Shown here one piece after another: positions 1 through 64,000 of a stretch of DNA of 64,000 nucleotides; position 1 is the stretch's first letter; every line of letters starts with the position of its first letter. This stretch comes from Haloferax mucosum ATCC BAA-1512 (GTDB taxonomy: Archaea > Halobacteriota > Halobacteria > Halobacteriales > Haloferacaceae). The notes below the pieces were generated by a model. That model was not told where the DNA came from, made no database searches, and was given only the letters and a program-made list of their open reading frames with translations. The position numbers and the translations under genes were made by a program. Location: assembly GCF_000337815.1 (NCBI RefSeq), contig NZ_AOLN01000011.1, forward strand, positions 434,001 to 498,000. The letters are read 5' to 3'.

Positions 1-1029
1 ACCGCGGGCGTCGTCGGCGGGTCCGGCTTCACCGGCGGCGAACTCCTGCGCCTCCTGGATGGCCATCCGAACTTCGAGGTGGCACAGACCACGAGTCGCT
101 CCTATGAGCGCAAGACCGTCGGCCACGTCCACCCGAATCTTCGTCACCTCGACCTTCGGTTTACCTCGCCTGCGGACCTCGAATCCGTGGACGTGCTCTT
201 TACCGCGACGCCCCACGGCGTTTCGATGGAGCACATCGACGCGTTCCAAGAGGCCGCAGATACCGTCGTTGACCTCTCTGCGGACTTCCGTCTCTCCGAG
301 GAAGCGCAGTACGACGAGTGGTACGACGGCCACGTGTGTCCCGAATACCTCGACAAATCGGAGTACGCGCTCCCCGAACTGAACCGCGAGAACCTCCCCG
401 GCGCGGAACTCATCGCGGCGGGTGGCTGTAACGCGACGGCGACGATTCTCGGTCTCAAGCCCCTGTTCGACGCCGAAATTCTCTCCGGTGACGAGCAGGT
501 CGTCGTGGACGTGAAAGTCGGCTCCTCGGAAGGCGGCGCGGGCGCGAGCAAGGCGTCGTCGCACGCCGAGCGCTCCGGTATCGTCCGGCCCTATGCACCA
601 ACCGGACACCGTCACGAAGCCGAGATTCAGGAGTATCTGGGTCTCTCGGTCTCGTTTACCGTCCACGCGGTCGATATGGTCCGTGGGGCGGCGGCGACCT
701 GTCACGTCTTCCCCGACGACCCGGTTTCGAAAGGCGACATGTGGAAGGCGTTCCGCGGCGTGTACGGCGACGAACCGTTCATGCGCACCGTCGCCGGCGG
801 CGGCGGCGTCTATCGCTACCCCGAGCCGAAGTCCGTCGCGGGCACCAACTACGGCGAGGTCGGCTTCGAAATCGACCCGACGAACCGCCGACTCGTCGTC
901 TTTTCGGCCATCGACAACATGATGAAAGGCTCCGCCGGACAGGCGGTCCACGCCGCCAACATCGCATTCGGCTTAGAGGAGACCGCCGGTCTCGAATTCA
1001 CCGGCTACCACCCGATTGGCTCACCCTGA
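1..1029 (+). CDS. argC: N-acetyl-gamma-glutamyl-phosphate / LysW-glutamyl-phosphate reductase, 5'-truncated by window start
   Basis: NADPH-dependent reduction of the acyl-phosphate intermediate to the semialdehyde in arginine (ornithine) biosynthesis. The open frame runs from base 1, so the N-terminus lies outside the window and the ATG at 79 is internal. The first residues show the nucleotide-binding glycine motif (GVVGGSGFTGGELL). The catalytic cysteine is in GGCNAT, Cys codon at 427-429; many bacterial ArgC proteins have GCYPT there, and the variant fits the LysY/ArgC branch that works on a LysW-type carrier protein. It is followed 57 nt later by argB and heads an arg gene run; argX is expected just upstream in haloarchaea (inference). 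Family assignment is firm; the carrier substrate is inferred from taxonomy and neighbours. Confidence 0.93.
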   Translation, partial: TAGVVGGSGFTGGELLRLLDGHPNFEVAQTTSRSYERKTVGHVHPNLRHLDLRFTSPADLESVDVLFTATPHGVSMEHIDAFQEAADTVVDLSADFRLSEEAQYDEWYDGHVCPEYLDKSEYALPELNRENLPGAELIAAGGCNATATILGLKPLFDAEILSGDEQVVVDVKVGSSEGGAGASKASSHAERSGIVRPYAPTGHRHEAEIQEYLGLSVSFTVHAVDMVRGAAATCHVFPDDPVSKGDMWKAFRGVYGDEPFMRTVAGGGGVYRYPEPKSVAGTNYGEVGFEIDPTNRRLVVFSAIDNMMKGSAGQAVHAANIAFGLEETAGLEFTGYHPIGSP

Positions 1030-1086
1030 GCGCACCGACTCCGAACATTCGTCCCCCGACTGACCACCTCTCACACCATTTCGACC

Positions 1087-2025
1087 ATGACAGGATACAC
1101 ACGCGAGGAACTGCTCGCGGCACACGAACAGCTCGTCGATAACGACGCGAATCTGATGACCGACGGTGGAACGGAACCGCCCGTCGTCGTCAAAATCGGC
1201 GGCGCGAAAGCCGTCGAACCCGAAGGGGCCGTCAACGACGTGGCGCATCTCGTCGCAAACGGCACCGACGTCGTCGTCGTCCACGGCGGTTCGACCGCCG
1301 TCGATGAGACGCTCGAAGCACTCGGCGAAGAACCGACCTACGTCGAATCGCCCGCCGGCGTCAGCGGCCGCTTCACCGACGAGCGAACCATGGAGGTCTT
1401 CTCGATGGTGATGCCCGGAAAGCTCAACACCGACCTCACGGCGCTGTTCCGCGAGGCCGGCGTCGATGCGCTCGGTCTCTCCGGCGTCGATGGCGGCCTT
1501 CTCACCGGGGCGCGCAAGTCGGCCGTCCGCGTCGTCGAAGACGGCAAAAAGAAAATCAAGCGCGGTGACCACTCCGGAAAGATTACCGCGGTGAACACCT
1601 CGCTCCTCGAAACGCTCCTCGGCGACGGTTACACGCCTATCGTGACCGTTCCGATGCTCGCCGACGACGGCGTCCCAGTGAACGCCGACGCAGACCGCGC
1701 CGCCGCCGCAGTCGCGGGCGCACTCGGCGCGAGACTCGTCGTCCTCACCGACGTAAAAGGCGTCTACGAGGACCCCGACGACGAATCGACGCTCATCGAA
1801 ACGGCCGACACGCCAAGCGAGCTTGCGGCGCTGGAAGACGCCGCTGAAGGCTTCATGACGAAGAAAGTCATGGCGACGAAGGAAGCGCTGGACGGCGGGG
1901 CCGCCGAAGTCGTCGTCGCCGACGCGAACCTGAACGACCCCATCGTAACGGCGCTCAACGGCGGCGGCACACACGTGTCGCCCGGTGCGCTGGTAGCGGA
2001 GGAAGCGGCAGGTGAAGCGAAATGA
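1087..2025 (+). CDS. argB: Acetylglutamate / [LysW]-glutamate kinase
   Basis: Amino-acid kinase family enzyme, 312 aa, phosphorylating the gamma-carboxylate of the (carrier-bound) glutamate before the ArgC step. Visible motifs are the N-terminal VVVKIGGAKAV glycine loop, VVVVHGGS, and the C-terminal nucleotide-site segment ADRAAAAVAGALGARLVVLTD... . It starts with ATG at 1087 and its last codons overlap the argD start by 4 nt (ATGA), typical of translational coupling. In haloarchaea this enzyme is normally the LysZ/ArgB type acting on LysW-bound glutamate; sequence alone cannot separate the two substrates here. Confidence 0.94.
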   Translation: MTGYTREELLAAHEQLVDNDANLMTDGGTEPPVVVKIGGAKAVEPEGAVNDVAHLVANGTDVVVVHGGSTAVDETLEALGEEPTYVESPAGVSGRFTDERTMEVFSMVMPGKLNTDLTALFREAGVDALGLSGVDGGLLTGARKSAVRVVEDGKKKIKRGDHSGKITAVNTSLLETLLGDGYTPIVTVPMLADDGVPVNADADRAAAAVAGALGARLVVLTDVKGVYEDPDDESTLIETADTPSELAALEDAAEGFMTKKVMATKEALDGGAAEVVVADANLNDPIVTALNGGGTHVSPGALVAEEAAGEAK

Positions 2026-3158
2026 GCGGCTTCGTCTTCAACGAAAAACCCATCACCATCGACGCCGGTGAGGGAGCGTACCTCTACGCCGACGACGGGA
2101 CCGAATACCTCGACTTCGGCGCGAGTTACGCCGTCGCGGCGCTCGGCCACTCACACCCCGCCGTCGTCTCTGCGATTCAGGAGCAGGCCGCGAAGCTGAC
2201 CTACGTGCAGGCGTCGTATCCCGTCGAGGTCCGCACCGAACTCTACGAGAAACTCGCAACCGTCGCCCCCGGCGACATCGAGAACGTCTGGCTCTGTAAC
2301 TCCGGCACGGAGGCCAACGAGGCGGCGATGAAGTTCGCGCGCTCGGCGACCGGACGTGAGAAGATTATCGCCACCAAGCGCGCCTTCCACGGCCGCACGC
2401 TCGGGTCGCTCGCGCTCACGTGGAAACAGAAGTACAAGAAGCCCTACGAGCCGGTCGCTGGCGGCGTCGAGTTCGTCACCTACGGCGACGCCGAGGAACT
2501 GGCCGAAGCCGTCGACGACGAGACGGCCGCCGTCTTCCTCGAACCCATTCAGGGTGAAGGCGGCATCAACCCGGCCACGGCGGAGTACCTTCAGACCGCC
2601 CGCGACCTGACCGAAGACGCGGGCGCGGCGCTCGTCTTCGACGAAATTCAGACCGGCATGGGTCGCACCGGGTCGCTGTGGGCCTGCGAGAACGTCGGTG
2701 TCGTCCCCGACATCCTGACGAGCGCGAAGGGCATCGCCAACGGCCTACCGCTCGGCGCGACGCTCTGTGCCGACTGGATTGCCGACGGCGCGGCCTCCCA
2801 CGGTTCGACGTTTTCCGGCGGACCAGTCGTCTGTGCCGCGGCGAACGCCACGCTCGACACCATCGTCGAGGAAGACCTGCCCGGCCACGCGGCCGCAGTC
2901 GGCGACTACCTCACGAGCGAACTCGAAGCGGTCGTCGAGAAACACGACCTGCCGGTCCGCGACGTTCGCGGCGACGGCTTGATGGTCGGCGTCGAGGTCA
3001 AACGCGGCGCGAATCGCACGCTGAAGCATCTCGCGCTGTCCGAGCAACTGCTCGCGCTCCCTGCCGGACGTACCGTCGTGCGGTTCCTCCCGCCGCTGAT
3101 AATCGACGAGACGCACGCGGACCGCGCGGTGGACGCGATGACGAACGTGTTGTCATGA
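2022..3158 (+). CDS. argD: Acetylornithine / [LysW]-ornithine aminotransferase
   Basis: Class III PLP-dependent aminotransferase, 378 aa, converting the semialdehyde made by ArgC to the protected ornithine. The pyridoxal-binding lysine lies in TSAKGIANGLPLGA (about Lys236), preceded by the cofactor-binding aspartate in LVFDEIQTGMGRTG. The cofactor phosphate region NSGTEANEAAMKFAR is also clear. The gene is coupled at both ends: ATG overlaps the argB stop and its TGA overlaps the argE ATG at 3155. Length fits the short archaeal/Thermus LysJ-type enzymes. Confidence 0.94.
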   Translation: MSGFVFNEKPITIDAGEGAYLYADDGTEYLDFGASYAVAALGHSHPAVVSAIQEQAAKLTYVQASYPVEVRTELYEKLATVAPGDIENVWLCNSGTEANEAAMKFARSATGREKIIATKRAFHGRTLGSLALTWKQKYKKPYEPVAGGVEFVTYGDAEELAEAVDDETAAVFLEPIQGEGGINPATAEYLQTARDLTEDAGAALVFDEIQTGMGRTGSLWACENVGVVPDILTSAKGIANGLPLGATLCADWIADGAASHGSTFSGGPVVCAAANATLDTIVEEDLPGHAAAVGDYLTSELEAVVEKHDLPVRDVRGDGLMVGVEVKRGANRTLKHLALSEQLLALPAGRTVVRFLPPLIIDETHADRAVDAMTNVLS

Positions 3159-4264
3159 ACGCCGAAATCGACCACGACGCCACAGGAGAGGACGACTCGG
3201 GAGCACACACAGACGCACCCGCAGAGCTGACCGCGGGAAGCAACTGGGCCGAGGCGCGCGAACTCCTCTACGACATGGTCTCGACGCCCTCTGTCTCGGA
3301 CGACGAGGAGGCCGCCGCCGAGGTGCTGAAGGCGTTCTTCGAGACCCACGACCGCGAGGTCTGGATAGACGAGGTCGGCAACGTCCGCGCACCCGCCGAC
3401 GACTCGGTCTTACTGACCTCGCACATCGACACGGTTCCCGGTGACATCCCCGTGACGGTCGAAGACGGCCTGCTTTGGGGTCGCGGAAGCGTCGATGCGA
3501 CCGGGCCGCTCTGTTCGATGGCCGCCGCGGCCGTCGAGACGGGCGTCTCGTTCGTCGGCGTCGTCGGCGAGGAAACGTCTTCGCGGGGTGCGTGGCACCT
3601 CGTCGAAGACCGGGAGGAACCCGCCGCCGTCGTCAACGGCGAACCCTCCGGTTGGGATGGCGTGACCCTCGGATACCGCGGCTTTCTCTCGGGAACCTAC
3701 GTCGCAACGAGCGAACTCGGCCACTCCTCGCGCCCCGAGGACAACGCCATCCAGTCGGCCGTCGCGTGGTGGTCGCACGTGGCCGACTTCTTCGACGAAG
3801 AGCGCGACGGCGTCTTCGACACGGTGACGACGAAGCCCGTGCGCTTCGACGGCGGGCCGACGGACGACGGGCTTGCGGTCGAAGCGACAGTTGACGTGCA
3901 GTTCCGCGTCCCGCCGCGTCTCACCATCGAGGACGTGCGCGAAGTCGCCGAAGGCGAACTCACTCGCGGGAGCGTCCACTGGAACAAACCGATTCCGCCG
4001 GTGATGGAAAGCCCTCGTACCGATGTTGCACGGGCCTTCCGCGTCGCCATCCGCGGCGTCGGGGAGACGAAACCCCGCCTGCTCCGCAAGACCGGAACCA
4101 GCGACATGAATATCTTCGCCGGTGCGTGGGACTGCCCGATGGCGACCTACGGTCCCGGCAATTCGGACCTCGACCACGCGCCCGACGAGCGCCTCGAACT
4201 CGACGAGTTCGACAGCGCCATCGACGTGCTGGTCGCCGTCTGCGAACGTCTCGCGGACGACTGA
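3155..4264 (+). CDS. argE: [LysW]-ornithine/lysine hydrolase (acetylornithine deacetylase family)
   Basis: M20 family zinc peptidase, 369 aa, releasing free ornithine from its protecting group or carrier. Metal and catalytic motifs are TSHIDTVPG (His, Asp), WGRGSVDATGPL (bridging Asp) and VGEETSSRGA (catalytic Glu then ligand Glu). The open frame extends much further upstream but overlaps argD; the ATG at 3155 that overlaps the argD stop codon is the sensible start. The first about 30 residues are an acidic, low-complexity extension before the catalytic domain. Alternative name lysK; bifunctional use in lysine metabolism cannot be judged. Confidence 0.92.
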   Translation: MNAEIDHDATGEDDSGAHTDAPAELTAGSNWAEARELLYDMVSTPSVSDDEEAAAEVLKAFFETHDREVWIDEVGNVRAPADDSVLLTSHIDTVPGDIPVTVEDGLLWGRGSVDATGPLCSMAAAAVETGVSFVGVVGEETSSRGAWHLVEDREEPAAVVNGEPSGWDGVTLGYRGFLSGTYVATSELGHSSRPEDNAIQSAVAWWSHVADFFDEERDGVFDTVTTKPVRFDGGPTDDGLAVEATVDVQFRVPPRLTIEDVREVAEGELTRGSVHWNKPIPPVMESPRTDVARAFRVAIRGVGETKPRLLRKTGTSDMNIFAGAWDCPMATYGPGNSDLDHAPDERLELDEFDSAIDVLVAVCERLADD

Positions 4265-4288
4265 GGCATCGACTCGACACACATCACA

Positions 4289-5188
4289 ATGCTCGAAACG
4301 ACACACTTCATCGACATCGACGACATCAGCGCATCGGAGTTAGACCGCGTGCTTTCCCGCGCCGCCGCCATCAAGGCCGGCGACGACGAGACGCGACTGC
4401 CCCGAACGACGCTGGCGATGCTCTTCGAGAAGCCGAGCACCCGCACGCGTGTCTCCTTCGAGACGGGGATGACCCAACTGGGCGGTCACGCGCTCTTTCT
4501 CGGTCCCGAAGACATCCAACTCGGCCACGGCGAACCGCTCTCGGATACGGCCCGCGTGCTCGGTCGCTACGGCGACGCCATCATGGCCCGGCTGTTCGAC
4601 CACGGCGACCTGCTCGAAATCACCGAGCACTCCACGGCACCGGTCATCAACGGCCTGACCGACGACGCCCACCCGTGCCAGACGCTCGCCGACCTGCTCA
4701 CGATCCGCGAACACGTCGGGGCGTTCGAAAACGTGCAGGCGGCGTGGGTCGGCGACGGCAACAACGTCGGCCAGTCGTTCGTCCTCGGCTGTGCCATGGC
4801 TGGCATCGACCTCACGGTGGCGACGCCGCCGGACTACGACATGGACGACGAGGTGCTTGCGAAAGCGGAGCGACTCGGACGCGCACCGACCGTCACGACG
4901 GACCCCGAGACGGCCCTCGACGGGGCCGACGTCGTCTACACAGACGTGTGGATTTCGATGGGCCAGGAGGGACAGCGCCACGAGAAACTCCAATCGTTCG
5001 AGGGGTTCCAGTTGAACGAGAGTCTGCTCGCCGGAACCGACGCGCAGGTCATGCACTGCCTGCCGGCCCACCGCGGCGAAGAAATCACGGGCGACGTGCT
5101 CGAAGGCGAGCAGTCGCTCGTGTGGGAGCAAGCCGAAAACCGCCTCCACGCCCAGAAGGGACTCATCGTCGAACTGCTGGACGCGTAG
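4289..5188 (+). CDS. argF: Ornithine carbamoyltransferase
   Basis: Carbamoylates ornithine to citrulline, 299 aa. The carbamoyl-phosphate loop EKPSTRTRVSFE is at about residues 47-58, HPCQTLADL is the second carbamoyl-phosphate motif, and MHCLPAHRGEEI near the C-terminus carries the ornithine-site cysteine (HCLP). It lies 24 nt after argE and closes the arg run; next comes a convergent gene. Aspartate carbamoyltransferase is excluded by the HCLP motif. Confidence 0.95.
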   Translation: MLETTHFIDIDDISASELDRVLSRAAAIKAGDDETRLPRTTLAMLFEKPSTRTRVSFETGMTQLGGHALFLGPEDIQLGHGEPLSDTARVLGRYGDAIMARLFDHGDLLEITEHSTAPVINGLTDDAHPCQTLADLLTIREHVGAFENVQAAWVGDGNNVGQSFVLGCAMAGIDLTVATPPDYDMDDEVLAKAERLGRAPTVTTDPETALDGADVVYTDVWISMGQEGQRHEKLQSFEGFQLNESLLAGTDAQVMHCLPAHRGEEITGDVLEGEQSLVWEQAENRLHAQKGLIVELLDA

Positions 5189-5218
5189 CTCGGAGCGAAA
5201 AAGCGCCGGGGTGATTCG

Positions 5219-5683
5219 TTAGAACAGTCCTTCGACCGTCGGATAGGCCGCTCCGAGGACCGCACCGTAGACGACGTGTCCGACGAGGCTCGTCGTATTC
5301 ACGTTCGGAAGCGGCGGGTTCGCGGGCGAGCCGACGACTCCGAGCCAGACCGGCATCACGAGGACTGCGAGGACGGCCCAGAGCGCGACGCCGTACGCGA
5401 CGCCCGCACCAAGGGACTTCGCGGTCGAATCGAGTTCGGCGGCACCGGCGATACCCGCGAACACGACGCCGAGAACTGCGCCGTGGGCGACGTGAATCGT
5501 GAAGCCCGCCGCGCCGCCGGTCAGCGCGTACATCGACGGAATGGCGACTTCGAGGACCGGACGCATCTGCGACACCATCATCGCGCCCATGACGATGGCG
5601 GCGAGTGCGCCGGCGGCGACGCCCGCTTCCCACGGTTCGGTGGCTGTCGAGTCGGTTCGTGCAGTGGCTGTTTCTGACGCCAT
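5219..5683 (-). CDS. Small polytopic membrane protein (haloarchaeal, DUF6789-like)
   Basis: 154 aa, about four hydrophobic segments rich in Gly and Ala (residues about 20-40, 48-80, 95-118, 130-152) with a short charged N-terminus. The ATG at 5683 follows a non-coding-looking stretch; an upstream in-frame ATG at 5755 would add 24 residues without hydrophobic character and is not preferred. Such proteins are often labelled histidine kinase by error; no kinase motif is present. No function can be assigned. It is convergent with argF. Confidence 0.75.
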   Translation of the reverse strand: MASETATARTDSTATEPWEAGVAAGALAAIVMGAMMVSQMRPVLEVAIPSMYALTGGAAGFTIHVAHGAVLGVVFAGIAGAAELDSTAKSLGAGVAYGVALWAVLAVLVMPVWLGVVGSPANPPLPNVNTTSLVGHVVYGAVLGAAYPTVEGLF

Positions 5684-5797
5684 ACGACAGCGGTCAACAG
5701 CGTTGCAAATAATGCTCTCTCGGCCGGGTGAAACCGCCGCACCGCAGGGATACACTTATATCGGGTACGGCGGCATCGAGGGGGTGTCGCTCCGAGG

Positions 5798-5805
5798 CTT
5801 TTAAT
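5798..5805 (+). promoter_or_regulatory. TATA-like box of the Rad3-type helicase gene
   Basis: The sequence CTTTTAAT is centred about 26 nt upstream of the GTG codons at 5823 and 5829, the spacing expected for a leaderless haloarchaeal transcript. This slightly favours the GTG at 5829 as the real start. Confidence 0.5.
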
Positions 5806-5822
5806 CGGATGGCGGCCGAGTT

Positions 5823-8036
5823 GTGTTCGTGACCCACGCCAACGGCTCACCCGACGATAGCGGCGACCCGGAGCAAGCGTGGCGTTTCTTCCCGTACGAC
5901 GAGCCGTATCCGAACCAGCAAGCGGCGATGGACACCATCGCAGAAGCCCTCGACGAGACGCGGAACGTCCTCTTCGAAGGGGCGACGGGGACCGGAAAGA
6001 CCATCTCCGCGCTCGTGCCCGCGCTATCGTACGCCCGCGAGCACGACAAGACAGTCGTCATCACGACGAACGTTCACCAGCAGATGCGGCAGTTCGTCGA
6101 GGACGCCCGCGCCATCACGAGAGAGGAAGCGATTCGTGCGGTGGTCTTCCGCGGGAAATCCTCGATGTGCCACATCGACGTGGGCTTTCAAGAGTGTCAG
6201 ACCCTCCGTGACACCACCCGAAGTATCGTCGACAAAGAATCCGACAAGGCCGAACTCTCCGAACAAGCCCAGACGCTTCTCGACCAGATGCGCGAGGGCG
6301 AATCCGGCGCGGCGGACGCAAGAAGCGCCGTCACGGACGAACTCGACGCTATCGACGACGAATTAGAGCAGTTGAAAGAAGGCAACTACTGCGAGCACTA
6401 CTACAACAACCTCACGCGCAACACCGACGAGTTCTTCCAGTGGTTGTTCGACGACGTGCGGACGCCCGACGAGATTTTCGAGTACGCGGGCAAGCAGAAC
6501 CTCTGCGGCTACGAGTTGCTGAAAGAGGGGATGGAGGGTATCGACCTCGTCGTCTGCAACTACCACCACTTGCTCGACCCGATGATACGCGAGCAGTTCT
6601 TCCGGTGGTTGGACCGCGACCCCGACGACGTGATTACGGTCTTCGACGAGGCGCATAACATCGAGGGAGCCGCCCGCGACCACGCGAGCAGGGCACTCAC
6701 CGAAAACACCCTCGAAAGCGCCATGAACGAGTTGGAGGACGTCGATGACTCCCGCGCAGAAAGCGCCCGAAACGTCATCGGCACGTTCCTCGACTCGCTC
6801 CGAGAGAGCTACGAGGAGGCGTTCGGCTTCGGCGAGCGCGAACAGGTCGGCGAGAACTGGTACGACCTGTCGATTGCCAGCCAAGGCCGCCGCGACGACC
6901 TGACGATGGACTTCCTCCAATCGTACGAGGGCCGCGGCATCGACGTCGAAGTCGAACTCGCTTTGCAGTTGGGCAAGCGACTGGACGAACAGTACGAAGA
7001 CGAGTACAAAAACGGCGACGCGACGACACGGCAGGAGTGTCAGACGCTCCAAGCCGCGAACTTCATCGCCGACTGGATGGAGATGGGCGGCGAACTCGGT
7101 CGCCATCCGATGCTCTCGGTCCGACGTGACGGCGGCACCGACGACATCTACGGCCGCGCCGAACTCTACACCTGCATCCCGCGGGAAGTAACCCGCGAAC
7201 TGTTCGAGGAAGTTCACGCGAGCATCCTGATGTCGGCGACGCTCCGGCCCTTCGACGTGACAGAAGAGACACTCGGTCTCGACGACCCGGTGACGATGGC
7301 CTACGGTCTCGAATATCCGGAGGCGAACCGCCGGACGTTCGCCGTCTCGTTGCCCGCGCTGTTTTCCTCCGAGCGCGACGACCCCGGAACCCAAGAGACA
7401 ATCGAGCAGTTGCTGGCCGACGCCGCACGGTTCACGCCCGGAAATACGCTCGTGTTTTTCCCCTCGTATTCGGAAGCAGAGCGCTATCACGAACGACTCC
7501 GGGGGAACTCTGCGGTCGATATCGACCTCTATCTGGACGAACCGGGCGTCCGCGCCGAGGAGATGCGGCGCGAGTTCGTCGGCAAAGACGGCGCGGTGCT
7601 TTTCACGTCGCTGTGGGCAACGCTCGCCGAGGGCGTGAGCTTCGACGGTGACGACGCGCGAACCGTCGTCGTCGTCGGCGTCCCGTATCCGCATCTCTCG
7701 GAGCGACTCGAAGCGGTCCAAGACGCCTACGACCGCATCTACCGCGGCAAGAAAGACGCTGGCTGGCGCTATGCGGTCGAGATTCCGACGATTCGAAAGA
7801 CCAGACAGGCCCTCGGGCGCGTGATTCGCGCGCCCGACGATTACGGCGTTCGCATCCTCGCCGACAAGCGATACACCCGCGAGAGTTCGTCGATGGGCAA
7901 GTACGGCGTTCGCGGGTCGTTCCCCGTCGAAGAACGGGCCGAGATGGTCGATATCACCCCGAAAAAACTCAAATTTGCGATGCTGAACTTCTACAACGAC
8001 CACGACGCCTACGACGGCGACCCGCCGCGACCGTAA
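5823..8036 (+). CDS. Rad3/XPD/DinG-family ATP-dependent DNA helicase
   Basis: Superfamily 2 helicase, 737 aa, probably a 5'-to-3' repair helicase. Walker A is EGATGTGKT (about residues 52-60), the Walker B DEAH box is in VFDEAHNIEG, and the C-terminal domain has the arginine-finger region TRQALGRVIRAPDDYGVRIL. Four cysteines in the first RecA domain (about 116, 125, 190, 228) are the candidates for the iron-sulfur cluster of this family, but the spacing is unlike classical XPD because a charged helical insert separates the second and third. GTG at 5823 is used; GTG at 5829 is an equally good start. No ATG is available in frame nearby. Haloarchaea often have two rad3 paralogues, so no letter is given. 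Confidence 0.88.
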   Translation: MFVTHANGSPDDSGDPEQAWRFFPYDEPYPNQQAAMDTIAEALDETRNVLFEGATGTGKTISALVPALSYAREHDKTVVITTNVHQQMRQFVEDARAITREEAIRAVVFRGKSSMCHIDVGFQECQTLRDTTRSIVDKESDKAELSEQAQTLLDQMREGESGAADARSAVTDELDAIDDELEQLKEGNYCEHYYNNLTRNTDEFFQWLFDDVRTPDEIFEYAGKQNLCGYELLKEGMEGIDLVVCNYHHLLDPMIREQFFRWLDRDPDDVITVFDEAHNIEGAARDHASRALTENTLESAMNELEDVDDSRAESARNVIGTFLDSLRESYEEAFGFGEREQVGENWYDLSIASQGRRDDLTMDFLQSYEGRGIDVEVELALQLGKRLDEQYEDEYKNGDATTRQECQTLQAANFIADWMEMGGELGRHPMLSVRRDGGTDDIYGRAELYTCIPREVTRELFEEVHASILMSATLRPFDVTEETLGLDDPVTMAYGLEYPEANRRTFAVSLPALFSSERDDPGTQETIEQLLADAARFTPGNTLVFFPSYSEAERYHERLRGNSAVDIDLYLDEPGVRAEEMRREFVGKDGAVLFTSLWATLAEGVSFDGDDARTVVVVGVPYPHLSERLEAVQDAYDRIYRGKKDAGWRYAVEIPTIRKTRQALGRVIRAPDDYGVRILADKRYTRESSSMGKYGVRGSFPVEERAEMVDITPKKLKFAMLNFYNDHDAYDGDPPRP

Positions 8037-8094
8037 CGCGTCGAAGGTGCGTGACGGTTGTATCCCGTCGAAGGGGGTGTTGGCGGCCGTATCG

Positions 8095-8215
8095 CAGTCA
8101 GTTCGTCGGTTCGCGTCCAGTTCGTCGGTCCGCGTCAGTTCTCAGTTTGTGTCCGTCAGTCGGTCCCAGTCAACTCGTCAGTTCGTGCCCATCCAATCGG
8201 TTCGTCAGTTCCCGA
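8095..8215 (+). repeat. Low-complexity GTTCGTCAGT-like imperfect tandem repeats
   Basis: Between the helicase stop and the C-terminal codons of the next gene the plus strand repeats variants of CAGTTCGTCGGT (for example 8101-8110, 8127-8136, 8174-8185 and 8201-8212). Copies are imperfect and vary in spacing. Part of the run codes the last residues of the methyltransferase on the minus strand, which may explain ragged C-termini in relatives. Confidence 0.5.
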
Positions 8216-8787
8216 ATCGTCTGTCGTCCGACGAACCGGGGAACGGTGGACGCGTACGCCTCGTACTCGGCACCGTATTCTGCGCGAAGGTGTGGCTCTT
8301 CGGCGAGCGGTAACAACAGCACCCACCCGACGTGCGCCGCGGCGAGGACGGCGACGAAACGCGAGTTCGTCAGGAGAGCGAAGCCGACGATACCGACAAT
8401 CATGCCGACGTACTGCGGGTTTCTGCTGTAGGCGTACGGACCGCCGGTGTAGAGGTCGCCGGTGACGCCGCGGACTTCGTCGGACTGCATCACGTCCGCG
8501 CTCCGGACGAAGACGGCCGCGCCGACTGCCGAAAGCACACCTCCGGCAACGAGCGACGCCGGTCGCACCAGAACCCACTGATTCCAATCGAACACGGCGG
8601 TGACGACTATCGAGACGTTGAACGCGCCGACGAGCGACCAATGGAGGTAATAGGCCCACGTCTTGTCGCCCGGCGGCCACCACTGCCGGGACGTCGTGAG
8701 CGTGACCGCCAAGATGAGAACGATGCCAGCGGCCGCGAGAAGGCCGACTCCGAAGGCGACGAGCGTCATGGACGAAGGTGTCGTCAT
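8170..8787 (-). CDS. Isoprenylcysteine carboxyl methyltransferase / phospholipid methyltransferase family membrane protein
   Basis: 205 aa integral membrane protein with about five membrane segments. The C-terminal half has the SAM-binding signature of the ICMT/PEMT fold: GPYAYSRNPQYVG followed by EEPHLRAEYGAEYEAYASTVPRF. The substrate cannot be read from sequence; in archaea such proteins may methylate isoprenoid or lipid groups. A TATA-like stretch at about 8811-8820 (minus strand) gives a near-leaderless start at the ATG at 8787. The stop lies inside the low-complexity repeat described above. Confidence 0.85.
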   Translation of the reverse strand: MTTPSSMTLVAFGVGLLAAAGIVLILAVTLTTSRQWWPPGDKTWAYYLHWSLVGAFNVSIVVTAVFDWNQWVLVRPASLVAGGVLSAVGAAVFVRSADVMQSDEVRGVTGDLYTGGPYAYSRNPQYVGMIVGIVGFALLTNSRFVAVLAAAHVGWVLLLPLAEEPHLRAEYGAEYEAYASTVPRFVGRQTIRELTNRLDGHELTS

Positions 8788-8928
8788 ACGCTGTTGTAGG
8801 GCGGTTCAGCGAATAGGACCTCTGCCGCACCCCTGCGGGAGGTTTTTATTGGCGCACCCGACGCGGCGAACTGCCCGCCAATCGCCGCCGCCGTGTGGTT
8901 CTTACCTCCTCGAACCAACACATACCCG

Positions 8929-10305
8929 ATGAGCACGACCCCTCCCGGACCGAAGGGCATCCCGCTTTTCGGCGCGAGCAGGCAGTACGCCCGTGACCCG
9001 TTCAGTTTCCTGACGGCAGTGGCGGACGCCTACGGCGACGTCATCCACTTCGACCTCGGACCGTTGGACACCTACATGCTCACGAATCCCGACGACATCG
9101 AGACGGTGCTCGTGAGCGAGGCGTCGAAGTTCCGAAAGCCGCAGTTTCAGGACCGGGCAATCGGTGAGTTGCTCGGTGACGGCCTGCTAATGAGCGAGGG
9201 TTCGACGTGGAAAAGACAGCGGCAACTGGCGCAACCGGCGTTCGACATGCGACGCATCTCGACGATGGCCGGGATGATGACCGACAGAACGGAGTCGATG
9301 CTATCGACGTGGACCGACGGCGACGTCATCGACGTGCAACTGGAGATGGCTCGGTTGACGGTCGAAATCATCGTCGATGCGATGTTCGGGACCGACCTCG
9401 ACGACGAGCGAATCAGGCAGGTACAGGAAAATCTCGAACCGTTGGGTGCACGTTTCGAACCGGACCCGGTTCGGTTTCTCACGCCTGATTGGGCACCGAC
9501 GAGAGAAAACCGCGAGTACAAACAGGCGCTGTCGGTTCTCGAAGACCTCATCTGGGATATCGTCGAAGAACGCCGCGGCACCGAGTTCGGGCGGCAACCG
9601 GCGTCGTCAGTGGCGGCCGACGACTCGGTCGAAGGGGAGCCGATGGACCTACTTTCAATTCTCCTCCGTGCCTACGACGCCGGCGAGCAGACCGAAACGA
9701 ACCTCCGCGACGAGTTGATGACGATGCTCCTCGCGGGCCACGACACGACGGCGCTGACGCTGACGTACGCGTGGTATCTGTTGTCTCAACATCCCGACGT
9801 AGCGGCGAAGCTCCACCGCGAGTTGGACGACGTGCTCGGCGGTCGGACGCCGACGTTCGAGGACGTGCGGCAGTTGGAGTACACAGAGCGCGTGCTAAAC
9901 GAGGCGATGCGGCTGTATCCGCCTGTGTACGTCATGTTCCGCGAACCGAAAGTGGACGTTCGACTCGGCGGCTACCGGATTCCGGACGGCTCGGCAATCA
10001 TGCTCCCGCAGTGGGTCGTCCACCGCTCGGAACGCTGGTGGGACAACCCGCTCGAATTCGACCCCGACCGGTGGGCACCGGAGCGGACGCGAGACCGACC
10101 GCGGTTCGCATACTTCCCGTTCGGCGGCGGGCCGCGCCACTGCATCGGCAAGCACCTCTCGATGCTCGAAGGGCGACTTATCCTCGGAACCGTCGCCCAG
10201 CAGTACGAACTCGACTACATCCGCGACGAACCGTTCTCGCTCCGCGGGTCGCTGACGATGCACCCACAGGAGCCGATGGGGATGCGACTACACGCCCGCG
10301 AGTAG
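8929..10305 (+). CDS. Cytochrome P450
   Basis: Heme-thiolate monooxygenase, 458 aa, soluble type with no N-terminal membrane anchor. The I-helix oxygen-activation motif AGHDTT is at about residue 269, the ExxR motif EAMR at 325-328, and the heme-ligand Cys405 lies in FGGGPRHCIG. Haloarchaeal P450s of this type belong to CYP174-like families; the substrate is unknown. The ATG at 8929 is chosen because the frame upstream reads through the promoter region; a TATA-like TTTTTATT at 8843-8850 predicts a leader of about 55 nt. No ferredoxin reductase gene is adjacent, so the redox partner must lie elsewhere. Confidence 0.95.
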   Translation: MSTTPPGPKGIPLFGASRQYARDPFSFLTAVADAYGDVIHFDLGPLDTYMLTNPDDIETVLVSEASKFRKPQFQDRAIGELLGDGLLMSEGSTWKRQRQLAQPAFDMRRISTMAGMMTDRTESMLSTWTDGDVIDVQLEMARLTVEIIVDAMFGTDLDDERIRQVQENLEPLGARFEPDPVRFLTPDWAPTRENREYKQALSVLEDLIWDIVEERRGTEFGRQPASSVAADDSVEGEPMDLLSILLRAYDAGEQTETNLRDELMTMLLAGHDTTALTLTYAWYLLSQHPDVAAKLHRELDDVLGGRTPTFEDVRQLEYTERVLNEAMRLYPPVYVMFREPKVDVRLGGYRIPDGSAIMLPQWVVHRSERWWDNPLEFDPDRWAPERTRDRPRFAYFPFGGGPRHCIGKHLSMLEGRLILGTVAQQYELDYIRDEPFSLRGSLTMHPQEPMGMRLHARE

Positions 10306-10345
10306 CTCGCCAAGAGCTGGTTTCGTCGTCAGTTTTCACCGCGGG

Positions 10346-10843
10346 TCAGGTCGGAAGCGAAATCGAAGCGGCGCTTTCGTGGAACGACGAGTCGTAGAGG
10401 TCAATCTGCGAGACGGTCCACGTGACGGGTTCGATGTCTCTTCCGGCGACCGCCCGCGCGTCCGCGACGGTCCCGCCGCGGGCGAGCGTGACGTGTGGGG
10501 TGTAGTCGTCGCCTTCGAGACCGTCGATAGCACCGAATTCGTCAACGAGTCGGTCGTGTAACGCGACGAGCCCCGGACTCTCGACTTCGAGATAGACGAC
10601 CGGTGCGGAACCGCGAGGTGGCTGTTCGAAGAAGTCGATGCCGGTCACGCGGGCATCGAACGCCGGTTGCCCGACGAGCGTCTGCCGGAGTCGTTCGCGG
10701 AGACGGTCGAAATCGTCGGCTTCGAAGCGCTTGCAGACGAGCGTGTGTCGGTCGCGGACGCGGTCGAACGAGGCGAGATACGGAAACAGGTCGGACGCGA
10801 GGCGGGCGACCCGCCCCGGAACCGGGACGTTCAGACTGTACAC
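10346..10843 (-). CDS. 2'-5' RNA ligase family protein (2H phosphoesterase)
   Basis: 165 aa. Two H-x-T/S-x type motifs mark the 2H phosphoesterase active site: RHTLVCKRF near residue 33 and PHVTLARGG near residue 117. Enzymes of this fold open or close 2',3'-cyclic or 2',5' phosphodiester links; the physiological substrate in haloarchaea is unknown. The first motif is HTLV, which retains His and Thr. Convergent with the P450 gene. Confidence 0.82.
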   Translation of the reverse strand: MYSLNVPVPGRVARLASDLFPYLASFDRVRDRHTLVCKRFEADDFDRLRERLRQTLVGQPAFDARVTGIDFFEQPPRGSAPVVYLEVESPGLVALHDRLVDEFGAIDGLEGDDYTPHVTLARGGTVADARAVAGRDIEPVTWTVSQIDLYDSSFHESAASISLPT

Positions 10844-10908
10844 GCCCGTTTCTCACGGGTGACGCACAAAGGCGTGTCGCCGTCGCCGCGACCGGACCGG
10901 CGAGAGGC

Positions 10909-11103
10909 TTAAATCCAGTCGAGGAACCAGAGGACGATGAGCGCCGCGGCGACAAGACCGAAAAGCGGGAGTCCAAGCCCGATAAGCGCACTAAACAGGC
11001 CGAACACCTCGCCGATGATTTCGAGGACGAGCCAGACGACCACGAGGACCAAGATGATTTTGAGCAGGTCCTCTAGGTCGATACCGCCGCGATTCGTTGT
11101 CAT
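10909..11103 (-). CDS. Small two-segment membrane protein (DUF7554-like)
   Basis: 64 aa: a short polar head (MTTNRGGIDLEDLL), then two hydrophobic stretches covering nearly all the rest and ending FLDWI. The ATG at 11103 is preceded on its strand by a TATA-like AAGTATTT (11129-11136) at leaderless distance. It is divergent from the band-7 gene and shares a 76-nt promoter region. Conserved in haloarchaea to my knowledge; function unknown. A role with the neighbouring membrane-scaffold protein is only a guess from position. Confidence 0.7.
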   Translation of the reverse strand: MTTNRGGIDLEDLLKIILVLVVVWLVLEIIGEVFGLFSALIGLGLPLFGLVAAALIVLWFLDWI

Positions 11104-11149
11104 ACCCGCCGCTCGGGTGCTCGGAGACAAATACTTGGTGGCCGCGTAG

Positions 11150-11156
11150 CTTTATT
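11150..11156 (+). promoter_or_regulatory. TATA-like box of the SPFH protein gene
   Basis: CTTTATT is centred 27 nt before the ATG at 11180, which decides that start over the GTG at 11165 and predicts a leaderless mRNA. Confidence 0.55.
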
Positions 11157-11179
11157 CGGCTTCGGTGTCACTCTCTTGT

Positions 11180-12400
11180 ATGGACAGCCTGTTCTACCAA
11201 CTCGGAAAGCTCTCCGCGTCAACGTCGGAGGCATCGAGACCGTCTGGGTCCGGCGGCGGTCGCGTGGATAGCGGTCCATCCCGCATTCCGCGTTGGGTCG
11301 GTCCCCTCGCAGTTGCGGTGGTGGTGTTCAGCATCGCCGTCATCGCCTTCCCGGTTACGCCGCTGACGCTCGCCGGCTACGTCGCCCTCGCGCTCGCAAT
11401 CGCGGCAGTGTACGACGCCGTCGAAATCGTCCAAGCGTACGAAAAGCGGACGCTCACCGTCTTCGGTGAGTACAACGGAATTCTCGAACCGGGGCTGAAC
11501 GTCGTCCCGCCGTTCATCTCCAAAACGTACCGCTTCGACATGCGGACACAGACGTTCGACGTACCCAGACAGGAGGCAATCACCGAAGACAACTCGCCGG
11601 TCACGGCCGACGCCGTGGTCTACATTCGCGTGATGGACCCCGAACGGGCGTTCCTCGAAGTTGACCACTACCAGCGGGCCGTCTCGCTTCTCGCGCAGAC
11701 GACTCTCCGTGCCGCCCTCGGCGACATGGAACTCGACGAGACGCTGGCACGACGCGACCACATCAACTCGCGTATCCGCCGGGAACTCGACGAACCGACC
11801 GACGAGTGGGGCGTCCGCGTCGAGTCCGTCGAAGTCCGCGAGGTCAAGCCCTCGAAAGCCGTCGAAAGCGCGATGGAACAACAGACCTCCGCCGAGCGCC
11901 GTCGCCGTGCCATGATTCTCGAAGCGCAGGGTAAACGTCGCTCCGCTGTGGAGGCCGCAGAGGGTGACAAGCAGGCGAACATCATCGAAGCGAAGGGGAA
12001 AAAGCAGGCCGCGATCCTGCGCGCACAGGGTGACGCCGTTTCGACGGTGCTCCGCGCTCGCGCCGCCGAGTCGATGGGCGAACGCGCCATCATCGACAAG
12101 GGGATGGAAACGGTGGCAAGTATCGGGATGTCGCCGTCTACGACCTACGTCCTCCCGCAGGAACTCACCTCACTGCTCGGTCGCTACGGGAAGCAACTGA
12201 CAGGCTCCGACGTGCAGGCGTCGGCCGGTCTGGACAGTCTCGGATTCGACCAAGAGACCCGGCAACTCCTCGGGTTAGACGACATCAGCGAGATACTCGG
12301 TGACCTCGACCTCGACGAGACGGCGGACATCTCGTCGGACGCCGTCGATATCGAAATCGAAGACGGCGGCATGGAGACCGAGACCGAACGCGTCGAATAG
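11180..12400 (+). CDS. SPFH/band-7 domain membrane scaffold protein (stomatin/HflK-like)
   Basis: 406 aa. After a polar N-terminus there are two hydrophobic segments (about residues 38-80), then an SPFH domain (AYEKRTLTVFGEYNGILEPG ... TAD AVVYIRV) and a long Ala/Glu/Lys-rich coiled coil (about residues 230-310, RRRRAMILEAQGKR and similar repeats). The tail is acidic. Stomatin-like proteins form oligomeric membrane microdomains and often accompany proteases; no NfeD-like partner is seen next door. The ATG at 11180 is preferred because a TATA-like box sits at leaderless distance. Confidence 0.88.
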   Translation: MDSLFYQLGKLSASTSEASRPSGSGGGRVDSGPSRIPRWVGPLAVAVVVFSIAVIAFPVTPLTLAGYVALALAIAAVYDAVEIVQAYEKRTLTVFGEYNGILEPGLNVVPPFISKTYRFDMRTQTFDVPRQEAITEDNSPVTADAVVYIRVMDPERAFLEVDHYQRAVSLLAQTTLRAALGDMELDETLARRDHINSRIRRELDEPTDEWGVRVESVEVREVKPSKAVESAMEQQTSAERRRRAMILEAQGKRRSAVEAAEGDKQANIIEAKGKKQAAILRAQGDAVSTVLRARAAESMGERAIIDKGMETVASIGMSPSTTYVLPQELTSLLGRYGKQLTGSDVQASAGLDSLGFDQETRQLLGLDDISEILGDLDLDETADISSDAVDIEIEDGGMETETERVE

Positions 12401-12574
12401 GCGGGGCGGCATCGTCACCGACGCCACTTCCGACACCGGTACCGTCGCCAACACCGCCACTGACACCGACATCGTCATCGCCGCCACCGAGGGAACCCGG
12501 ACGATTAATTCAATTTTATTTCTATTGTTCACGACGTAGAATAAGTTAACAGCGTCCGCGAGAGACCGACGTGC

Positions 12575-13069
12575 ATGAAGCAACAACCGTCGGTCGAAAC
12601 GCGGTCGTTGTCGGCGTCCCGCGCCGAGATGAGTGAGATTCTGATGCCGAACGATACGAACAATCTCGGGCGGGCACTCGGCGGACGCATTCTCGAATGG
12701 ATGGACGTGTGCGGCGCAATCGCCGGGCGTCGCTACGCTGAGGGGCAGGTCGTGACGGCGTCGATGGACCACGTGGACTTTCTTGCACCCATCGACGTCG
12801 GCGACGTGGTGACAGTCGAGGCGTACGTCTTCGACACCGGGCGGACGAGCATGGATATCAAGGTCGATGTGACCGCCGAGCGTCCGAGCGAGGGGAAAAA
12901 GCGAGCGACGATTACGTCGTTTTTTACGTTCGTCGCACTGGACGAAGACGAAACGCCGGTACCGGTCCCGAAGCTGGTCTGTGAGTCCGACGAGGAGCGC
13001 GAACTGCGGGACTCGGCGCTTCGGAAGCGCGAAGAACACCGCGCCGCGTTGGCGGAATCGAACGCGTAA
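12575..13069 (+). CDS. Acyl-CoA thioesterase, hotdog fold (YciA-like)
   Basis: 164 aa hotdog-domain protein. The segment MPNDTNNLGRALGGRILEWMD contains the usual Asn/Gly motif and catalytic Asp of YciA/acyl-CoA thioester hydrolases, and VVTASMDHVDFLAPI is the second conserved strand. Such enzymes hydrolyse acyl-CoA in lipid or degradation pathways. The upstream region (12505-12530) is AT-rich and holds a TATA-like TTTTATT. The C-terminal about 30 residues are charged and probably flexible. Confidence 0.88.
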   Translation: MKQQPSVETRSLSASRAEMSEILMPNDTNNLGRALGGRILEWMDVCGAIAGRRYAEGQVVTASMDHVDFLAPIDVGDVVTVEAYVFDTGRTSMDIKVDVTAERPSEGKKRATITSFFTFVALDEDETPVPVPKLVCESDEERELRDSALRKREEHRAALAESNA

Positions 13070-13096
13070 CGCAGGCCGTCGAAACGGGTCTGCCGG

Positions 13097-14089
13097 TTAC
13101 CAGTCGAGTTGGCCGCCGGATTGGTACTCGGTGACCTGCGTCTCGAAGAAGTTCTTTTCTTTGTTCAGGTCAACCTGCTCTGTCATCCACGGGAACGGGT
13201 TGTCGGTTCCGAACTCGGCGTTCATCCGGAGTTGTCCGAGGCGACGGTCGGCGACGTATTCGACGTATTCGGCGAACTGGTCGGCGCTCATGCCGAGTAC
13301 GTCCGGCGGGCACGCCTCGCGGGCGTAGGTTCGTTCGAGTTCGACGGCCTCGACGATGAGTTCGCGGACTTCGGCTTCGAACTCGTCGGTCCAGACGCCG
13401 GGGTTCTCGTCCCGAACCGTGTTGATGAGGTCGATTCCGAAGTTGAGGTGGAGCGATTCGTCGCGCATGATGTACTCGAACTGCTCGCCGACGCCGACCA
13501 TCTTGCCGCGGCGCTTCAGCGCGAGCATCATGGCGAATCCGGCGTAGAAGAAGACGCCTTCCATGATGACGTAAAACCCGACGAGGTCTCGGAGAAACGC
13601 GCGCAGGTCGTCGTCGGTCTCGATGGTAAAGTCGTCGTTGTCGATGGCCTGCGTGAGGCTCACGACGTAGTCGTCTTTCGCCTCGATAGTCGGAATGCGG
13701 TCGTACATGCCGTACATGTACTCCGGGTCGAAGCCGAGCGAGTCACAGCAGTAGATGAACGTGTCCGTGTGGATAGCCTCTTCGTAGGCCTGCCGCAGGA
13801 GATATTGGCGGCACTCGGGCGCGGTCACGTGGTCGTAGATGGCGAGGACGATATTGTTCGCCGTGAGCGACTCGGCCGTCGAGAAGAAGCCGAGATTCCA
13901 CTCGACGAGACGGCGCTCGGACTCCGTGAGGTCGCCGGTCTTCCACTGTTGGACGTCGTCACCCATGGGGACTTCCTCGGGAACCCAGTTGTTGGCGACG
14001 CCCTGTTTGTAGTACTCGCGGGCCCAGTCGTAGTCGATAGGCAGTATCTTGTTCGGGTCGTGTTGATTGTCGTTGTTGACTATCGGCAT
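13097..14089 (-). CDS. nrdB: Ribonucleoside-diphosphate reductase small subunit, class Ic-like (Phe in place of radical Tyr)
   Basis: R2 subunit, 330 aa, carrying the dinuclear metal site that starts radical chemistry for dNTP synthesis. Metal ligands can be read as Glu73, Glu104, His107, Glu177, Glu211 and His214. The spacings (31, 3, 70, 34, 3) equal those of Chlamydia trachomatis R2 (Glu89, Glu120, His123, Glu193, Glu227, His230). The residue at the radical tyrosine position is Phe111 (EAIHTDTF), and the first ligand is Glu rather than Asp. Both are hallmarks of class Ic enzymes that use a Mn/Fe cofactor instead of a tyrosyl radical. The gene follows nrdA by 90 nt on the same strand and is probably co-transcribed. 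Annotation as small subunit is certain; class Ic is a strong inference. Confidence 0.95.
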   Translation of the reverse strand: MPIVNNDNQHDPNKILPIDYDWAREYYKQGVANNWVPEEVPMGDDVQQWKTGDLTESERRLVEWNLGFFSTAESLTANNIVLAIYDHVTAPECRQYLLRQAYEEAIHTDTFIYCCDSLGFDPEYMYGMYDRIPTIEAKDDYVVSLTQAIDNDDFTIETDDDLRAFLRDLVGFYVIMEGVFFYAGFAMMLALKRRGKMVGVGEQFEYIMRDESLHLNFGIDLINTVRDENPGVWTDEFEAEVRELIVEAVELERTYAREACPPDVLGMSADQFAEYVEYVADRRLGQLRMNAEFGTDNPFPWMTEQVDLNKEKNFFETQVTEYQSGGQLDW

Positions 14090-14179
14090 CTGTGGATTGG
14101 TGTCGTCTGTGACCGATTTGCTTGCGGTGCCGTCTGTTGTCTTGCTGGCCGTGCCGTCGTGTTTGTAGTCGGTACGTCG

Positions 14180-16657
14180 TTACTGGCAGGCGTCACAGGT
14201 CGGGTCCTCGACGCTCGGGAGATCACAAGATCGACCGCCATCCGTGACTTCTTCCGTCGAGTCGTCAGAGTCGGATTCGGACGCATCCGCGGTGTCGCCG
14301 CCGGAGGAACCACGGAACTGCGTGTCGTCGTACTCGCTCGTGTCGAGCGTGGACTTCTCGATTTGCGACGCGCCGAGGGTGCGCAGGTAGTAAGTCGTCT
14401 TCAGACCGAGTTTCCACGCGGTCCGGTAGACCTCGTTCAGGAGTTCACCATCGGTGCTCGGGAAGAAGACGTTGTGCGACTGGCTCTGGTCGATCCAGAC
14501 GGCGCGCTGTGCGGTGAGGTGCAGGAGGTGCCGCGGGTCGATTTCGAACGCGCCGCGGTGGAGTTCACGGATGTCCTCCGGAATCGCCTCGATGTCGGTG
14601 ACAGAGCCGTCGTGATACGTCAGGAGGTCGCGCATCTGCGCGTCCCACAGACCCTCGGCTTCGAGGTCCGAGACGAGGTGTTCGTTGACGACCGTGAAGT
14701 CGCCGGACATGTTCGATTTGACGTAGAGGTTGGAGTAGCGCGGTTCGATAGAGGGCGTCGTGCCCGCGATGGTCGAAATCGTCGCGGTCGGCGCGACGGC
14801 CATCGTGTTGGAGTTGCGCATCCCGTGTTCGGCGACGTGTTCGCGGACGCGCTCCCAGTCGAGCGTCTCGGTCCGGTCGATAGGAATCTCGCGGCCGCGC
14901 TCGGCTTCGAGCATATCGACGGTGTCCTGCGGCAGGAGACCGCGGTCCCACTTCGAACCCTCGTAGGTCTCGTAGGTGCCGCGTTCGGCGGCGAGCTTCG
15001 AGGAGCCGAGAATCGCGTGGTACGCGAGCAGTTCGGCCGCATCGGACGCGACATCGACGGCGTCGGCCGACGCCATGGGCACGCCCAGCTCGACGAGCGC
15101 GTCGTGGAAGCCCATCATGCCGAGACCGACGGGGCGGTGGCGCATGTTCGAGCGCTCCGCGCGGTCGGTCGGGTAGAAGTTGAGGTCCACCACGTTGTCG
15201 AGCATGCGCATCGCCGTCTCCGCGGTCTCGGCAAGTTTCTCGCGGTCGAAGCCGTCGCCGTCGGCGGCAACGTGCTGTGAGAGGTTGATAGAGCCGAGGT
15301 TGCAGACGGCCGTCTCCTCGGAAGAGGTGTTGAGCGTGATTTCGGTACAGAGGTTCGACGAGTGGACCGTTCCGACGTGGTCCTGCGGCGAGCGGACGTT
15401 ACAGGGGTCCTTGAACGTAATCCACGGGTGCCCCGTCTCGAAGAGGCGCGTGAGCATCGTCCGCCAGAGGTCGGCGGCTTCGACGCGCTCGAACTGGTCG
15501 ATTTCGCCCTCGTCGGCCAGTCGTTCGTACTCCTCGTAGCGTTCCTCGAACTCGGAGCCGTACGTCTCGTGGAGGTCCGGAACCTCATCCGGCGAAAAGA
15601 GCGTCCACGCTTCGTCGGCCTCGACGCGCTTCATGAACAGGTCCGGCACCCACGCCGCCGTGTTCATGTCGTGTGTGCGACGGCGCTCGTCGCCGGTGTT
15701 GCGCTTGAGGTCGAGGAAGTCCGGGAAGTCCATGTGCCAACAGGCGAGGTAGGCGGCCGCCGCCCCGCGACGCTTGCCCGAGCGGTTGATGGCCGAGGTG
15801 ACGTCGTTGGAAATCTTGAGGAACGGCACGGTTCCGGTCGATTCGACGCCGGTCGAAGAGATGAGCGAGCCAGCGGCACGAATGTTCGTCCAGTCGTTGC
15901 CGAGACCGCCGGACCACTTCGAGAGCTTCGCGTGGGCCTTGTAGGAGTCGAAGATATCGTCGAGGTCGTCTTCGACGGTCGTGAGGTAACACGACGAGAG
16001 TTGCGGGTGCGTCGTTCCCGCGTGGAAGAGCGTCGGCGTCGAAAAGAGGAACCGAAGCGTCGAAAGCAGGTGGTAGAACTCCTTGGCGCGTTCCTGTCGG
16101 TCGGCCACGTCTTCGCGGAGGGCGATACCCATCGCAACCCGCATCAAGAAGGCCTGCGGGAGTTCGAGTCGTTCTTCGTCGGCAGTGCGGAGGAAGTAGC
16201 GCTGATAGAGCGTATCGACCGCGGTGTAGTCGAACAGGTCGTCGCGGTCGAGCGCGAGTTCCGCGGCGAGGTCGTCGAGGTCGTAGATGAGCATCCGCTC
16301 GTCGAGCAGGTCGGTCTCGACGCCGAAACGGATGTTCTCGACGAACGTGTCGCGGTAGACGTCGTCACGGGTCTCGTCGTCCGGACGCGAGCCGACGACT
16401 TCCTCGAAGTAGCCCTGCAAGAAGACGTTAGCCGCGAGGCTGTCGTAACTCGGGTCGCGGTCGATACGCGCAGTCAGGGCGTCGGTGACGACATCGTACA
16501 CTTCTTCGCGCGTCGCGCCGTCGTACAGATTTCGCTGTGATTCCTCGTGGAGCGTGTCGAGCGTCTCGTCGGAGAGGTCCGTCTCGGTCCTCGCCGTCGC
16601 CCGGTCGAGGATTGCGCGTATCATCTCGTCTAGTTCGGTCGTTGCTGTAGTACTCAT
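14180..16657 (-). CDS. nrdA: Ribonucleoside-diphosphate reductase large subunit
   Basis: Catalytic R1 subunit, 825 aa, no intein. The thiyl and redox cysteines are recognisable in LSSCYLT, SSNLCTEI (active-site thiyl Cys) and AVCNLGSINL; the radical-transfer tyrosine pair is in LKTTYYLRTLG. The C-terminal tail ends CDACQ, the mobile CxxC pair re-reduced by thioredoxin-like proteins. The N-terminus is short: it begins in the helical part of the ATP-cone (ELDEMIRAILDRA) without the first beta strands that carry the nucleotide-contacting Lys-Arg, so overall-activity control by dATP may be altered. The frame is closed upstream by TGA at 16697-16699 with no ATG, GTG or TTG between, so the start cannot simply be moved. 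Confidence 0.96.
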   Translation of the reverse strand: MSTTATTELDEMIRAILDRATARTETDLSDETLDTLHEESQRNLYDGATREEVYDVVTDALTARIDRDPSYDSLAANVFLQGYFEEVVGSRPDDETRDDVYRDTFVENIRFGVETDLLDERMLIYDLDDLAAELALDRDDLFDYTAVDTLYQRYFLRTADEERLELPQAFLMRVAMGIALREDVADRQERAKEFYHLLSTLRFLFSTPTLFHAGTTHPQLSSCYLTTVEDDLDDIFDSYKAHAKLSKWSGGLGNDWTNIRAAGSLISSTGVESTGTVPFLKISNDVTSAINRSGKRRGAAAAYLACWHMDFPDFLDLKRNTGDERRRTHDMNTAAWVPDLFMKRVEADEAWTLFSPDEVPDLHETYGSEFEERYEEYERLADEGEIDQFERVEAADLWRTMLTRLFETGHPWITFKDPCNVRSPQDHVGTVHSSNLCTEITLNTSSEETAVCNLGSINLSQHVAADGDGFDREKLAETAETAMRMLDNVVDLNFYPTDRAERSNMRHRPVGLGMMGFHDALVELGVPMASADAVDVASDAAELLAYHAILGSSKLAAERGTYETYEGSKWDRGLLPQDTVDMLEAERGREIPIDRTETLDWERVREHVAEHGMRNSNTMAVAPTATISTIAGTTPSIEPRYSNLYVKSNMSGDFTVVNEHLVSDLEAEGLWDAQMRDLLTYHDGSVTDIEAIPEDIRELHRGAFEIDPRHLLHLTAQRAVWIDQSQSHNVFFPSTDGELLNEVYRTAWKLGLKTTYYLRTLGASQIEKSTLDTSEYDDTQFRGSSGGDTADASESDSDDSTEEVTDGGRSCDLPSVEDPTCDACQ

Positions 16658-17022
16658 GGTGTTTCGACCGTCGGGTTTCCGGCGAATCCACTCGCGTCAG
16701 AGATAGTGTAGCCACTCACAAAGCGGCCGCAGTGGCCTCGAATCGAGAGATTCGCGGGGGAACCGACTGTACCCAAAGGTCCGGTCGAAGCGATAAAAGA
16801 TTTGCCAACCAAATTTGTGATAGTGCAATTGTGTTTGTTTTACGTGTGCGGACGAGTCGTCAGCGGCGGTTCGCCCGGCAGGTCACAGAGAGGACTCTCT
16901 CCGGGGACGAATACCCGAGGTTGGAGAACCAAAGGGAACTACAGAAGAACTCGGGAAATCAGGGATGTCGAGAATCAGAGTCTACGGACCGAAATCGCCG
17001 GTTCGACGGAATTGAGCGCCGG
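16658..17022. promoter_or_regulatory. Intergenic region upstream of nrdA (promoter, possible regulatory repeats)
   Basis: This 365-nt gap has no convincing gene. On the minus strand a TATA-like TTTTAT at 16793-16798 would give nrdA a leader of about 110 nt. The heptamer GATAGTG occurs twice (16702-16708 and 16819-16825), the second within an AT-rich stretch at 16800-16850; these could be regulator contacts such as an NrdR-type site, but they do not match an NrdR box clearly. Confidence 0.4.
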
Positions 17023-17463
17023 TTACTCGTCGCCGCTGGTCCGGACGGTCAGGACGGGCACGGCCGATTTTCTGACGACGCGTTCGGTGACGCTCCCGAC
17101 GAGATAGTGGTCGAGTCCGGTTCGACCGTGTGTCGCCATCACGACGACGTCGATGTCGGCGTCTTCCGCGTAGTCAAGGATGACGTCGTGCGGGACACCT
17201 TCCTCGACGAGTTTTTCGGTGGCGATGGTATCTGGAAGGGCGTCGATAGCCGCGTCGGCGGCGTTTTCGGCGCGCTCGCGTTCTGACTTCTCCCACACGT
17301 CGGGTGCGATACCGGCGGACGGCGTCTCGAATCGGTTGCGCGAGTCGGCGACCGAGAGGACGTGGACGGTCGCGCCGTACGTCTCAGCGAGCGTGGCCGC
17401 GTGTTCGATTGTCTCGTCTGTCGCGTCGCTCCCGTCGGTCGGGAGGAGGATGTGGTCGTACAT
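17023..17463 (-). CDS. Universal stress protein, UspA family
   Basis: 146 aa single Usp domain. It opens with the typical MYDHILLPTDGSDATDETIEHA and ends with the nucleotide-binding loop ATHGRTG ... GSVTERVV, where G-x9-G-S is intact although the first Gly of the usual G-x2-G is Ala. ATP binding is therefore likely but not certain. The gene is on the same strand as the upstream TauE gene, 90 nt apart. Confidence 0.92.
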   Translation of the reverse strand: MYDHILLPTDGSDATDETIEHAATLAETYGATVHVLSVADSRNRFETPSAGIAPDVWEKSERERAENAADAAIDALPDTIATEKLVEEGVPHDVILDYAEDADIDVVVMATHGRTGLDHYLVGSVTERVVRKSAVPVLTVRTSGDE

Positions 17464-17553
17464 CGGAATAGCTGGGTTGGACGTTGGGTTCGAGAGTGGA
17501 GTAGGTTGGGGTTCGGTTCAGAAACTGGACGATGCGAGAGTGGGGTGGCTCGG

Positions 17554-18648
17554 TTAGAACCCGCCGAACGCCATCAGGAACAGCGCCAGCGAGATGATGG
17601 CGAAGAGAACGCCGACGAAGTTCTTGATGGTGTCAGTCTCCAGCGCGTTCGACACGTACGGAGCGATTTGGCCGCCGAGAACCGTCGCGGGGACGGTAAA
17701 GACGACCATGTTCCACGGCGTGCTGGCGAGCGACAGCGAGTGACCGCCGACGAGACCACCGCCGAAGACGTGGACGAGCGACGCCAGAATGGCGGTTAGC
17801 GCGACCACGATGTGGTTCGTTCCGATGGCGACGCGGACGGGTACCTTCGTCCCGAGCATCGAGATGATACCGAGTTCGCCGATACCAAAGCCAGCGAGAC
17901 CCTGGAACGTGCCGCCGATGCTGTAGTTGGCGAAGCGACGGAGGTAGCCGCCGCGGGTGTAGCGGTAATCGTCGCCCTCGCGGTCAACACGGGTGACGGT
18001 TCCGTCGTCGGCCGTGTGGACGCCTGCGGGACCGAGCTTTCCGGGGTCGTTCGGGAGATCAGAGGCGGTCCCGCCGTCGGTTGCCGTGGTGTGGTCCGAG
18101 TTCGAACTGGAGCTGGAACCGGGTTCCTCGTGACTGAGGTCGGTGTTGAACAGCAGGTACGACGCCGCGAGGAGCGCGATACCGAGAAGCGCGTGGAAGA
18201 CGACTTCCGGGATGATAAACGAGAGAAGCGCCCCTCCGACGACGAACGGAATCGAACCAGCGACGAGGGTGAGCGCGAGTCGGCGGTCAACGAGTCCGTA
18301 CTGGATGAACGCGACGGCCGAACTCGACAGGCCGAACGCCTCGCTGATGAGACCCACCTTCACCAACGTCGCGGGTTCGAGGGGATGCGCGAAGATGGGG
18401 AAGATGAAGATGAGGAACGGGACGAACAGGGCCGACCCACTGATTCCAACCGTGTTCACGATAGTCGCCCCGGTGACGAACACCGGGAAGAGCCACCAGT
18501 ATTGGAGCCAATAGTCCATATTGGCGTCGGCCGGTGTCGGCGCCATGGTGAACACGGCGGCGAGGAACAGCATGGGTGCGATGAACACGAGAATGTGTTG
18601 GTACTTCAAGAACGACTTCTGGACGTGACTGAGAGACTGAGAGCTCAT
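17554..18648 (-). CDS. TauE/SafE family sulfite/organosulfonate exporter-like membrane protein
   Basis: 364 aa polytopic membrane protein with about eight hydrophobic segments in two related halves. They are separated by an unusually long, Ser/Thr/Asp-rich hydrophilic loop (about residues 170-232). The N-half motif NTVGISGSALFVPFLI and the C-half SIGGTFQGLAGFGIGELG are the duplicated TauE/SafE signature. The ATG at 18648 (MSSQSL) is preferred; the frame remains open upstream without membrane-protein features. The family exports sulfoacetate, sulfite or related anions; two rhodanese genes lie 7 kb away, but a link is only speculation. Confidence 0.88.
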   Translation of the reverse strand: MSSQSLSHVQKSFLKYQHILVFIAPMLFLAAVFTMAPTPADANMDYWLQYWWLFPVFVTGATIVNTVGISGSALFVPFLIFIFPIFAHPLEPATLVKVGLISEAFGLSSSAVAFIQYGLVDRRLALTLVAGSIPFVVGGALLSFIIPEVVFHALLGIALLAASYLLFNTDLSHEEPGSSSSSNSDHTTATDGGTASDLPNDPGKLGPAGVHTADDGTVTRVDREGDDYRYTRGGYLRRFANYSIGGTFQGLAGFGIGELGIISMLGTKVPVRVAIGTNHIVVALTAILASLVHVFGGGLVGGHSLSLASTPWNMVVFTVPATVLGGQIAPYVSNALETDTIKNFVGVLFAIISLALFLMAFGGF

Positions 18649-19059
18649 GGTTCTCGTTGTTTCAGTTCGAAGTAGCCTCCGCGCCCGCTCGTGTGGAGCG
18701 ACGCGACGAAAACAGCCTGCACACCGAATTGTCAGCGGAATCGACCCGCGCGTGTTCACCAACGTCAGAAGGTGCGACCGCATCGCACACCGGGAGTTCC
18801 GGTGTCGAACGACCTGCCAGCCTATCGAACGACGACCGCTCGACTTCGGAGGTCATTCAGGTAATTCCTCCGTTCGGATAGACGTGGTGAACGGCGTGTC
18901 CTGTCGGTTTGTCCGCCGAATTGTGGATCACGGTGGGTCGGGCATAGCGAAGTCCGGGTAATAAGTCTTGATGACGATACAGGTTTTGGGTACTGTCCCC
19001 ACATCAACGGGCGTCGAAAAAGCGGCGACATGTGTTCCGACCCGAAATCTGTGGGCGTC
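18649..19059. other. Intergenic region without a supported gene
   Basis: About 410 nt between the TauE gene start and the end of the Nudix gene, both on the minus strand. Short open frames on both strands lack recognisable composition or homology. It must contain the TauE promoter; the only clear TATA-like candidate on the minus strand (around 18958-18966, GACTTATTA) would imply a leader near 290 nt. Confidence 0.4.
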
Positions 19060-19482
19060 TCAGCGGTCGCAGGCGCGCCCAACGAGTGCGCGTTCATTCT
19101 CGTAGGTGAGTCGTTCGATGGCCTCGTCGGGAGCGACCCACCGGCGTGCATCGACCTCGTCGTCGGGTTCAAACGCTCGTTTTTCGACGAGTCGCATGTG
19201 CCAGACGAAGACGCCTTTCGGACCGCTTCTCGTGGCCGTATCGTCGCCGACGCGGTACTCGTATCGCCCGGCAAAGCGTCCGCATTCGACCTCGCATCTC
19301 GTCTCCTCTGTGACCTCGCGGACGGCGGTTTCGACCAACGTCTCATCGGGTTCGAGCTTTCCTTTCGGAAGCGACCAATCGTCGTACCGGGGTCGGTGAA
19401 CGAGGCAGAGACGACCGTCAGCACGGCGGAGCAGGCCGCCAGCGGCGAACGTCAGCGTCGGTGGGGAGTTAGATGCGTTCAT
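19060..19482 (-). CDS. Nudix hydrolase
   Basis: 140 aa Nudix domain. The box reads GKLEPDETLVETAVREVTEE with the required G-x5-E-x7-R-E-x2-E-E spacing, preceded by WSLP. Such enzymes hydrolyse nucleoside diphosphates linked to another moiety, including damaged nucleotides. Its ATG abuts the uvrB stop codon with no gap (19482/19483), so the two are very likely co-transcribed and translationally coupled. Sanitising of damaged nucleotides would fit that context but is inference. Confidence 0.92.
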   Translation of the reverse strand: MNASNSPPTLTFAAGGLLRRADGRLCLVHRPRYDDWSLPKGKLEPDETLVETAVREVTEETRCEVECGRFAGRYEYRVGDDTATRSGPKGVFVWHMRLVEKRAFEPDDEVDARRWVAPDEAIERLTYENERALVGRACDR

Positions 19483-21567
19483 TCAAGACTCGTCCGGCGG
19501 GGCGAGTCCGGCGTCGTCATCGTCGGGATACTCGGGCGCGACGCCGTCTTCGAGGGCGTCGATGTCGAACTCGCGGCGGAGCGTTTGAATCCGGTCTCGG
19601 ATGTCGGCGGCGAGTTCGAATTCGAGGTTGTCGGCGGCCTCTTGCATCCGGTCTTCGAGGAACGCGACCTGTTCTGCCGCCTCGTCGGCGTCGGCGGGGG
19701 TGTCACCGGAGACGCCACGCGTGTCGGTCTTGCTCCCCGGTAAGTTCGTCTCGCCGACCTCCTTTTCGATGGTCGTCGGTGTGTGGCCGTGTTCCTCGTT
19801 GAACTCCTGTTGGATGCGACGGCGGCGTTGCGTCTCGGAGATTGCGGCCTCCATCGCGTCGGTCATCTCATCGGCGTAGAGGACGACTTCGCCGTTGACG
19901 TTGCGGGCGGCGCGGCCCATCGTCTGGACGAGCGTGGTCTCGGAGCGCAGGAAGCCCTGCTGGTCGGCGTCGAGGATGGCGACGAGCGAGACCTCGGGGA
20001 TGTCGAGTCCTTCGCGGAGCAGGTTGATACCGACGAGTACGTCGATGTCGCCGAGGCGGAGCGAGCGAATGAGTTCGTGGCGTTCGAGCGTGTCCGTCTC
20101 GTCGTGCATGTAGGCCACGTCAACGCCTGCCTCTTCGAGATACTCGGTGAGGTCTTCGGCCATCCGCTTCGTGAGCGTGGTGACGAGGACGCGCTCCTCG
20201 CGGTCGATTCGCTCGTCGATGCGGGCCATCAGGTCGTCGACCTGTCCGGTCGCCTCGGTGACTTCGACGTTCGGGTCCACCAGATGCGTCGGGCGAACGA
20301 TTTGCTCGACGATTTGCTCGGAGTGCTCGCGCTCGTAGTCGCCGGGCGTCGCGGAGACGAACATTGTTTGGCCGACCGTCTCTTCGAACTCTTCGAACGT
20401 CAGCGGGCGGTTGTCGTAGGCCGTTGGGAGGCGAAAGCCGTTTTCCACCAGCGAGTCCTTCCGGGATTTGTCGCCGGCGTACTGGCCCTTGATTTGCGGG
20501 AGCGTGACGTGCGATTCGTCGATGACGGTGAGGAAGTCGTCGGGGAAGTAGTCGAGAAGCGTGTACGGCGCGTCGCCGGGGTCGCGGTCCGAAAGGTGGA
20601 CCGAGTAGTTCTCGATGCCCGAGCAGTGGCCCGTCTCGCGGAGCATCTCGATGTCGAAGGTCGTGCGCTCTTCGATACGCTGTGCGGCCACGAGGTCGCC
20701 CTGTCGCTGGAAGTGCTTGACCCGTTCTTCCATCAGCTCCTCGATTTCGGAGATAGCGCCTTCGAGCTGTTCTTCGGGGATTGAATAGTGTTCTGCCGGG
20801 TGGACGAGGACGGCCGGTTCGGACGATTTGACCTCGCCTTCCAGCGGGTCGAGTTTCAGCATCCGGTCGATTTCGTCGCCCCAGAACTCGATTCGGACGG
20901 CGTAGCGGCCGTACATCGGAAAGACCTCGACGGTGTCGCCGCGGACGCGGAACGTACCCTGCCGGAAGTCAACGTCGTTGCGCTCGTAGTTGAGGTCTAC
21001 GAGGCGTTTGAGGAGGTCGTCGCGGCCGAGTTCTTCGCCGACTTCGAGACGCAAGGACATGTCGGTGTAGTTCTTCGGGTCGCCCAGACCGTAGATTGCG
21101 GAGACCGAGGCGACGACGATAACGTCGTCGCGGGTGAGAAGCGACCGGGTTGCAGAGTGCCGGAGCCGGTCGATTTCCTCGTTTATCGACATGTCCTTGT
21201 CGATGTAGGTGTCGGTCTGTTCGATGTACGCCTCGGGTTGGTAGTAGTCGTAATACGAGACGAAATATTCGACCGCGTTGTCGGGAAAGAGGTTCTTGAA
21301 CTCCTCGTATAGTTGGGCGGCGAGCGTCTTGTTGTGTGCGAGGACGAGCGTCGGTTTCTGAATCGCTTCGACGACCCACGAGACGGTGTTCGTTTTGCCG
21401 GAACCGGTGACACCGAGCAGGGTCTGTACGTCGGCACCCTCGCCGTACCCGCGGGCCAGTGCCTCGATTGCCTCGGGTTGGTCGCCCGCCGGGTCGAACG
21501 GAGCATCGACGTGGAACTCGCGGTCTACCTCGGGTCTATCGGCGGCTAAGGGACCGGACTCGCTCAT
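19483..21567 (-). CDS. uvrB: Excinuclease ABC subunit B
   Basis: 694 aa. UvrB is the damage-verifying helicase-like subunit of bacterial-type nucleotide excision repair. Walker A is GVTGSGKT (about residues 52-59), the beta-hairpin is [14 protein letters not shown], the DExx box is in [11 protein letters not shown], and motif VI is [14 protein letters not shown]-terminal UVR domain ([21 protein letters not shown]) that contacts UvrC is intact. uvrC lies 39 kb away at 58787-60526; uvrA is not in the window. Haloarchaea acquired uvrABC from bacteria and use them for UV repair. It is followed directly by the Nudix gene. Confidence 0.97.
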
Positions 21568-21655
21568 TGTCAGCCGTTAGGTCGCGGTGTACTTGAGCGA
21601 GGCGGTGCTTGTCACCGGAGGAACGGTTTTCCGCCGCCTCGTCGTACCACTCCGT

Positions 21656-21925
21656 ATGACACGACCTGAACTCGAACGCGCGAGTAATCTGCTCAAGGAG
21701 GCCGCCGAAGCGACCGACGGCGAGACACAACAGCAACTCTACGAGCAGTCCGACCAACTGGCGAAACTGGCGACCCGCGACCAAGGACCGGACCACGGCC
21801 GCCTCGCCCGTCACATGACCGTGCTCCACGACCTCGCGGAAGCACTCGACGGCGACGTTGCGGAGACGGTGCGCGAGGCCCGACAGGAAGTGCTCGAATA
21901 CCGCAAAGACGTGCCGGGCGTCTGA
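21656..21925 (+). CDS. Small helical haloarchaeal protein (DUF7553-like)
   Basis: 89 aa, predicted almost entirely alpha-helical (MTRPELERASNLLKEAAEAT ... TVREARQEVLEYRKDVPGV), no Cys or membrane segments. It is divergent from uvrB with an 88-nt shared upstream region. The ATG at 21656 is preferred over the upstream start at 21587, whose codons read through the promoter. I recall the family as conserved in haloarchaea with unknown function. Confidence 0.72.
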   Translation: MTRPELERASNLLKEAAEATDGETQQQLYEQSDQLAKLATRDQGPDHGRLARHMTVLHDLAEALDGDVAETVREARQEVLEYRKDVPGV

Positions 21926-21994
21926 GACACAACACCGGGTTCGGTGGCTGAAACGCCGTGAAAACGTGCTGAGCGTCTGACGCTCGGCAGACAT

Positions 21995-22015
21995 ACCCCT
22001 TCGTTTCAACTGGAG
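21995..22015 (-). other. ORB-like element (origin recognition box), remote from oriC
   Basis: Read on the minus strand this is CTCCAGTTGAAACGAAGGGG plus T, a strong match to the haloarchaeal/euryarchaeal origin recognition box bound by Orc1/Cdc6. It is identical over 21 bp to the site at 38937-38957. It lies in the 109-nt gap between two convergent genes, about 28 kb from the origin. Confidence 0.65.
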
Positions 22016-22034
22016 CACGAAACCCAGTCAGTTG

Positions 22035-22709
22035 TTAGTCCGAGAACCGAGTTTCAGCTAAAAATATCCGAATGATTCGCTCATCATCTTCATCTTTAGT
22101 TATCTCTTCACCCTCTTTCTTAAATCGGTACAAGAACCCATTGTCTTCCATCTGTTCGTCATTACAAAGATTGTTCGATAACTTGTCTGCCGCTTCTGCG
22201 ACAGAAACCCAACTCTCCAGTACAACCCCAGAGTGTTCATCCAAATCAAGGGCTGCTTGGAAATAGCCCTCTAGATTCTCTTTTATGTCTGTGTTGTATC
22301 CAACAAACGTTCGCAAATATCTATTTTCCTGATATTCAATTACTGATTTATCTTGGTTCTCTTGTTTGTCTGCACTCATTCGTTCATCATATTCATCTTT
22401 TATTTCCACCCATAGGCGATCGATGTGTTCGACCGCGACTTCATGTCTGACGTCTTTGTTATCTTCCGGCGTTATCCGAATGCTGAATTTCTTGTCACCA
22501 TGGAAAGTTACGAGTCCAATAGTTGCAGCCCGGTACAAGCTGCTGTATATCGAATTTTCGTCTGGTACATTTTCTGGTTCGTTGCTCTCTCTAAGCAATT
22601 CATTTCTCAGTCCCTCGGCAGTAAATTGATTCGTCCCAAACTGATCCCAAGCGTCCAAATATGCCTCAGTTAGCTTGTTTATCCCTGGAAGCCGTCCTTC
22701 TTCGACCAT
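22035..22709 (-). CDS. Orphan hypothetical protein in a low-GC islet
   Basis: 224 aa, not recognised. GC content is roughly 40% against about 63% around it, and its codons use A/T third positions, so recent acquisition is likely. The N-terminal part (residues about 15-80: LTEAYLDAWDQFGTNQFTAE ... SLYRAATIGLVTFHGDKKF) has the look of a winged-helix DNA-binding domain, which is a guess from predicted helix-helix-hairpin pattern. The remainder is charged and helical with no transmembrane segment. The start is ATG at 22709 with a very AT-rich promoter (22715-22765). Possible cargo of a former mobile element; no integrase or repeats flank it. Confidence 0.6.
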   Translation of the reverse strand: MVEEGRLPGINKLTEAYLDAWDQFGTNQFTAEGLRNELLRESNEPENVPDENSIYSSLYRAATIGLVTFHGDKKFSIRITPEDNKDVRHEVAVEHIDRLWVEIKDEYDERMSADKQENQDKSVIEYQENRYLRTFVGYNTDIKENLEGYFQAALDLDEHSGVVLESWVSVAEAADKLSNNLCNDEQMEDNGFLYRFKKEGEEITKDEDDERIIRIFLAETRFSD

Positions 22710-22772
22710 GCACCATGTTATTAATTATAAAATATTAAAGTTCCCAATATTACCACATGTAAACCACTCGAT

Positions 22773-23372
22773 TCAGCAGACGTTCTTCGGCTTGACACCC
22801 ATTCCTTCCAGCGTCTCGACGTACTCGTCGTACGCGGCTTCGATTACCGCGTCGGCGGCTTCGCGGGCGACTGCGTCGTCCTCGACGAGGTCGTCGATAG
22901 CGACCTCGATGGTGTCGAGTTGGTCGTTGAGGTCGGATTTGAGCGTGCGGAAGTCGTTAGCGGTCATCGGGTCCGCGTCGCCGACGAAGAAGCCGACCAT
23001 CTGCTCAACGGTCTTCAGTGAGACGAGCGCGCGGGCGAGCGCGCCACCGAGGCGACCGTCGGTCGATTCGAACTCGGAGAGAACATCGTAGACGTTCGGT
23101 TCGTCAGCCGACGGTTCGAAATCAACCGTGTCGGCGTGTTCACGGGCGGTTTCGGCGAGGTTCGAAAAGAGCGCGGCGGCCCCGTCGTTCGGTTCGTCGG
23201 CGGCCCACCGGTCGAACAGGTCGGCGGCGGCGTCCGCCTCGTCGGCGGCCGCGGAGCGAACCGCGTCACCGTCCATCTCGCCGTCGGTGACGGCATAGAG
23301 GGCTTTCGAAGAACCGAGGCGAGACAGCGGCGTCTCGTGTGCGTCGCGGAGCGAGTCGAGGAAATCTGTCAT
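22773..23372 (-). CDS. Haloarchaeal helical protein, possibly ferritin-like/rubrerythrin-type fold
   Basis: 199 aa, normal GC, acidic, Ala-rich and mostly alpha-helical. The N-terminus MTDFLDSLRDAHETPLSRLGSSKALYAVTDGEMD is distinctive and, from memory, belongs to a conserved haloarchaeal family sometimes labelled rubrerythrin-like or transcription antitermination protein. The Glu/His residues needed for a di-iron centre are not obvious to me, so neither label is asserted. It ends with a lone Cys two residues after Asn (KPKNVC). It lies on the same strand as the orphan gene, 63 nt upstream of it. Confidence 0.65.
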   Translation of the reverse strand: MTDFLDSLRDAHETPLSRLGSSKALYAVTDGEMDGDAVRSAAADEADAAADLFDRWAADEPNDGAAALFSNLAETAREHADTVDFEPSADEPNVYDVLSEFESTDGRLGGALARALVSLKTVEQMVGFFVGDADPMTANDFRTLKSDLNDQLDTIEVAIDDLVEDDAVAREAADAVIEAAYDEYVETLEGMGVKPKNVC

Positions 23373-23533
23373 ATTCGCGTGTACGTCCGAGGCGGGTTTG
23401 TACCCATCGGCGGCGGCGAGTTCCGACGGCGCTCTGCGACGGGACGAGACAAGTGAAAATCACATGGAGTCGCTCGACCGACGGTTGTGACCGAAGACAG
23501 GTCGAAACCTAAAAATTATATCAATTTATAATT

Positions 23534-24976
23534 ATGGTAGTTCAAGCCATGGTGAATGTCATCAGGTCTGCGGCGGAGCGTAGTTCGGAACTCGTCGAGC
23601 GCTACCTGCCCGACGCGTTCGTGTTCGCAATCATCCTGACGGGAGTCGCGTACGCGTTGGCGTTCGCATTCGTCTCACCGGGTGCGGAGACGACGCTTGT
23701 CGGACACGCAAGCGGGGTTCTGATGGACGGCTGGTACGGCGGCTTCTGGAACCTGCTTTCGTTCGGGATGCAGATGACGCTGATTTTGATGACGGGGTAC
23801 GCGCTCGCACAAACGCGGCCGGTGGACGTACTTCTCACCAAACTTGCGCGAGTGCCGAGTACCGAACGGGGGGCCGCCGCGCTGGTTCCCGTCGTCGCCG
23901 CGGGCGCGTCGTTCGTTCACTGGGGACTCGGACTGGTCGTCGGCGCGCTGTTCGCGCGGAAGGTAGCAACCGAAGTCCGCGGCATCGACTTCCCAATCGT
24001 CGTCGCGGGCGCGTACGCCGGGTTCGTCGTCTGGCACGGCGGTCTCGCGGGGTCGATTCCACTCCTCTTGAACACCGAGGGCAACTTCCTCATCGAAGCG
24101 GGCATCCTCGATACGACGTTCGGCACCGGCGGGACCATCTTCACTGCGGCGAACCTCGCGCTCGTCGTGGTGGTCGGATTCCTCTTTCTCCCGGCGCTCT
24201 TCGCGTTGATGTACCCGAAGTCGGACGCGAAGAAGACGCCAATCGACCCCGCGGAGTTGGAGGCGGCGGCCGACGGCGGTTCGACCGCATCGGCGACGCT
24301 CGGTGCCGACACGACGCTTGCAACGCGCATCGAACACTCGTCTGTCATCGGTATGGGAATCGGTCTCGTCGGCCTGTTCGCCGTCGGCCTGTACTTCTTG
24401 AACGGCGTGCAGTCGGGAACGATGCCGTGGAACAACCTGAATCTGAACATCGTCAACTTCGCGTTTCTGTTCTTGGGGCTGTCTTTCCACGGGACGCCCA
24501 AGGCGTACATCGAGGCCATCGTCGAAGCGGTCGAAAACGTCTGGGGCATCATCCTCCAGTTCCCCTTCTACGCGGGCATCATGGGTATCATGGCCTACGC
24601 ACCGGACGGCTCTGTGAGTCTGGCGACCCAAATCGCACAGGGCATGGTCGCTGTCGCACCCGACGGGACACTCCCAGCGGTCGCCTTCGTTACGGCCGGT
24701 CTCGTGAACTTCTTCGTCCCGTCTGGTGGGGGCGAGTGGGCCATCATCGGCGAGACGCTCGTCACGGCCGCGAAAGCGTCCGGCGAGTCGATTCCGAGAG
24801 TCGCGGTCGCCGCCGCGTGGGGCGACGCGTGGACCAACATGATTCAGCCGTTTTGGGCCATTCCGCTGCTCGCTATCAGCGGACTGTCGGTCCGCGACAT
24901 CATGGGCTACTGCGTGATGGTGTTGCTCGGTGTGGGCGTCATCGTCGCCGTGGGCGTCAGCGTCCTGCCGATGTGA
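23534..24976 (+). CDS. Short-chain fatty acid transporter (AtoE family)
   Basis: 480 aa polytopic membrane protein with about twelve hydrophobic segments. The stretches YLPDAFVFAIILTG near the N-terminus, WHGGLAGSIPLL, and FFVPSGGGEWAIIGE near residue 400 are characteristic of AtoE/short-chain fatty acid uptake proteins. Substrates would be butyrate, acetoacetate or similar. ATG at 23534 is used; an ATG at 23549 lies at better leaderless distance from the TATA-like AAAATTATATC (23512-23522) and would remove five residues. No CoA transferase is adjacent. Confidence 0.88.
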   Translation: MVVQAMVNVIRSAAERSSELVERYLPDAFVFAIILTGVAYALAFAFVSPGAETTLVGHASGVLMDGWYGGFWNLLSFGMQMTLILMTGYALAQTRPVDVLLTKLARVPSTERGAAALVPVVAAGASFVHWGLGLVVGALFARKVATEVRGIDFPIVVAGAYAGFVVWHGGLAGSIPLLLNTEGNFLIEAGILDTTFGTGGTIFTAANLALVVVVGFLFLPALFALMYPKSDAKKTPIDPAELEAAADGGSTASATLGADTTLATRIEHSSVIGMGIGLVGLFAVGLYFLNGVQSGTMPWNNLNLNIVNFAFLFLGLSFHGTPKAYIEAIVEAVENVWGIILQFPFYAGIMGIMAYAPDGSVSLATQIAQGMVAVAPDGTLPAVAFVTAGLVNFFVPSGGGEWAIIGETLVTAAKASGESIPRVAVAAAWGDAWTNMIQPFWAIPLLAISGLSVRDIMGYCVMVLLGVGVIVAVGVSVLPM

Positions 24977-25030
24977 ACCGCGAAACGAACCGACGAATCG
25001 AATCAGTACCGACCTGAAACCGACGCGGCC

Positions 25031-25891
25031 TCAGTTTCCTTTCTCGACAGGCGCGCCGACGAGGTTGCCCCACTCCGTCCACGAGCCGTCGTAGTTGGTG
25101 ACGTTCTCGTAGCCGAGGAGTTCGTGCAGAGCGAACCACGCGATAGACGAGCGCTCGCCGATGCGGCAATAGGCGATGGTGGACTCGTCGCCTTCGATAC
25201 CTTCGTCGGCGTAGAGGTCGCGGAGTTCGTCGGAGGACTTGAAGGTGCCGTCGGCGTTGACCGTCGCGGCCCACGAGATGTTGCTCGCTCCGGGGATGTG
25301 GCCGCCGCGCTGGGCGGTCTCTTGGAGTCCCGGAGGCGCGAGAATCTCGCCGGAGAACTCTTCGGGCGAGCGAACGTCGACGAGCGGCAGACCCTTATCG
25401 ACCGCCTTTTCGACATCGTCGCGGTAGGCGCGAATATCCTCGAAGGGACCTTTCGCCGCGTAGTCTTGCTCCGAGAAGGACGGCACTTCGTCGGTGGTCG
25501 GATAGTCGTTGTCGAGCCAGTAGTCCCGACCGCCGTTCATGAGACGAACGTTCTCGTGGCCGTAGTACTTGAACTGCCAGTAGGTGTAGGCGGCGAACCA
25601 GTTGGAGTTGTCGCCGTAGAGAACGACCGTCGAATCGGCCGAGATGCCGTGGGAACCGAGGAGGTCCTCGAAGTCCTCCTTCGTCAGCACGTCGCGGGTC
25701 GTCTGGTCCTGCAGTTGGGACTCCCAGTTGAAGCCGATTGCACCGGGGGCGTGGCTCTCGTCGTACGCCTCGGTGTCCACGTCCACTTCGACGAGTCGGT
25801 ACGCCGGGTCGTCGCTCTGGAACTCATCGAGGTGGTCTGCCACCCAGTCCGCAGAGACGAGTACGTCCTTTGCGTAATCGGAGTTTGACAT
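25031..25891 (-). CDS. Thiosulfate sulfurtransferase (two-domain rhodanese)
   Basis: 286 aa with two rhodanese domains. The C-terminal domain has the active loop CRIGERSS, matching thiosulfate-preferring rhodaneses; the N-terminal domain has Asp in LYGDNSNW where the catalytic Cys would be and is inactive, as usual in this family. It transfers sulfane sulfur from thiosulfate to acceptors such as cyanide or thiols. The ATG at 25891 is preferred over upstream extensions that run through the shared promoter. It is divergent from a second rhodanese gene. Confidence 0.93.
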   Translation of the reverse strand: MSNSDYAKDVLVSADWVADHLDEFQSDDPAYRLVEVDVDTEAYDESHAPGAIGFNWESQLQDQTTRDVLTKEDFEDLLGSHGISADSTVVLYGDNSNWFAAYTYWQFKYYGHENVRLMNGGRDYWLDNDYPTTDEVPSFSEQDYAAKGPFEDIRAYRDDVEKAVDKGLPLVDVRSPEEFSGEILAPPGLQETAQRGGHIPGASNISWAATVNADGTFKSSDELRDLYADEGIEGDESTIAYCRIGERSSIAWFALHELLGYENVTNYDGSWTEWGNLVGAPVEKGN

Positions 25892-26142
25892 CGCAATTCT
25901 TCGTACGTAAGCAACCCCCATAACTTTCACAGCGACGGCATGTACGTCCTGACCCCGGGTGATGCGGCAATTATCACCCCAAGATAGGGGGTTGAGCCAC
26001 CGGTTTTGGTCCCGCAACCGCCGTTTTGCGGTCGATAGAGCCACCGTGGTAATAAACCGGCAACATCGTCTGGTACCCCGGACACGGGGCGAGGGATGCA
26101 AAGAGCCACGAACCTAAATCCACGGACGGGATAGGTGGTCGC

Positions 26143-26919
26143 ATGATAGACGTGGTCTCCGCGGCGTGGCTCGCGGACCGACTCGGTGGCGTACGCGTCG
26201 TTGACGTGCGAGACGGCTGGGAGTTCGACGGTATCGGCCACCTTCCGGGAGCCGCCTCGATTCCGTTCGACGAGTTCCGAAGCGCCGACGGCGACGTGGG
26301 GATGCTCCCCGGACGCGACGTGTGGGAACGACTCCTCTCGAACGCAGGCGTCGCGGTCGACGACCACGTGGTCGCCTACGACGACACCCACGGCGTCTTC
26401 GCGGCCCGGTTTCTCGTGACGGCGCTGTTGTACGGCCACGACCCCGAAAAACTGCATCTCCTGGACGGCGACTTCAGCGCGTGGAACCGCGAACGCGAGA
26501 CGACGAGCGACGCGTCCGACGTGGTCGAGACGACCTACGAGGTCTCAGCGCCCGAATCGACGCCACTCGTCGATTTCGAGACCGTCGAAGCGGCGTTGGA
26601 CGACCCGGAAGCGGTCATCGTAGACACCCGTGACCCAGAAGAGTTCGCGGCGGGTCACCTCCCCGGCGCGGCCAACCTCGACTGGCGCGAACTCGTGGAC
26701 GACGAGACACGCGGGCTGAAACCCCGCGACGAACTCGACGCAATTCTGAACGACGTCGGTGTCGCGTCCGACCGGCGAATCATTCTCTACTGCAACACGG
26801 CGCGCCGAATCAGCCACACCTACGTCGTCCTCTCGCACCTCGGCTACGAAACCGTCGAGTTCTACGAGGGAAGCCTGACCGAGTGGAACGCACGAGACGG
26901 TGCGCTCGTCGAAGAGTAG
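26143..26919 (+). CDS. Sulfurtransferase (two-domain rhodanese, CNTARR active loop)
   Basis: 258 aa tandem rhodanese. The C-terminal active-site loop is CNTARRIS, a six-residue loop distinct from the CRIGERS of the divergent neighbour, suggesting a different donor or acceptor. The N-terminal half has YDDTHGVFAAR and lacks Cys. Homologous in layout to the 25031-25891 gene but strongly diverged, so an old duplication or separate acquisition. Start ATG at 26143; the 251-nt region between the two genes carries both promoters. Confidence 0.9.
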   Translation: MIDVVSAAWLADRLGGVRVVDVRDGWEFDGIGHLPGAASIPFDEFRSADGDVGMLPGRDVWERLLSNAGVAVDDHVVAYDDTHGVFAARFLVTALLYGHDPEKLHLLDGDFSAWNRERETTSDASDVVETTYEVSAPESTPLVDFETVEAALDDPEAVIVDTRDPEEFAAGHLPGAANLDWRELVDDETRGLKPRDELDAILNDVGVASDRRIILYCNTARRISHTYVVLSHLGYETVEFYEGSLTEWNARDGALVEE

Positions 26920-26958
26920 TCGTCGCCTGCGACGGCGGGAAGCGGAGTCAGAGGCGGC

Positions 26959-28089
26959 TCAAACGTCGGTCGGTTCCGACTGGTCTGTCCCCTCCGGTGG
27001 CTTCGACGGCTCGGGAGAACTCCCGTCGTCAGCGTGCGCCGGCGACGTGGATGATTCCGTTGCGGCTGTAACCGAATCGGGGTCGCCAGCGGCCGAGGCG
27101 TTTGATTCGACGTTGAGTTCGTCGCCGAGGAGTGCGACCGACTCCGCGAGGAGCGCGACGACGAGCGGCCCGGCGATGATACCGACTGGGCCGAGGCTGA
27201 GCAGTCCGCCGACGAAGCCGACGAAGTAGAGACTCCCGGGTAAGTCGGCCGTCTCCTCGGCGAGTCGCGGGCGAATGAGAATGTCCGGGAGCCACGCGAT
27301 GGCGAAGCCACCGACAACGATGACGAGCGCGGCGGCCCCGAAATCGCCGACTGCGGCGTGGTACGCGGCCATGAGCGCGAGCAGGAAACTGGGACCGACG
27401 ATGGGGATAAACTGGAGCACCGCGGCGACCGTCGAGAGCGTAATCACATAGTCGTAGCCGAGCGCCGAAAACACGACGAGTCCGATGAAGAACGTGCCGA
27501 GGGCCGTGGCGGCTTGGAGCACGTAGATGGCGAAAAGCGTCTCGCGGCACCGCGTGTTGAGCGCCCGCGCGGCGTCTTTGAACCCGACGGGAACCAACGC
27601 GAGAAGCGTCCGTCCGACGGCGTCGCCGCTGAGGAGCAACGAAAACACCAGGAAGCCAAACAGGGTGAGTTTGATGAGCGCGACGGGAGCCGTGGTGGCG
27701 GCGACGCGACCGAGGGACTCCAAGAGGCCGAAGCCGACCGCGAGTACCTCGTCGGTTGTTACCTCGAAGACGGTACCGAGGAGTTCGAACGAGACGGTAT
27801 CGGGGAGGAGCGCCGTGAGGCTGAAGATATCGTTCAAGCGGAGAAAGAGGATGACGAAAAGCGGTGCGAGCACGACGACGACGGCAATTGCGGCGATGGC
27901 CGTGGCGACAGTGCTTGCGACCCAGCGAGACGCGCCGCGGGCTTCGAGACGGCGTCTGAGCGGAATCAGGAGATACGCGACAGTGATGGCGAAAAAGACG
28001 GTCGCCAACACGTCGGCAAGGATGAACGCCGCCAGCAACGCGAACACCGCGAGAACGCCGCCGAGAACGTACGGACGCGAGTTGGACAC
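26959..28089 (-). CDS. AI-2E family transporter (PerM/TqsA-like)
   Basis: 376 aa membrane protein with about seven to eight hydrophobic segments and a Ser/Pro/Glu-rich cytoplasmic tail (about residues 320-376). The core stretches FIPIVGPSFLLALMAAY and GFAIAWLPDILIRPRLA, then GPVGIIAGPLVVALL, are typical of the family. Members export small molecules or act as Na+/H+ antiporters; the autoinducer name does not imply quorum sensing here. Convergent with the rhodanese gene, 39 nt apart. Confidence 0.88.
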   Translation of the reverse strand: MSNSRPYVLGGVLAVFALLAAFILADVLATVFFAITVAYLLIPLRRRLEARGASRWVASTVATAIAAIAVVVVLAPLFVILFLRLNDIFSLTALLPDTVSFELLGTVFEVTTDEVLAVGFGLLESLGRVAATTAPVALIKLTLFGFLVFSLLLSGDAVGRTLLALVPVGFKDAARALNTRCRETLFAIYVLQAATALGTFFIGLVVFSALGYDYVITLSTVAAVLQFIPIVGPSFLLALMAAYHAAVGDFGAAALVIVVGGFAIAWLPDILIRPRLAEETADLPGSLYFVGFVGGLLSLGPVGIIAGPLVVALLAESVALLGDELNVESNASAAGDPDSVTAATESSTSPAHADDGSSPEPSKPPEGTDQSEPTDV

Positions 28090-28187
28090 TTATGTTAGTA
28101 CACTCTCAAGAAAGAAAATGATTCCCCAAAATACGACCGTCTCACAACCTCTCAGACGCAGATAACGAGATACGGGACATCACGGCC

Positions 28188-28195
28188 GTTAAATA
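28188..28195 (+). promoter_or_regulatory. TATA-like box of the thiBPQ operon
   Basis: GTTAAATA is centred 27 nt before the thiB ATG at 28219, predicting a leaderless operon mRNA. That leaves no room for a 5' riboswitch. Confidence 0.5.
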
Positions 28196-28218
28196 CCACA
28201 GAGTACAACAACCCAGTA

Positions 28219-29349
28219 ATGAGACGACGTACTTTCATCAAGGCCGCTGGTGCCAGCGGTGTTTCTGCACTCCTCGCCGGTTGTACCGGTTCGGGGACCG
28301 ACTCGACGACGACAGAGCAGTCGGGCGGTTCGACGAATACGACGACGCAAGGGACGACCACCGGCGGAAACAAGCCGACACTCACCGTCGGGACGTACGG
28401 GTCGTTCGTGGACGCGCCGAGCACGAGTCCCGGACCGTGGCTGAAAGAGGAGTTCGAAGCCGAGTTCGACGCCACACTGGAGTGGCAGACGCCAGACTCC
28501 GGCGTCAACCACTACATCGAGCGCTCGCTTCGGAACGTCGAGTCGGGGGCCGACCTCTACGTCGGTCTCGACTCGCAGATGCTCGTCCGCATCGACACCA
28601 AACTCGACTCTGAGCTGTTTACCTCCACGTCCGACCTCTCGCGCCGCGACGACGTGAACGAGGAACTAGAATTCGACCCCAAAGAGCGGGCGATTCCGTA
28701 CGACACCGGCTACATCTCGCTCGTCTACAACGAGTCCTACGGCGACGGCGGGTTCACCGCTCCCGAGACGTTCGACGGGCTTCTCGACTCCGAGTACTCG
28801 GGGGCGCTTCTCGCACAGAATCCCACGTCGTCGGCGACGGGCCAGGCGTTCTTGCTCCACACCATCGACGCGAAGGGCGAAGACGGCTATCTCGACTACT
28901 GGGCGGAACTGAAGGAAAACGACGTTCGCGTCCTCGGCAACTGGGAAGATTCCTACACCGCCTACTCCAACGAGGAAGCGCCCATCGTCGTCTCCTACTC
29001 GACCGACCAAGTGTACGCCGCCGAGTCCGGCGAGGACATGGCCAAACATCAGATTCGGTTCCTGAACGACCAAGGATACGCCAACCCCGAGGGAATGGCG
29101 GCCTTCGCCGACGCCGCGAATCCGGAACTCGCAAGCGAGTTCATGGACTTCATGCTCCGCCCCGAGGTACAGGCCGAAATCGCCACCCGCAACGTCGCGT
29201 TCCCCGCGACGACCACCGCGGAACTCCCCGACGACTTCGCCAAATACGCCCACGAGCCACCGGAAGCCGTCACGTTCTCCTACGACCGCCTCAAGGACAA
29301 CCTGAGTGACTGGACCGACGCGTGGGCCCAAGAGTTCGCAAGCAAGTGA
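28219..29349 (+). CDS. thiB: Thiamine ABC transporter substrate-binding lipoprotein
   Basis: 376 aa extracellular solute-binding protein. The N-terminus is a Tat lipoprotein signal: twin arginine RRRTFIK, hydrophobic stretch, lipobox LLAGC at about residue 22, then a Ser/Thr/Gly linker. The mature part resembles bacterial TbpA/ThiB: DTGYISLVYNESY, NPTSSATGQAFLL, NWEDSYTAYSNEE and SYSTDQVYAAE align with the E. coli thiamine-binding residues from memory. It heads a three-gene ABC operon (thiB-thiP-thiQ). An Fe3+-type ligand is the main alternative, made less likely by these motifs. Confidence 0.9.
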   Translation: MRRRTFIKAAGASGVSALLAGCTGSGTDSTTTEQSGGSTNTTTQGTTTGGNKPTLTVGTYGSFVDAPSTSPGPWLKEEFEAEFDATLEWQTPDSGVNHYIERSLRNVESGADLYVGLDSQMLVRIDTKLDSELFTSTSDLSRRDDVNEELEFDPKERAIPYDTGYISLVYNESYGDGGFTAPETFDGLLDSEYSGALLAQNPTSSATGQAFLLHTIDAKGEDGYLDYWAELKENDVRVLGNWEDSYTAYSNEEAPIVVSYSTDQVYAAESGEDMAKHQIRFLNDQGYANPEGMAAFADAANPELASEFMDFMLRPEVQAEIATRNVAFPATTTAELPDDFAKYAHEPPEAVTFSYDRLKDNLSDWTDAWAQEFASK

Positions 29350-29350
29350 C

Positions 29351-31066
29351 GTGAGCGGAATCCCGGTTCGCCGGGTCGCTCGCTTCTTCGAACAGCGATT
29401 GCTCTCTTTTGTCGCGGGACTCACCGCCGTCATCCTGCTCGTCCTGTTTTACTATCCCGTTGCGACCGTCTTCGCCGACGCGGTGCTCGAAGACGGCGGT
29501 CTCACCATCGAGCCACTCGTGGCGATTCTGACGAGCGAGTTCTATCTGGTGGACATTATCTGGTTCACCACGAAACAGGCGTTTTACTCGACGCTCGCCA
29601 GCCTCGCGCTCGGACTACCGGCCGCGTGGCTGTTTTCCCGCTTCGAGTTCCCCGGCCGAGAGACGCTTCGCTCGCTGACCATCCTCCCGTTCGTCATGCC
29701 CTCCATCATGGTCGCTATCGGCTTCGTGGCGACGTTCGGGCGCAACGGGACGCTCAACCGCGTGCTCTCTGTTGTCGGTCTCCCGCCGGTGGAGTTGCTT
29801 TTCACGCTCGAAGCTATCATCGTCGCTCACGCGTTCTACAACGCGCCGCTCGTCGCTCGCATCGTCACCGCCGCGTGGGAGAGCGTTGACGCCCGCACCG
29901 TCGAAACCGCACGCTCGCTCGGTGCGACACCCCGCCGAGCCTTCCGCGACGTCGTCCTCCCGCAACTCCTGCCGTCTATCGGCATCGGCGCGACCCTGAC
30001 GTTCATCTTTACGTTCGCGTCGTTCCCCATCGTCCTCGCACTCGGCGGGTTCCAACTGGCGACGATAGAGGTGTTCGTCTACTCGAAAGTGCGCGACCTC
30101 GCTTACGCCGAAGCCGCCAGCCTTGCAGTCATCGAGACGGTCATCTCGATCGCCCTGACCGCGGTGTACCTCCGGTACGAAGCGAACCAACGCGCCGCCG
30201 GCGGGACCGCAAACCCACTGCCGCGACAGTCGGTGTTGCCGAGCGACGTAACGCCGAAATCGACACTTCGAACCGCCGGTATCGCAGGTTACACCGCCAT
30301 CGTCGGTCTCGTCTTCATCGTCCCCATCGCCAGCATGATTCTTGCGAGCGTCACCGGCGGCGACGGCGGCCTGACGCTCTCACACTACGCGTTTCTCGTC
30401 GAACGACAGGCGACCGGCGCGAGCTTTCAGGTAAAACCGCTCCCCGCCATCGTGAACTCGCTCGTCTTCGCCGGTGGGACGCTCCTCGTCGCCGTTCCCA
30501 TGGGCGTGACGATGGCGATTCTCACCACTCGGACGTACCGCGGACGCGGTCTCATCGACGTGCTGTCGATGGCCCCGTTCGCCGTCTCCGGTATCGTCGT
30601 CGGACTCGGCTTGCTCCGCGGTCTCGTCTTCGGCGTGGACGTGTTCGGCACGCGAATCAGCGTGACCGGCGCGCTCGCAATCGTCGCGGCCCACTCGGTC
30701 GGTGCGTACCCGTTTGTCACCCGGAACGTCGCGCCGCTTTTTTCCCGCCTCGACGGCCGACTCGTGGAGTCCGCCCGAAGCCTCGGTGCGACCCGAACGC
30801 GGGCACTACTCGACATCGAACTCCCGCTCGTCTGGACCGGCGTCGTCGCCGGAGCGGCCTTCGCCGTCGCCATCAGCATCGGCGAGTTCGATTCGACTAT
30901 CATCCTCGCAGAGGGGTCGGGAAGCTACACGATGCCCGTCGCAGTCGAGCGATTCCTCGGCCGCCGACTCGGTCCCGCGACCGCGATGGGGTGTGTGCTT
31001 CTGGCCGTCACGTCGCTGAGTTTCTTCGTGGTTGACCGGTTCGGCGGCAGGTGGGGAGAATTATGA
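29351..31066 (+). CDS. thiP: Thiamine ABC transporter permease, fused two-domain
   Basis: 571 aa with about twelve membrane segments formed by two fused permease domains. Each has an EAA coupling loop: VETARSLGATPRRAFRDVVLP (about residues 180-200) and VESARSLGATRTRALLDIELP (about residues 470-495). The start is GTG at 29351, one base after the thiB stop; the longer frame from 29306 overlaps thiB and is unlikely. Its stop overlaps the ATG of a 15-codon open frame leading into thiQ. Confidence 0.92.
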   Translation: MSGIPVRRVARFFEQRLLSFVAGLTAVILLVLFYYPVATVFADAVLEDGGLTIEPLVAILTSEFYLVDIIWFTTKQAFYSTLASLALGLPAAWLFSRFEFPGRETLRSLTILPFVMPSIMVAIGFVATFGRNGTLNRVLSVVGLPPVELLFTLEAIIVAHAFYNAPLVARIVTAAWESVDARTVETARSLGATPRRAFRDVVLPQLLPSIGIGATLTFIFTFASFPIVLALGGFQLATIEVFVYSKVRDLAYAEAASLAVIETVISIALTAVYLRYEANQRAAGGTANPLPRQSVLPSDVTPKSTLRTAGIAGYTAIVGLVFIVPIASMILASVTGGDGGLTLSHYAFLVERQATGASFQVKPLPAIVNSLVFAGGTLLVAVPMGVTMAILTTRTYRGRGLIDVLSMAPFAVSGIVVGLGLLRGLVFGVDVFGTRISVTGALAIVAAHSVGAYPFVTRNVAPLFSRLDGRLVESARSLGATRTRALLDIELPLVWTGVVAGAAFAVAISIGEFDSTIILAEGSGSYTMPVAVERFLGRRLGPATAMGCVLLAVTSLSFFVVDRFGGRWGEL

Positions 31067-31110
31067 GCGCCGACCGGCGAGTGAGAAACGTGACGGAGGA
31101 AAAGCCGTGA
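31063..31110 (+). other. 15-codon open frame coupling thiP to thiQ
   Basis: ATG at 31063 overlaps the thiP TGA (ATGA), and its own TGA at 31108-31110 overlaps the thiQ GTG (GTGA). Predicted peptide MSADRRVRNVTEEKP. Purine-rich Shine-Dalgarno-like sequences precede both starts (GGGGAG at 31053-31058, GGAGG near 31096). It may be a translational relay rather than a functional peptide. Confidence 0.4.
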
Positions 31111-32207
31111 AACTTCAACTCGACAACGTATCCAAGCGCTACGGGACGGCGACCGCTCTCGACTCGGTCTCGCTGTCGGTCGAAGAAGGCGAATTCTTCA
31201 CGCTCGTCGGTCCCTCCGGGTGTGGGAAGACGACGACGCTTCGGTGTATCGCCGGCTTCGAATCTCCGACCGAAGGGGCTGTCCGCTTCGACGGCGAGTC
31301 GATGGCGGGAGTTCCACCCGAAGCGAGGGGGGTCGGTGTCGTCTTCCAGAACTACGCGCTGTTTCCGCACCTGACAGTCGGCGAAAACGTCGCCTACGGG
31401 CTTCGATTCACCGACACACCGGGAGGCAACTCCCGAGACGACCGCGTCGCCGAACTTCTCGAACTCGTTGACCTCGCGGGCTTCGAGGACCGCGACCCGG
31501 ATTCGCTGTCGGGCGGCCAGCAACAGCGTGTCGCCCTTGCCCGTGCGCTCGCGCCCGGCCCGGACCTGCTCTTGTTGGACGAACCGATGTCCGCGCTGGA
31601 CGCCCGCCTTCGGGACCGACTCCGGAGACAGGTAAAGCACATCCAGTCCGAACTCGGCGTGACGACCGTCTACGTCACTCACGACCAGTCCGAAGCGCTG
31701 GCCGTCTCTGACCGCGTGGCGGTGCTCAACCGCGGGCGCGTCGAACAGGTCGGCAACCCCCGCGAAGTCTACCACCGCCCGCGAACCAGATTCGTTGCGG
31801 AGTTCGTCGGCGAGAACAACGTCTTCGACGCCGTCGTCGAATCTCGACCGGAAACGGGGGGCCTGCGAGTCGGCGTCGGAGACGACGTGTTCGCGCTCTC
31901 GGAGGGGAGACGAACGTTCGGCAAATCGGCGGCGTCGCAAAGCGAGTCGAGCGCCGCCCCCGGTGAGACGCTCACCTTCTGTGTTCGACCGGAGGCCCTC
32001 CGCATCGAAGGCGGTATGAACCGGATTCGCGGGACCATCGTCGATACCGAGTTTCAGGGCGCGACGACCCGTCTCAGACTCGATTGGGACGGAACCGACG
32101 TGGCGGTGACGGTAGACGACGAGTCGGGACGCGAGGACGGGCGATTCGAACTCGGGTCTACACTCGAAGTCGGTTTCGACCCGACTGCGGCGCACATCCT
32201 CGAATAA
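31107..32207 (+). CDS. thiQ: Thiamine ABC transporter ATP-binding protein
   Basis: 366 aa ABC ATPase. Walker A is GPSGCGKTT, signature LSGGQQQRVALARA, Walker B LLLLDEPMSALD and H-loop VTHDQSEAL. After about residue 240 there is a TOBE-type regulatory domain (CVRPEALRIEGG ... DTEFQGATTRLRLDW), as in importers of the MalK/PotA/FbpC type. GTG at 31107 fits the usual MKLQLDNVSKRYG start; earlier frames overlap thiP. It ends the thiB-thiP-thiQ operon. Confidence 0.92.
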   Translation: MKLQLDNVSKRYGTATALDSVSLSVEEGEFFTLVGPSGCGKTTTLRCIAGFESPTEGAVRFDGESMAGVPPEARGVGVVFQNYALFPHLTVGENVAYGLRFTDTPGGNSRDDRVAELLELVDLAGFEDRDPDSLSGGQQQRVALARALAPGPDLLLLDEPMSALDARLRDRLRRQVKHIQSELGVTTVYVTHDQSEALAVSDRVAVLNRGRVEQVGNPREVYHRPRTRFVAEFVGENNVFDAVVESRPETGGLRVGVGDDVFALSEGRRTFGKSAASQSESSAAPGETLTFCVRPEALRIEGGMNRIRGTIVDTEFQGATTRLRLDWDGTDVAVTVDDESGREDGRFELGSTLEVGFDPTAAHILE

Positions 32208-32263
32208 AGATTTAGCGCGAAAAACAGCGACCGAGTTTGGCGACGCTACGGTGAACGCCGACG

Positions 32264-32944
32264 CTACGGTGCGACGCCGACGGTCAGGAGCGTTCCGAAG
32301 GTCCGGTAGCGCTCGACCATCTCTTCGCGGGTCTCCCAGTCGTCTGTCGGGAACTCCTCTGCCGGCGGTATCTCGATGTCCATGTCGGCGATAGAGTCCT
32401 GCGCGGCGACGTAGAGACCGGCGTTGCGGAAGGCGGCGCGGTACTCCTCGTGGGTCCAGCGGGTCATCTCGATGGAGATGTTCTCCTGCCAGACGTGCGA
32501 GTGAATGTTCTCCTCGTAGTAGTTGACCGCACAGAAGAACGTGCCGCCGGGCTTGAGGATGCGAGCGACCTCTTCGAGGGTGTGGTGCGGGTCGGCGGCG
32601 TAGTAGAACGCCTCCATCGACCAGACGTGGTCAACGCTGTTGTCGTCGAACGGGAGGTCGTCGAAGTCGCCGACGAGAAACGAGAGGTCGTCGGTGTCGG
32701 TGTACTCGCGGGCGTTTTGGACCATCTCCGGCGAGCCATCGAGACCAACACCGCGACCGATTCCTTTGGTGTCGTAGAGGGCGCGGAGGGCGTAGCCGCT
32801 TCCCGTTCCGAGGTCAACGACAGTGTCTCCCTCTTCGACCGGCATCCGCGCGAGGGCGTGCTTCGCGGTGTGCCAATGTCGGTCCTCCATGCCCTTGTCG
32901 CGGCCGTCGGCCGCCCAGGCGTCGAACTCGTCACGAACGCTCAT
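32264..32944 (-). CDS. Class I SAM-dependent methyltransferase
   Basis: 226 aa Rossmann methyltransferase. Motif I is VVDLGTGSGYALRAL, motif II LDGSPEMVQNAREY, then GDFDDLPFDDNSVDHVWSMEAFYY and a post-motif LKPGGTFFCAVNYYEEN. Similar proteins are annotated as class I SAM methyltransferases of unknown substrate. The ATG at 32944 (MSVRDEFDAW) is preferred; the upstream frame has basic, non-conserved residues. Confidence 0.9.
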   Translation of the reverse strand: MSVRDEFDAWAADGRDKGMEDRHWHTAKHALARMPVEEGDTVVDLGTGSGYALRALYDTKGIGRGVGLDGSPEMVQNAREYTDTDDLSFLVGDFDDLPFDDNSVDHVWSMEAFYYAADPHHTLEEVARILKPGGTFFCAVNYYEENIHSHVWQENISIEMTRWTHEEYRAAFRNAGLYVAAQDSIADMDIEIPPAEEFPTDDWETREEMVERYRTFGTLLTVGVAP

Positions 32945-33054
32945 ACGTCCTCCTCTCAGTGCGGGGACTAAATCAGTTCGGAGCACGGCGGCGGGATGGC
33001 TATCCGTTCGAGTACTGCGACGGGGTGTCCGCCGCACACCGCGCGCCCCGCGCC

Positions 33055-33062
33055 TTTTAATT
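33055..33062 (+). promoter_or_regulatory. TATA-like box of the DUF2391-like gene
   Basis: TTTTAATT centred 27 nt before the ATG at 33086; it supports that start over the upstream ATG at 32996. Confidence 0.5.
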
Positions 33063-33085
33063 ACGCCCGTCGCCACGACCGGGGT

Positions 33086-33544
33086 ATGGTTGGAGTACGC
33101 CGCCGCTTCGCGCTCTCGGACACCGCCCAACAGATTGTCGGTGGATTCCTCCTCGCTGGACCGTTCGTCGTGACCGAGGAGGTGTGGAAACTCGCACAGA
33201 ACATGTCACCCCTACAAGCGGCGTTTACGGTGATTATCGTCTTCTCCGTCGGCTACGGCGCACTCTATAAGGCCGACGACCGTGACCCGGACAGAGAACG
33301 GGAAGTCGGCGGGATTCCGATCCGCTTCATCTCACTGATTAGCGTCTCGTACCTCTCGGTGTTCATTCTCGCGGTCGCGTTCGGCGCGCCCGGAACGTTC
33401 CTCACGGATGTATCCGGTCGCGTGCTCTTCGACGCGATGGGCGTGCGCCTCGACCTCGCGGTGCTCGGCGTCACGCTCAAAGCGACGAGCGTCGGCGCGG
33501 TGTTCAGCGTCATCGGCGCGGCGACCGCCGACTCGCTGTTCTGA
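33086..33544 (+). CDS. Integral membrane protein, DUF2391-like
   Basis: 152 aa with about four hydrophobic segments (AQQIVGGFLLAGPFVVTEEVW, FTVIIVFSVGYGALY, FISLISVSYLSVFILAVAF, LGVTLKATSVGAVFSVIG). The pattern matches the TIGR02587/DUF2391 family of putative integral membrane proteins as I remember it. Function unknown. A TATA-like box sits at leaderless distance. Confidence 0.72.
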   Translation: MVGVRRRFALSDTAQQIVGGFLLAGPFVVTEEVWKLAQNMSPLQAAFTVIIVFSVGYGALYKADDRDPDREREVGGIPIRFISLISVSYLSVFILAVAFGAPGTFLTDVSGRVLFDAMGVRLDLAVLGVTLKATSVGAVFSVIGAATADSLF

Positions 33545-33645
33545 CGCGGCTACCGGGCGGTTTCAGGTCCGAGCATCGAATCCGACGCCGAACACATGGG
33601 CGAAATGGCATGAAGGATTAAGTCCGCACGGTAACTGCATGACGT

Positions 33646-34224
33646 ATGGATTACGAGCTCGCCATCGAAGACGCGCCCAAGACGATTCCGGGCGGCACAG
33701 GAATCTTACTCGTTCATCCGAGCATCGGCGAGACTGACCGCATCGACACGGACTTCTTCAAGGTCGATACCGACCAGTTCCTCGTCATCTCGACGCGCAC
33801 CACCGCACGAGAGGTCGAACAGAAGATAGAGCACTACGAAGTCGATGAATCTCGCGCGATTATCCTCGACGCGCTCTCAATCGAACGCGGTTACTCCAGA
33901 CGAAGCGCCGATAACATCTACTACGTCGCCTCACCTGATGACCTCGACGCCATCGTCGAAAAGACGCGGCAGTTCTTAGAGAGCTACGACGGCAAACTCA
34001 GACTCAGCGTCGATTCGGTGACCGAGATGGCCTACTACGCCGGCGAAGACCGCGCCTACGAGGCGACAAAGCGGATTCTCGGGCTACTCAAGGAGTACGA
34101 TGCGGTCGGCCTGTTCCACCTCTCGAAAGAAGTCCACGACCAAGAGACGCTCGACCGGTTCCGCGAGTTGTTCGACGGCGTGGTTGACCTCAACGAAGAC
34201 GGCACCGTCACGACCGACTTCTGA
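33646..34224 (+). CDS. Haloarchaeal RecA/KaiC-like protein lacking Walker motifs (DUF7090-like)
   Basis: 192 aa. The order of strands (GTGILLVHPSIGETDRID, FLVISTRTT, AIILDALSIERGYSRRSADNIYYVASPDDL, YDAVGLFHLSKEV) recalls the RecA/KaiC core, but there is no P-loop and no catalytic Glu, so ATPase activity is unlikely. A TATA-like GATTAAGT (33616-33623) sits exactly at leaderless distance from the ATG at 33646. Conserved in haloarchaea by memory; role unknown. Confidence 0.75.
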   Translation: MDYELAIEDAPKTIPGGTGILLVHPSIGETDRIDTDFFKVDTDQFLVISTRTTAREVEQKIEHYEVDESRAIILDALSIERGYSRRSADNIYYVASPDDLDAIVEKTRQFLESYDGKLRLSVDSVTEMAYYAGEDRAYEATKRILGLLKEYDAVGLFHLSKEVHDQETLDRFRELFDGVVDLNEDGTVTTDF

Positions 34225-34327
34225 GCGAGACGCACACGTCAGCAGTCACTCTGCGTCAGCGGTCGAATCTATTCTTGCGAGTGATGGTCGAAGCGAAGAC
34301 GAGAGCAGTGAGCGTCGCGTGCCGACG

Positions 34328-35149
34328 CTACGCGGGGTCGTTTTGTTCGTCCTGTTCGTCTCGGGCCTCGGCGAGTTGTTCGAACGTCTTCTGTGCCCAC
34401 TTGACCGCGTAGGTCGCTCCGTGGTCGCGGTACGCCACGGTGTCGAGTGCGGCGAAGGGCGCTGGAAGCTCGCGCCCGTGTTTGACGGCCGAACACGCGA
34501 ACTCCGTTGCCTCGGGGAACGAGAGTTGGCCGAGAGCGACCAACCGCGGGAGGTTCGCCAGTCGTTCGTCGAGCCGCTCGCCCGCATCGACCCACGCGTC
34601 GTGCAGGCGGTCGTGTCGTCCGTCCCACGACGAGAACGCGTCGCGGGTGTGGAGACCAACCCACCCCTCGTAGAGGGCGGCCGCGACCTGATACGTCTCG
34701 TTCGGACCGAGCGGCATCGCGTCGGCGAGGTTGCGGTACTGCTCGCCGAAGAAGGGCAGGAAGTGTTCCGGAATATCGTCGGTCCCTGCCTGTACGAGCG
34801 CCTCGGCGATGAGGAAATCCAAAAAGTCGTCCGGCGTCCCCTTCGCCCGGTATTTCACTAAGACGACCGGCGGCGACGTCTGTTCAGTCCACGTCACAGT
34901 GCCGTCGCCCGGCATTCCGATGGTGAAGTCCGAGGAGGCGTATCGGCGCACCGCCTGCGGTACCGCGTCTGGTAGCCACTCGTCGGGGTATGCCGCCGGT
35001 GACAGCGACTCGACCACGAGACCGAGGTTCTCCGCCGCTTCCGGCGGGATGGTGTCGAAATCCCCGCTTACGTCCACGACGAGCGCTCCGGGTGCGTACT
35101 CGTCGCGGACCGATTCGAGGTCCGACGGCAGTGTGCGCGTCTCGAACAT
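34328..35149 (-). CDS. Haloarchaeal conserved protein (DUF7089-like)
   Basis: 273 aa acidic soluble protein with Trp/Tyr-rich middle (AAALYEGWVGLHTRDAFSSW). No recognised catalytic motif, signal or membrane segment. It begins 4 nt after the stop of a 28-codon hydrophobic open frame on the same strand, so the two are probably one transcript. Function unknown. Confidence 0.75.
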   Translation of the reverse strand: MFETRTLPSDLESVRDEYAPGALVVDVSGDFDTIPPEAAENLGLVVESLSPAAYPDEWLPDAVPQAVRRYASSDFTIGMPGDGTVTWTEQTSPPVVLVKYRAKGTPDDFLDFLIAEALVQAGTDDIPEHFLPFFGEQYRNLADAMPLGPNETYQVAAALYEGWVGLHTRDAFSSWDGRHDRLHDAWVDAGERLDERLANLPRLVALGQLSFPEATEFACSAVKHGRELPAPFAALDTVAYRDHGATYAVKWAQKTFEQLAEARDEQDEQNDPA

Positions 35150-35153
35150 GTCC

Positions 35154-35240
35154 TCAGGCGAGGCTCATCCCGACGAACACGAAGGCCAACACGGCTGACA
35201 CGCCGACGGTACCGAGCACGATTTTCGTCGCTTGGCTCAT
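35154..35240 (-). CDS. 28-residue single-span membrane peptide
   Basis: MSQATKIVLGTVGVSAVLAF followed by VFVGMSLA: one hydrophobic helix after a short polar head with one Lys. The ATG at 35240 has a TATA-like CTTAAATC (35264-35271, read from the minus strand) exactly 27 nt upstream, so it is the likely first codon of a leaderless mRNA that continues into the DUF7089-like gene after 4 nt. Small-protein annotation pipelines would miss it. Real translation is inferred from promoter geometry and hydrophobicity. Confidence 0.6.
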   Translation of the reverse strand: MSQATKIVLGTVGVSAVLAFVFVGMSLA

Positions 35241-35295
35241 GGTCGCACGTTGGCGTCGCGCCGCTTAAATCTGTACAGTCTCTCGTCGTGCGAAT

Positions 35296-35316
35296 CTCCA
35301 CCCGAAACGAAGGGGT
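35296..35316 (+). other. ORB-like element, remote from oriC
   Basis: CTCCACCCGAAACGAAGGGG plus T on the plus strand, differing from the ORBs at the origin only in the variable centre. It lies in the gap between the small-peptide promoter and the end of the ferredoxin gene, 14 kb from orc1. Confidence 0.6.
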
Positions 35317-35387
35317 TCGGGAGACCAACCCACGGTCAGCCGTCGCACATTTTAGTAACCTAACAAAACTGAGACAGTGGAGTCGGC

Positions 35388-35660
35388 TCAGGGAACGAGT
35401 TGTTCGCCGTCGTCGTCGATGATGCGGATGGCTTCGACCGGGCAGACGCGGGCGGCGAACTTCGCGTCGAACTCGGCGTCCTCTGGGACCTCGCGGACGA
35501 ACGTGCCGTCTTCGACTTCTTCTGCGTCTTCGAGGTCGGCTTTCCCGTCGTCGAGATTCTTCGTGAACGCCTCCCACTCATCGACGCACTGGAAGATGCC
35601 AGTGCAGGTGTCGCGGTCGTACTCGACTTTCATGTCGGCATCTTCCGGCGGCCCGTACAT
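35388..35660 (-). CDS. Small ferredoxin, three-cysteine cluster site
   Basis: 90 aa acidic ferredoxin of the single-cluster archaeal type. The cluster motif is DTCTGIFQC with a distal ARVCPVEAI, giving only three cysteines. The position that is Cys or Asp in [4Fe-4S] ferredoxins (C-x2-C/D-x2-C) is Ile here, which points to a [3Fe-4S] cluster or an exchangeable fourth iron. An acidic insert of about 45 residues lies between the two parts. ATG at 35660 is used; ATG at 35633 (MKVEYDRDTC) is an equally plausible start. Divergent from hel308. Confidence 0.82.
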   Translation of the reverse strand: MYGPPEDADMKVEYDRDTCTGIFQCVDEWEAFTKNLDDGKADLEDAEEVEDGTFVREVPEDAEFDAKFAARVCPVEAIRIIDDDGEQLVP

Positions 35661-35730
35661 AGCATTGCCGACGACTGCCGACGGGTCCCACGGGTCTGAC
35701 GGTTCCAGGCGTCCACGACCGACCCGATGG

Positions 35731-35737
35731 CTTAAAC
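35731..35737 (+). promoter_or_regulatory. TATA-like box of hel308
   Basis: CTTAAAC centred about 28 nt before the ATG at 35763; it supports ATG 35763 rather than GTG 35754 as start. Confidence 0.45.
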
Positions 35738-35762
35738 CGAGGGACGGTCCAAGGTGGATGCA

Positions 35763-38330
35763 ATGCGAACAGCGGACCTAACGAGCCTGCCTACGGGCGT
35801 TCCCGAGGCCCTCCACGACGAGGGTATCGAGGAGTTGTATCCGCCGCAGGCCGAGGCCGTCGAGGCCGGCCTGACCGACGGCGAAAGCCTCGTCGCCGCC
35901 GTCCCGACGGCGAGCGGGAAGACGCTCGTCGCCGAACTCGCAATGCTGTCGAGCGTCGCGCGAGGAGGGAAAGCGCTCTACATCGTCCCGCTCAGAGCGC
36001 TCGCCTCCGAGAAGAAAGCCGAGTTCGAACGGTGGGAAGAGTACGGCATCGACGTTGGCGTCTCGACGGGCAACTACGAGTCCAGCGGTGAGTGGCTCTC
36101 CTCGCGCGACATCATCGTCGCCACCTCCGAGAAAGTGGACTCGCTCGTCCGCAACAACGCGGCGTGGATGGACCAACTCTCGTGTGTCGTCGCCGACGAA
36201 GTCCACCTCGTCAACGACCGTAACCGCGGTCCGACGCTCGAAGTGACGCTGGCGAAACTCCGCCGACTCAACCCGGACTTGCAGGTCGTTGCGCTCTCGG
36301 CGACCGTCGGCAACGCGGGCGAAGTCGCCGAGTGGCTAGACGCTGAACTCGTCCAGTCCGACTGGCGTCCCATCGACCTCAAGATGGGCGTTCACTACGG
36401 CAACGCCATCAACTTCGACGACGGGAGCCAGCGCGAAGTTTCGGTCGGTCGCGGCGAACGACAAGCGCCTGCCCTCGTCGCGGACGCTCTCGACGGTGAC
36501 GACGACGACGACCAAGGGTCGTCGCTCGTCTTCGTCAACTCCCGACGCAACGCGGAGTCTGCGGCCCGGCGGATGGCCGACGTGACAGAACAGTACATCA
36601 CGGGCGACGAACGCGGCGAACTCGCACAGTTGGCCGCCGAGATACGCGACGTCTCCGACACCGAGACGTCCGAGGACCTCGCCAACGTCGTCGCCAAGGG
36701 CGCGGCGTTCCACCACGCCGGGCTTGCCTCGGAACACCGAACGCTCGTAGAAGACGCCTTCCGCGACCGACTCATCAAGTGTATCTCGGCGACGCCGACG
36801 CTCGCCGCCGGTGTCAACACCCCGAGTCGGCGCGTCATCGTCCGCGATTGGCAACGTTACGACGGCGACTACGGCGGCATGAAACCGCTCGACGTGCTCG
36901 AAGTCCACCAGATGATGGGTCGCGCCGGTCGCCCCGGACTCGACCCCTACGGCGAGGCGGTCTTACTCGCGTCCGACGCCGACACCCGCGACGAACTGTT
37001 CGAGCGGTACATCTGGGCCGAAGCGGAAAACGTGCGCTCGAAACTGGCGGCCGAGCCCGCACTTCGGACGCACCTGCTCGCAACCGTCGCCTCCGGGTTC
37101 GCACACACCCGCGAGGGCCTGCTCGAATTTCTCGACCAGACGCTCTACGCCACGCAAACCGACGACCCGGAGCGACTTGGACAGGTCACAGACCGCGTGC
37201 TCGACTACCTCGACGTGAACGGCTTCATCGAATTTGAAGGCGAGACCATCAAGGCGACGCCGGTCGGACACACCGTCTCGCGGCTCTATCTCGACCCGAT
37301 GAGCGCCGCCGAAATCATCGACGGGCTGGAGTGGGGTGCGAAACACCGCTCGGAGAAACTGCGAGCGCTCGCGGGCGAGACGCCCGAGAAGACGAAACGA
37401 GAGAAGACGAAACGAGAGAAGACGAAACGAGAGAAGACGAAACGAGAGAAGACGAAACGAGAGAAGACGAAACGAGAGAAGACGAAGCAAGAGACAGCCG
37501 ACGACTCCACCGGGTTCCAGCGAGCGAGCGAGATGGTCTCGGCGGGCGGAGGCGGAGACGGAAACAACTGCGGTGGCGACGCTGACGATAGCGGTAACGG
37601 CGACACTGTCGAGGAGTTCGAGACCGACCAGACCTACCCGACCCCGCTCGGTCTCTACCACCTCGTCTGCCGGACGCCGGACATGTACCAACTGTACCTG
37701 AAGTCCGGCGATAGAGAGACCTACACCGAACTGTGCTACGAACGCGAACCCGAGTTCCTCGGGCGCGTCCCCTCGGAGTACGAAGACGTCGCCTTCGAAG
37801 ACTGGCTCTCGGCGCTCAAAACCGCCACCCTACTCGAAGACTGGGTTGGAGAGGTTGACGAAAGTCGAATCACGGAGCGCTATGGGGTCGGCCCGGGCGA
37901 CATCCGCGGGAAGGTCGAAACCGCCGAGTGGCTCTTGGGTGCGGCCGAGCGGCTCGCCTCCGAACTCGACCTCGACGCGGTGTACGCGGTCCGAGAGGCG
38001 AAAAAGCGCGTCGAGTACGGCGTCGGCGAAGAACTGCTCGACCTCGCCGGCGTCCGCGGTGTCGGTCGAAAGCGCGCCCGCCGGCTCTTCGAAGCGGGTG
38101 TCGAGACCCGCGCCGACCTCCGCGAGGCAGACAAATCGCGGATTCTCGCCGCGCTCCGCGGCCGCCGCAAGACCGCCGAGAACATCCTCGAAGCGGCGGG
38201 TCGAAAGAATCCGTCGATGGACGACATCGACGAATCGGACGCGCCGGACGACGCGGTCCCCGACGATTCGGGCTTCGAGACGGCGAAAGACCGCGCCGAC
38301 CAGCAGGCCAGCCTCGGTGATTTCGAATGA
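35763..38330 (+). CDS. hel308: ATP-dependent DNA helicase Hel308 with repetitive insertion
   Basis: 855 aa Ski2-like 3'-to-5' helicase acting on stalled forks and recombination intermediates. Q motif [12 protein letters not shown], Walker A PTASGKT, DEVH box ADEVHLV, SATVGN, and motif [13 protein letters not shown] are all intact. The winged-helix and ratchet domains follow, and the C-terminus has a helix-hairpin-helix ([22 protein letters not shown]). Between the winged helix and the ratchet domain sits a low-complexity insertion of about 80 residues that starts with seven copies of [10 protein letters not shown] (about residues 542-576) and continues with a Gly/Asp-rich stretch. Most Hel308 proteins have a short loop there. 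Its stop overlaps the cgi121 start (ATGA). Confidence 0.95.
37386..37490 (+). repeat. 15-bp in-frame minisatellite, seven copies, inside hel308
   Basis: Unit GAGAAGACGAAACGA repeated head to tail at 37386, 37401, 37416, 37431, 37446, 37461 and 37476. The first six units are identical and the seventh ends GAAGCAA. It encodes EKTKR x6 then EKTKQ. Multiple-of-three unit length keeps the frame whatever the copy number, so the number probably varies between strains. Confidence 0.95.
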
Positions 38331-38821
38331 GAGTACTCGAAGCAAACGCGACCGTCTCCGACCTCGACGCGTTCATCGCCACCGTCGGAGCAGTCGCAGA
38401 CGACACGGAAGCGACGATTCAAGCGTTCGATGCACGGTACATCGTGGACCGCGACCATCTCGAACGGGCGGTCGAACTCGCCGACCGAGCCATCTCTCGC
38501 GGCAACGAAATCGCCCGCGACCGCGCCGTCGAGTTCATCCTCTACGCCAGCGGTCGCCGCCAGATTAATCGCGCCTTCGAAATCGGTGTCAGCGATGGAA
38601 CGCACCCCGTCGTTATCGTCATCGACGGCGGCGACGAACCAGCGGCGGAGGCCGCGCTGTTCGACCGCCTCGACCTCACGCCCGCGGAAACACTCGGCAA
38701 CTACGACGAATCGCTCGTCTGCGACTTTTTCGACATCGGCGACGAGGAACGTGCCATGGCAGACGACGACCTCGCCGCACTCGTCAAAGAACGCGTAGCA
38801 CTCCTCGCGGTTGACCGCTGA
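38327..38821 (+). CDS. cgi121: KEOPS complex subunit Cgi121
   Basis: 164 aa. Cgi121 is the tRNA-CCA-binding subunit of KEOPS, which makes N6-threonylcarbamoyl-adenosine on tRNA. The segment [27 protein letters not shown] and [20 protein letters not shown] are typical of the archaeal subunit. It overlaps the hel308 stop by 4 nt, so helicase and KEOPS subunit are co-expressed. The other KEOPS genes are not in the window. Confidence 0.9.
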
Positions 38822-38899
38822 AAAGAGACGAGCGTCGAACGGTGACTCTACTCCGATATCTTCCGCTTTCGGAGTTTGAGTGAACTGAGAACACTAATT

Positions 38900-38957
38900 C
38901 TCCACCCGAAACGGTCCCCCACGGGTTCAGAATGTCACCCCTTCGTTTCAACTGGAG
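38900..38957. other. Inverted pair of ORB-like elements next to tRNA-Gln
   Basis: A half-conserved ORB on the plus strand (CTCCACCCGAAACG, 38900-38913) faces a full ORB on the minus strand (38937-38957; read CTCCAGTTGAAACGAAGGGG plus T), 23 bp apart. The full site is identical over 21 bp to the one at 21995-22015. The arrangement resembles the inverted ORBs of an origin but without an AT-rich centre. Confidence 0.55.
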
Positions 38958-38996
38958 AACAGGGGACAGCATCGCCCCGAAAGGTGTAGAGAACGG

Positions 38997-39048
38997 AAAA
39001 AGTCACACCAGGATTCGAACTTCCGGGAGTCACCTCCCGACGTTCGAA
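38997..39048 (-). terminator. Possible terminator of the tRNA-Gln transcript
   Basis: On the minus strand, after the tRNA, there is a hairpin made of CGGGAG / CTCCCG (39024-39039) extended by an outer TTCGAAC / GTTCGAA pair (39014-39020 with 39042-39048), followed 12 nt later by T5 at 39001-38997. Archaea mostly need only the T-run, so the hairpin may have another role. Confidence 0.35.
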
Positions 39049-39083
39049 CTGTTTGACCAGTATAGTCCCACCAGGATTCGAAC
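39001..39083 (+). repeat. Direct duplication of the tRNA-Gln 3' end
   Basis: Bases 39001-39020 repeat 39064-39083 (3' acceptor strand plus T-arm of tRNA-Gln) with 19 of 20 identities, offset 63 bp. The outer copy has no matching 5' half and its T-stem does not pair, so it is not a second tRNA. Such 3'-end copies are what integration into a tRNA gene leaves behind, or a failed tandem duplication. Confidence 0.6.
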
Positions 39084-39135
39084 CTGGGTCGTTGCCCCCA
39101 GAAGGCAACAGGATTGGCCACTACCCCATGGGACT
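39063..39135 (-). tRNA. tRNA-Gln (anticodon CUG)
   Basis: 73 nt without encoded CCA. Acceptor stem AGTCCCA pairs with TGGGACT, discriminator A. Anticodon stem TTGCC/GGCAA closes the loop TTCTGGG, giving anticodon CUG. T-arm is CCAGG-TTCGAAT-CCTGG. No intron. A TATA-like GTTTACAAC lies upstream on the minus strand (about 39166-39174). Confidence 0.93.
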
Positions 39136-39267
39136 TCGCATCGTTTCGTACTTCGTCGGTAGTTGTAAACGTTGCGTGTCGGTTCGCCCATGCCATATAG
39201 TGCCAGTCAACCGAACAGACGTGCATAAACCACCAACTATTTGCACCAGTTCTATCCATTGTCGTGT

Positions 39268-39840
39268 ATGTACGTCGGACGATTCGTCGTCGTCGGTCCC
39301 GGAATCGGTGCCTACCGCGTCTCCTCTCGGTCCTTCCCGAATCGACGGGTTATGGACCGAGACGGAACCCTGACCGTCGGGCCGACGCCCGATGCTCCAG
39401 AGACTGATAACCCCTACATCGCCTACAACTGCGTCCGCGAGGGCGGCGACTACGTCGTCGTCGGAAACGGGTCACAAGTCGACCCTATCGCCGAAAAACT
39501 CGACCTCGGCTACACGCCGCGCGACGCGCTCGTCGAGATTCTGCTCGCGCTCGACTACGAGAAAGACGACTACGACACGCCGCGTATCGCGGGCGTCGTC
39601 GGTGCCGAGGACGCGTACATCGGCATCGTTCGCAAGGACGCACTCCTCGTGACGGCAGTCGAAGAACCGACGCTCGTTGCGACCTACGAAGCGGACGAAC
39701 CGCGAGCGTTCGACCTGTCGGCCGACACCGCCGCCGACGCCGCCCGCGAACTCTACGACCACGAGTTCGAACACGCAGTCTGTGCCGCCGCGGCGACGGT
39801 CACCGACTCGGTCGAGACCGCCTTCTACAACGGCAACTAA
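39268..39840 (+). CDS. purO: Archaeal IMP cyclohydrolase
   Basis: 190 aa PurO, which closes the last ring of IMP in purine synthesis and in many archaea replaces the cyclohydrolase part of PurH. The N-terminus [10 protein letters not shown] and the [10 protein letters not shown] and [24 protein letters not shown] stretches are diagnostic. The ATG at 39268 is preferred to the upstream in-frame start at 39241. It starts a short run with the phosphoesterase gene 69 nt downstream. Confidence 0.95.
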
Positions 39841-39909
39841 TCGAGCCGAGTCGGCACCGTCGCCGATACCGGCCTCGAATTTTTCACTCGCGCGAGCCAA
39901 TCGCAAGCT

Positions 39910-40569
39910 ATGCGTCTGGGCATTATTTCGGACGTGCACGGAAACCTCCCGGCACTCGATACCGTCCTCGAATCGATGCCACCGGTCGATAGACTAGTCT
40001 GTGCGGGTGACGTGGTGGGGTACAACCCCTGGCCCGAAGAATGCGTGACGACACTGGCAAATCGAAACGTTCCGACGGTCTCCGGCAACCACGACCGGGC
40101 AGTCGCGGCCGCGACGGGCTTTCGGTTCAACAGCATGGCCGCCGCGGGCGTTGATTTCGCCCGCGAAGCGCTCTCTTCCGAGTCGCTCGATTGGCTCGAC
40201 TCGCTCCCAGAGACGCGGACTGTCGCCGACGACCGCGTTCGAATCGTCCACGGCCATCCCGACGACCCCGACCGCTACACCTATCCGGATGACTTCTCCC
40301 CAGCACTGCTCTCGGGGGAAGACCTCCTCGTGTTGGGACACACCCACGTCCAAGCGTACGAGCGCTACGACGAAGGAATCGTATTGAACCCTGGAAGCGT
40401 CGGCCAACCCCGCGACGGCGACCCGCGAGCGGCCTACTCGGTGGTTGACCTCGATTCGATGACGGTCGAAGAACACCGTGTCAACTACGATATCGACCGC
40501 GTCGCAGAGCGTGTCAGCGAGGTCGGGCTACCGAAACGGCTGGCGAGTCGGCTCTACGAAGGAGCGTGA
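39910..40569 (+). CDS. Metallophosphoesterase (YfcE/MJ0936-like)
   Basis: 219 aa calcineurin-like phosphoesterase. Metal-site motifs are ISDVHGNLPAL, CAGDVVGYNPWP, SGNHDRAV, HGHPDDP and LGHTHVQ, then NPGSVGQPRDGDPRAAY typical of the YfcE-like subgroup. Hydrolyses phosphodiesters; physiological substrate unknown. Convergent with tnaA. Confidence 0.9.
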   Translation: MRLGIISDVHGNLPALDTVLESMPPVDRLVCAGDVVGYNPWPEECVTTLANRNVPTVSGNHDRAVAAATGFRFNSMAAAGVDFAREALSSESLDWLDSLPETRTVADDRVRIVHGHPDDPDRYTYPDDFSPALLSGEDLLVLGHTHVQAYERYDEGIVLNPGSVGQPRDGDPRAAYSVVDLDSMTVEEHRVNYDIDRVAERVSEVGLPKRLASRLYEGA

Positions 40570-40611
40570 CGCGAAAATCGGGGGGAATGGAGTATCGAGA
40601 GCCGATGCCAG

Positions 40612-41958
40612 TCAGTTCGAGACGGGTTTCAGTCTCGCCGAGAAGTGCCGAAGCTCTTTCATCGGCGGTTCCTCGACGATTTCGAGGCCGTCGTACTCGT
40701 CGGCGTTCGCCATCGCCTCGGCGGCCGTCTCGGCGATGTGTTCTAGGTGTTCGCGGCTGTAGGTGCGCCGCGGGAGCGCGAGGCGCACGAGGTCCGGACG
40801 GTCCGTTCCGGGGAAGGCGAATCCACCGAGTTCGACACCGCGGACGCCGCCCTCGCGGTAGAGCGCGCACACGAGGGCCTGTCCGGGGAACTGTTCTTTC
40901 GGAATGTGCGAGAATATCTCGCTGGCGTCGAGGTAGACGGCGTGGCCGCCAGTCGGGAGGTAGACCGGGACATCTGCCTCGGAGAGCAAGTCGCCCAGTT
41001 CGGCCACCTGTTCGACGCGCTCGCCGACGTAGGGCGGCGTGACCGCCTCACGGAGACCGACGGCCATCGCTTCGATGTCTCGACCCGAGAGACCGCCGTA
41101 CGTGGGGAAGCCTTCGTAGAGAATTGCACGCTGTTTTGCGTGTTCGAATATCGCCTCGTCGTTCATCGCCGCGAAACCACCGATGTTGACGAGGGCGTCT
41201 TTCTTCCCCGACATCGTGATGGCGTCGGCGTGCTCGAACTGTTCGCGCGCGATTTCGGCGATAGAGGCGTCTTCGTAGCCCTGCTCGTGGGTCTTGATGA
41301 AGTGGGCGTTCTCGGCGAACCGGCAGGCGTCGATGACGAACAGCGCGTCGATATCGCGGGCGAACTCGGCCGTCGCGCGGATGTTCTCCATCGAAACCGG
41401 CTGTCCGGCGACGGAGTTGTTCGTGATGGTGAGGACGACGACCGGAATGGAGTCCGCGCCGACTTCCTCAACGAGCGCGCGCCCCGCGTCGAGGTCGAAG
41501 TTACCCTTGAACGACGCTGTCGAGTCGGGGTCGCGGGAGGCGGGCGAGGGGCAATCGACCGGTTCCGCGCCTTGGTTGACGATGTGTGCCCGCGTCGTGT
41601 CGAAATGAGAGTTGTTCGGGACGACGTCGCCGTCTTCAAGGAGGACGCCGTAAAGGACGTTTTCCGCGCCGCGACCTTGGTGGGTCGGAACGACGTGTTC
41701 GAACCCCATGACGTCGTGGACGGACTCGGCGAGGTTGGCGAACGAGTCGCTTCCTGCATACGCCTCGTCGCCGCGAATCATCGCCGCCCACTGGTCCGCC
41801 GACATGGTTCCGGTGCCGGAGTCGGTCAGTAAGTCGATGTAGACGTCACGAGCATCGAGGTTGAAGACGTTGTACCCCGCCTGTTCGATGGCGGACTCCC
41901 GCTCCTCGCGGGAGGGAAGAGTGATGGGTTCAACCATCTTCGCTTTGTACGAGCGCAT
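40612..41958 (-). CDS. tnaA: Tryptophanase
   Basis: 448 aa PLP-dependent beta-eliminating lyase cleaving tryptophan to indole, pyruvate and ammonia. Recognisable parts are NNSHFDTTRAHIVNQGAEPVD, the TITNNSVAGQPVSMENIRA segment, and the PLP lysine in MSGKKDALVNIGG. Tyrosine phenol-lyase is the close relative; the overall match is to tryptophanase. ATG at 41958 is chosen, with a TATA-like GCATTATTCTT (about 41985-41995, minus strand) giving a near-leaderless start. Haloarchaeal tnaA is thought to come from bacteria. Lies downstream of lysC on the same strand but 267 nt away with its own promoter. Confidence 0.93.
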   Translation of the reverse strand: MRSYKAKMVEPITLPSREERESAIEQAGYNVFNLDARDVYIDLLTDSGTGTMSADQWAAMIRGDEAYAGSDSFANLAESVHDVMGFEHVVPTHQGRGAENVLYGVLLEDGDVVPNNSHFDTTRAHIVNQGAEPVDCPSPASRDPDSTASFKGNFDLDAGRALVEEVGADSIPVVVLTITNNSVAGQPVSMENIRATAEFARDIDALFVIDACRFAENAHFIKTHEQGYEDASIAEIAREQFEHADAITMSGKKDALVNIGGFAAMNDEAIFEHAKQRAILYEGFPTYGGLSGRDIEAMAVGLREAVTPPYVGERVEQVAELGDLLSEADVPVYLPTGGHAVYLDASEIFSHIPKEQFPGQALVCALYREGGVRGVELGGFAFPGTDRPDLVRLALPRRTYSREHLEHIAETAAEAMANADEYDGLEIVEEPPMKELRHFSARLKPVSN

Positions 41959-42225
41959 ATCACCACTCACGCCCGCGAATGTGAAGAATAATGCAGGCGG
42001 GAAAACGGGGTTAGAAGCCATTTTCTCGGCGTTTTCGGACGGTTCTGTGCATCGGTGTGCTCGCCTGTGTTGGTGACACCCACGGACAGGCAGTCCTGGC
42101 CGACTTCGCCAGTCGGCAACTCGGTAGCGAATCGACGCAAATCGCCCGGTTGGAAGAGTAATACGGTGTTGACCGCGCCCCGACAGAACACTCAAATCGG
42201 CGTCGGAGAGCGCGGTCGAATCGGC

Positions 42226-43404
42226 TTAGAATTCGTTTTGGATGATTTCGAGTGTGTCTTCGCGGTCGGCCCACGCGACGAAGATAGCAACGGAGGTTGC
42301 GGAGGTGATGACGTCGTGAATATTGATACCCGCCTCGGAGAGCGGTCGGACGATTTCGAGGATGACGCCCGGACGGTTCGGCAGTTCTCCGCCGGTGACA
42401 CGAATCACGGCGATGTCGTCATCGACGGTGACAGACGAGAGGGCTTCGTCGGCGACAACGCGGTCGTGAAGCACCGCCTCAGCCTGATTCGAGGCGTCTT
42501 CGCGGACGTAGAGCGTGATAGAGTCCATGCCGGATGCGACCGACTCGACGTTGATATCCTCGTCGCGGAGGGCGACAGAGAGGTCCGCGAGGATGCCCGG
42601 TCGGTTTCGAATCGCCCGCCCGGCGACGGTGAGACATGCCAACGGCTCTTCTTGCATGTCGATGAGGTTGTGGAACTCGCCTTCGATGAGCGTCCCGCCG
42701 GTGAGTAAGTCGCCGTGTTGGTAGTGGACGACGCGAACGTCGAGCGCTTCGTCTTTGTAAGAGAGTGCTGACGGTGCGACGACCTCAGCACCACGGAACG
42801 AGAGGTTCCGGAGTTCGTCAACGGTGATTCGGCCGACGTTTCGCGCGCCCTCCACGACGCGGGGGTCGCCGGTCATGACGCCCTCGACGTCGGTCACGAT
42901 GACGACCTCGTCGGCGTCCATGTACTTTCCGAGCATCACGGCGGTCGTGTCGGAGCCACCGCGACCGAGAGTCGTGATTTCACCGGCGTGGTTCTGCGCG
43001 AGGAAACCAGTGATAACCGGCACGACGCCGTCTAACTCCGAGGCGAGTTTCGCGGCGCGCTGTTGGGTCGCTTCGACATCGACTTCGCCGAGGTCGTTTG
43101 CGATGACCGGCCAGTCGTCCGCGCCGGGTTCCAGAAAGAGCGCGTCAACACCGCGGGCCGCGAGCGCCGCCTTGAGCATGCGAACGCTGGTTCGTTCGCC
43201 CATCGAGACGATTTCGGCGCGGTCTCTGTCGTCGGCTTCGAACTTGATTTCGTCGAGTAAGTCATCCGTCGTCGAACCCATCGCGGAGGCGACGACGGCT
43301 ATCTCGTGTCCTGCTTCGACGGCCGCGGCGATGGAGTCCGCGGCGCGATTGATTCGGTCACCGCTCCCGAGCGAGGTGCCGCCGAACTTTGCGACTACGC
43401 GCAT
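42226..43404 (-). CDS. lysC: Aspartate kinase
   Basis: 392 aa; phosphorylates aspartate, first step to threonine, methionine and (in bacteria-like pathways) lysine. N-terminal kinase motif VAKFGGTSLGSGDRI, catalytic region TLGRGGSDTTAVML, and SMGERTSVRML. Two C-terminal ACT domains (about residues 255-390; the last includes GVILEIVRPLSEAGINIHDV) indicate feedback control by an amino acid. ATG at 43404. A TATA-like TATAATTATA at 43476-43485 serves this gene or the divergent one. Confidence 0.95.
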   Translation of the reverse strand: MRVVAKFGGTSLGSGDRINRAADSIAAAVEAGHEIAVVASAMGSTTDDLLDEIKFEADDRDRAEIVSMGERTSVRMLKAALAARGVDALFLEPGADDWPVIANDLGEVDVEATQQRAAKLASELDGVVPVITGFLAQNHAGEITTLGRGGSDTTAVMLGKYMDADEVVIVTDVEGVMTGDPRVVEGARNVGRITVDELRNLSFRGAEVVAPSALSYKDEALDVRVVHYQHGDLLTGGTLIEGEFHNLIDMQEEPLACLTVAGRAIRNRPGILADLSVALRDEDINVESVASGMDSITLYVREDASNQAEAVLHDRVVADEALSSVTVDDDIAVIRVTGGELPNRPGVILEIVRPLSEAGINIHDVITSATSVAIFVAWADREDTLEIIQNEF

Positions 43405-43560
43405 CGTTCCACCGCCGGGACGTGTCGCTGAGCCGCTCGATGTACAGACATGCGAGGGGCTAACGCAGGTGGACGTATAATTATATCCTCCGTTTCAACG
43501 GTTGCCGACACCACCGAATCCGCCGCCGAGACGGCCCCTCGACCTTCTTCCGTGCTGAAG

Positions 43561-43568
43561 TTTATAAA
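43561..43568 (+). promoter_or_regulatory. TATA-like box of the acetyltransferase-like gene
   Basis: TTTATAAA centred 27 nt before the ATG at 43591, deciding that start against the longer frame from 43450. Confidence 0.6.
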
Positions 43569-43590
43569 CCAAGGCGCGGAACGACTAGGT

Positions 43591-44019
43591 ATGAAAGTCA
43601 GAGACGCCGTCGAAGCGGACGCCGAGGCCCTCGCCGCCGTCGCCGACGCGCCAAAACGAGCGATGCGTCGGTTGATACGCGACCGAACGGTCCGTATCGC
43701 AACCGCTGAAACCGATGCCGACCCGAACGCCGACGCGCCGGTCGTCGATGACTCGGTGCTCGGCTTCGTCGGATTCGACGTACGAGATGGCGTCCTTCAC
43801 GTAACCCGACTCGGCGGGACCGAAGATGCGGTTCGACGACTCCTCGAAGAACCCCTCCGGTTCGCCAGCAGTGAGCACCTGCCGGTCGAGGTGCTCGTCC
43901 TCGAATCCGAGACACCGCTCCAAACGGCAGTCGAGCACGTCGGCTTCGAACGAGTCGGATACGGTCCGAATTTCGACGGAACCCCGACGGTTCGGTACTA
44001 TCTCGACGAAACGAACTAA
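43591..44019 (+). CDS. GNAT-like acetyltransferase domain protein
   Basis: 142 aa. MKVRDAVEADAEALAAVADAP at the N-terminus is the usual GNAT opening, followed by VLGFVGFDVRDGVLHVTRLGG and, at the end, TAVEHVGFERVGYGPNFDG. The acetyl-CoA-binding Q/R-x2-G-x-G/A loop is not convincing, so catalytic activity is uncertain. Substrate unknown. Divergent from lysC. Confidence 0.7.
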   Translation: MKVRDAVEADAEALAAVADAPKRAMRRLIRDRTVRIATAETDADPNADAPVVDDSVLGFVGFDVRDGVLHVTRLGGTEDAVRRLLEEPLRFASSEHLPVEVLVLESETPLQTAVEHVGFERVGYGPNFDGTPTVRYYLDETN

Positions 44020-44133
44020 TCGACGCGGCGTCTCTCACCTTTCGATAGTCGGCAGAGCGCATACATGCGTGTCTCTCTTTTGAGAACCTATGACAACCAG
44101 ATGTACTGCTCGGCAGTTGGACGGTGACTGTCT

Positions 44134-44943
44134 GTGACGTCAATACAGGACGTTTTCGTCTCCATTGCCGGGTCGAATCCCGTGATGCAGGGTCTCGTGG
44201 GGGGACTCGTCATCGCCGGTCTGAACATGGTCGGTGCACTCCTCATTTTGGTGTGGCGCGACCCGTCGAAGCGGTCGCTCGATACACTTCTCGGCTTCGC
44301 GGCCGGTGTCATGCTCGCGGCGAGTTTCACGAGTCTCATCCTTCCGGGTATCGAGGCCGCGGGCGGGAATCCGATTCCCGTACTCGTCGGATTCGTCATC
44401 GGCGTTCTCGTTCTCGACCAAGCGGACCTGTGGATTCCACACGTCCACATCCTCGTCACCGGGAAGACGCGCACCGAAAGCCCCGAAGCGGACCAGAAAA
44501 TGGCCTCTGTCGTCCTCTTTATCATCGCCATTACGATTCACAACATGCCGGAAGGTCTCGCGGTCGGCGTCGGATTCGGCTCTGGCGACCTCGGAACCGC
44601 CATCCCACTGATGCTCGCAATCGGTATCCAGAACATTCCCGAAGGACTCGCCGTCTCTATCGCCGCCGTCAACGCCGGGCTTCGAGACACGACGTACGCG
44701 ACGTTCGCGGGAATCCGCGCCGGATTGGTCGAGATTCCACTCGCCGTGTTCGGTGCGTGGGCCATCCAATACGCCGAAACGCTCCTCCCGTACGCGATGG
44801 GGTTCGCCGCGGGTGCGATGTTGTTCGTCATCTCGGACGAAATCGTCCCTGAGACGCACGCGAACGGCTACGAGCGGGTGGCGACGTTCGGAACCATGGC
44901 CGGCGTCATCGTGATGCTCTATCTGGACGTGACGCTCGGGTGA
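44134..44943 (+). CDS. ZIP family divalent metal transporter
   Basis: 269 aa, about eight membrane segments. The zinc-site helices show HNMPEGLAVGVGFG and QNIPEGLAVSI, with a cytoplasmic loop VHILVTGKTRTESPEAD before the first. Imports Zn2+, Fe2+ or Mn2+ (family knowledge). Start is GTG at 44134; no suitable ATG is nearby in frame. Convergent with the PolD small-subunit gene. Confidence 0.92.
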   Translation: MTSIQDVFVSIAGSNPVMQGLVGGLVIAGLNMVGALLILVWRDPSKRSLDTLLGFAAGVMLAASFTSLILPGIEAAGGNPIPVLVGFVIGVLVLDQADLWIPHVHILVTGKTRTESPEADQKMASVVLFIIAITIHNMPEGLAVGVGFGSGDLGTAIPLMLAIGIQNIPEGLAVSIAAVNAGLRDTTYATFAGIRAGLVEIPLAVFGAWAIQYAETLLPYAMGFAAGAMLFVISDEIVPETHANGYERVATFGTMAGVIVMLYLDVTLG

Positions 44944-45004
44944 AGGGAAACACGCGGATGAACGCGGGAACACGCGAACAGCGAAGACTGAGGGACCGTC
45001 CGAG

Positions 45005-45025
45005 TTCGAGTGGAAGCAAAGGGGT
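45005..45025 (+). other. ORB-like element (weaker), between convergent genes
   Basis: TTCGAGTGGAAGCAAAGGGG plus T matches an ideal TTCCAGTGGAAACGAAGGGG plus T at 18 of 21 positions. It lies in the 168-nt gap between the ZIP and PolD genes, 4.4 kb from the orc1 start. Confidence 0.45.
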
Positions 45026-45111
45026 TCGGAGAACGGCCGAACAGACTCAGTGCGTGTTCTGAATCGCCAAAGAGAACACCCGGGACGGCTCAAACGACCG
45101 CTGTGCCCGTC

Positions 45112-46665
45112 TCAGGAGAATTTCCGAACCGTCATGTTCAGCGTGTCGAGGTCAACGATAGGTGCGTATCCGGAGTCAGGGTCGATGTTGACGGACTTCT
45201 GGAAGTCGGTCTGTGCCTGCCAGCATCCTGAGTTGACCGCGAGCACGTTGTGGTACTTCCCCCAGCCGAGTTTGTGGACGTGGCCGGTGTGGAAGATATC
45301 GGGAACGTCTTCCATGACGAGGTAGTCGAGTTCCTCCGGTGCGAGTCGCGTGTGACCGCCGAACTGCGGCGCGACGTGTCGTTTTTTCAGGAGTTGGTAC
45401 ATCGCCTTGTGAGGTTCGTCGTAACTCGCCTTCTCCGAGGGCAGTTCGGCGATAACCTCGTCGAGCGAGACGCCGTGGTACATGAGTATTTTGACGCCTT
45501 CGAGCGTGACCATCGACGGATTGCTCGTGATTTGTGCGTCGTGGACGGACATGATATCGCGGAGTTCGTCGTCGAAACCGGGTTGCGGTTCGGCGAGTCG
45601 AACCGCGTCGTGGTTGCCCGGAATCATCACGATATCGATGTCGCCGGGGACCGATTTGAGATGCTCCGAGAACACCTCATATTGGTCGTAGATGTCGATT
45701 ACGTCGAGTTCCTCGTCTTGATTCGGGTAGATACCGACGCCCTCGACCATGTCGCCGGCGATGAGGAGATATTCGATGTGTTCTGCTTCTTCGGTGTGGA
45801 GCCACTCTGCAAATCGGTTCCACGCGTCAGCCATGAACTCCTGACTGCCGACGTGGACGTCGGAGATGAGCGCCGCTTGGACGTGTCTGTCGGCGGTGTT
45901 CGGACGGTAACTTCGCGGTACGTCCGGGAAGTGCATCGAATCGACGAACAGGATGCCGCCGTCGCCCGAAAGGGTCCCTTCGACGGCGATACACTCGTCC
46001 AACAGGAGGTCATCGACGTAGGACGCGATTCCCTTGTCTTTCATCACGAGACACGGGAACGTCCCCGTCGTGTCTTCGAGATCGATAATCCAGTGGCCGC
46101 TTTTCGTCGATCGAACGTCATCGACCAGTCCGATGAGTTCCGCGTCCTCTCCACCGGACATGTTCGAAAGCGCCTTGGTCGGACGGTGGTTGACGCGTCC
46201 GCGCAACATCTTCGAGAGTTTCGCGTATCGGTCGCGGAACACCTTCACGAAGTCGTCGTACTCCCCGGTGCCGGTCGATTGACCGGTCATATCGTTCGCA
46301 ATGTCGAGAGAGCGAACCGACTGGTCTGTGTTCCGTCCGGTGGGAGACCCCTTCGCTTCGCTTGGAGTGTTTTGTCCAGCATGAGTTGTGCTGTCACCCG
46401 ATACTGCACCGGAAACGGAGGGGTCGCTTGCGGCGGCGCTCTGTGATGCGGTTCCGGACGGGTCCGCGGCGGGCGCAGACGCGAGCACCTCGCGGACGTG
46501 GTCGGCGGTGATTCGAAGCGCGTCGTCCGGGACGGTTTCGACGACGCGGGCGAGCGTGTTGCCCGGGTCGTCCGAACCGGCAATGAGAGTCACGGCCTCG
46601 CGTTCTGCGTTGTAGCCGCGACTGACGAGTGCCCGGACGATGCGCGCCGGCGTCTCCAGTGGCAC
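45112..46665 (-). CDS. polB: DNA polymerase II (PolD) small subunit, exonuclease DP1
   Basis: 517 aa small subunit of the archaeal replicative polymerase D. It has an N-terminal helical region, a Ser/Thr-rich linker (about residues 65-140), an OB fold, and a calcineurin-like 3'-5' exonuclease domain: ALISDVHVGSQEF, IAGDMVEGVG, IPGNHDAVRL, MYHGVSLDE and FHTGHVHKLGW are the metal motifs. The start is GTG at 46665, where conserved PLETPARIVRALVSRGYNAEREA begins; longer frames cross the divergent promoter. A TATA-like CTTTTTGC (46688-46696, minus strand) precedes it. The large subunit is not in the window. Confidence 0.94.
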   Translation of the reverse strand: MPLETPARIVRALVSRGYNAEREAVTLIAGSDDPGNTLARVVETVPDDALRITADHVREVLASAPAADPSGTASQSAAASDPSVSGAVSGDSTTHAGQNTPSEAKGSPTGRNTDQSVRSLDIANDMTGQSTGTGEYDDFVKVFRDRYAKLSKMLRGRVNHRPTKALSNMSGGEDAELIGLVDDVRSTKSGHWIIDLEDTTGTFPCLVMKDKGIASYVDDLLLDECIAVEGTLSGDGGILFVDSMHFPDVPRSYRPNTADRHVQAALISDVHVGSQEFMADAWNRFAEWLHTEEAEHIEYLLIAGDMVEGVGIYPNQDEELDVIDIYDQYEVFSEHLKSVPGDIDIVMIPGNHDAVRLAEPQPGFDDELRDIMSVHDAQITSNPSMVTLEGVKILMYHGVSLDEVIAELPSEKASYDEPHKAMYQLLKKRHVAPQFGGHTRLAPEELDYLVMEDVPDIFHTGHVHKLGWGKYHNVLAVNSGCWQAQTDFQKSVNIDPDSGYAPIVDLDTLNMTVRKFS

Positions 46666-46744
46666 ACCGCGGAGTCGGCAGAGCGCGGCAAAAAGGATGC
46701 CGAAACCCAGAACGTTGAAATCCAATCCGGCCAAACAGAGAGTG

Positions 46745-47677
46745 ATGAGTGCCGACGACGGCCGCCCGCCCTCCAACGACTTGTTCGACGGTCTCGACTT
46801 CGACGAGGGACCGTTACTGTTCATCCGCGAAGTACTAACGAGTGTTCTCACCGTCCTCGCTGTTGGACTGATTCTTTTCGCTATCAGTGGCGTCTGGCCA
46901 CCCATGGTCGCCGTCGAAAGTGGGAGCATGGAACCCCACATGCACAAAGGCGACCTCGTGTTTATCTCCGGCCCCGACCGTTACGTCCCCGACGCCGCCG
47001 TCGATGGAACCGCCGTCGTCACCGCCGAAACGGGAGCCGAAGTCGGTTATCGCTCCTTCGGTGGTGACGGAAGCGTCGTCGTCTACCACGACCCGGGCGC
47101 GGCTGGTCCCCCTATCATCCACCGTGCAATGTTCCACGTGGAAAAAGGTGAAAATTGGTACGACAAGGCCAACTCCGACTACATCTCCGCGGAGAACTGC
47201 GAGCAACTCGCTCACTGTCCCGCACCCTACGACGCGTTCATCACCAAGGGGGACAACAACCCGCGATACGACCAGGTGAGCAGTATCAGCGACCCGGTTC
47301 GACCCGAGTGGATACAAGGCATCGCCCGCATCCGCATTCCCTTCCTCGGATGGGTTCGCCTCACGCTCGCAAACACGCTCACCGTGTCTCCCGTCACCCC
47401 CGAAACGGCCGGGCTGATGGCGACCCCACCAACGGATGCTGGCTCTTCGATAGCTCTCGACCACGCGGCAGAACAGGCGGCAGTTGCCGAGTCTGAATCG
47501 TCAATCAGTGTCTCCGGCGTCTCCGGTGTGTCGGCTGTCGAAGTGACCACGACCACGCCGGAGACGGAACGGTCACGAACTGAACTGAAGACCGCTGGGA
47601 CCGAGAGGAATGCGTCGGGTTCGAAATCGGAATCGAGAGCGGCGTCGAATCCGCCGTCGGGCGCGGTCGCGGCGTAG
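46745..47677 (+). CDS. sec11: Signal peptidase I, Sec11 type
   Basis: 310 aa. Cleaves signal peptides outside the membrane. One membrane segment (about residues 28-52) precedes the nucleophile in VESGSMEPHMHKGDLVFI. The general base is His in PPIIHRAMF, as in archaeal/ER enzymes, not Lys as in bacteria. FITKGDNNPRYDQ is the third box. An unusual Ser/Thr/Glu-rich C-terminal tail of about 90 residues follows and lacks a clear second membrane anchor. Haloferax has two such genes; this would be the copy next to orc1. Convergent with orc1, 72 nt apart. Confidence 0.92.
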   Translation: MSADDGRPPSNDLFDGLDFDEGPLLFIREVLTSVLTVLAVGLILFAISGVWPPMVAVESGSMEPHMHKGDLVFISGPDRYVPDAAVDGTAVVTAETGAEVGYRSFGGDGSVVVYHDPGAAGPPIIHRAMFHVEKGENWYDKANSDYISAENCEQLAHCPAPYDAFITKGDNNPRYDQVSSISDPVRPEWIQGIARIRIPFLGWVRLTLANTLTVSPVTPETAGLMATPPTDAGSSIALDHAAEQAAVAESESSISVSGVSGVSAVEVTTTTPETERSRTELKTAGTERNASGSKSESRAASNPPSGAVAA

Positions 47678-47749
47678 CTCTGGAATAGGAACGTCACGGA
47701 ACGGAATCAGACTCTACCGCTTCGAATATCGAATCGCTACTCGATTCGT

Positions 47750-49384
47750 TCAGTTGTCGAATCGCGCTTGGACGAACGGTTGTGCGCTTTCGATATCGCC
47801 GAGACGGGAGTCCGTTAGGAGGACCGCCTCCGTCTCGTCGATGGGAACCGAGAGACTGATTTCCTTGGTTCGGCCGTACCGGCCCTTGGAGACGACGACG
47901 GCGTTGACGATGCCGAGCATGTCGAGTTCCGAGATGAGGTCGGTCACGCGGCGCTGTGTGAGGACATCGGCGTCGATCTCCTCACAGAGGCGCTTGTAGA
48001 TGTTGAACACCTCGCCGGTGTTGATGTTGCGGACGCCGTTCTTTTCGAGCAGGATGATGGCAAAGAGGACGATTTTCGACTGCGTGGGAAGCGTCCGAAC
48101 GACCTCGACGACGCGGTCGAGTTCGATTTTATCCTGCGCCTGTCGGACGTGCGCCTCTTCGACGGTGTCGGCCTGTCCGCGTTCGGCGAGTTCCCCGGCC
48201 GTTCGGAGCAAGTCGAGTGCGCGACGCGCGTCACCGTGTTCCTGTGCGGCGAATGCCGCACAGAGCGGAATCACGTCGTCAGTGAGCGCACCGCCTTTGA
48301 ACGCCACGTCGGCGCGGTGCTGGAGAATGTCGCGGAGTTGATTCGCGTCGTACGGCGGGAAGACGATTTCCTCCTCGCCGAGACTCGATTTGACCCGCGG
48401 GTCGAGGAAATCGGTGAACTTCAGGTCGTTCGAGATACCCATGATAGAGATCCGCGAGTTGTCGAGTTCGGAGTTCATCCGCGAAAGGTTGTAGAGCGTG
48501 TCGTCGCCCGATTTCTCGACGAGTTTGTCGATTTCGTCGAGCATGATGACGACCACGCGTTCTTTGTAATCGACAGCGTCGAAGAACGTCGTGTAAACCC
48601 GGTCTGTCGGCCATCCCGTCATCGGAACGGTCTCCATCTCGTCGGCGTCGGCGGCGAGTTCGTCCGCGCGCTCGTCGATTTCGGCGATGGAGTCGTAGGG
48701 CGTCTCGGCGAGCGCGTTCGGGTCTTCGGTCGCTCGCGTGCGCATCTCGTCGAGTCGGTCCTGTTCCGCTTCGATGCGCTCGACGTTCTTTTCGATGAAC
48801 TTGTTGGCGAGTTGCGCGAGCACGCGGTACTGCGTGTCTGTTACCTCGCAGTTGATATACTCGACTTCACACGGAACGTCGTACTTCTGGGAGGTCGATT
48901 CCAGTTCCTGACTGACGAACTTCGCACTCGCCGTCTTCCCCGTTCCCGTTTTTCCGTAGATGAGGATGTTCGACGGCGTCTCGCCGCGCAGTGCGGAGAC
49001 GAGAATCGTCGCCATCTGGTTGATTTGGTCGGTTCTGTGCGGGAGTTCGTGTGGCGTGTACGATGGGCGAAGGACTTCCTTGTTCTCGAAGATCGGTTCG
49101 CCGGCGAGTAGGTCGTCGAACAGTCCCTTCGACCCCTCGTCGTCGTTCAAGACGACCTTGTCGAGTCCGACGTCGGGGTCTTTGTGCTGGTCGAGGTCAT
49201 CGGCGGGCGTGTCGGTATCGGGACCGATGCTCGCCTGGATGTCGATATCCTCGGCGGATACGGCATCTTCGGTGGATGCACTGGTCTCAGCCGGTGTATC
49301 ACCAGCCTCGGTGTCGTCATCGCGTCGAGGGTTGTCACCGTCTTCCCGTCGATTCCCTCCTCGTGAGTTGTCGTCCTCGTCCAT
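47750..49384 (-). CDS. orc1: Origin recognition/initiator protein Orc1/Cdc6
   Basis: 544 aa replication initiator that binds ORB sites and loads MCM. An acidic N-terminal extension of about 100 residues, rich in Asp/Thr, precedes the AAA+ core. Walker A is YGKTGTGKTASAKF, Walker B VVVIMLDEIDKLVEK, sensor 1 ISIMGISNDLKF, and sensor 2 EHGDARRALDLLRTAG. The last about 130 residues form the winged-helix DNA-binding domain (INTGEVFNIYKRLCEEI ... QRRVTDLISELDMLGIV). ATG at 49384. An ORB lies directly in its promoter, suggesting self-regulation. It borders the origin region. Confidence 0.97.
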   Translation of the reverse strand: MDEDDNSRGGNRREDGDNPRRDDDTEAGDTPAETSASTEDAVSAEDIDIQASIGPDTDTPADDLDQHKDPDVGLDKVVLNDDEGSKGLFDDLLAGEPIFENKEVLRPSYTPHELPHRTDQINQMATILVSALRGETPSNILIYGKTGTGKTASAKFVSQELESTSQKYDVPCEVEYINCEVTDTQYRVLAQLANKFIEKNVERIEAEQDRLDEMRTRATEDPNALAETPYDSIAEIDERADELAADADEMETVPMTGWPTDRVYTTFFDAVDYKERVVVIMLDEIDKLVEKSGDDTLYNLSRMNSELDNSRISIMGISNDLKFTDFLDPRVKSSLGEEEIVFPPYDANQLRDILQHRADVAFKGGALTDDVIPLCAAFAAQEHGDARRALDLLRTAGELAERGQADTVEEAHVRQAQDKIELDRVVEVVRTLPTQSKIVLFAIILLEKNGVRNINTGEVFNIYKRLCEEIDADVLTQRRVTDLISELDMLGIVNAVVVSKGRYGRTKEISLSVPIDETEAVLLTDSRLGDIESAQPFVQARFDN

Positions 49385-49391
49385 CGTGTGT

Positions 49392-49412
49392 ACCCCTTCG
49401 TTTCAAGTGGAA
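49392..49412 (-). other. ORB element within the orc1 promoter
   Basis: Minus-strand TTCCACTTGAAACGAAGGGG plus T, a consensus ORB, ending 8 nt before the orc1 ATG and abutting its TATA-like box. Confidence 0.85.
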
Positions 49413-49417
49413 TATTC
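49411..49417 (-). promoter_or_regulatory. TATA-like box of orc1
   Basis: GAATATT on the minus strand, about 27-30 nt before the orc1 ATG at 49384; predicts a leaderless or nearly leaderless transcript whose start point falls inside the adjacent ORB region. Confidence 0.5.
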
Positions 49418-49640
49418 GCCAACATCGGCCATTTCAGAGCTTGATGCCGGTAACGAACGGCATCTTCGCCTCGTGCCAGCGAAGGCGATTCCAGATGATG
49501 CAAAGGAACCAAACGAACAGTTGGTACAAAAAACTTACTTCTCCGACTTGTTCGACCCTCCACACCCGAAACGCGGGCGGAGAGGAGTGTTTCAACACGA
49601 GAGTTGGAGATATAATCGCGGGAGTCCGATGTGCCGAACT

Positions 49641-49687
49641 TTTCGGTACGGGTCGTTCGAGAGCTTTCGGTACGAGTCGTTCGGGAG
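49641..49687 (+). repeat. 24-bp-period tandem direct repeat in the origin
   Basis: Two 23-bp copies (49641-49663 and 49665-49687) beginning TTTCGGTACG and ending CG.GAG, 21 of 23 bases identical and one base apart. Iteron-like; no ORB sequence inside. Confidence 0.7.
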
Positions 49688-50123
49688 AGGAAGTTCCCGC
49701 GTAATCCTCCGAGAGTGGAATGTTAGATGTACTCGTCTCCAAAGTGTTCTCGAAAGTTGAGTAGGTCCTCGAATAAGTACGAGGAGGTCGAGTGCAACCG
49801 ACTAGGACGAGCGTGATGACCGGAGTCGGTTTGGTAGGAACCTAACGTAGAAACGAAGACCGAGAACTTTCGACTCGAAGCGGAGGGACGAAGGTAGCGT
49901 CGCAATCGGAGACTCGGTGCTGTCGCTGGATGCTTTCGCGTCGGCGAGGGTGATGCTCGGATTGTGCGTTGGTAACCGGGACGGCTTCGGGTCGAGTCCG
50001 AATTGGGCGGTTGACGGCGGAGCGACAACCCGACCACGAACCGAATTCGAAGCGGGTAGCTGGAGTAACCTAGGATGGAGAAGCGACGGTACCAGTGTAC
50101 CGAGGTGAAAATTGGGTTGGAGA

Positions 50124-50144
50124 ACCCCTTCGTTTCGTGTGGAA
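50124..50144 (-). other. ORB element in oriC
   Basis: Minus-strand TTCCACACGAAACGAAGGGG plus T; full match in both conserved arms, variable centre ACAC. Confidence 0.85.
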
Positions 50145-50276
50145 ACCGGGGAAACAGGAATTAGCTGAAATGAGCAGGTAGCGACGTTTTGAGAGTCACT
50201 TAACCCCCCATTTTCCGTGCAATTAAGTGGTCGATCTCCAGTTCGACAGGAAAGCCTTGGTTCTCGGATGCCCCAC

Positions 50277-50297
50277 ACCCCTTTGTTTCGGGTGGAG
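50277..50297 (-). other. ORB element in oriC, left arm of inverted pair
   Basis: Minus-strand CTCCACCCGAAACAAAGGGG plus T; pairs in inverted orientation with 50473-50493 around the AT-rich stretch. Confidence 0.88.
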
Positions 50298-50334
50298 ACG
50301 TGAAACAGAAGGACGGGGGTCTCGGTGGCTTTTG

Positions 50335-50430
50335 TAAAGAGGTGGTTTTATTACTGATATTGTCCTACCATATCCGCACTGGGATAAAATCAATTATTGT
50401 TGTGGTGGAGGTAGATTGAATTAATACTCG
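50335..50430. other. AT-rich putative DNA unwinding element
   Basis: About 60% A+T in a 37% A+T surrounding, with runs such as TTTTATTACTGATATTG, GGATAAAATCAATTATTG and GATTGAATTAATACTC. It sits between inverted ORBs, the classic place for strand opening in archaeal origins. Confidence 0.75.
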
Positions 50431-50472
50431 ACTGCCGTCTAGCGGTCACCCCCCACCCACCCCTTCGTGGTG

Positions 50473-50493
50473 TTCCACCCGAAACAAAGGGGT
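50473..50493 (+). other. ORB element in oriC, right arm of inverted pair
   Basis: Plus-strand TTCCACCCGAAACAAAGGGG plus T, followed by a GTGGGGGTG run; identical in the core to the element at 50277-50297 in the opposite direction. A degraded copy begins at 50500. Confidence 0.88.
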
Positions 50494-50871
50494 GGGGGTG
50501 TCCACCCGAGGTTTGTTTCATCCCGTGGCATCGCATACCACGACCCCAGTGCGTCAAGTAACACGCAGAGTGACAGACCGACCTAATACCACGTTTATTC
50601 GACCATTCAGACTGCCCACCGCTTCGTGTGCGCACACACGAAAACAAGAATGTAGAACACCTGCGAATTACCGTTTCCGACGCGACAGCGGGTTCTGACA
50701 CGAGCTAAAGTATCGAATTCGTTCAGTTCGAGGCGAAGAGCGAGGGTTTCACTCTTTCTGTTGTTTTGTCTGGAACGTGACTGGTGTCTGACGTAGTGCT
50801 TAAGTGAGTCCGGTTGGGTGATACCTCCATACGCCCTCCACGACGTGGTCGGGAGGTGCGGGAGGCCCAGG

Positions 50872-51513
50872 ATGGGACTGCTCACAGATCTCAGAGACAG
50901 CATCTCACGAGTCGTTGACCGGCTCTTTTCGGAGAGCGAGCCAAAGCGAATCGGTATTTATGGCCCGCCTAACGCCGGGAAGACGACTCTCGCAAATCGT
51001 ATCGCCCGTGATTGGACCGGTGACGCAATCGGTCCCGAGAGCCACATCCCTCACGAGACCCGCCGCGCTCGACGGAAAGAGAACGTCGAAATCGAGCGAA
51101 ACGGCAAGAAGGTCACTATCGACATCGTCGACACACCGGGTGTGACGACGAAAGTCGATTACAAGGAGTTCCTCGAACACGACATGGAAAAAGACGACGC
51201 CGTCCGCCGGTCCCGAGAGGCGACCGAGGGCGTCGCCGAAGCCATGCACTGGCTCCGCGAGGACGTTGACGGTGTCGTCTACGTACTCGACAGCACGAAA
51301 GACCCGATTTCGCAGGTCAACACGATGCTCATCGGCATCATCGAGAGCCAAGACCTGCCCGTGCTCATCTTTGCGAACAAGATCGACCTCGAAGACTCGA
51401 ACGTCGAACGCATCGCAAACGCGTACCCACAGCACGAAACGGTCGAACTGTCGGCGCTCGAAGGGGAGAACATGGACGAAGTGTACGCCAAGATAGCGGA
51501 GTACTTCGGGTGA
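50872..51513 (+). CDS. arvA: Origin-associated Era-like GTPase OapA / vesicle-forming GTPase ArvA
   Basis: 213 aa small GTPase. G1 is GPPNAGKTTL (about residues 31-40), G3 DTPGVTTK, G4 FANKIDLED and G5 LSALEGEN. The ATG at 50872 (MGLLTDLRDSISRVVDRLF) begins an amphipathic-looking helix that could touch membrane. It is known as OapA from its place at haloarchaeal origins and, in H. volcanii, as ArvA, a GTPase that drives extracellular vesicle formation (recalled literature). First gene of a three-gene operon with DUF2073 and zinc-ribbon partners. Its promoter lies in the right end of the origin region (TATA-like GCTTAAGT about 50798-50805). Confidence 0.92.
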   Translation: MGLLTDLRDSISRVVDRLFSESEPKRIGIYGPPNAGKTTLANRIARDWTGDAIGPESHIPHETRRARRKENVEIERNGKKVTIDIVDTPGVTTKVDYKEFLEHDMEKDDAVRRSREATEGVAEAMHWLREDVDGVVYVLDSTKDPISQVNTMLIGIIESQDLPVLIFANKIDLEDSNVERIANAYPQHETVELSALEGENMDEVYAKIAEYFG

Positions 51514-51519
51514 TCTCCC

Positions 51520-51912
51520 ATGCCTGAAGCAACGGCATCCGACAGCACCTCCGATGGGGTCCAGATAGACCTCTTCAGCGGGAATCGGATGGCCAATCTC
51601 ACCAGCATGGAGAAGATTCGGCTCATCCTCGATGGCGTCCGCGACGGAAATATCGTCATCCTCGAAGAGGGACTATCGCCGGACGAAGAGTCGAAACTCA
51701 TCGAGGTGACGATGGCCGAAATCAGTCCCGACGAGTTCAACGGCATCGAAATCGAGACGTATCCGCGCTCGCAGACCGCAGACCAGAGCTTCCTTGACCG
51801 ACTCATGGGTCGGCAATCGACACAAAAGCTCACGGTTATCGGTCCTGCAAATCAGATTCAGACGCTCCACAAGGACGAGAATCTCATCAGCGCGCTCGTC
51901 TCGCGGAAGTAG
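51520..51912 (+). CDS. arvB: OapB/ArvB family protein (DUF2073)
   Basis: 130 aa protein of the DUF2073 family, which occurs in euryarchaea beside the Era-like GTPase. Conserved-looking stretches are IRLILDGVRDGNIVILEEGLSPDEESKLIEVTM and KLTVIGPANQIQTLHKDENLISALVS. No membrane segment or catalytic motif. It begins 6 nt after arvA, so co-translation is likely. Probably an effector or regulator of the GTPase; the mechanism is unknown to me. Confidence 0.9.
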   Translation: MPEATASDSTSDGVQIDLFSGNRMANLTSMEKIRLILDGVRDGNIVILEEGLSPDEESKLIEVTMAEISPDEFNGIEIETYPRSQTADQSFLDRLMGRQSTQKLTVIGPANQIQTLHKDENLISALVSRK

Positions 51913-51959
51913 GGGGCCGACGAACGCCAACACGCGCCATCCGGCGCTAACATCCACCA

Positions 51960-53018
51960 ATGCCACATCAATGCACGACGTGCGGTAAGGTGTTCCCCGA
52001 CGGCTCGAAAGAGATGCTTTCGGGGTGCCCAAGCTGCGGCGGCAACAAGTTTCAGTTCAAGCCCGCGTCCAGCACTGGCGGACCGGCGGGCGACAGTGAC
52101 AACGCTCCGCAGACAGGCGGCGCCGGAACGCGGGACTTGACGTCCTCGGCGGCCGACGCGGTCCGCGAGCGGGCAGAACAGTCCCAGTCTCGTCCCGGAG
52201 GCGACGACGACACGATGACCGTCAGCGACTGGGCGAACGCACGAACGACGAGTGAATCTGCAGACTCCGGGCAATCGAAGCAACCCAACCGGTCGGCGGG
52301 GAAATCGACCGGTTCGTCGAACACTGCAAAACCGTCTTCGAACACCACCGAACCAAACGACTCGAACAGACCGCCTGCGGAGTCGAACGACACCGCCGGG
52401 TCAGAACACACTCGACAGACACCGGACGCTCCGAAGCAACAAAAGCGAGAGTGGGGGGAGTGGCCCGCCGCCCCCGACGACTCACAATCCGGCGATTCGA
52501 ACCGGCGGGAGACGCAGAACCAACAACCGTCGAACGCGTCCGACGAGCGACGGCGCGATTCGGTCAAACGACAACCCAACCGAATCAACGCCCGTGAGAC
52601 CGACGAAGACAACTCACAGAAGAGCGCCCGAAGCGAGGTCGTATCGCCGGAAGAACTCGCCGCCGCGGACGCGAACCGCCGCGAATCGGTCGAGACCCCG
52701 GTTGACCCGGAGACGGCACAACAACCGGTTGAGACCGCACCGACCGAGCGACAGTCTGGTACCGCTCCGAACGACGCCCCGACCGATACCGACGGTACGG
52801 TTATCGAACCGTCGTCCGACGACCGACCGAATCTCGACCAACTTCGTGAGGAACTCAACGACCAGTTCGAGAGTATTAAAATCGTCAACCCCGGTCAGTA
52901 CGAACTCAACCTCATGGAGCTGTACGACCGCGACGAATATATCATCTCGCTCCGCGAAGACGGTCGGTACGTCATCGAAGTCCCCGACTCGTGGGGACCG
53001 GGCGAACGCGAAGACTAA
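51960..53018 (+). CDS. arvC: OapC/ArvC family zinc-ribbon protein
   Basis: 352 aa. An N-terminal zinc ribbon has CTTC (residues 5-8) and CPSC (23-26). A very long disordered middle, rich in Ser, Asp, Asn, Gln and Pro (about residues 40-295), follows. The C-terminus is a compact conserved domain (FESIKIVNPGQYELNLMELY ... YVIEVPDSWG). It closes the arvA-arvB-arvC operon, 47 nt after arvB. The disordered linker is much longer than the folded parts, suggesting a tether between nucleic acid or protein partner and the C-terminal domain; that is inference. Confidence 0.9.
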   Translation: MPHQCTTCGKVFPDGSKEMLSGCPSCGGNKFQFKPASSTGGPAGDSDNAPQTGGAGTRDLTSSAADAVRERAEQSQSRPGGDDDTMTVSDWANARTTSESADSGQSKQPNRSAGKSTGSSNTAKPSSNTTEPNDSNRPPAESNDTAGSEHTRQTPDAPKQQKREWGEWPAAPDDSQSGDSNRRETQNQQPSNASDERRRDSVKRQPNRINARETDEDNSQKSARSEVVSPEELAAADANRRESVETPVDPETAQQPVETAPTERQSGTAPNDAPTDTDGTVIEPSSDDRPNLDQLREELNDQFESIKIVNPGQYELNLMELYDRDEYIISLREDGRYVIEVPDSWGPGERED

Positions 53019-53068
53019 CCGTTCTCCGTTCCCACAGCTTTCGATGGGACTCCGGAGTATTGCCGTCT

Positions 53069-53088
53069 CCCCGCCGTTTCGGGTGGAA
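53069..53088 (-). other. ORB-like element downstream of arvC
   Basis: Minus-strand TTCCACCCGAAACGGCGGGG; two bases differ from the oriC elements. In the gap between arvC and a small ORF, 2.6 kb from the inverted ORB pair. Confidence 0.5.
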
Positions 53089-53211
53089 CCCGAAGTCACC
53101 TCCTTCTAGTTGAATCGATTCGGGAGAGTCGCGGCGAACTCGATTTCTGCCCTACCATCGGCACAACCGTTATATATTATTGTTGAGAGTATATCTGATT
53201 GGGGAAGCGCT

Positions 53212-53325
53212 ATGTCCAAATCGAACAATGAAAAAGTCGCTGAGTGGGCGTCGCTCCTTGGGGCGTCGCTCCCGACAGCGCGACCAGAAGACCCTGACAT
53301 CGACGCCGCCGACAGCGCGAGCTAA
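53212..53325 (+). CDS. 37-residue hypothetical protein
   Basis: MSKSNNEKVAEWASLLGASL followed by an acidic tail ending DAADSAS. The ATG at 53212 is preceded by an AT-rich promoter (TATATATTATTG at 53170-53182 and TATATC at 53190-53195). The first half can form an amphipathic helix. No homologue recognised. It lies between the arv operon and hef, on the same strand, 89 nt before hef. Confidence 0.5.
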   Translation: MSKSNNEKVAEWASLLGASLPTARPEDPDIDAADSAS

Positions 53326-53414
53326 CGACCGCCACCGCGGTTTTCGTCGGCGGACTCGTTCACTTTCACCGTCCTCTGCGAACGCTTATTCGAGAGGACG
53401 AATAATCGTCACCG

Positions 53415-55940
53415 ATGTCGGCTTCCGAGGACGTCGCGTACGTAGACCATCCGAAACTCGTTTCGTCGTTCATCGAACGACGACTCTACCAGATTCGACT
53501 CGCAGGTGCCGCGCGCGACGACCACACGCTCGTCTGTCTTCCAACCGGACTTGGCAAGACGACAGTGAGCCTTCTCGTCACTGCTGAGCGGTTACACGAC
53601 TCCGGCGGGAAGTCGCTGTTTCTCGCGCCGACGAAACCACTCGTCCAACAGCACGCGGACTTCTACCGCGAGGCGCTGACCATTCCGGACGACGAAATCG
53701 TCGTCTTCACCGGCGACGTTCGGCCCGACGACCGCGCCGCGCTGTGGAACGATGCCCAGATAGTTATCGCAACCCCGCAGGTCATCGAAAACGACCTCAT
53801 CGGCAATCGAATCTCACTGCGTGATGTGACGCATCTCACTTTCGACGAGTGCCACCGCGCGAGCGGTGACTACGCCTACGTCTACATCGCCGAGCGATAC
53901 CACGCCGACGCGACCGACCCGCTCGTCACCGGGATGAGCGCATCGCCCGGAGGCGACGAGGAAGCCATCCTCGAAGTCTGTGAAAACCTCGGTATCGCCG
54001 ACGTTGAAGTGATGACCGAAGAGGACGCGGACGTCGCCGAGTACACACACGACACGGATGTCGAGTGGAACCGCATCCAACTCCCGGACGAAATTCTGGA
54101 GATTCGGGACGCGCTCAACGAGGTTATCACGGATCGGCTGGAGAAATTGAAGCACTTGGGCGTCGCGCGCTCTACGAAACCCGACGTGTCGCAGAAAGAC
54201 CTCAATCGGATGCGCGGAGAACTCCAGCGTCTGATGAACGCCGACAAGTCGGAGGGGTACAAGGGCATGTCAACGCACGCGGAAGTGATGAAACTCCGCC
54301 GAGCGGTCGAACTCGTCGAGACGCAGTCTGTCGAGTCGGTGCGGCGGTATTTCGAGCGTCAGCGTAACGCCGCTCGGTCGTCGGGCGCGTCGAAGGCAAG
54401 CCAGCGACTCGTCGCCGAGCCGAAAGTCCGCGAAGCGATGCGGAAAGCCGAGTCGTTCGACGGTCTCCATCCGAAGTTCAGAAAGACGCGAATCCTTCTC
54501 GCCGAGACGCTCGGTATTCACGACGGAGAGCGCGTCATCGTGTTCACCGAATCGCGCGACACTGCTGAAGCGCTCACGGAATTCCTCTCAGAGAGCTTCT
54601 CGGTCCGCAGATTCGTCGGGCAGGGCGACCGCGAAGGGTCCGACGGGATGTCGCAGAAAGAACAACAAGAGACACTCGACAAGTTCCGAGGCGGCGAGTT
54701 CGAAGTGTTGGTCTCCACCTCCGTCGCAGAAGAGGGGCTGGACGTTCCCGAAGTCGACCTCGTGCTCTTTTTCGAACCGGTCCCCACGGCGATTCGGTCC
54801 ATCCAGCGGAAGGGTCGAACCGGCCGACAGGCGGACGGTCGGGTGGTCGTCCTCCTCGCCGAGGACACCCGCGACGAGGCCTACTTCTGGATTTCGCGGC
54901 GACGCGAGAAGACGATGAAAAACGAACTCCGCGAACTCAAAGGTGCCGCGGCCGACATCGAGGCCGAACTCGACCACTCACAACGGGGCCTCGACGAGTT
55001 CGCGGGCGGGGGTGGCGACGGACGTGGCGAGCGCGACGGTTCCACCGGAAATGAAGGGGTCGATGATGCGGATTCGGGAAGCGAGAACGCGGCGAATCCT
55101 GCGGCGGCGGAATCGACCACTGCCGCGAGCGCGACGAACGGACAGCCGGACCTCACGGAGTTCGCCCCCTCCGACGAGCAACTGGCCCGTGCGGAATCTG
55201 ACGGCGAGCAGGACACGCCCGAGAGCGACGGCGGGGACGACGAGTCGGACCAGACCGCGACGATTGCCAAAGCGGGAACTGACGACGAGACAGGCGTCGA
55301 AATCGTCGTTGACCAGCGGGAACTCGACTCTCACATCGCTCGCACGCTCTCGAAGCGCGACGACCTGACGACGCGACTGGAGACGCTCGCTGTCGGCGAC
55401 TACATCCTTTCGGACCGGGTCGCAGTCGAGCGAAAGAGCGTCTCGGACTTCCTCGACACGCTCACGGGCGGCGACCGCTCGATATTCGAGCAAATCGCCG
55501 ACCTCACGCGCCACTACGCGCGTCCGCTTCTCATCATCGAGGGCCGCGGTCTCTACGAAGAACGGAACATCCACCCCGGCGCGATTCGGGGCGCACTCTC
55601 CTCTGTCGCCGTCGATTTCGGTGTGAGCGTCCTCTTTACCGAAGGCGAAGACGACACCGCCGAAATGCTCAAAACGATAGCCAGCCGCGAGCAGACCGAC
55701 CGCGAGCGCAACGTGAGCGTCCACGGCGGCAAGAGCGCGAAGACGCTCGACGAACAACAGGAGTACGTCGTCTCCGCAATCGCCGACATCGGTCCCGTGA
55801 CGGCTCGGACCCTGCTCGAAGCGTTCGGGAGCGTCGAGGCGGTTATGACGGCAAACGAAGATGACCTCCGTGAGGTTCGGGGCGTCGGAGAGGTTACTGC
55901 GGAACGAATTCGGGAAGTCATCGGTTCCGACTACCGCTGA
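53415..55940 (+). CDS. hef: Hef helicase/nuclease (XPF/FANCM-like)
   Basis: 841 aa protein that processes stalled forks. N-terminal SF2 helicase: PTGLGKTT (Walker A), TFDECHRASG (DECH box), GMSASPGG and QRKGRTGRQADG (motif VI). Then an acidic Ser/Gly/Asp linker (about residues 530-625), an XPF-family nuclease domain with VDQRELDSHI and the VERKSVSDFL active site, and a C-terminal tandem helix-hairpin-helix (DIGPVTARTLLEAFGSVEAV, VRGVGEVTAERIREVI). Helicase and nuclease parts are both intact. ATG at 53415. Hef becomes essential in Haloferax when Hjc is lost (recalled literature). Confidence 0.96.
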   Translation: MSASEDVAYVDHPKLVSSFIERRLYQIRLAGAARDDHTLVCLPTGLGKTTVSLLVTAERLHDSGGKSLFLAPTKPLVQQHADFYREALTIPDDEIVVFTGDVRPDDRAALWNDAQIVIATPQVIENDLIGNRISLRDVTHLTFDECHRASGDYAYVYIAERYHADATDPLVTGMSASPGGDEEAILEVCENLGIADVEVMTEEDADVAEYTHDTDVEWNRIQLPDEILEIRDALNEVITDRLEKLKHLGVARSTKPDVSQKDLNRMRGELQRLMNADKSEGYKGMSTHAEVMKLRRAVELVETQSVESVRRYFERQRNAARSSGASKASQRLVAEPKVREAMRKAESFDGLHPKFRKTRILLAETLGIHDGERVIVFTESRDTAEALTEFLSESFSVRRFVGQGDREGSDGMSQKEQQETLDKFRGGEFEVLVSTSVAEEGLDVPEVDLVLFFEPVPTAIRSIQRKGRTGRQADGRVVVLLAEDTRDEAYFWISRRREKTMKNELRELKGAAADIEAELDHSQRGLDEFAGGGGDGRGERDGSTGNEGVDDADSGSENAANPAAAESTTAASATNGQPDLTEFAPSDEQLARAESDGEQDTPESDGGDDESDQTATIAKAGTDDETGVEIVVDQRELDSHIARTLSKRDDLTTRLETLAVGDYILSDRVAVERKSVSDFLDTLTGGDRSIFEQIADLTRHYARPLLIIEGRGLYEERNIHPGAIRGALSSVAVDFGVSVLFTEGEDDTAEMLKTIASREQTDRERNVSVHGGKSAKTLDEQQEYVVSAIADIGPVTARTLLEAFGSVEAVMTANEDDLREVRGVGEVTAERIREVIGSDYR

Positions 55941-56102
55941 TTGTTCTCGGTGACTGCAGACACTCGTGGCCACTGTGACTGTGGGCAACCCGACTGACTC
56001 TTCCGAGAACCGAGACAGTTCTTATCACGATTCCTGATTATCTCCAATATTGTTGCCTCGAAGAAAACATTATGTGGCTAGAGACCAATTGACTACCCGA
56101 AC

Positions 56103-56327
56103 ATGAGTTACTATTTCTCACACACCGACAACCCGACCCGCCAGCGCGTGTTGTACGGCGAACCACAGCACGACGACAGCCACGTCGAGGACCGAGACAT
56201 CTTCTGTACGACTGAGTCGTGCGCTGACGAGCGGAGTCTGTTCGTCCAGTGTACGCACTCACTCACCGCGGTTGACGACGGATTCACGCGCGTCGAACGC
56301 GGGTCTCGCCCGGTTCGGTCCGCTTGA
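56103..56327 (+). CDS. Small Cys-containing hypothetical protein
   Basis: 74 aa, polar: MSYYFSHTDNPTRQRVLYGE at the start, three cysteines in FCTTESCADERSLFVQC (C-x5-C-x9-C). Possible metal or disulfide site but no known motif. An AT-rich promoter (GAAAACATTATG, 56064-56075) precedes the ATG at 56103. Convergent with the Usp gene. Not recognised; judged a gene from promoter, composition and low overlap. Confidence 0.55.
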   Translation: MSYYFSHTDNPTRQRVLYGEPQHDDSHVEDRDIFCTTESCADERSLFVQCTHSLTAVDDGFTRVERGSRPVRSA

Positions 56328-56365
56328 GTCGGACTTCGAGAGTTCGGTGTCGGACTGCCGTCCTG

Positions 56366-56755
56366 TTAGGGGACGACGGTCATCGGGACGCTCTCGTCTC
56401 GGAGAACCGTCTCGGCGGCACTTCCGAAGACAGCTCGCTCGACCGTGCCGCTTTCGTGGTGTCCCATGACGACGTGGTCGTAGTCGTTTTTCTCGACCGT
56501 TTCGAGTATTTCCTTGCCGACTCGGTCGGCGGTCCAGATGTCCACCGTGATGGTGCTGAGTGCCGGTTTGTTCGGGAAATTGGCCGCGGAGAGTCGCTCC
56601 CGAGCGTCTTCGAGAATCGCTTCCGTCGCGTCTGTCTGTTTGTTCGTAAAGTGCACGACGTACGGCGTCGCTCCCATCCTGACTGCCATCTCGATGGCGA
56701 AGTCGAGAGCGCGTTTGCTCGCGTCCGTCCCGTCGATGGGGATGAGAATGTCCAT
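56366..56755 (-). CDS. Universal stress protein, UspA family
   Basis: 129 aa Usp domain starting MDILIPIDGTDASKRALDFA. The C-terminal loop is MGHHESGTVERAVFGSAAETVL, so the G-x9-G-S nucleotide motif is altered at its first glycine (His-Glu-Ser in place). It differs clearly from the Usp at 17023-17463. Function under stress is inferred from family only. Confidence 0.9.
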   Translation of the reverse strand: MDILIPIDGTDASKRALDFAIEMAVRMGATPYVVHFTNKQTDATEAILEDARERLSAANFPNKPALSTITVDIWTADRVGKEILETVEKNDYDHVVMGHHESGTVERAVFGSAAETVLRDESVPMTVVP

Positions 56756-56816
56756 ATGGCAACGAGGTCCGCGAGGGCGTAAATTCTACCGGCGTCCGGT
56801 GCGGTTTCGAAGCCGA

Positions 56817-57611
56817 CTATCGGTCGAGTGCGTCGATTGTCTCGGCCGCCTCACGCGCGACTTCGAGATATTCGATGACCTGCCGTGGGTCGTCCGTCGA
56901 TTCCGCTTTCTCTGCGGCCCACGTCAGCGTCCGAACGAGCGACGCGCGCGCGCTCGACACGTCGCCGTCGATGTCGCGGGACGCGTGTTCGGTCGTCTCC
57001 CGAGTTCCCGCGGTGTGCGCCGAGGTCGATACGCGACGAGTCGGTCGGTCGGTTACACGGGGTTCCTGACTTCCGGCTGTCTCCGTTTTACCTCGAGTAG
57101 ACGCCGCGGCGTCGGCTTCGGGGACACCGCCAGTTGCAACGTCGGAGCCAGACGTATCGACCTCTGCCGCCTCGGCATCCGAAGCGTTGACCTTGGAGAC
57201 ACCGGCGTCGGTCGCGTCACGGCCGACATCTTCAGGGTCTGATGCCGCCGTCACTCGTCCGTTCGCTCCCGTCGCATCTTCGACGGCGGCCCCCGAACCT
57301 TCAGCGGTGGTTCCCGCCGCACCTTCGGCGGTGGCCTCCGAACTTTCAGCGGCATTTTCTGCGTGTTGTGCTGTATCCGCGGGTTTGTCCTCGCTCGCCG
57401 CCGCCTGTTCACCGGACTGACACGTCGGACAGAACACCTGTCCCTCGTAGCGGAACAACGGGTCGCCACACTGGTCGCAGTGCTTGTTCGTCATCGTCGC
57501 ACCCTGCAGTAATAGCTCGCTCATCCGCTGTGTCGAGCGACGTTTCGCCTCGTCTCGCTCGTACTTCTCACGAAGTCGCTGACGCTCCGCTTCTTTGTCG
57601 AAGTCGCTCAT
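56817..57611 (-). CDS. Autoantigen p27-like zinc protein (SSSCA1/Auto_anti-p27 family)
   Basis: 264 aa. The N-terminal 60 residues carry MSELLLQGATMTNKHCDQCG followed by a second CPTC pair (CDQC ... CPTC), the zinc-ribbon domain of the Sjogren's/scleroderma autoantigen 1 family found in archaea. A long Ala/Glu/Thr low-complexity linker (about residues 70-200) and a helical C-terminal part follow. ATG at 57611 is preferred over the frame from 57701. Cellular role in archaea unknown. Divergent from mdh. Confidence 0.85.
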   Translation of the reverse strand: MSDFDKEAERQRLREKYERDEAKRRSTQRMSELLLQGATMTNKHCDQCGDPLFRYEGQVFCPTCQSGEQAAASEDKPADTAQHAENAAESSEATAEGAAGTTAEGSGAAVEDATGANGRVTAASDPEDVGRDATDAGVSKVNASDAEAAEVDTSGSDVATGGVPEADAAASTRGKTETAGSQEPRVTDRPTRRVSTSAHTAGTRETTEHASRDIDGDVSSARASLVRTLTWAAEKAESTDDPRQVIEYLEVAREAAETIDALDR

Positions 57612-57704
57612 ATCCGTGTGGACGCGACGTATGTCGAAAAACCCCACGGCGTCGCCGAGGGAGCGATGAGAACGCCCCGAGCCAACGCCGAATCTACCCA
57701 CTCA

Positions 57705-57722
57705 ATTCGTCAATTGACGAAT
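57705..57722. promoter_or_regulatory. 18-bp perfect palindrome upstream of mdh
   Basis: ATTCGTCAATTGACGAAT reads the same on both strands. It lies between two divergent genes, about 40 bp upstream of the mdh TATA-like box (57762-57769) and 94 bp from the other gene's ATG. Its form suits a dimeric HTH regulator. Confidence 0.6.
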
Positions 57723-57796
57723 AGATAATCGACAGACAGCGCTGTGGTGCCCGTTCCGAAACGTTTACTCGGAATCCACAGCGTCATTAATGTGGT

Positions 57797-58711
57797 ATGA
57801 CGAAAGTTAGCGTGATTGGTGCGGCTGGCACGGTCGGTGCCGCGGCTGGGTACAACCTCGCGCTTCGTGATGTCTGTGACGAGCTCGTGTTCGTGGACAT
57901 TCCGAAGATGGAAGACAAGACAGTCGGACAGGCGGCGGACACGAACCACGGTATCGCCTACGACTCGAACACGGTCGTCAAACAGGGTGGCTACGAGGAC
58001 ACCGCCGGTTCCGACGTCGTCGTCATCACGGCGGGTATCCCGCGACAGCCGGGACAGACCCGTATCGACCTCGCGGGCGACAACGCGCCCATCATGGACG
58101 ATATCGGTTCTTCTCTCGCGGAGTACAACGACGACTTCGTCTCTATTACGACGTCGAACCCGGTTGACCTGCTCAACCGCCACCTCTACGAGACGGGCGA
58201 CCGCGACCGCCACAAAGTCATCGGCTTCGGCGGCCGCCTCGACTCCGCTCGCTTCCGCTACGTCCTGAGCCAGCGCTTCGACGTGCCGGTCAAGAACGTC
58301 GAAGCGACCATCCTCGGCGAGCACGGCGACGCGCAAGTCCCCGTCTTCTCGAAGGTCCGCGTCAACGGAAACGACCCCGAGTTCTCCGCCGACGAGAAAG
58401 ACGAAATCCTCGGCGACCTCAAGGAGTCCGCCATGGACGTTATCGAACGTAAGGGCGCGACCCAGTGGGGTCCAGCAACCGGCGTCGCCCACATGGTCGA
58501 GGCTGTCCTGCACGATACCGGCGAAGTGCTCCCCGGCTCGCTCGTCCTCGACGGCGAATTCGGCTACGAGGACACCGCCTTCGGCGTCCCCGTCAAACTC
58601 GGTTCGAACGGCATCGAAGAGGTCGTCGAATGGGACCTCGACGACTACGAGGCCGACCTCATGGACGACGCGGCCGAGAAGCTCCGCGACCAGTACGGCA
58701 AAATCGCGTAA
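57797..58711 (+). CDS. mdh: Malate dehydrogenase (LDH-like)
   Basis: 304 aa. NAD-binding [16 protein letters not shown] at the N-terminus; the substrate-specificity loop [18 protein letters not shown] has Arg (not Gln), indicating malate rather than lactate; catalytic [13 protein letters not shown] contains the active His. This is the tetrameric haloarchaeal [LDH-like] enzyme of the TCA cycle, a classic model of salt adaptation. A TATA-like CGTTTACT gives a start close to the ATG at 57797. Confidence 0.96.
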
Positions 58712-58786
58712 GCCGCTCTCACTCGTTCCACGCAACAGTTCCAACTTTTTTCAGTACCACCGCGCCGAGCGCGCGCCATCAGCCGG

Positions 58787-60526
58787 TCAGAGCCGTCGCT
58801 TCACTTCTGTCGCGGTCTTTTCGCCGACGCCGGGCACGTCGGTCAAATCGGCACGCGACGCCTCCCGAACCCCTTCGACGCTTCCGAATCGCGTGAGGAG
58901 CGCCTGCCGAGTCTTCGGTCCCACGCCGGGCACGTCGTCGAGGACGGTCTTCACCTCGTCGCGGAGGGTCTGGTGGTACTGAACGGCAAAGCGGTGGGAT
59001 TCGTCGCGGACGCGTTGGATGACGTGTAGGTGCGGCGCATCGTCCGGCCAGTCGAAGGTTCGGTCGGGCGTGACGACCAACTCGCGGTCTTTGGCGATTC
59101 CGACAGCTGGAACGTCCCAGCCGGTTTCTTCGAGCGCGTCGAGTGCGGCGTTCAACTGTCCTTTCCCGCCGTCGATGAGGAGTAGGTCCGGGTCCGGTCT
59201 GTCGTCGCGGCCTTCGAGCGCGCGGGTCGCTCGCCAGCGGACGAGTTCGCGCATGTTCGCGTAGTCGTCGTTGCGTTCGGGTAGTCGCCGACGGCGGTAG
59301 TCGGCGGTCTCGGCGCTCCCATCGACGAAACACACGTCGCTTCCGACGACGGCCGTTCCCTGCGCGTGACTCACGTCGAACCCCTCGATTCGGGAGACGC
59401 GGCGAACATCGAGGTCGAGTTCGCGGGCGAGCGTTGCGAGTCCATCGTCGCGGCCGGCGCGACGGCGAGCGTTCTTCAAGGCGAGTTCGACTAACTTCGC
59501 CTCGCGGCCTGCGCCGGGGACGCGGACGCTCACGCCCTCGGATTCGAGCCACGAGACCACATCTTCGTCGTCGGGATGCTCAGAGAGAACGACGCCGTCG
59601 GGGAGTTCACGCTCGGCGTAGAACTGCGCGAGAAACGCCGAGAGGACGGCGGCTGTGCGGTCTTCGCCCTCGGGCGCGTCGAGGTCGTGTCGGGTTCTAT
59701 CGACTAACTGCCCGCGCTCGGCGTGGAGTCGGGCGACCGTCGCGGAATCACCGCGGAGCGAGACGCCGAGCACGTCGATGGCGCGCTCGTCGGCCTGCGA
59801 GGAGACCGCGGCCTCGCCCGCGCCGTGGAACGATTCGACGACTGCCAGTCGGTCGCGGAGGTTGGCGGCGCGTTCGAATTCGTTTTCCTGCGCGGCGGTT
59901 TCCATTGCTCGGCGAAGTGGGTCGGCGAGGACGCCGGTTTCGCCCTCGAAGAACCGGACTGCAGATTCGACACCCTCCAGATAGGCTTCTTCGGCGATTT
60001 CGCCGGTACAGGGTGCCGTACACAGGCCCATCTCGTAGTCGAGACACGGCCGAGAGCGATTCGAATATTTGTGGTCCGAACAGCCGCGGAGACCGTAGGT
60101 CTCGCGGATTGCCTTGAGCACGGTCTCGACGCGGCCCTTGTCGGTGTAGGGACCGAACACCGTCGCGGAGTCGTCGGGGTCGCGTGTGACTTCGATTCGC
60201 GGAACCGAGTGGTTCGTCAGTTGGACGAGCGGGTAGGACTTGTCGTCCTTGAGGCGGACGTTGTATCGCGGTTGGTGTCGCTTGATGAGGTTCGCTTCGA
60301 GGAGCAGTGCTTGCGTCTCGGTGTCGGTGACGGCGAAGTCGATGTGTTCTGCGCGGGCGACCATCCGCGAGATACGCTCGGACCGCGGGTCGGCGTAGGA
60401 CCGCACGCGAGCGCGAATATCGACCGCTTTGCCGACGTACAGAACCGTCTCACCGGCGACGAACTGGTACACGCCGGGGTCGGACGGGAGCGTACTTGCT
60501 CGTTCGCTGACCGCGCCTGCGTCCAT
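58787..60526 (-). CDS. uvrC: Excinuclease ABC subunit C
   Basis: 579 aa. Makes both incisions around lesions in nucleotide excision repair. N-terminal GIY-YIG nuclease ([18 protein letters not shown]), a four-cysteine segment ([13 protein letters not shown] ... C-x3-C near residue 165) that matches the UvrC metal-cluster site, a UVR domain for UvrB contact ([18 protein letters not shown]), an RNase H-like endonuclease ([20 protein letters not shown]) and two helix-hairpin-helix motifs at the C-terminus. ATG at 60526 is preferred; ATG 60547 adds seven residues. Confidence 0.96.
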
Positions 60527-60866
60527 CTGCGGTGGATTACCGCGCAATCGGCTTGAGGCTGACGCGTCGGGCCGGAACGTTCCCGGACTTCGAATATCGA
60601 CTCCTTACTCCTTGACATCAATCCCGCCCTCGACATTGACGCCAGCCTTGCCCCGTCCCTCCGAAATAGACCCGTAGAACCAACTTCCAAATCTGAACTT
60701 CGCAATTCTAACTCCTCAAATATCGACTCCCGAAATAGTCACCATTGCATTCCTGTGTGTCGAAATGACTATTGTGTGTCGCTATATAGCGAACCTGCAC
60801 ATTCATTTTCAAAATTGATACTGTTCACGAAAATTACTCGTGTGTGGATATTAAACGTGGGTTCAT
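60527..60866. promoter_or_regulatory. Intergenic region between uvrC and a transducer gene, with palindrome
   Basis: 340 nt without a credible gene. TCGCTATATAGCGA at 60779-60792 is a perfect 14-bp palindrome, a good operator candidate. AAATTACT near 60834-60841 is a plausible TATA region for the gene at 60867. The phrase AATATCGACTCC occurs at about 60593-60604 and again at about 60719-60730. Confidence 0.5.
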
Positions 60867-62384
60867 ATGGCACTCCGACTATTTGCTCATCTCCGGTCGT
60901 GGTTTGGCGACAAGACGCCAGTCACCGACGGTGGTACCGTGGCCGTCACCGCTGACGCGCCTGATTTGAACGTTGACGACGACGTCCTTCTCGATGGTGT
61001 CGGGCTTCCGGCGTTCGTTCTCGACGGCGACGGCCGCATCGCGGCGTGGAACTCGGGCGTCGAGTCGCTAACCGGCACGACTGCCGCGACGGCGCTCGGC
61101 CGCCGAGACCTCGGCGACCTCTTTTACGACGACTCGACGGCGACCGTCCTCGCGGACCAAGTACTCGACAATCCCGACAGCGCGGCCGAACTCGGAGGCA
61201 TCGAACTGGACGACGCAAATCGCATGCTCTACGCCGCCGAAGAGACGTTCACCGGCGCCAGCGGCGCGGAGTGTCACGCTCGCCACACGGCGATGCCGCT
61301 CTACGAAGACGGCGAACTCGTCGGTGTCCTCCAGACTGTCCGCAACCGAACGTCGGAAGTCGAACGCCACCGCGAAGTCGCCGCACTCGTCTCCGAGATT
61401 CAAGAGACGCTGACGCAGTTGAGTCGCGGAAACTTGGACGCGCGGGCCACTATCGACGAGAGCGACGTCGTAGACGAACAACTCCTCCTCGTCGCCGACG
61501 CGGTCAACGAAACCGCACGCAACCTCTCGACGCTGGCTTCGAACGTTGAAGACGAAACTGAAACGGCGACTGCCGCCGTCACCCGCGCCGCGTCCGCCGC
61601 CGACAACATCGTCGAGAACATCGAAGAACAGCGCGACCTCCTTGATGAGGGCGCGACGCAGATGCAACAGTTCAGCGCCACGATGGAGGAAGTCGCGGCG
61701 ACCGCTGACGAAGTCGATACGGCGGCCGCAGAAGCCCGGACGGCCACCGCAGAGGGCCGCGAGGCGAACAGTGAGGCGCGCCAAGCCACGGAGAGCGTCG
61801 TCAACATGAGTGACGAACTCGTTGACCGCGTGACCGAACTCGGCGACCGCATGGACGACATCGAAGCCGTCGTCGAGATTATCTCGGAGGTCGCAGAACA
61901 GACGAACCTGCTGGCGCTCAACGCGAACATCGAGGCGGCGCGCGCCGGGCAAGACGGCGACGGATTCGCCGTCGTCGCAGAAGAGGTCAAATCGCTCGCC
62001 GACGAGACGCGCCAGCACACAGAAGATATCACGGCGCAAATCGAGGGTATCCAGTCGCGGACCGACGAGGCGGTCACCGCCGCAACCGAGTCGAACGACC
62101 GCATCGAACACGCCGACGAGAGTATCACGGAGATGTTGGAAGCGTTCGAAGAGATCGCCTCGTCAATCGACACGGCCGCCGACGGCGTCGCCGAGGTGTC
62201 GCGTGCGACCGACGAGCAAGCCGAGGCGGTCGAAGAGTTGACGGCGACCATCGAGGACGTGCGGGACCGGACGGTCGATACCGAGGACGCGGCCGATAGC
62301 ATCGTGTCTGCCACCGACGAGAGCACGCAGGCGCTTTCCACGCTCGCCACGGAAGTCGAAGAGCTGACCGGAAACGACATCTGA
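60867..62384 (+). CDS. Soluble methyl-accepting chemotaxis transducer with PAS domain
   Basis: 505 aa, no transmembrane segment, so a cytosolic sensor. Residues about 40-165 form a PAS-like domain ([21 protein letters not shown] ... [18 protein letters not shown]). A short HAMP-like helical link ([20 protein letters not shown]) leads to a long coiled coil. The signalling tip [36 protein letters not shown], which contacts CheA/CheW, is intact. Glu/Gln-rich pairs on the coiled coil may be methylation sites. Stimulus unknown, perhaps redox or energy via PAS. No che or arl genes lie in the window. Confidence 0.92.
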
Positions 62385-62506
62385 GGCGGCCAAGAGCGCG
62401 TTCTCTATTCGGTCGAGATGGGGTTTTTGCGAGCAGATGCGTCAGCGTCCTCCGCGGCATCGACAGATGCGGCACCTGTAAGGGACGCCCGTCCGAACCA
62501 CGGGCC

Positions 62507-62782
62507 ATGAGCGACGACGACACCACGCAACTCTGGTTGGTGGAACGTTCCTACGACGACCGGGACCTCATCATACTCACGTACGCGACGACTGACGGCG
62601 CGTACGAACTTCGCAAGGAGTTGGCCGCGGCCGTCATGCACCAGCGACGGATGGTCACGACCGCCGCCATCGACGCACCGGCGTCGGACCTCGAACCGGT
62701 CACGGACGACGACCTGCGCGAGCGATACGCCGCCGAAGCGACGAAGATGGCCGACTCGCACGACCCAGACGACGAAGTGTAA
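62507..62782 (+). CDS. Haloarchaeal conserved hypothetical protein
   Basis: 91 aa acidic protein: MSDDDTTQLWLVERSYDDRD followed by a mixed alpha/beta core and a charged tail. No motif recognised. ATG at 62507. Haloarchaea-only family to my memory; function unknown. Confidence 0.7.
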   Translation: MSDDDTTQLWLVERSYDDRDLIILTYATTDGAYELRKELAAAVMHQRRMVTTAAIDAPASDLEPVTDDDLRERYAAEATKMADSHDPDDEV

Positions 62783-62924
62783 GCGTCGAACTGCGCGGTT
62801 CCTTCGAGGGTTGATTCCCGACCGACCCGGCGAGAAACCGGCAGACGTAACGGGTTCGAAGATGAGTCTCGCCTCGTCAATTTCGGGGGTGATGTTATCG
62901 CCGCTGATTTCTGCACCTAAAACA

Positions 62925-62932
62925 CTTTAAGC
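62925..62932 (+). promoter_or_regulatory. TATA-like box of the ABC transporter operon
   Basis: CTTTAAGC centred about 26 nt before the ATG at 62954; leaderless geometry. Confidence 0.5.
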
Positions 62933-62953
62933 CAGTACGACGCAGGCCCGCCC

Positions 62954-63931
62954 ATGGCCGCCATCGAACTGAACGGGGTGACGAAACGGTTCGAGGACGA
63001 CGATGGAGTGTTCGAGACACTCCAGTTGTCTTCGACCCCCAGCGTCACCGCCGTCAACGACCTCTCGTTTTCCGTCGCGGAGGGAGAGGTATTCGGGTTC
63101 CTCGGCCCTAACGGAGCCGGTAAATCGACGACGATAAACATGCTTCTCGACTTCGTGCGTCCGACAGAAGGCACGATTCGCGTGCTCGGACACGACGCGC
63201 AAGCCGAGAGTGTGGCCGTTCGCCGACGTACCGGTGTCCTCCCAGAAGGGTACGACGTGTACGACCGGCTCACAGGCCGCGAACACGTCGAGTTCGCCAT
63301 CCAGTCGAAGGAAGCCGACGACGACCCCGACGAACTGCTCTCCCGGGTCGGTCTCGACCCCGAAGACGCCGGTCGCCGTGCGGGCGGCTACTCGAAAGGG
63401 ATGACACAACGGCTCGCACTCGCCATGGCGCTCGCCGGAAGCCCCGATCTGCTCATCCTCGACGAACCGTCGTCGGGACTCGACCCGGCCGGTGCGCGAG
63501 AGATGCGCGAAATCGTCCGTGCGGAGGCCGAACGCGGTGCGACGGTGTTCTTCTCCAGCCACGTACTCGGACAGGTCGAAGCGGTCTGTGACCGCGTCGG
63601 TATCATGCGCAACGGCGAACTCATCGCCGAAGACAGCATCAGAGGACTCCGGAGTCGAATCGGGACCGACTCCGTCCTCCGTCTCGACGTGGACGGCAAC
63701 GCGGACCTCGCCGCCGTTCGGAACGTCGAGGGTGTCTCTTCGGTCGATGCCGACGGCGAGCGACTCGCCGTCTCGTGTACCGACGACGCAAAGACCAGCG
63801 TCATTGAGGCTATCGAAGCCAGTGGCGCGACCGTGGCCGACTTCGAGACTGACACGGCGTCGCTGGAAGACATCTTCATCGCGTACACCGAAGGCGGTAA
63901 GACCACCGAGGAAACGGAGGTGTCCGCATGA
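62954..63931 (+). CDS. ABC transporter ATP-binding protein
   Basis: 325 aa ATPase of the CcmA/NatA (DrrA) type. Walker A is GPNGAGKSTT, Q-loop region RTGVLPEGYDVYDRLTGREH, signature YSKGMTQRLALAMAL, Walker B LLILDEPSSGLDPAG and H-loop FFSSHVL. The N-terminal part has a 15-residue insertion (DDGVFETLQLSSTP) before the usual VNDLSF strand. A C-terminal domain of about 90 residues is typical of exporters of drugs, copper or lipids. The stop overlaps the next ATG (ATGA), a permease gene. Confidence 0.93.
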   Translation: MAAIELNGVTKRFEDDDGVFETLQLSSTPSVTAVNDLSFSVAEGEVFGFLGPNGAGKSTTINMLLDFVRPTEGTIRVLGHDAQAESVAVRRRTGVLPEGYDVYDRLTGREHVEFAIQSKEADDDPDELLSRVGLDPEDAGRRAGGYSKGMTQRLALAMALAGSPDLLILDEPSSGLDPAGAREMREIVRAEAERGATVFFSSHVLGQVEAVCDRVGIMRNGELIAEDSIRGLRSRIGTDSVLRLDVDGNADLAAVRNVEGVSSVDADGERLAVSCTDDAKTSVIEAIEASGATVADFETDTASLEDIFIAYTEGGKTTEETEVSA

Positions 63932-64000
63932 CGGTCGAATCGGTCGCTCGCAAGGACTTCCGTGACGCCCTTCGCTCTCGGTGGCTCATCGGTCTGACGC
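63928..64000 (+). CDS. ABC transporter permease, 3'-truncated by window end
   Basis: Only 24 codons are present: MTVESVARKDFRDALRSRWL and four more. The start of an ABC-2/CcmB/NosY-type permease (KDFRDALRSRW is the usual cytoplasmic lead-in) coupled to the ATPase gene by an ATGA overlap. Subfamily cannot be judged from this fragment. Confidence 0.75.
   Translation, partial: MTVESVARKDFRDALRSRWLIGLT

Follow-up and report, generated by a model that had tools for sequence, protein, structure and literature searches.

The analysed window, a stretch of 64,000 nucleotides of Haloferax mucosum ATCC BAA-1512, contains a low-GC gene (the islet gene) in an intergenic slot between two convergent genes, next to a single ORB. 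The slot and its borders comprise the following features:

21656..21925, plus strand: DUF7553 gene, the conserved left border of the slot (Pfam, E 1.9e-28)
21996..22014, plus strand: solitary ORB S1 (CCCCTTCGTTTCAACTGGA), outside the islet, in 15/15 genus genomes
22035..22709, minus strand: islet gene, an ORF with an ATG start encoding 224 aa, a member of clade A in a haloarchaeal family of two-domain proteins and putative winged-helix regulator (ORF reading of the window, genome searches, tree, GC)
22710..22745, minus strand: AT-rich promoter of the islet gene with a TATA-like stretch (by eye)
22773..23372, minus strand: conserved 199-aa gene, the right border of the slot, in 15/15 genus genomes

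The uvrB gene is positioned beyond the DUF7553 gene, away from the islet. The islet gene has a GC content of 42.2% compared to 62.3% for the window, and a GC3 of 41.3% compared to 82% for UvrB, 80% for the right neighbour and 73-82% for the neighbours overall. It is the lowest-GC stretch of 675 nt within the window, the runner-up being located at the origin (50.1 kb, 51%). These values agree with an earlier note on this DNA, which had described a low-GC gene islet of about 40% GC in a 63% region with an AT-rich promoter and an ORB 20 bp past the stop codon. The DNA immediately 5′ of the ATG is indeed rich in AT; by eye, a TATA-like stretch can be seen some 26 nt upstream of the ATG. An exact ORB lies at 21996-22014 (+), the stop codon ending at 22035. 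A scan for bacterial-type promoters revealed none; terminator-like sites in the same scan numbered 3, with 0.7 expected. The islet itself contains no integrase, repeat or att site, and no direct repeats resembling a target duplication were found around it.

The content of the slot was compared across the genus. The DUF7553 gene lies at most 1.5 kb from the 199-aa gene in 14/15 genomes, and in the remaining one (G006) a 428-aa gene occupies the slot. Across the former 14 genomes the slot length varies from 143 to 941 bp, the 143-bp sites being near-empty, and a 65-aa low-GC ORF is present in the slot of two of them (G007 and G012). The islet gene was found only in the source genome (G000) and is missing from the other 14. 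The presence/absence check proposed in the earlier note thus showed that it is not a low-GC gene conserved throughout the genus. The slot is a small insertion hot spot that varies between species, and since its contents differ, the source genome carries one of several lineage-specific inserts. A blastn search of the slot DNA against plasmids gave no match. The fillers in the related species are a lipoprotein-like gene in the case of the 428-aa gene (L107, 3260-4546) and a membrane-protein-like ORF in the case of the 65-aa frame (L054, 1095-1292, in G007; L052, 1100-1297, in G012).

At the place of S1, an ORB with at most one mismatch is present in 15/15 genus genomes, always with the same orientation relative to the right neighbour. 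The S1 element CCCCYTCGTTTCNACTGGARC is nearly unchanged across the genus, and the DNA to its right has little or no similarity from one group of species to another. The core of S1 is the core of the oriC1 ORBs of the same genome, and the site matches the consensus exactly, including the C/G-string. In regard to a replication origin at S1, only a single ORB was found, with no inverted partner and no adjoining orc gene. The comparison of empty sites between the two flanking genes, also suggested in the earlier note, revealed that the ORB is kept in genomes without the gene and is hence independent of the islet. An assignment of the ORB to the islet was rejected on this ground.

Solitary ORBs in the neighbourhood of oriC1

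The other relevant features of the window are located between 35 and 51 kb:

35297..35315, minus strand: solitary ORB S2 (motif scan, genus alignment)
35754..38330, plus strand: large helicase gene, presumably Hel308-like, upstream partner of the gene preceding S3 (reading of the S3 loci)
38327..38821, plus strand: 164-aa gene, presumably Cgi121-like, directly upstream of S3 (reading of the S3 loci)
38938..38956, plus strand: solitary ORB S3, 3′ of the Hel308-Cgi121 pair and beside tRNA-Gln (motif scan)
47750..49384, minus strand: gene which we take to be orc1, encoding the initiator of oriC1 (nearly all family genomes have a single match with E at or below 1e-100)
49393..50492, both strands: oriC1 ORB cluster with sites at 49393 (+), 50125 (+), 50278 (+) and 50474 (−) (motif scan)

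The window contains 13 ORB sites with at most three mismatches, compared to 0.18 expected from shuffled sequences, because it contains oriC1. The exact 16-mer YTTCGTTTCNANTGGA occurs three times in the 3.37-Mb genome, each time within the window. The pattern CCCCTTCGTTTCNNNTGGA, with at most one mismatch allowed, matches 11 sites in the genome: four at oriC1 and the orc1 promoter, six elsewhere on contig C11 and one elsewhere. The six sites on C11 reach as far as 27 kb from the origin in the direction of orc1 and 38 kb in the opposite direction. Intergenic solitary ORBs in the window are S1 (21996), S2 (35297) and S3 (38938), and the sites at 46348 and 55041 lie in likely coding DNA, the latter inside a hef-like gene. 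A further solitary ORB of the same set was noted at 520983-521001 of C11.

The places of these sites are conserved. S2 was found with at most one mismatch in 14/15 genus genomes, and the remaining one (G001) has a two-mismatch site at the expected place. S3 was found in 13/15, with no site at this threshold in G003 and G005. Among 18 satellite regions from other genera, 11 carry an ORB behind the Hel308-Cgi121 homologues in the orientation of S3, one (G023) carries an ORB between the DUF7553 gene and the 199-aa gene, as in S1, and in six none of the 17 window genes tried is present. In some species, a further ORB-like core in inverted orientation, lacking a proper C-string, stands next to the ORB at S3 (L086 and L090, position 164, the ORB being at 201).

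In order to quantify the distribution, ORB sites were counted by their distance to orc1. The reversed pattern, used as a control, matched twice in total across 59 family genomes, each of which had true matches. The first set consisted of the 19 family genomes with a complete listing (G044 and unlisted genomes left out), and the second set of 17 further family genomes chosen for few contigs and a known orc1 position. With a 5-kb cut picked after both sets had been seen, the 143 sites of the first set comprised 72 at no more than 5 kb from orc1, 44 between 5 and 45 kb and 27 in the rest of the genome, and the 122 sites of the second set comprised 72, 27 and 23, respectively. Calculated with rounded genome sizes, the density at 5-45 kb was 28.9 per Mb in the first set and 19.9 per Mb in the second, compared to 0.38 elsewhere in each (77-fold and 53-fold). 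At least one site at 5-45 kb was present in 16/17 genomes of the second set. A zone of 2.5-45 kb, defined with the first set and kept as it was for the second, yielded 37 and 34 per Mb, respectively. S1 belongs to a group of solitary oriC1-type ORBs located 5-45 kb from orc1, which in 36 family genomes are enriched 50-80 fold relative to the rest of the genome. Besides these, a recurrent ORB, sometimes an inverted pair, was observed in family genomes on the side of orc1, roughly 3 kb from the start of this gene (range 2.5-5 kb).

Such sites could also be local transcription signals, with Orc1 acting at gene ends or promoters, that lie near oriC1 merely through old gene order. S1 and S3 are located at gene 3′ ends and S2 upstream of a small ORF. 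In G118, S3 is found across the origin, yet its orientation to the Cgi121-like gene is unchanged. However, the enrichment near orc1 is seen at many distances in the 36 genomes and not only beside these genes. Moreover, in a second family none of 28 loci with the gene pair has an ORB (at most three mismatches) within 250 bp after Cgi121, though 29/30 orc1 loci of this family carry the motif with at most one mismatch. A purely local transcriptional role is rather unlikely. On account of the same 28 loci, the idea that S3 belongs intrinsically to the Hel308-Cgi121 genes wherever they occur was rejected.

The islet protein and its two-domain family

The earlier note had reported no recognised homologue of the islet protein. 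This holds for the curated libraries (PHROGs, Pfam, NCBIfam and PADLOC), which gave chance-level matches or none, but not for genomes. A paralogue is present in the source genome itself (37% identity, E 1.7e-43), matches were obtained in 5/170 family genomes, and a three-sequence profile found relatives in 30/391 class genomes. In the family of G343, 9/146 genomes matched at 1e-15, with clade-A-like scores only in G343 and G279. A tblastn search of plasmids yielded seven records, all remote (22-25% identity), belonging to clade B and designated "hypothetical protein" or unannotated. No credible homologue was returned by PDB profile searches, no match by tblastn against phages, and no confirmed relative by scans of genome and viral contigs with the islet protein or three alignments.

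In a tree of 30 rows, which excluded the fragments L017 and L035 as well as row L037 and also lacks four clade-B loci from the G343-family search, the islet protein, the paralogue and the copies of G343, G069, G279 and G259 form a single group, clade A (support 100/100). The islet protein is sister to the G343 copy (62% identity, support 100/99), which contains one in-frame stop. Clade A totals seven sequences once the fragment of G310 is included; six have a GC content of 0.39-0.45 and the G069 copy has 0.61. Proteins of the FmdA-associated clade B are similar to the islet protein in length and two-part layout and can be aligned with clade A over the whole length at 18-23% identity, with Y17, F29 and P81 invariant. 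This full-length similarity, the profile matches and the tree place the islet protein in the family formed by both clades. Judged by these sequence comparisons, the islet gene is no orphan: it belongs to clade A, a small group with mostly low GC within a haloarchaeal family of two-domain proteins.

The two clades differ in their surroundings, clade A being sporadic, mostly low in GC and mobile, whereas clade B has mostly host-like GC and a fixed amide-cluster context. The paralogue in the source genome lies 547 bp from one tyrosine recombinase and 3.4 kb from a second, and its region also carries a packaging-ATPase-like protein (phrog_2666, E 8.4e-13), for which tblastn against phages gave no match. 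With these genes, the region (L007, 7584-16297, at about 115-124 kb of C11) is probably an integrated element. The G259 copy adjoins an integrase (PF00589, E 1.4e-20). The G343 copy adjoins a 619-aa protein that matches phrog_12863 (892 bits) and, weakly and below cutoff, a Rep family, and an integrase is located about 6 kb away. By eye, TnpA/TnpB-like genes adjoin the G310 fragment and a transposase-like fragment adjoins the G279 copy; in the stretch read around the G069 copy no mobile neighbour was found. Profile-backed mobile neighbours (integrase or Rep-like) thus accompany 3/7 clade-A copies, including the paralogue.

All 30 clade-B loci contain an FmdA, AmiS, CMD-like or thermosome-like protein within 1.5 kb (tblastn), and 19 of them FmdA specifically. 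Pfam confirmed five FmdA (PF03069) and two AmiS_UreI (PF02293) proteins, and of two CMD-like proteins tested, one scored below cutoff and the other had no match. The unnamed two-domain protein is a constant member of this haloarchaeal fmdA/AmiS/CMD-like/thermosome-like amide cluster (e.g., L065-L069). The clade-B gene and fmdA are divergent in each of the five larger loci that were read, and a divergent pair is a usual arrangement for a regulator and its target. The part of a study on haloarchaeal acetamidases that was available (PMC5052560) does not mention a neighbour of the clade-B type.

The family alignment shows an N-terminal part ending in an "LVAYGLVE...YRVR"-like stretch, followed by a helix, and a conserved C-terminal domain ("GVVLRS...A...LAD.LC...FEK...LEFRLFL"). 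The protein would consist of a winged-helix-like N-terminal part, a linker helix and the C-terminal domain. A single-sequence AlphaFold model of the islet protein was poor (mean pLDDT 38), with residues ~30-77 at a pLDDT of only about 50-70; in this segment H31-41, H51-63, E67-71 and E74-77 are predicted, a winged-helix-like order of helix, helix and beta hairpin. The supposition of the earlier note that the N-terminus may be a winged helix is weakly supported by this predicted order, and no profile or PDB match was found. Family, tree and genomic context suggest that the islet protein is most likely a DNA-binding transcription regulator that would act on mobile-element genes. The description of the islet as a mobile or small regulatory gene was apt in so far as the gene is foreign (1/15 genus genomes), groups in the tree with mobile haloarchaeal copies and is probably regulatory.

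The earlier note had also offered a small defence gene. A defence or toxin-antitoxin-like gene instead of a regulator would fit the low GC, the sporadic occurrence as a single gene and the mobile neighbours, and a PIN/RHH-like pair was seen by eye near the G279 copy. Yet none of six family members tested matched a PADLOC model, the sister clade belongs to a metabolic cluster, no catalytic signature was seen and the islet lacks a partner gene, which makes such a function doubtful. Regulation of amide use by the islet gene, as presumed for its clade-B relatives, is improbable: the two-part layout is the same in the alignments and clade B always stands by fmdA/AmiS-type genes, but identity to clade B is low, and the search found neither fmdA nor AmiS beside the clade-A copies or in the part of the window that it covered.

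Interpretation and comparison with known systems

The earlier note had taken the ORB as a mark of a mobile-replicon remnant. That islet and ORB together derive from an integrated plasmid or minichromosome whose origin bore the ORB is suggested by their direct adjacency and by family members on elements with Rep-like or integrase genes, but is hardly credible, since 14 genus genomes keep the ORB at the identical place without the gene, no ORB (at most two mismatches) was found in the fetched surroundings (10-20 kb) of the other clade-A genes or at five clade-B loci, and a lone ORB without partner or orc gene makes no origin. The islet gene and the adjoining ORB are unrelated.

We consider it probable that a recent, mobile-borne regulator gene sits in a tolerant slot beside an independent and old host ORB, an Orc1-binding satellite of oriC1. 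The islet gene would have arrived recently by horizontal transfer, as a single low-GC gene with its own promoter, at a tolerant point between two convergent genes. Clade A would be carried by integrative elements, and sister clade B is a constant partner of the formamidase/AmiS amide-use cluster. S1 would be an old host element, one of several oriC1-type sites at fixed places within ~45 kb of oriC1. The islet gene is a horizontal acquisition of an ordinary kind, but an informative one, and gives a first context, with an amide-use branch and a mobile branch, for an unnamed haloarchaeal protein family. The adjoining ORB is of more interest, being a conserved element of the host oriC1 neighbourhood.

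The identity with the oriC1 ORBs, the conservation and the clustering suggest that the solitary ORBs most likely bind Orc1 away from the origin, and an effect on initiation, by titration or by marking of an origin domain, may follow. Tentatively, the array of solitary sites, copied soon after firing, might soak up or relocate Orc1 and so limit re-initiation or define an origin domain. Conserved dispersed initiator sites around the main origin would represent a tangible control element that can be deleted, in a genus amenable to genetics, and bear on the control of firing in a polyploid archaeon with several origins.

As far as the accessible parts of the origin literature show, surveys of haloarchaea covered the surroundings of orc/cdc6 genes, and mention is made of ORBs downstream of cdc6 genes other than cdc6E (PMC3528665, PMC3936714, PMC4595724, PMC4010727, PMC7776575, PMC2841640, PMC3119063). 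The recurrent site about 3 kb from orc1 is probably of this downstream-of-cdc6 kind, and sites within ~5 kb of orc1 in general may be. In a search of the haloarchaeal origin literature that was not exhaustive, no description of solitary ORBs tens of kb from an origin was found. S1 shares its core with the oriC1 ORBs of its own genome, but differs from the oriC1 ORBs with the haloarchaeal G-string described in PMC3528665 and PMC3936714 in being solitary, ~28 kb from the origin and without an inverted partner or an orc gene alongside.

The principle proposed for titration of the datA type is that initiator sites close to an origin are duplicated shortly after it fires and then bind free initiator. 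The closest archaeal parallel is oriC2D of Haloarcula hispanica, a cluster of ORBs next to cdc6E that, according to the part of PMC3936714 available, lowers oriC2 activity, likely via titration. Like the solitary ORBs, oriC2D provides extra initiator sites near an origin that are proposed to lower its activity; unlike them, its 11 ORBs are packed into a single region of 722 bp immediately downstream of cdc6E, whereas the solitary ORBs are singles over tens of kb. The DnaA-box titration at datA in E. coli, mentioned in the same part of PMC3936714, would share the principle of initiator sites near the origin, although datA belongs to a bacterial DnaA system. If the proposed role is correct, they would constitute an archaeal counterpart of DnaA-box titration, spread over tens of kb.

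Follow-up and report, generated by a model that had tools for sequence, protein, structure and literature searches.

It is very probable, the two claims being taken jointly, that the non-coding gap beside orc1 in this Haloferax genome is the orthologue of Haloferax oriC1, the main chromosomal origin, and that the ORBs scattered outside it, called satellites below, are selected sequences. The origin itself is expected and is of an already known kind. The satellites bear on why Orc1 apparently does more than trigger firing and, being conserved, they offer ready mutable sites in a tractable genus for the question of how archaea prevent re-initiation. In H. volcanii, loss of oriC1 and orc1 together reduces ploidy (PMC7776575), and in Har. 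hispanica cdc6A can be deleted only with extreme difficulty (PMC3936714). The stretch examined, referred to as the window, comprises 64,000 nucleotides and is part of a 562-kb contig (C11); the genome measures 3.37 Mb.

The origin core and its gene context

The 1.5 kb of non-coding DNA that the original prediction placed beside orc1 is real: a gap of 1487 bp (49385-50871) has orc1 on one side and oapA on the other (Table 1). The orc1 gene has a single orthologue, with 93-96% identity, in each of the 14 other Haloferax genomes. The haloarchaeal oriC1 context is present, with dp1 on one side of the gap and the oapABC genes, named as the oapABC/arvABC operon in earlier work (PMC10927574), on the other. 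An Rfam scan of 38000-52000 returned nothing but one tRNA (39063-39135).

Four full ORBs had been claimed for the gap, and all four were found: each matches TCCANNNGAAACRAAGGGGT with 0 mismatches over a perfect 20-bp core, three pointing left and one right. The four are not equivalent: the copy at 49392 lies at the orc1 start, and those at 50277 and 50474 form an inverted pair around the AT-rich element. A repeat finder returned this pair as 50272-50296/50474-50498 (25 bp, 96%). Its members, ORBs c and d, are conserved across haloarchaeal genera and terminate in the halophile G-string, as GGGGTGTGGGG and GGGGTGGGGG, respectively. The minimal origin should be this inverted pair, 50277/50474. 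ORB b is conserved within Haloferax with 0-3 mismatches, and a degenerate fifth ORB-like copy occurs at ~50200-50228. The position of ORB a directly at the orc1 start is kept in nearly all of the 15 Haloferax genomes, and this copy is likely to be an orc1 operator rather than a core origin element. A weight matrix derived from the ORBs found in the other 14 Haloferax genomes assigns the four gap ORBs 34-39 bits. Scores above 18 bits were observed 15 times in the 562-kb contig compared with a mean of 0.1 per simulation in ten Markov-1 simulations of the whole contig, and we therefore dismiss a chance origin of the ORBs.

The AT-rich unwinding element that had been predicted is present at 50330..50432. 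The 100 bp from 50330 have a GC content of 34%, a value reached or undercut in just 0.08% of contig windows (contig mean 62%), and the inverted ORBs c and d flank the element. The predicted G/C runs also occur in the gap. Tandem repeats had been announced in the plural, and here one repeat was recovered (two copies, 24 bp, 49641-49687) and no other in the gap. It is absent from the 14 other Haloferax genomes and was rejected as an origin iteron, being private to this genome. Alignment narrows the conserved core to 50100-50519. Two further conserved blocks adjoin the start of orc1 and that of oapA, and outside these three blocks the gap, tandem repeat included, shows no conservation. The exact Har. 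hispanica enhancer GGGGAGGGGG forms the left element in eight of 14 relatives, and the form in this genome has diverged from it.

Table 1. Origin elements, flanking genes and satellite ORBs, in window coordinates unless marked.
Feature	Position	Strand	Evidence or remark
Satellite ORB A, intergenic, near uvrB	21995..22014	-	perfect core; footprint in 11 Haloferax, core 98%
Candidate satellite ORB inside ABC-transporter ATPase gene	31313..31332	+	3 mismatches; 21 bits; weakest of set
Satellite ORB B, intergenic	35297..35316	+	perfect core; footprint in 11 Haloferax, core 96%
Satellite ORB C, intergenic, 3' of hel308-cgi121	38937..38956	-	perfect core; kept in most of family and in second family
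Satellite ORB D, convergent intergenic at 3' end of dp1	45006..45025	+	2 mismatches; core 98% vs flanks 52/59% (11 Haloferax)
dp1-internal ORB, coding strand	46347..46366	-	1 mismatch; class-wide
dp1-internal ORB, opposite strand	46405..46424	+	2 mismatches; 58 bp from partner; degenerate or lost in Halorubrum and a few others
orc1 (Orc1/Cdc6 initiator, 544 aa; cognate initiator gene)	47750..49384	-	Pfam Cdc6_C 1.3e-32, Cdc6_lid, AAA
ORB a	49392..49411	-	perfect core; starts 8 bp upstream of orc1 start codon
ORB b, outer left ORB of origin	50124..50143	-	perfect core; 38 bits
Conserved Haloferax oriC1 block TCCAGTTCGACAGGAAA	50237..50253	+	almost invariant, 15 Haloferax genomes
ORB c with C/G-string, left arm of inverted pair	50272..50298	-	perfect core 50277-50296; 39 bits
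G-rich element just inside left ORB, AGGACGGGGG	50310..50321	+	diverged counterpart of Har. hispanica oriC1 enhancer
Conserved motif ACCATATCCGCAC inside unwinding element	50367..50379	+	conserved in Haloferax
Hairpin-like invariant motif CCGTCTAGCGG, between unwinding element and right ORB	50430..50447	.	one copy at origin, 15/15 Haloferax
C-rich element just inside right ORB	50449..50463	-	sequence, alignment
ORB d with G-string, right arm of inverted pair	50474..50500	+	perfect core 50474-50493
oapA/arvA small GTPase	50872..51513	+	Pfam GTPase families
oapB/arvB	51520..51912	+	PF09846 9.6e-44
oapC/arvC	51960..53018	+	PF09845 3.1e-25
Satellite ORB F, intergenic between oapC and hef	53068..53087	-	3 mismatches; 20 bits; at +3.6 to +4.2 kb in 8/11 Haloferax
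Satellite ORB G, inside hef between helicase and nuclease parts	55041..55060	+	1 mismatch; conserved in 11 Haloferax
Outlying ORBs right of window	C11:520983, 521120		conserved; contig coordinates

The reading of the gap as an origin is supported by the presence of nearly all literature-defined haloarchaeal oriC1 features, in the same position in each of the 15 Haloferax genomes; the layout recurs, with a varying spacer, in ~25 other haloarchaeal loci from many genera. The oriC1 of Haloferax volcanii was reportedly the subject of work by Norais in 2007. The defining features have been described (PMC3528665; PMC3936714), and those that are testable fit here except for the diverged G-rich enhancer. 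The oriC1 of H. volcanii and H. mediterranei shares the gene neighbourhood, an orthologous initiator and inverted G-string ORBs around an AT-rich element, and differs in species (PMC4595724). The Har. hispanica oriC1 resembles the present gap in its two inverted ORBs, its AT-rich centre and a G-rich element inside each ORB (PMC3936714), whereas here the ORB-to-ORB spacing is ~197 bp, the G-rich enhancer has diverged and ORBs b and a are extra. Orthologous oriC1s have been proven active in all three species (PMC7776575; PMC4595724; PMC3936714), and we infer that this copy fires as well. The GC skew changes sign at the site, weakly and in the inverted haloarchaeal direction, and the cumulative extreme of the 562-kb contig lies elsewhere; GC, AT, purine and keto skews over the whole contig are weak and have no extreme at the origin. 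Such a weak inverted GC-skew change has been described for haloarchaea (PMC2841640).

Satellite ORBs around oriC1

The ORB list of the original prediction was incomplete: the window holds three more perfect ORBs (21995-, 35297+ and 38937-) and several near-perfect ones. A genome-wide pattern search allowing ≤2 mismatches, on which these counts rest, gave 14 matches in 3.37 Mb, 13 of them within 65 kb around oriC1 (C11:455995-521139), among them all seven perfect ORBs of the genome; a reversed control pattern gave one match. Across the 15 Haloferax genomes nearly all ORB matches cluster at orc1 in every case, and the reversed control pattern gave 0 matches in that search. Beyond the genus, 47 of 57 non-core matches (those more than 1.5 kb from the core on either side) fall no farther than 50 kb from it, against 2.2 expected if they were uniform, in 20 haloarchaeal chromosomes or long contigs made up of 17 records among the matches listed class-wide and three from Haloferax. 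A few genomes also carry near-perfect ORBs well away from oriC1, in places with none of the window genes close by.

Satellite positions and orientations are constant in 11 Haloferax species. Relative to orc1, sites recur on the left at approximately -27 (-), -14 (+), -10 (-), -4.4 (+) and -3 kb (dp1, -/+) and on the right at approximately +3.7 (-), +5.7 (hef, +) and +38 kb (+). The cores of the satellites are 94-98% identical to the majority, compared with 47-85% for their 60-bp flanks. The candidate at 31313 scores 18-22 bits in ten of the 11 species, a range to which protein conservation may contribute. The orthologous ABC-transporter ATPase gene of another haloarchaeal family contains an ORB too, elsewhere in the gene than the 31313 site. 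Satellite ORB A is adjoined by an AT-rich ORF (22035-22709) without a Pfam match and with a GC3 of 0.41 against ~0.8 around it, which is probably foreign.

The ORB 3' of hel308-cgi121 is shared by most other genera of its own family and by a second family, in which eight genomes were examined and its orientation is reversed; the hef-internal ORB is found, perfect, in two genomes of a third family. In the family of Haloferax, with that genus left aside, the hel308 site (≤2 mismatches) is present in 12 of the 15 genomes in which hel308 lies less than 40 kb from orc1 and in one of the four in which it lies beyond 70 kb, a contrast with a p value of 0.07 when kinship is ignored. The contrast is a hint, and no more, that proximity to the origin counts for more than the gene itself. 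A version of the comparison with eight genomes of another family added (p 0.025) was set aside, those regions having been chosen for holding an ORB. The site (≤2 mismatches) is absent from all 14 genomes examined in a further family, including nine in which hel308 is no more than 47 kb away from orc1, and individual satellites are therefore dispensable over evolution. The hel308 gene of this species (35754-38330) carries a tandem KREKT repeat insertion of ~45 residues.

The ORB pair inside dp1

Both ORBs inside dp1 fall in a variable linker of the protein. Among the loci compared, the coding-strand copy sits 1.2-1.4 kb from the stop codon in nearly every complete haloarchaeal dp1, and the opposite copy usually lies 55-76 bp beyond it. 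Rare codons (CCA, GGG, GTT and GGA) are often used. The reading frame of the ORB is identical in all species, so that the frame by itself does not tell constraint on the protein from constraint on the DNA, and the tests relied instead on synonymous positions and on shuffles. Codon third positions fit the ORB in 94 of 95 cases on the coding strand (29.5 expected) and in 70 of 70 on the opposite strand (14.5 expected), where the expectations derive from the codon usage of each dp1 gene itself and some bias enters because the site was picked by its match. In synonymous shuffles of the dp1 genes, a control free of this bias, as good a coding-strand match never arose; the opposite-strand ORB is missing in five of the 19 genes of the shuffle test. 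The dp1 ORBs are selected as DNA.

Work by Matsunaga in 2007 is said to have found Orc1/Cdc6 bound to dp1 ORBs in vivo in Pyrococcus. In the literature covered, which is incomplete, we found no report of haloarchaeal dp1 ORBs, and those of Thermococcales are the sole precedent found (PMC2643942). There, too, the ORBs lie within the gene for the small subunit of PolD beside cdc6 and oriC; here the class is different, a single inverted pair is present, its synonymous constraint is quantified and more satellites lie beyond dp1. The pair carries the thermococcal observation over to Halobacteria and suggests that the linkage of dp1 to oriC in Euryarchaeota is kept partly by DNA sites and not by proteins alone.

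Discussion

In the mechanism we propose, Orc1 from the adjacent gene would bind the inverted ORBs at 50277 and 50474, which face outward, and would load MCM onto the AT-rich stretch between them, where bidirectional forks would start, a mode of action modelled on the Har. hispanica and Sulfolobus origins. ORB b may add Orc1 occupancy, and through ORB a at its start codon Orc1 probably represses its own gene. The approximately ten conserved satellites, from 27 kb to the left to 38 kb to the right, would hold Orc1 near the origin and, duplicated right after firing, could form a titration sink against re-initiation.

That the satellites serve such titration or retention of Orc1 is our preferred reading, put forward tentatively from the arrangement of the sites, because it would account for single sites, for their nearness to orc1 and for their early duplication after firing. 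A precedent exists in Har. hispanica, where an ORB cluster restrains oriC2, probably by titration (PMC3936714); that precedent is a dense cluster at oriC2, whereas here dispersed single sites surround oriC1. Both this oriC2D cluster and E. coli datA resemble the satellites as initiator-binding sequences outside an origin that could sequester initiator, but they are dense clusters at one place, and the sites described here are single and spread over 65 kb. No mention of outlying ORBs at the oriC1 of H. volcanii or H. mediterranei was found in the papers on these origins that we covered.

Alternatively, the satellites may organise or segregate the origin domain, with dispersed Orc1 bridging or marking the region as parS does for ParB in bacteria, and replication timing would not be the point. 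The sites are spread within ~40 kb on both sides, are mostly single and lie in intergenic or linker DNA, which speaks for this reading, as does the hel308 site in the family outside Haloferax (12/15 near oriC1 against 1/4 far), though that contrast is small, with a p value of 0.07 and kinship ignored. Since no partner protein or bridging activity is known for archaeal Orc1, we regard this explanation as rather unlikely.

We think it improbable that the satellites serve as additional or reserve sites of helicase loading, giving a wide initiation zone in which the dp1 pair would be a second, small origin. The dp1 pair is oriented outward like the core pair, and Thermococcales also have ORBs in dp1 (PMC2643942), but the two copies are 58 bp apart with 50% GC between them and lack the other motifs of the core. 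Most satellites, moreover, are single ORBs without an AT-rich element and are therefore unlikely to be origins. Single-ORB regions have no ARS activity in Har. hispanica (PMC3528665), and loss of either ORB, both being essential, abolishes oriC1 function there (PMC3936714); single satellites, on these grounds, cannot load MCM.

It is equally doubtful that the satellites are operators through which Orc1 regulates nearby replication and repair genes such as dp1, hef and hel308. ORB a overlaps the orc1 start region, and the neighbours of the satellites include dp1, hef, hel308 and uvrB, but several sites lie at the 3' ends of genes, in convergent intergenic DNA or in mid-gene rather than at promoters. 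In genomes whose hel308 has been relocated away from oriC1, the hel308 site also tends to be absent, which disfavours pure regulation of hel308. Least of all do we expect the gap to be an inactive or dormant origin: ORB-bearing dormant origins exist in H. mediterranei (PMC4595724), but the known dormant chromosomal origin sits in a variable region and was acquired late, whereas oriC1 is conserved, active where tested and the most active origin in H. volcanii (PMC4595724; PMC7776575).

ORBs at approximately ten fixed places are kept across many haloarchaea, and the initiator therefore probably acts on the whole origin neighbourhood. The case seems to us evenly balanced that haloarchaeal oriC1 is an origin domain of ~65 kb, in which a selected constellation of Orc1 sites, in the dp1 and hef linkers and in intergenic DNA, would control initiator supply or the structure of the region. 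Such a domain would be a functional archaeal counterpart of datA or of origin-clustered parS.

Two non-ORB motifs of the core invite comparison with the Sulfolobus ucm, a conserved non-ORB motif bound by UBP in the unwinding element between inverted ORBs (PMC12141716). Its place is occupied here by ACCATATCCGCAC and CCGTCTAGCGG, to which it is unrelated in sequence, and ubp is reported as confined to Desulfurococcales and Sulfolobales (PMC12141716). CCGTCTAGCGG was not found in the other haloarchaeal oriC1 loci compared and was rejected as a general haloarchaeal element, being restricted to Haloferax among these loci; it is a candidate site of an origin protein. A sequence related to ACCATATCCGCAC, AACARTAYCCGYA, lies at the same place in many haloarchaeal oriC1s.
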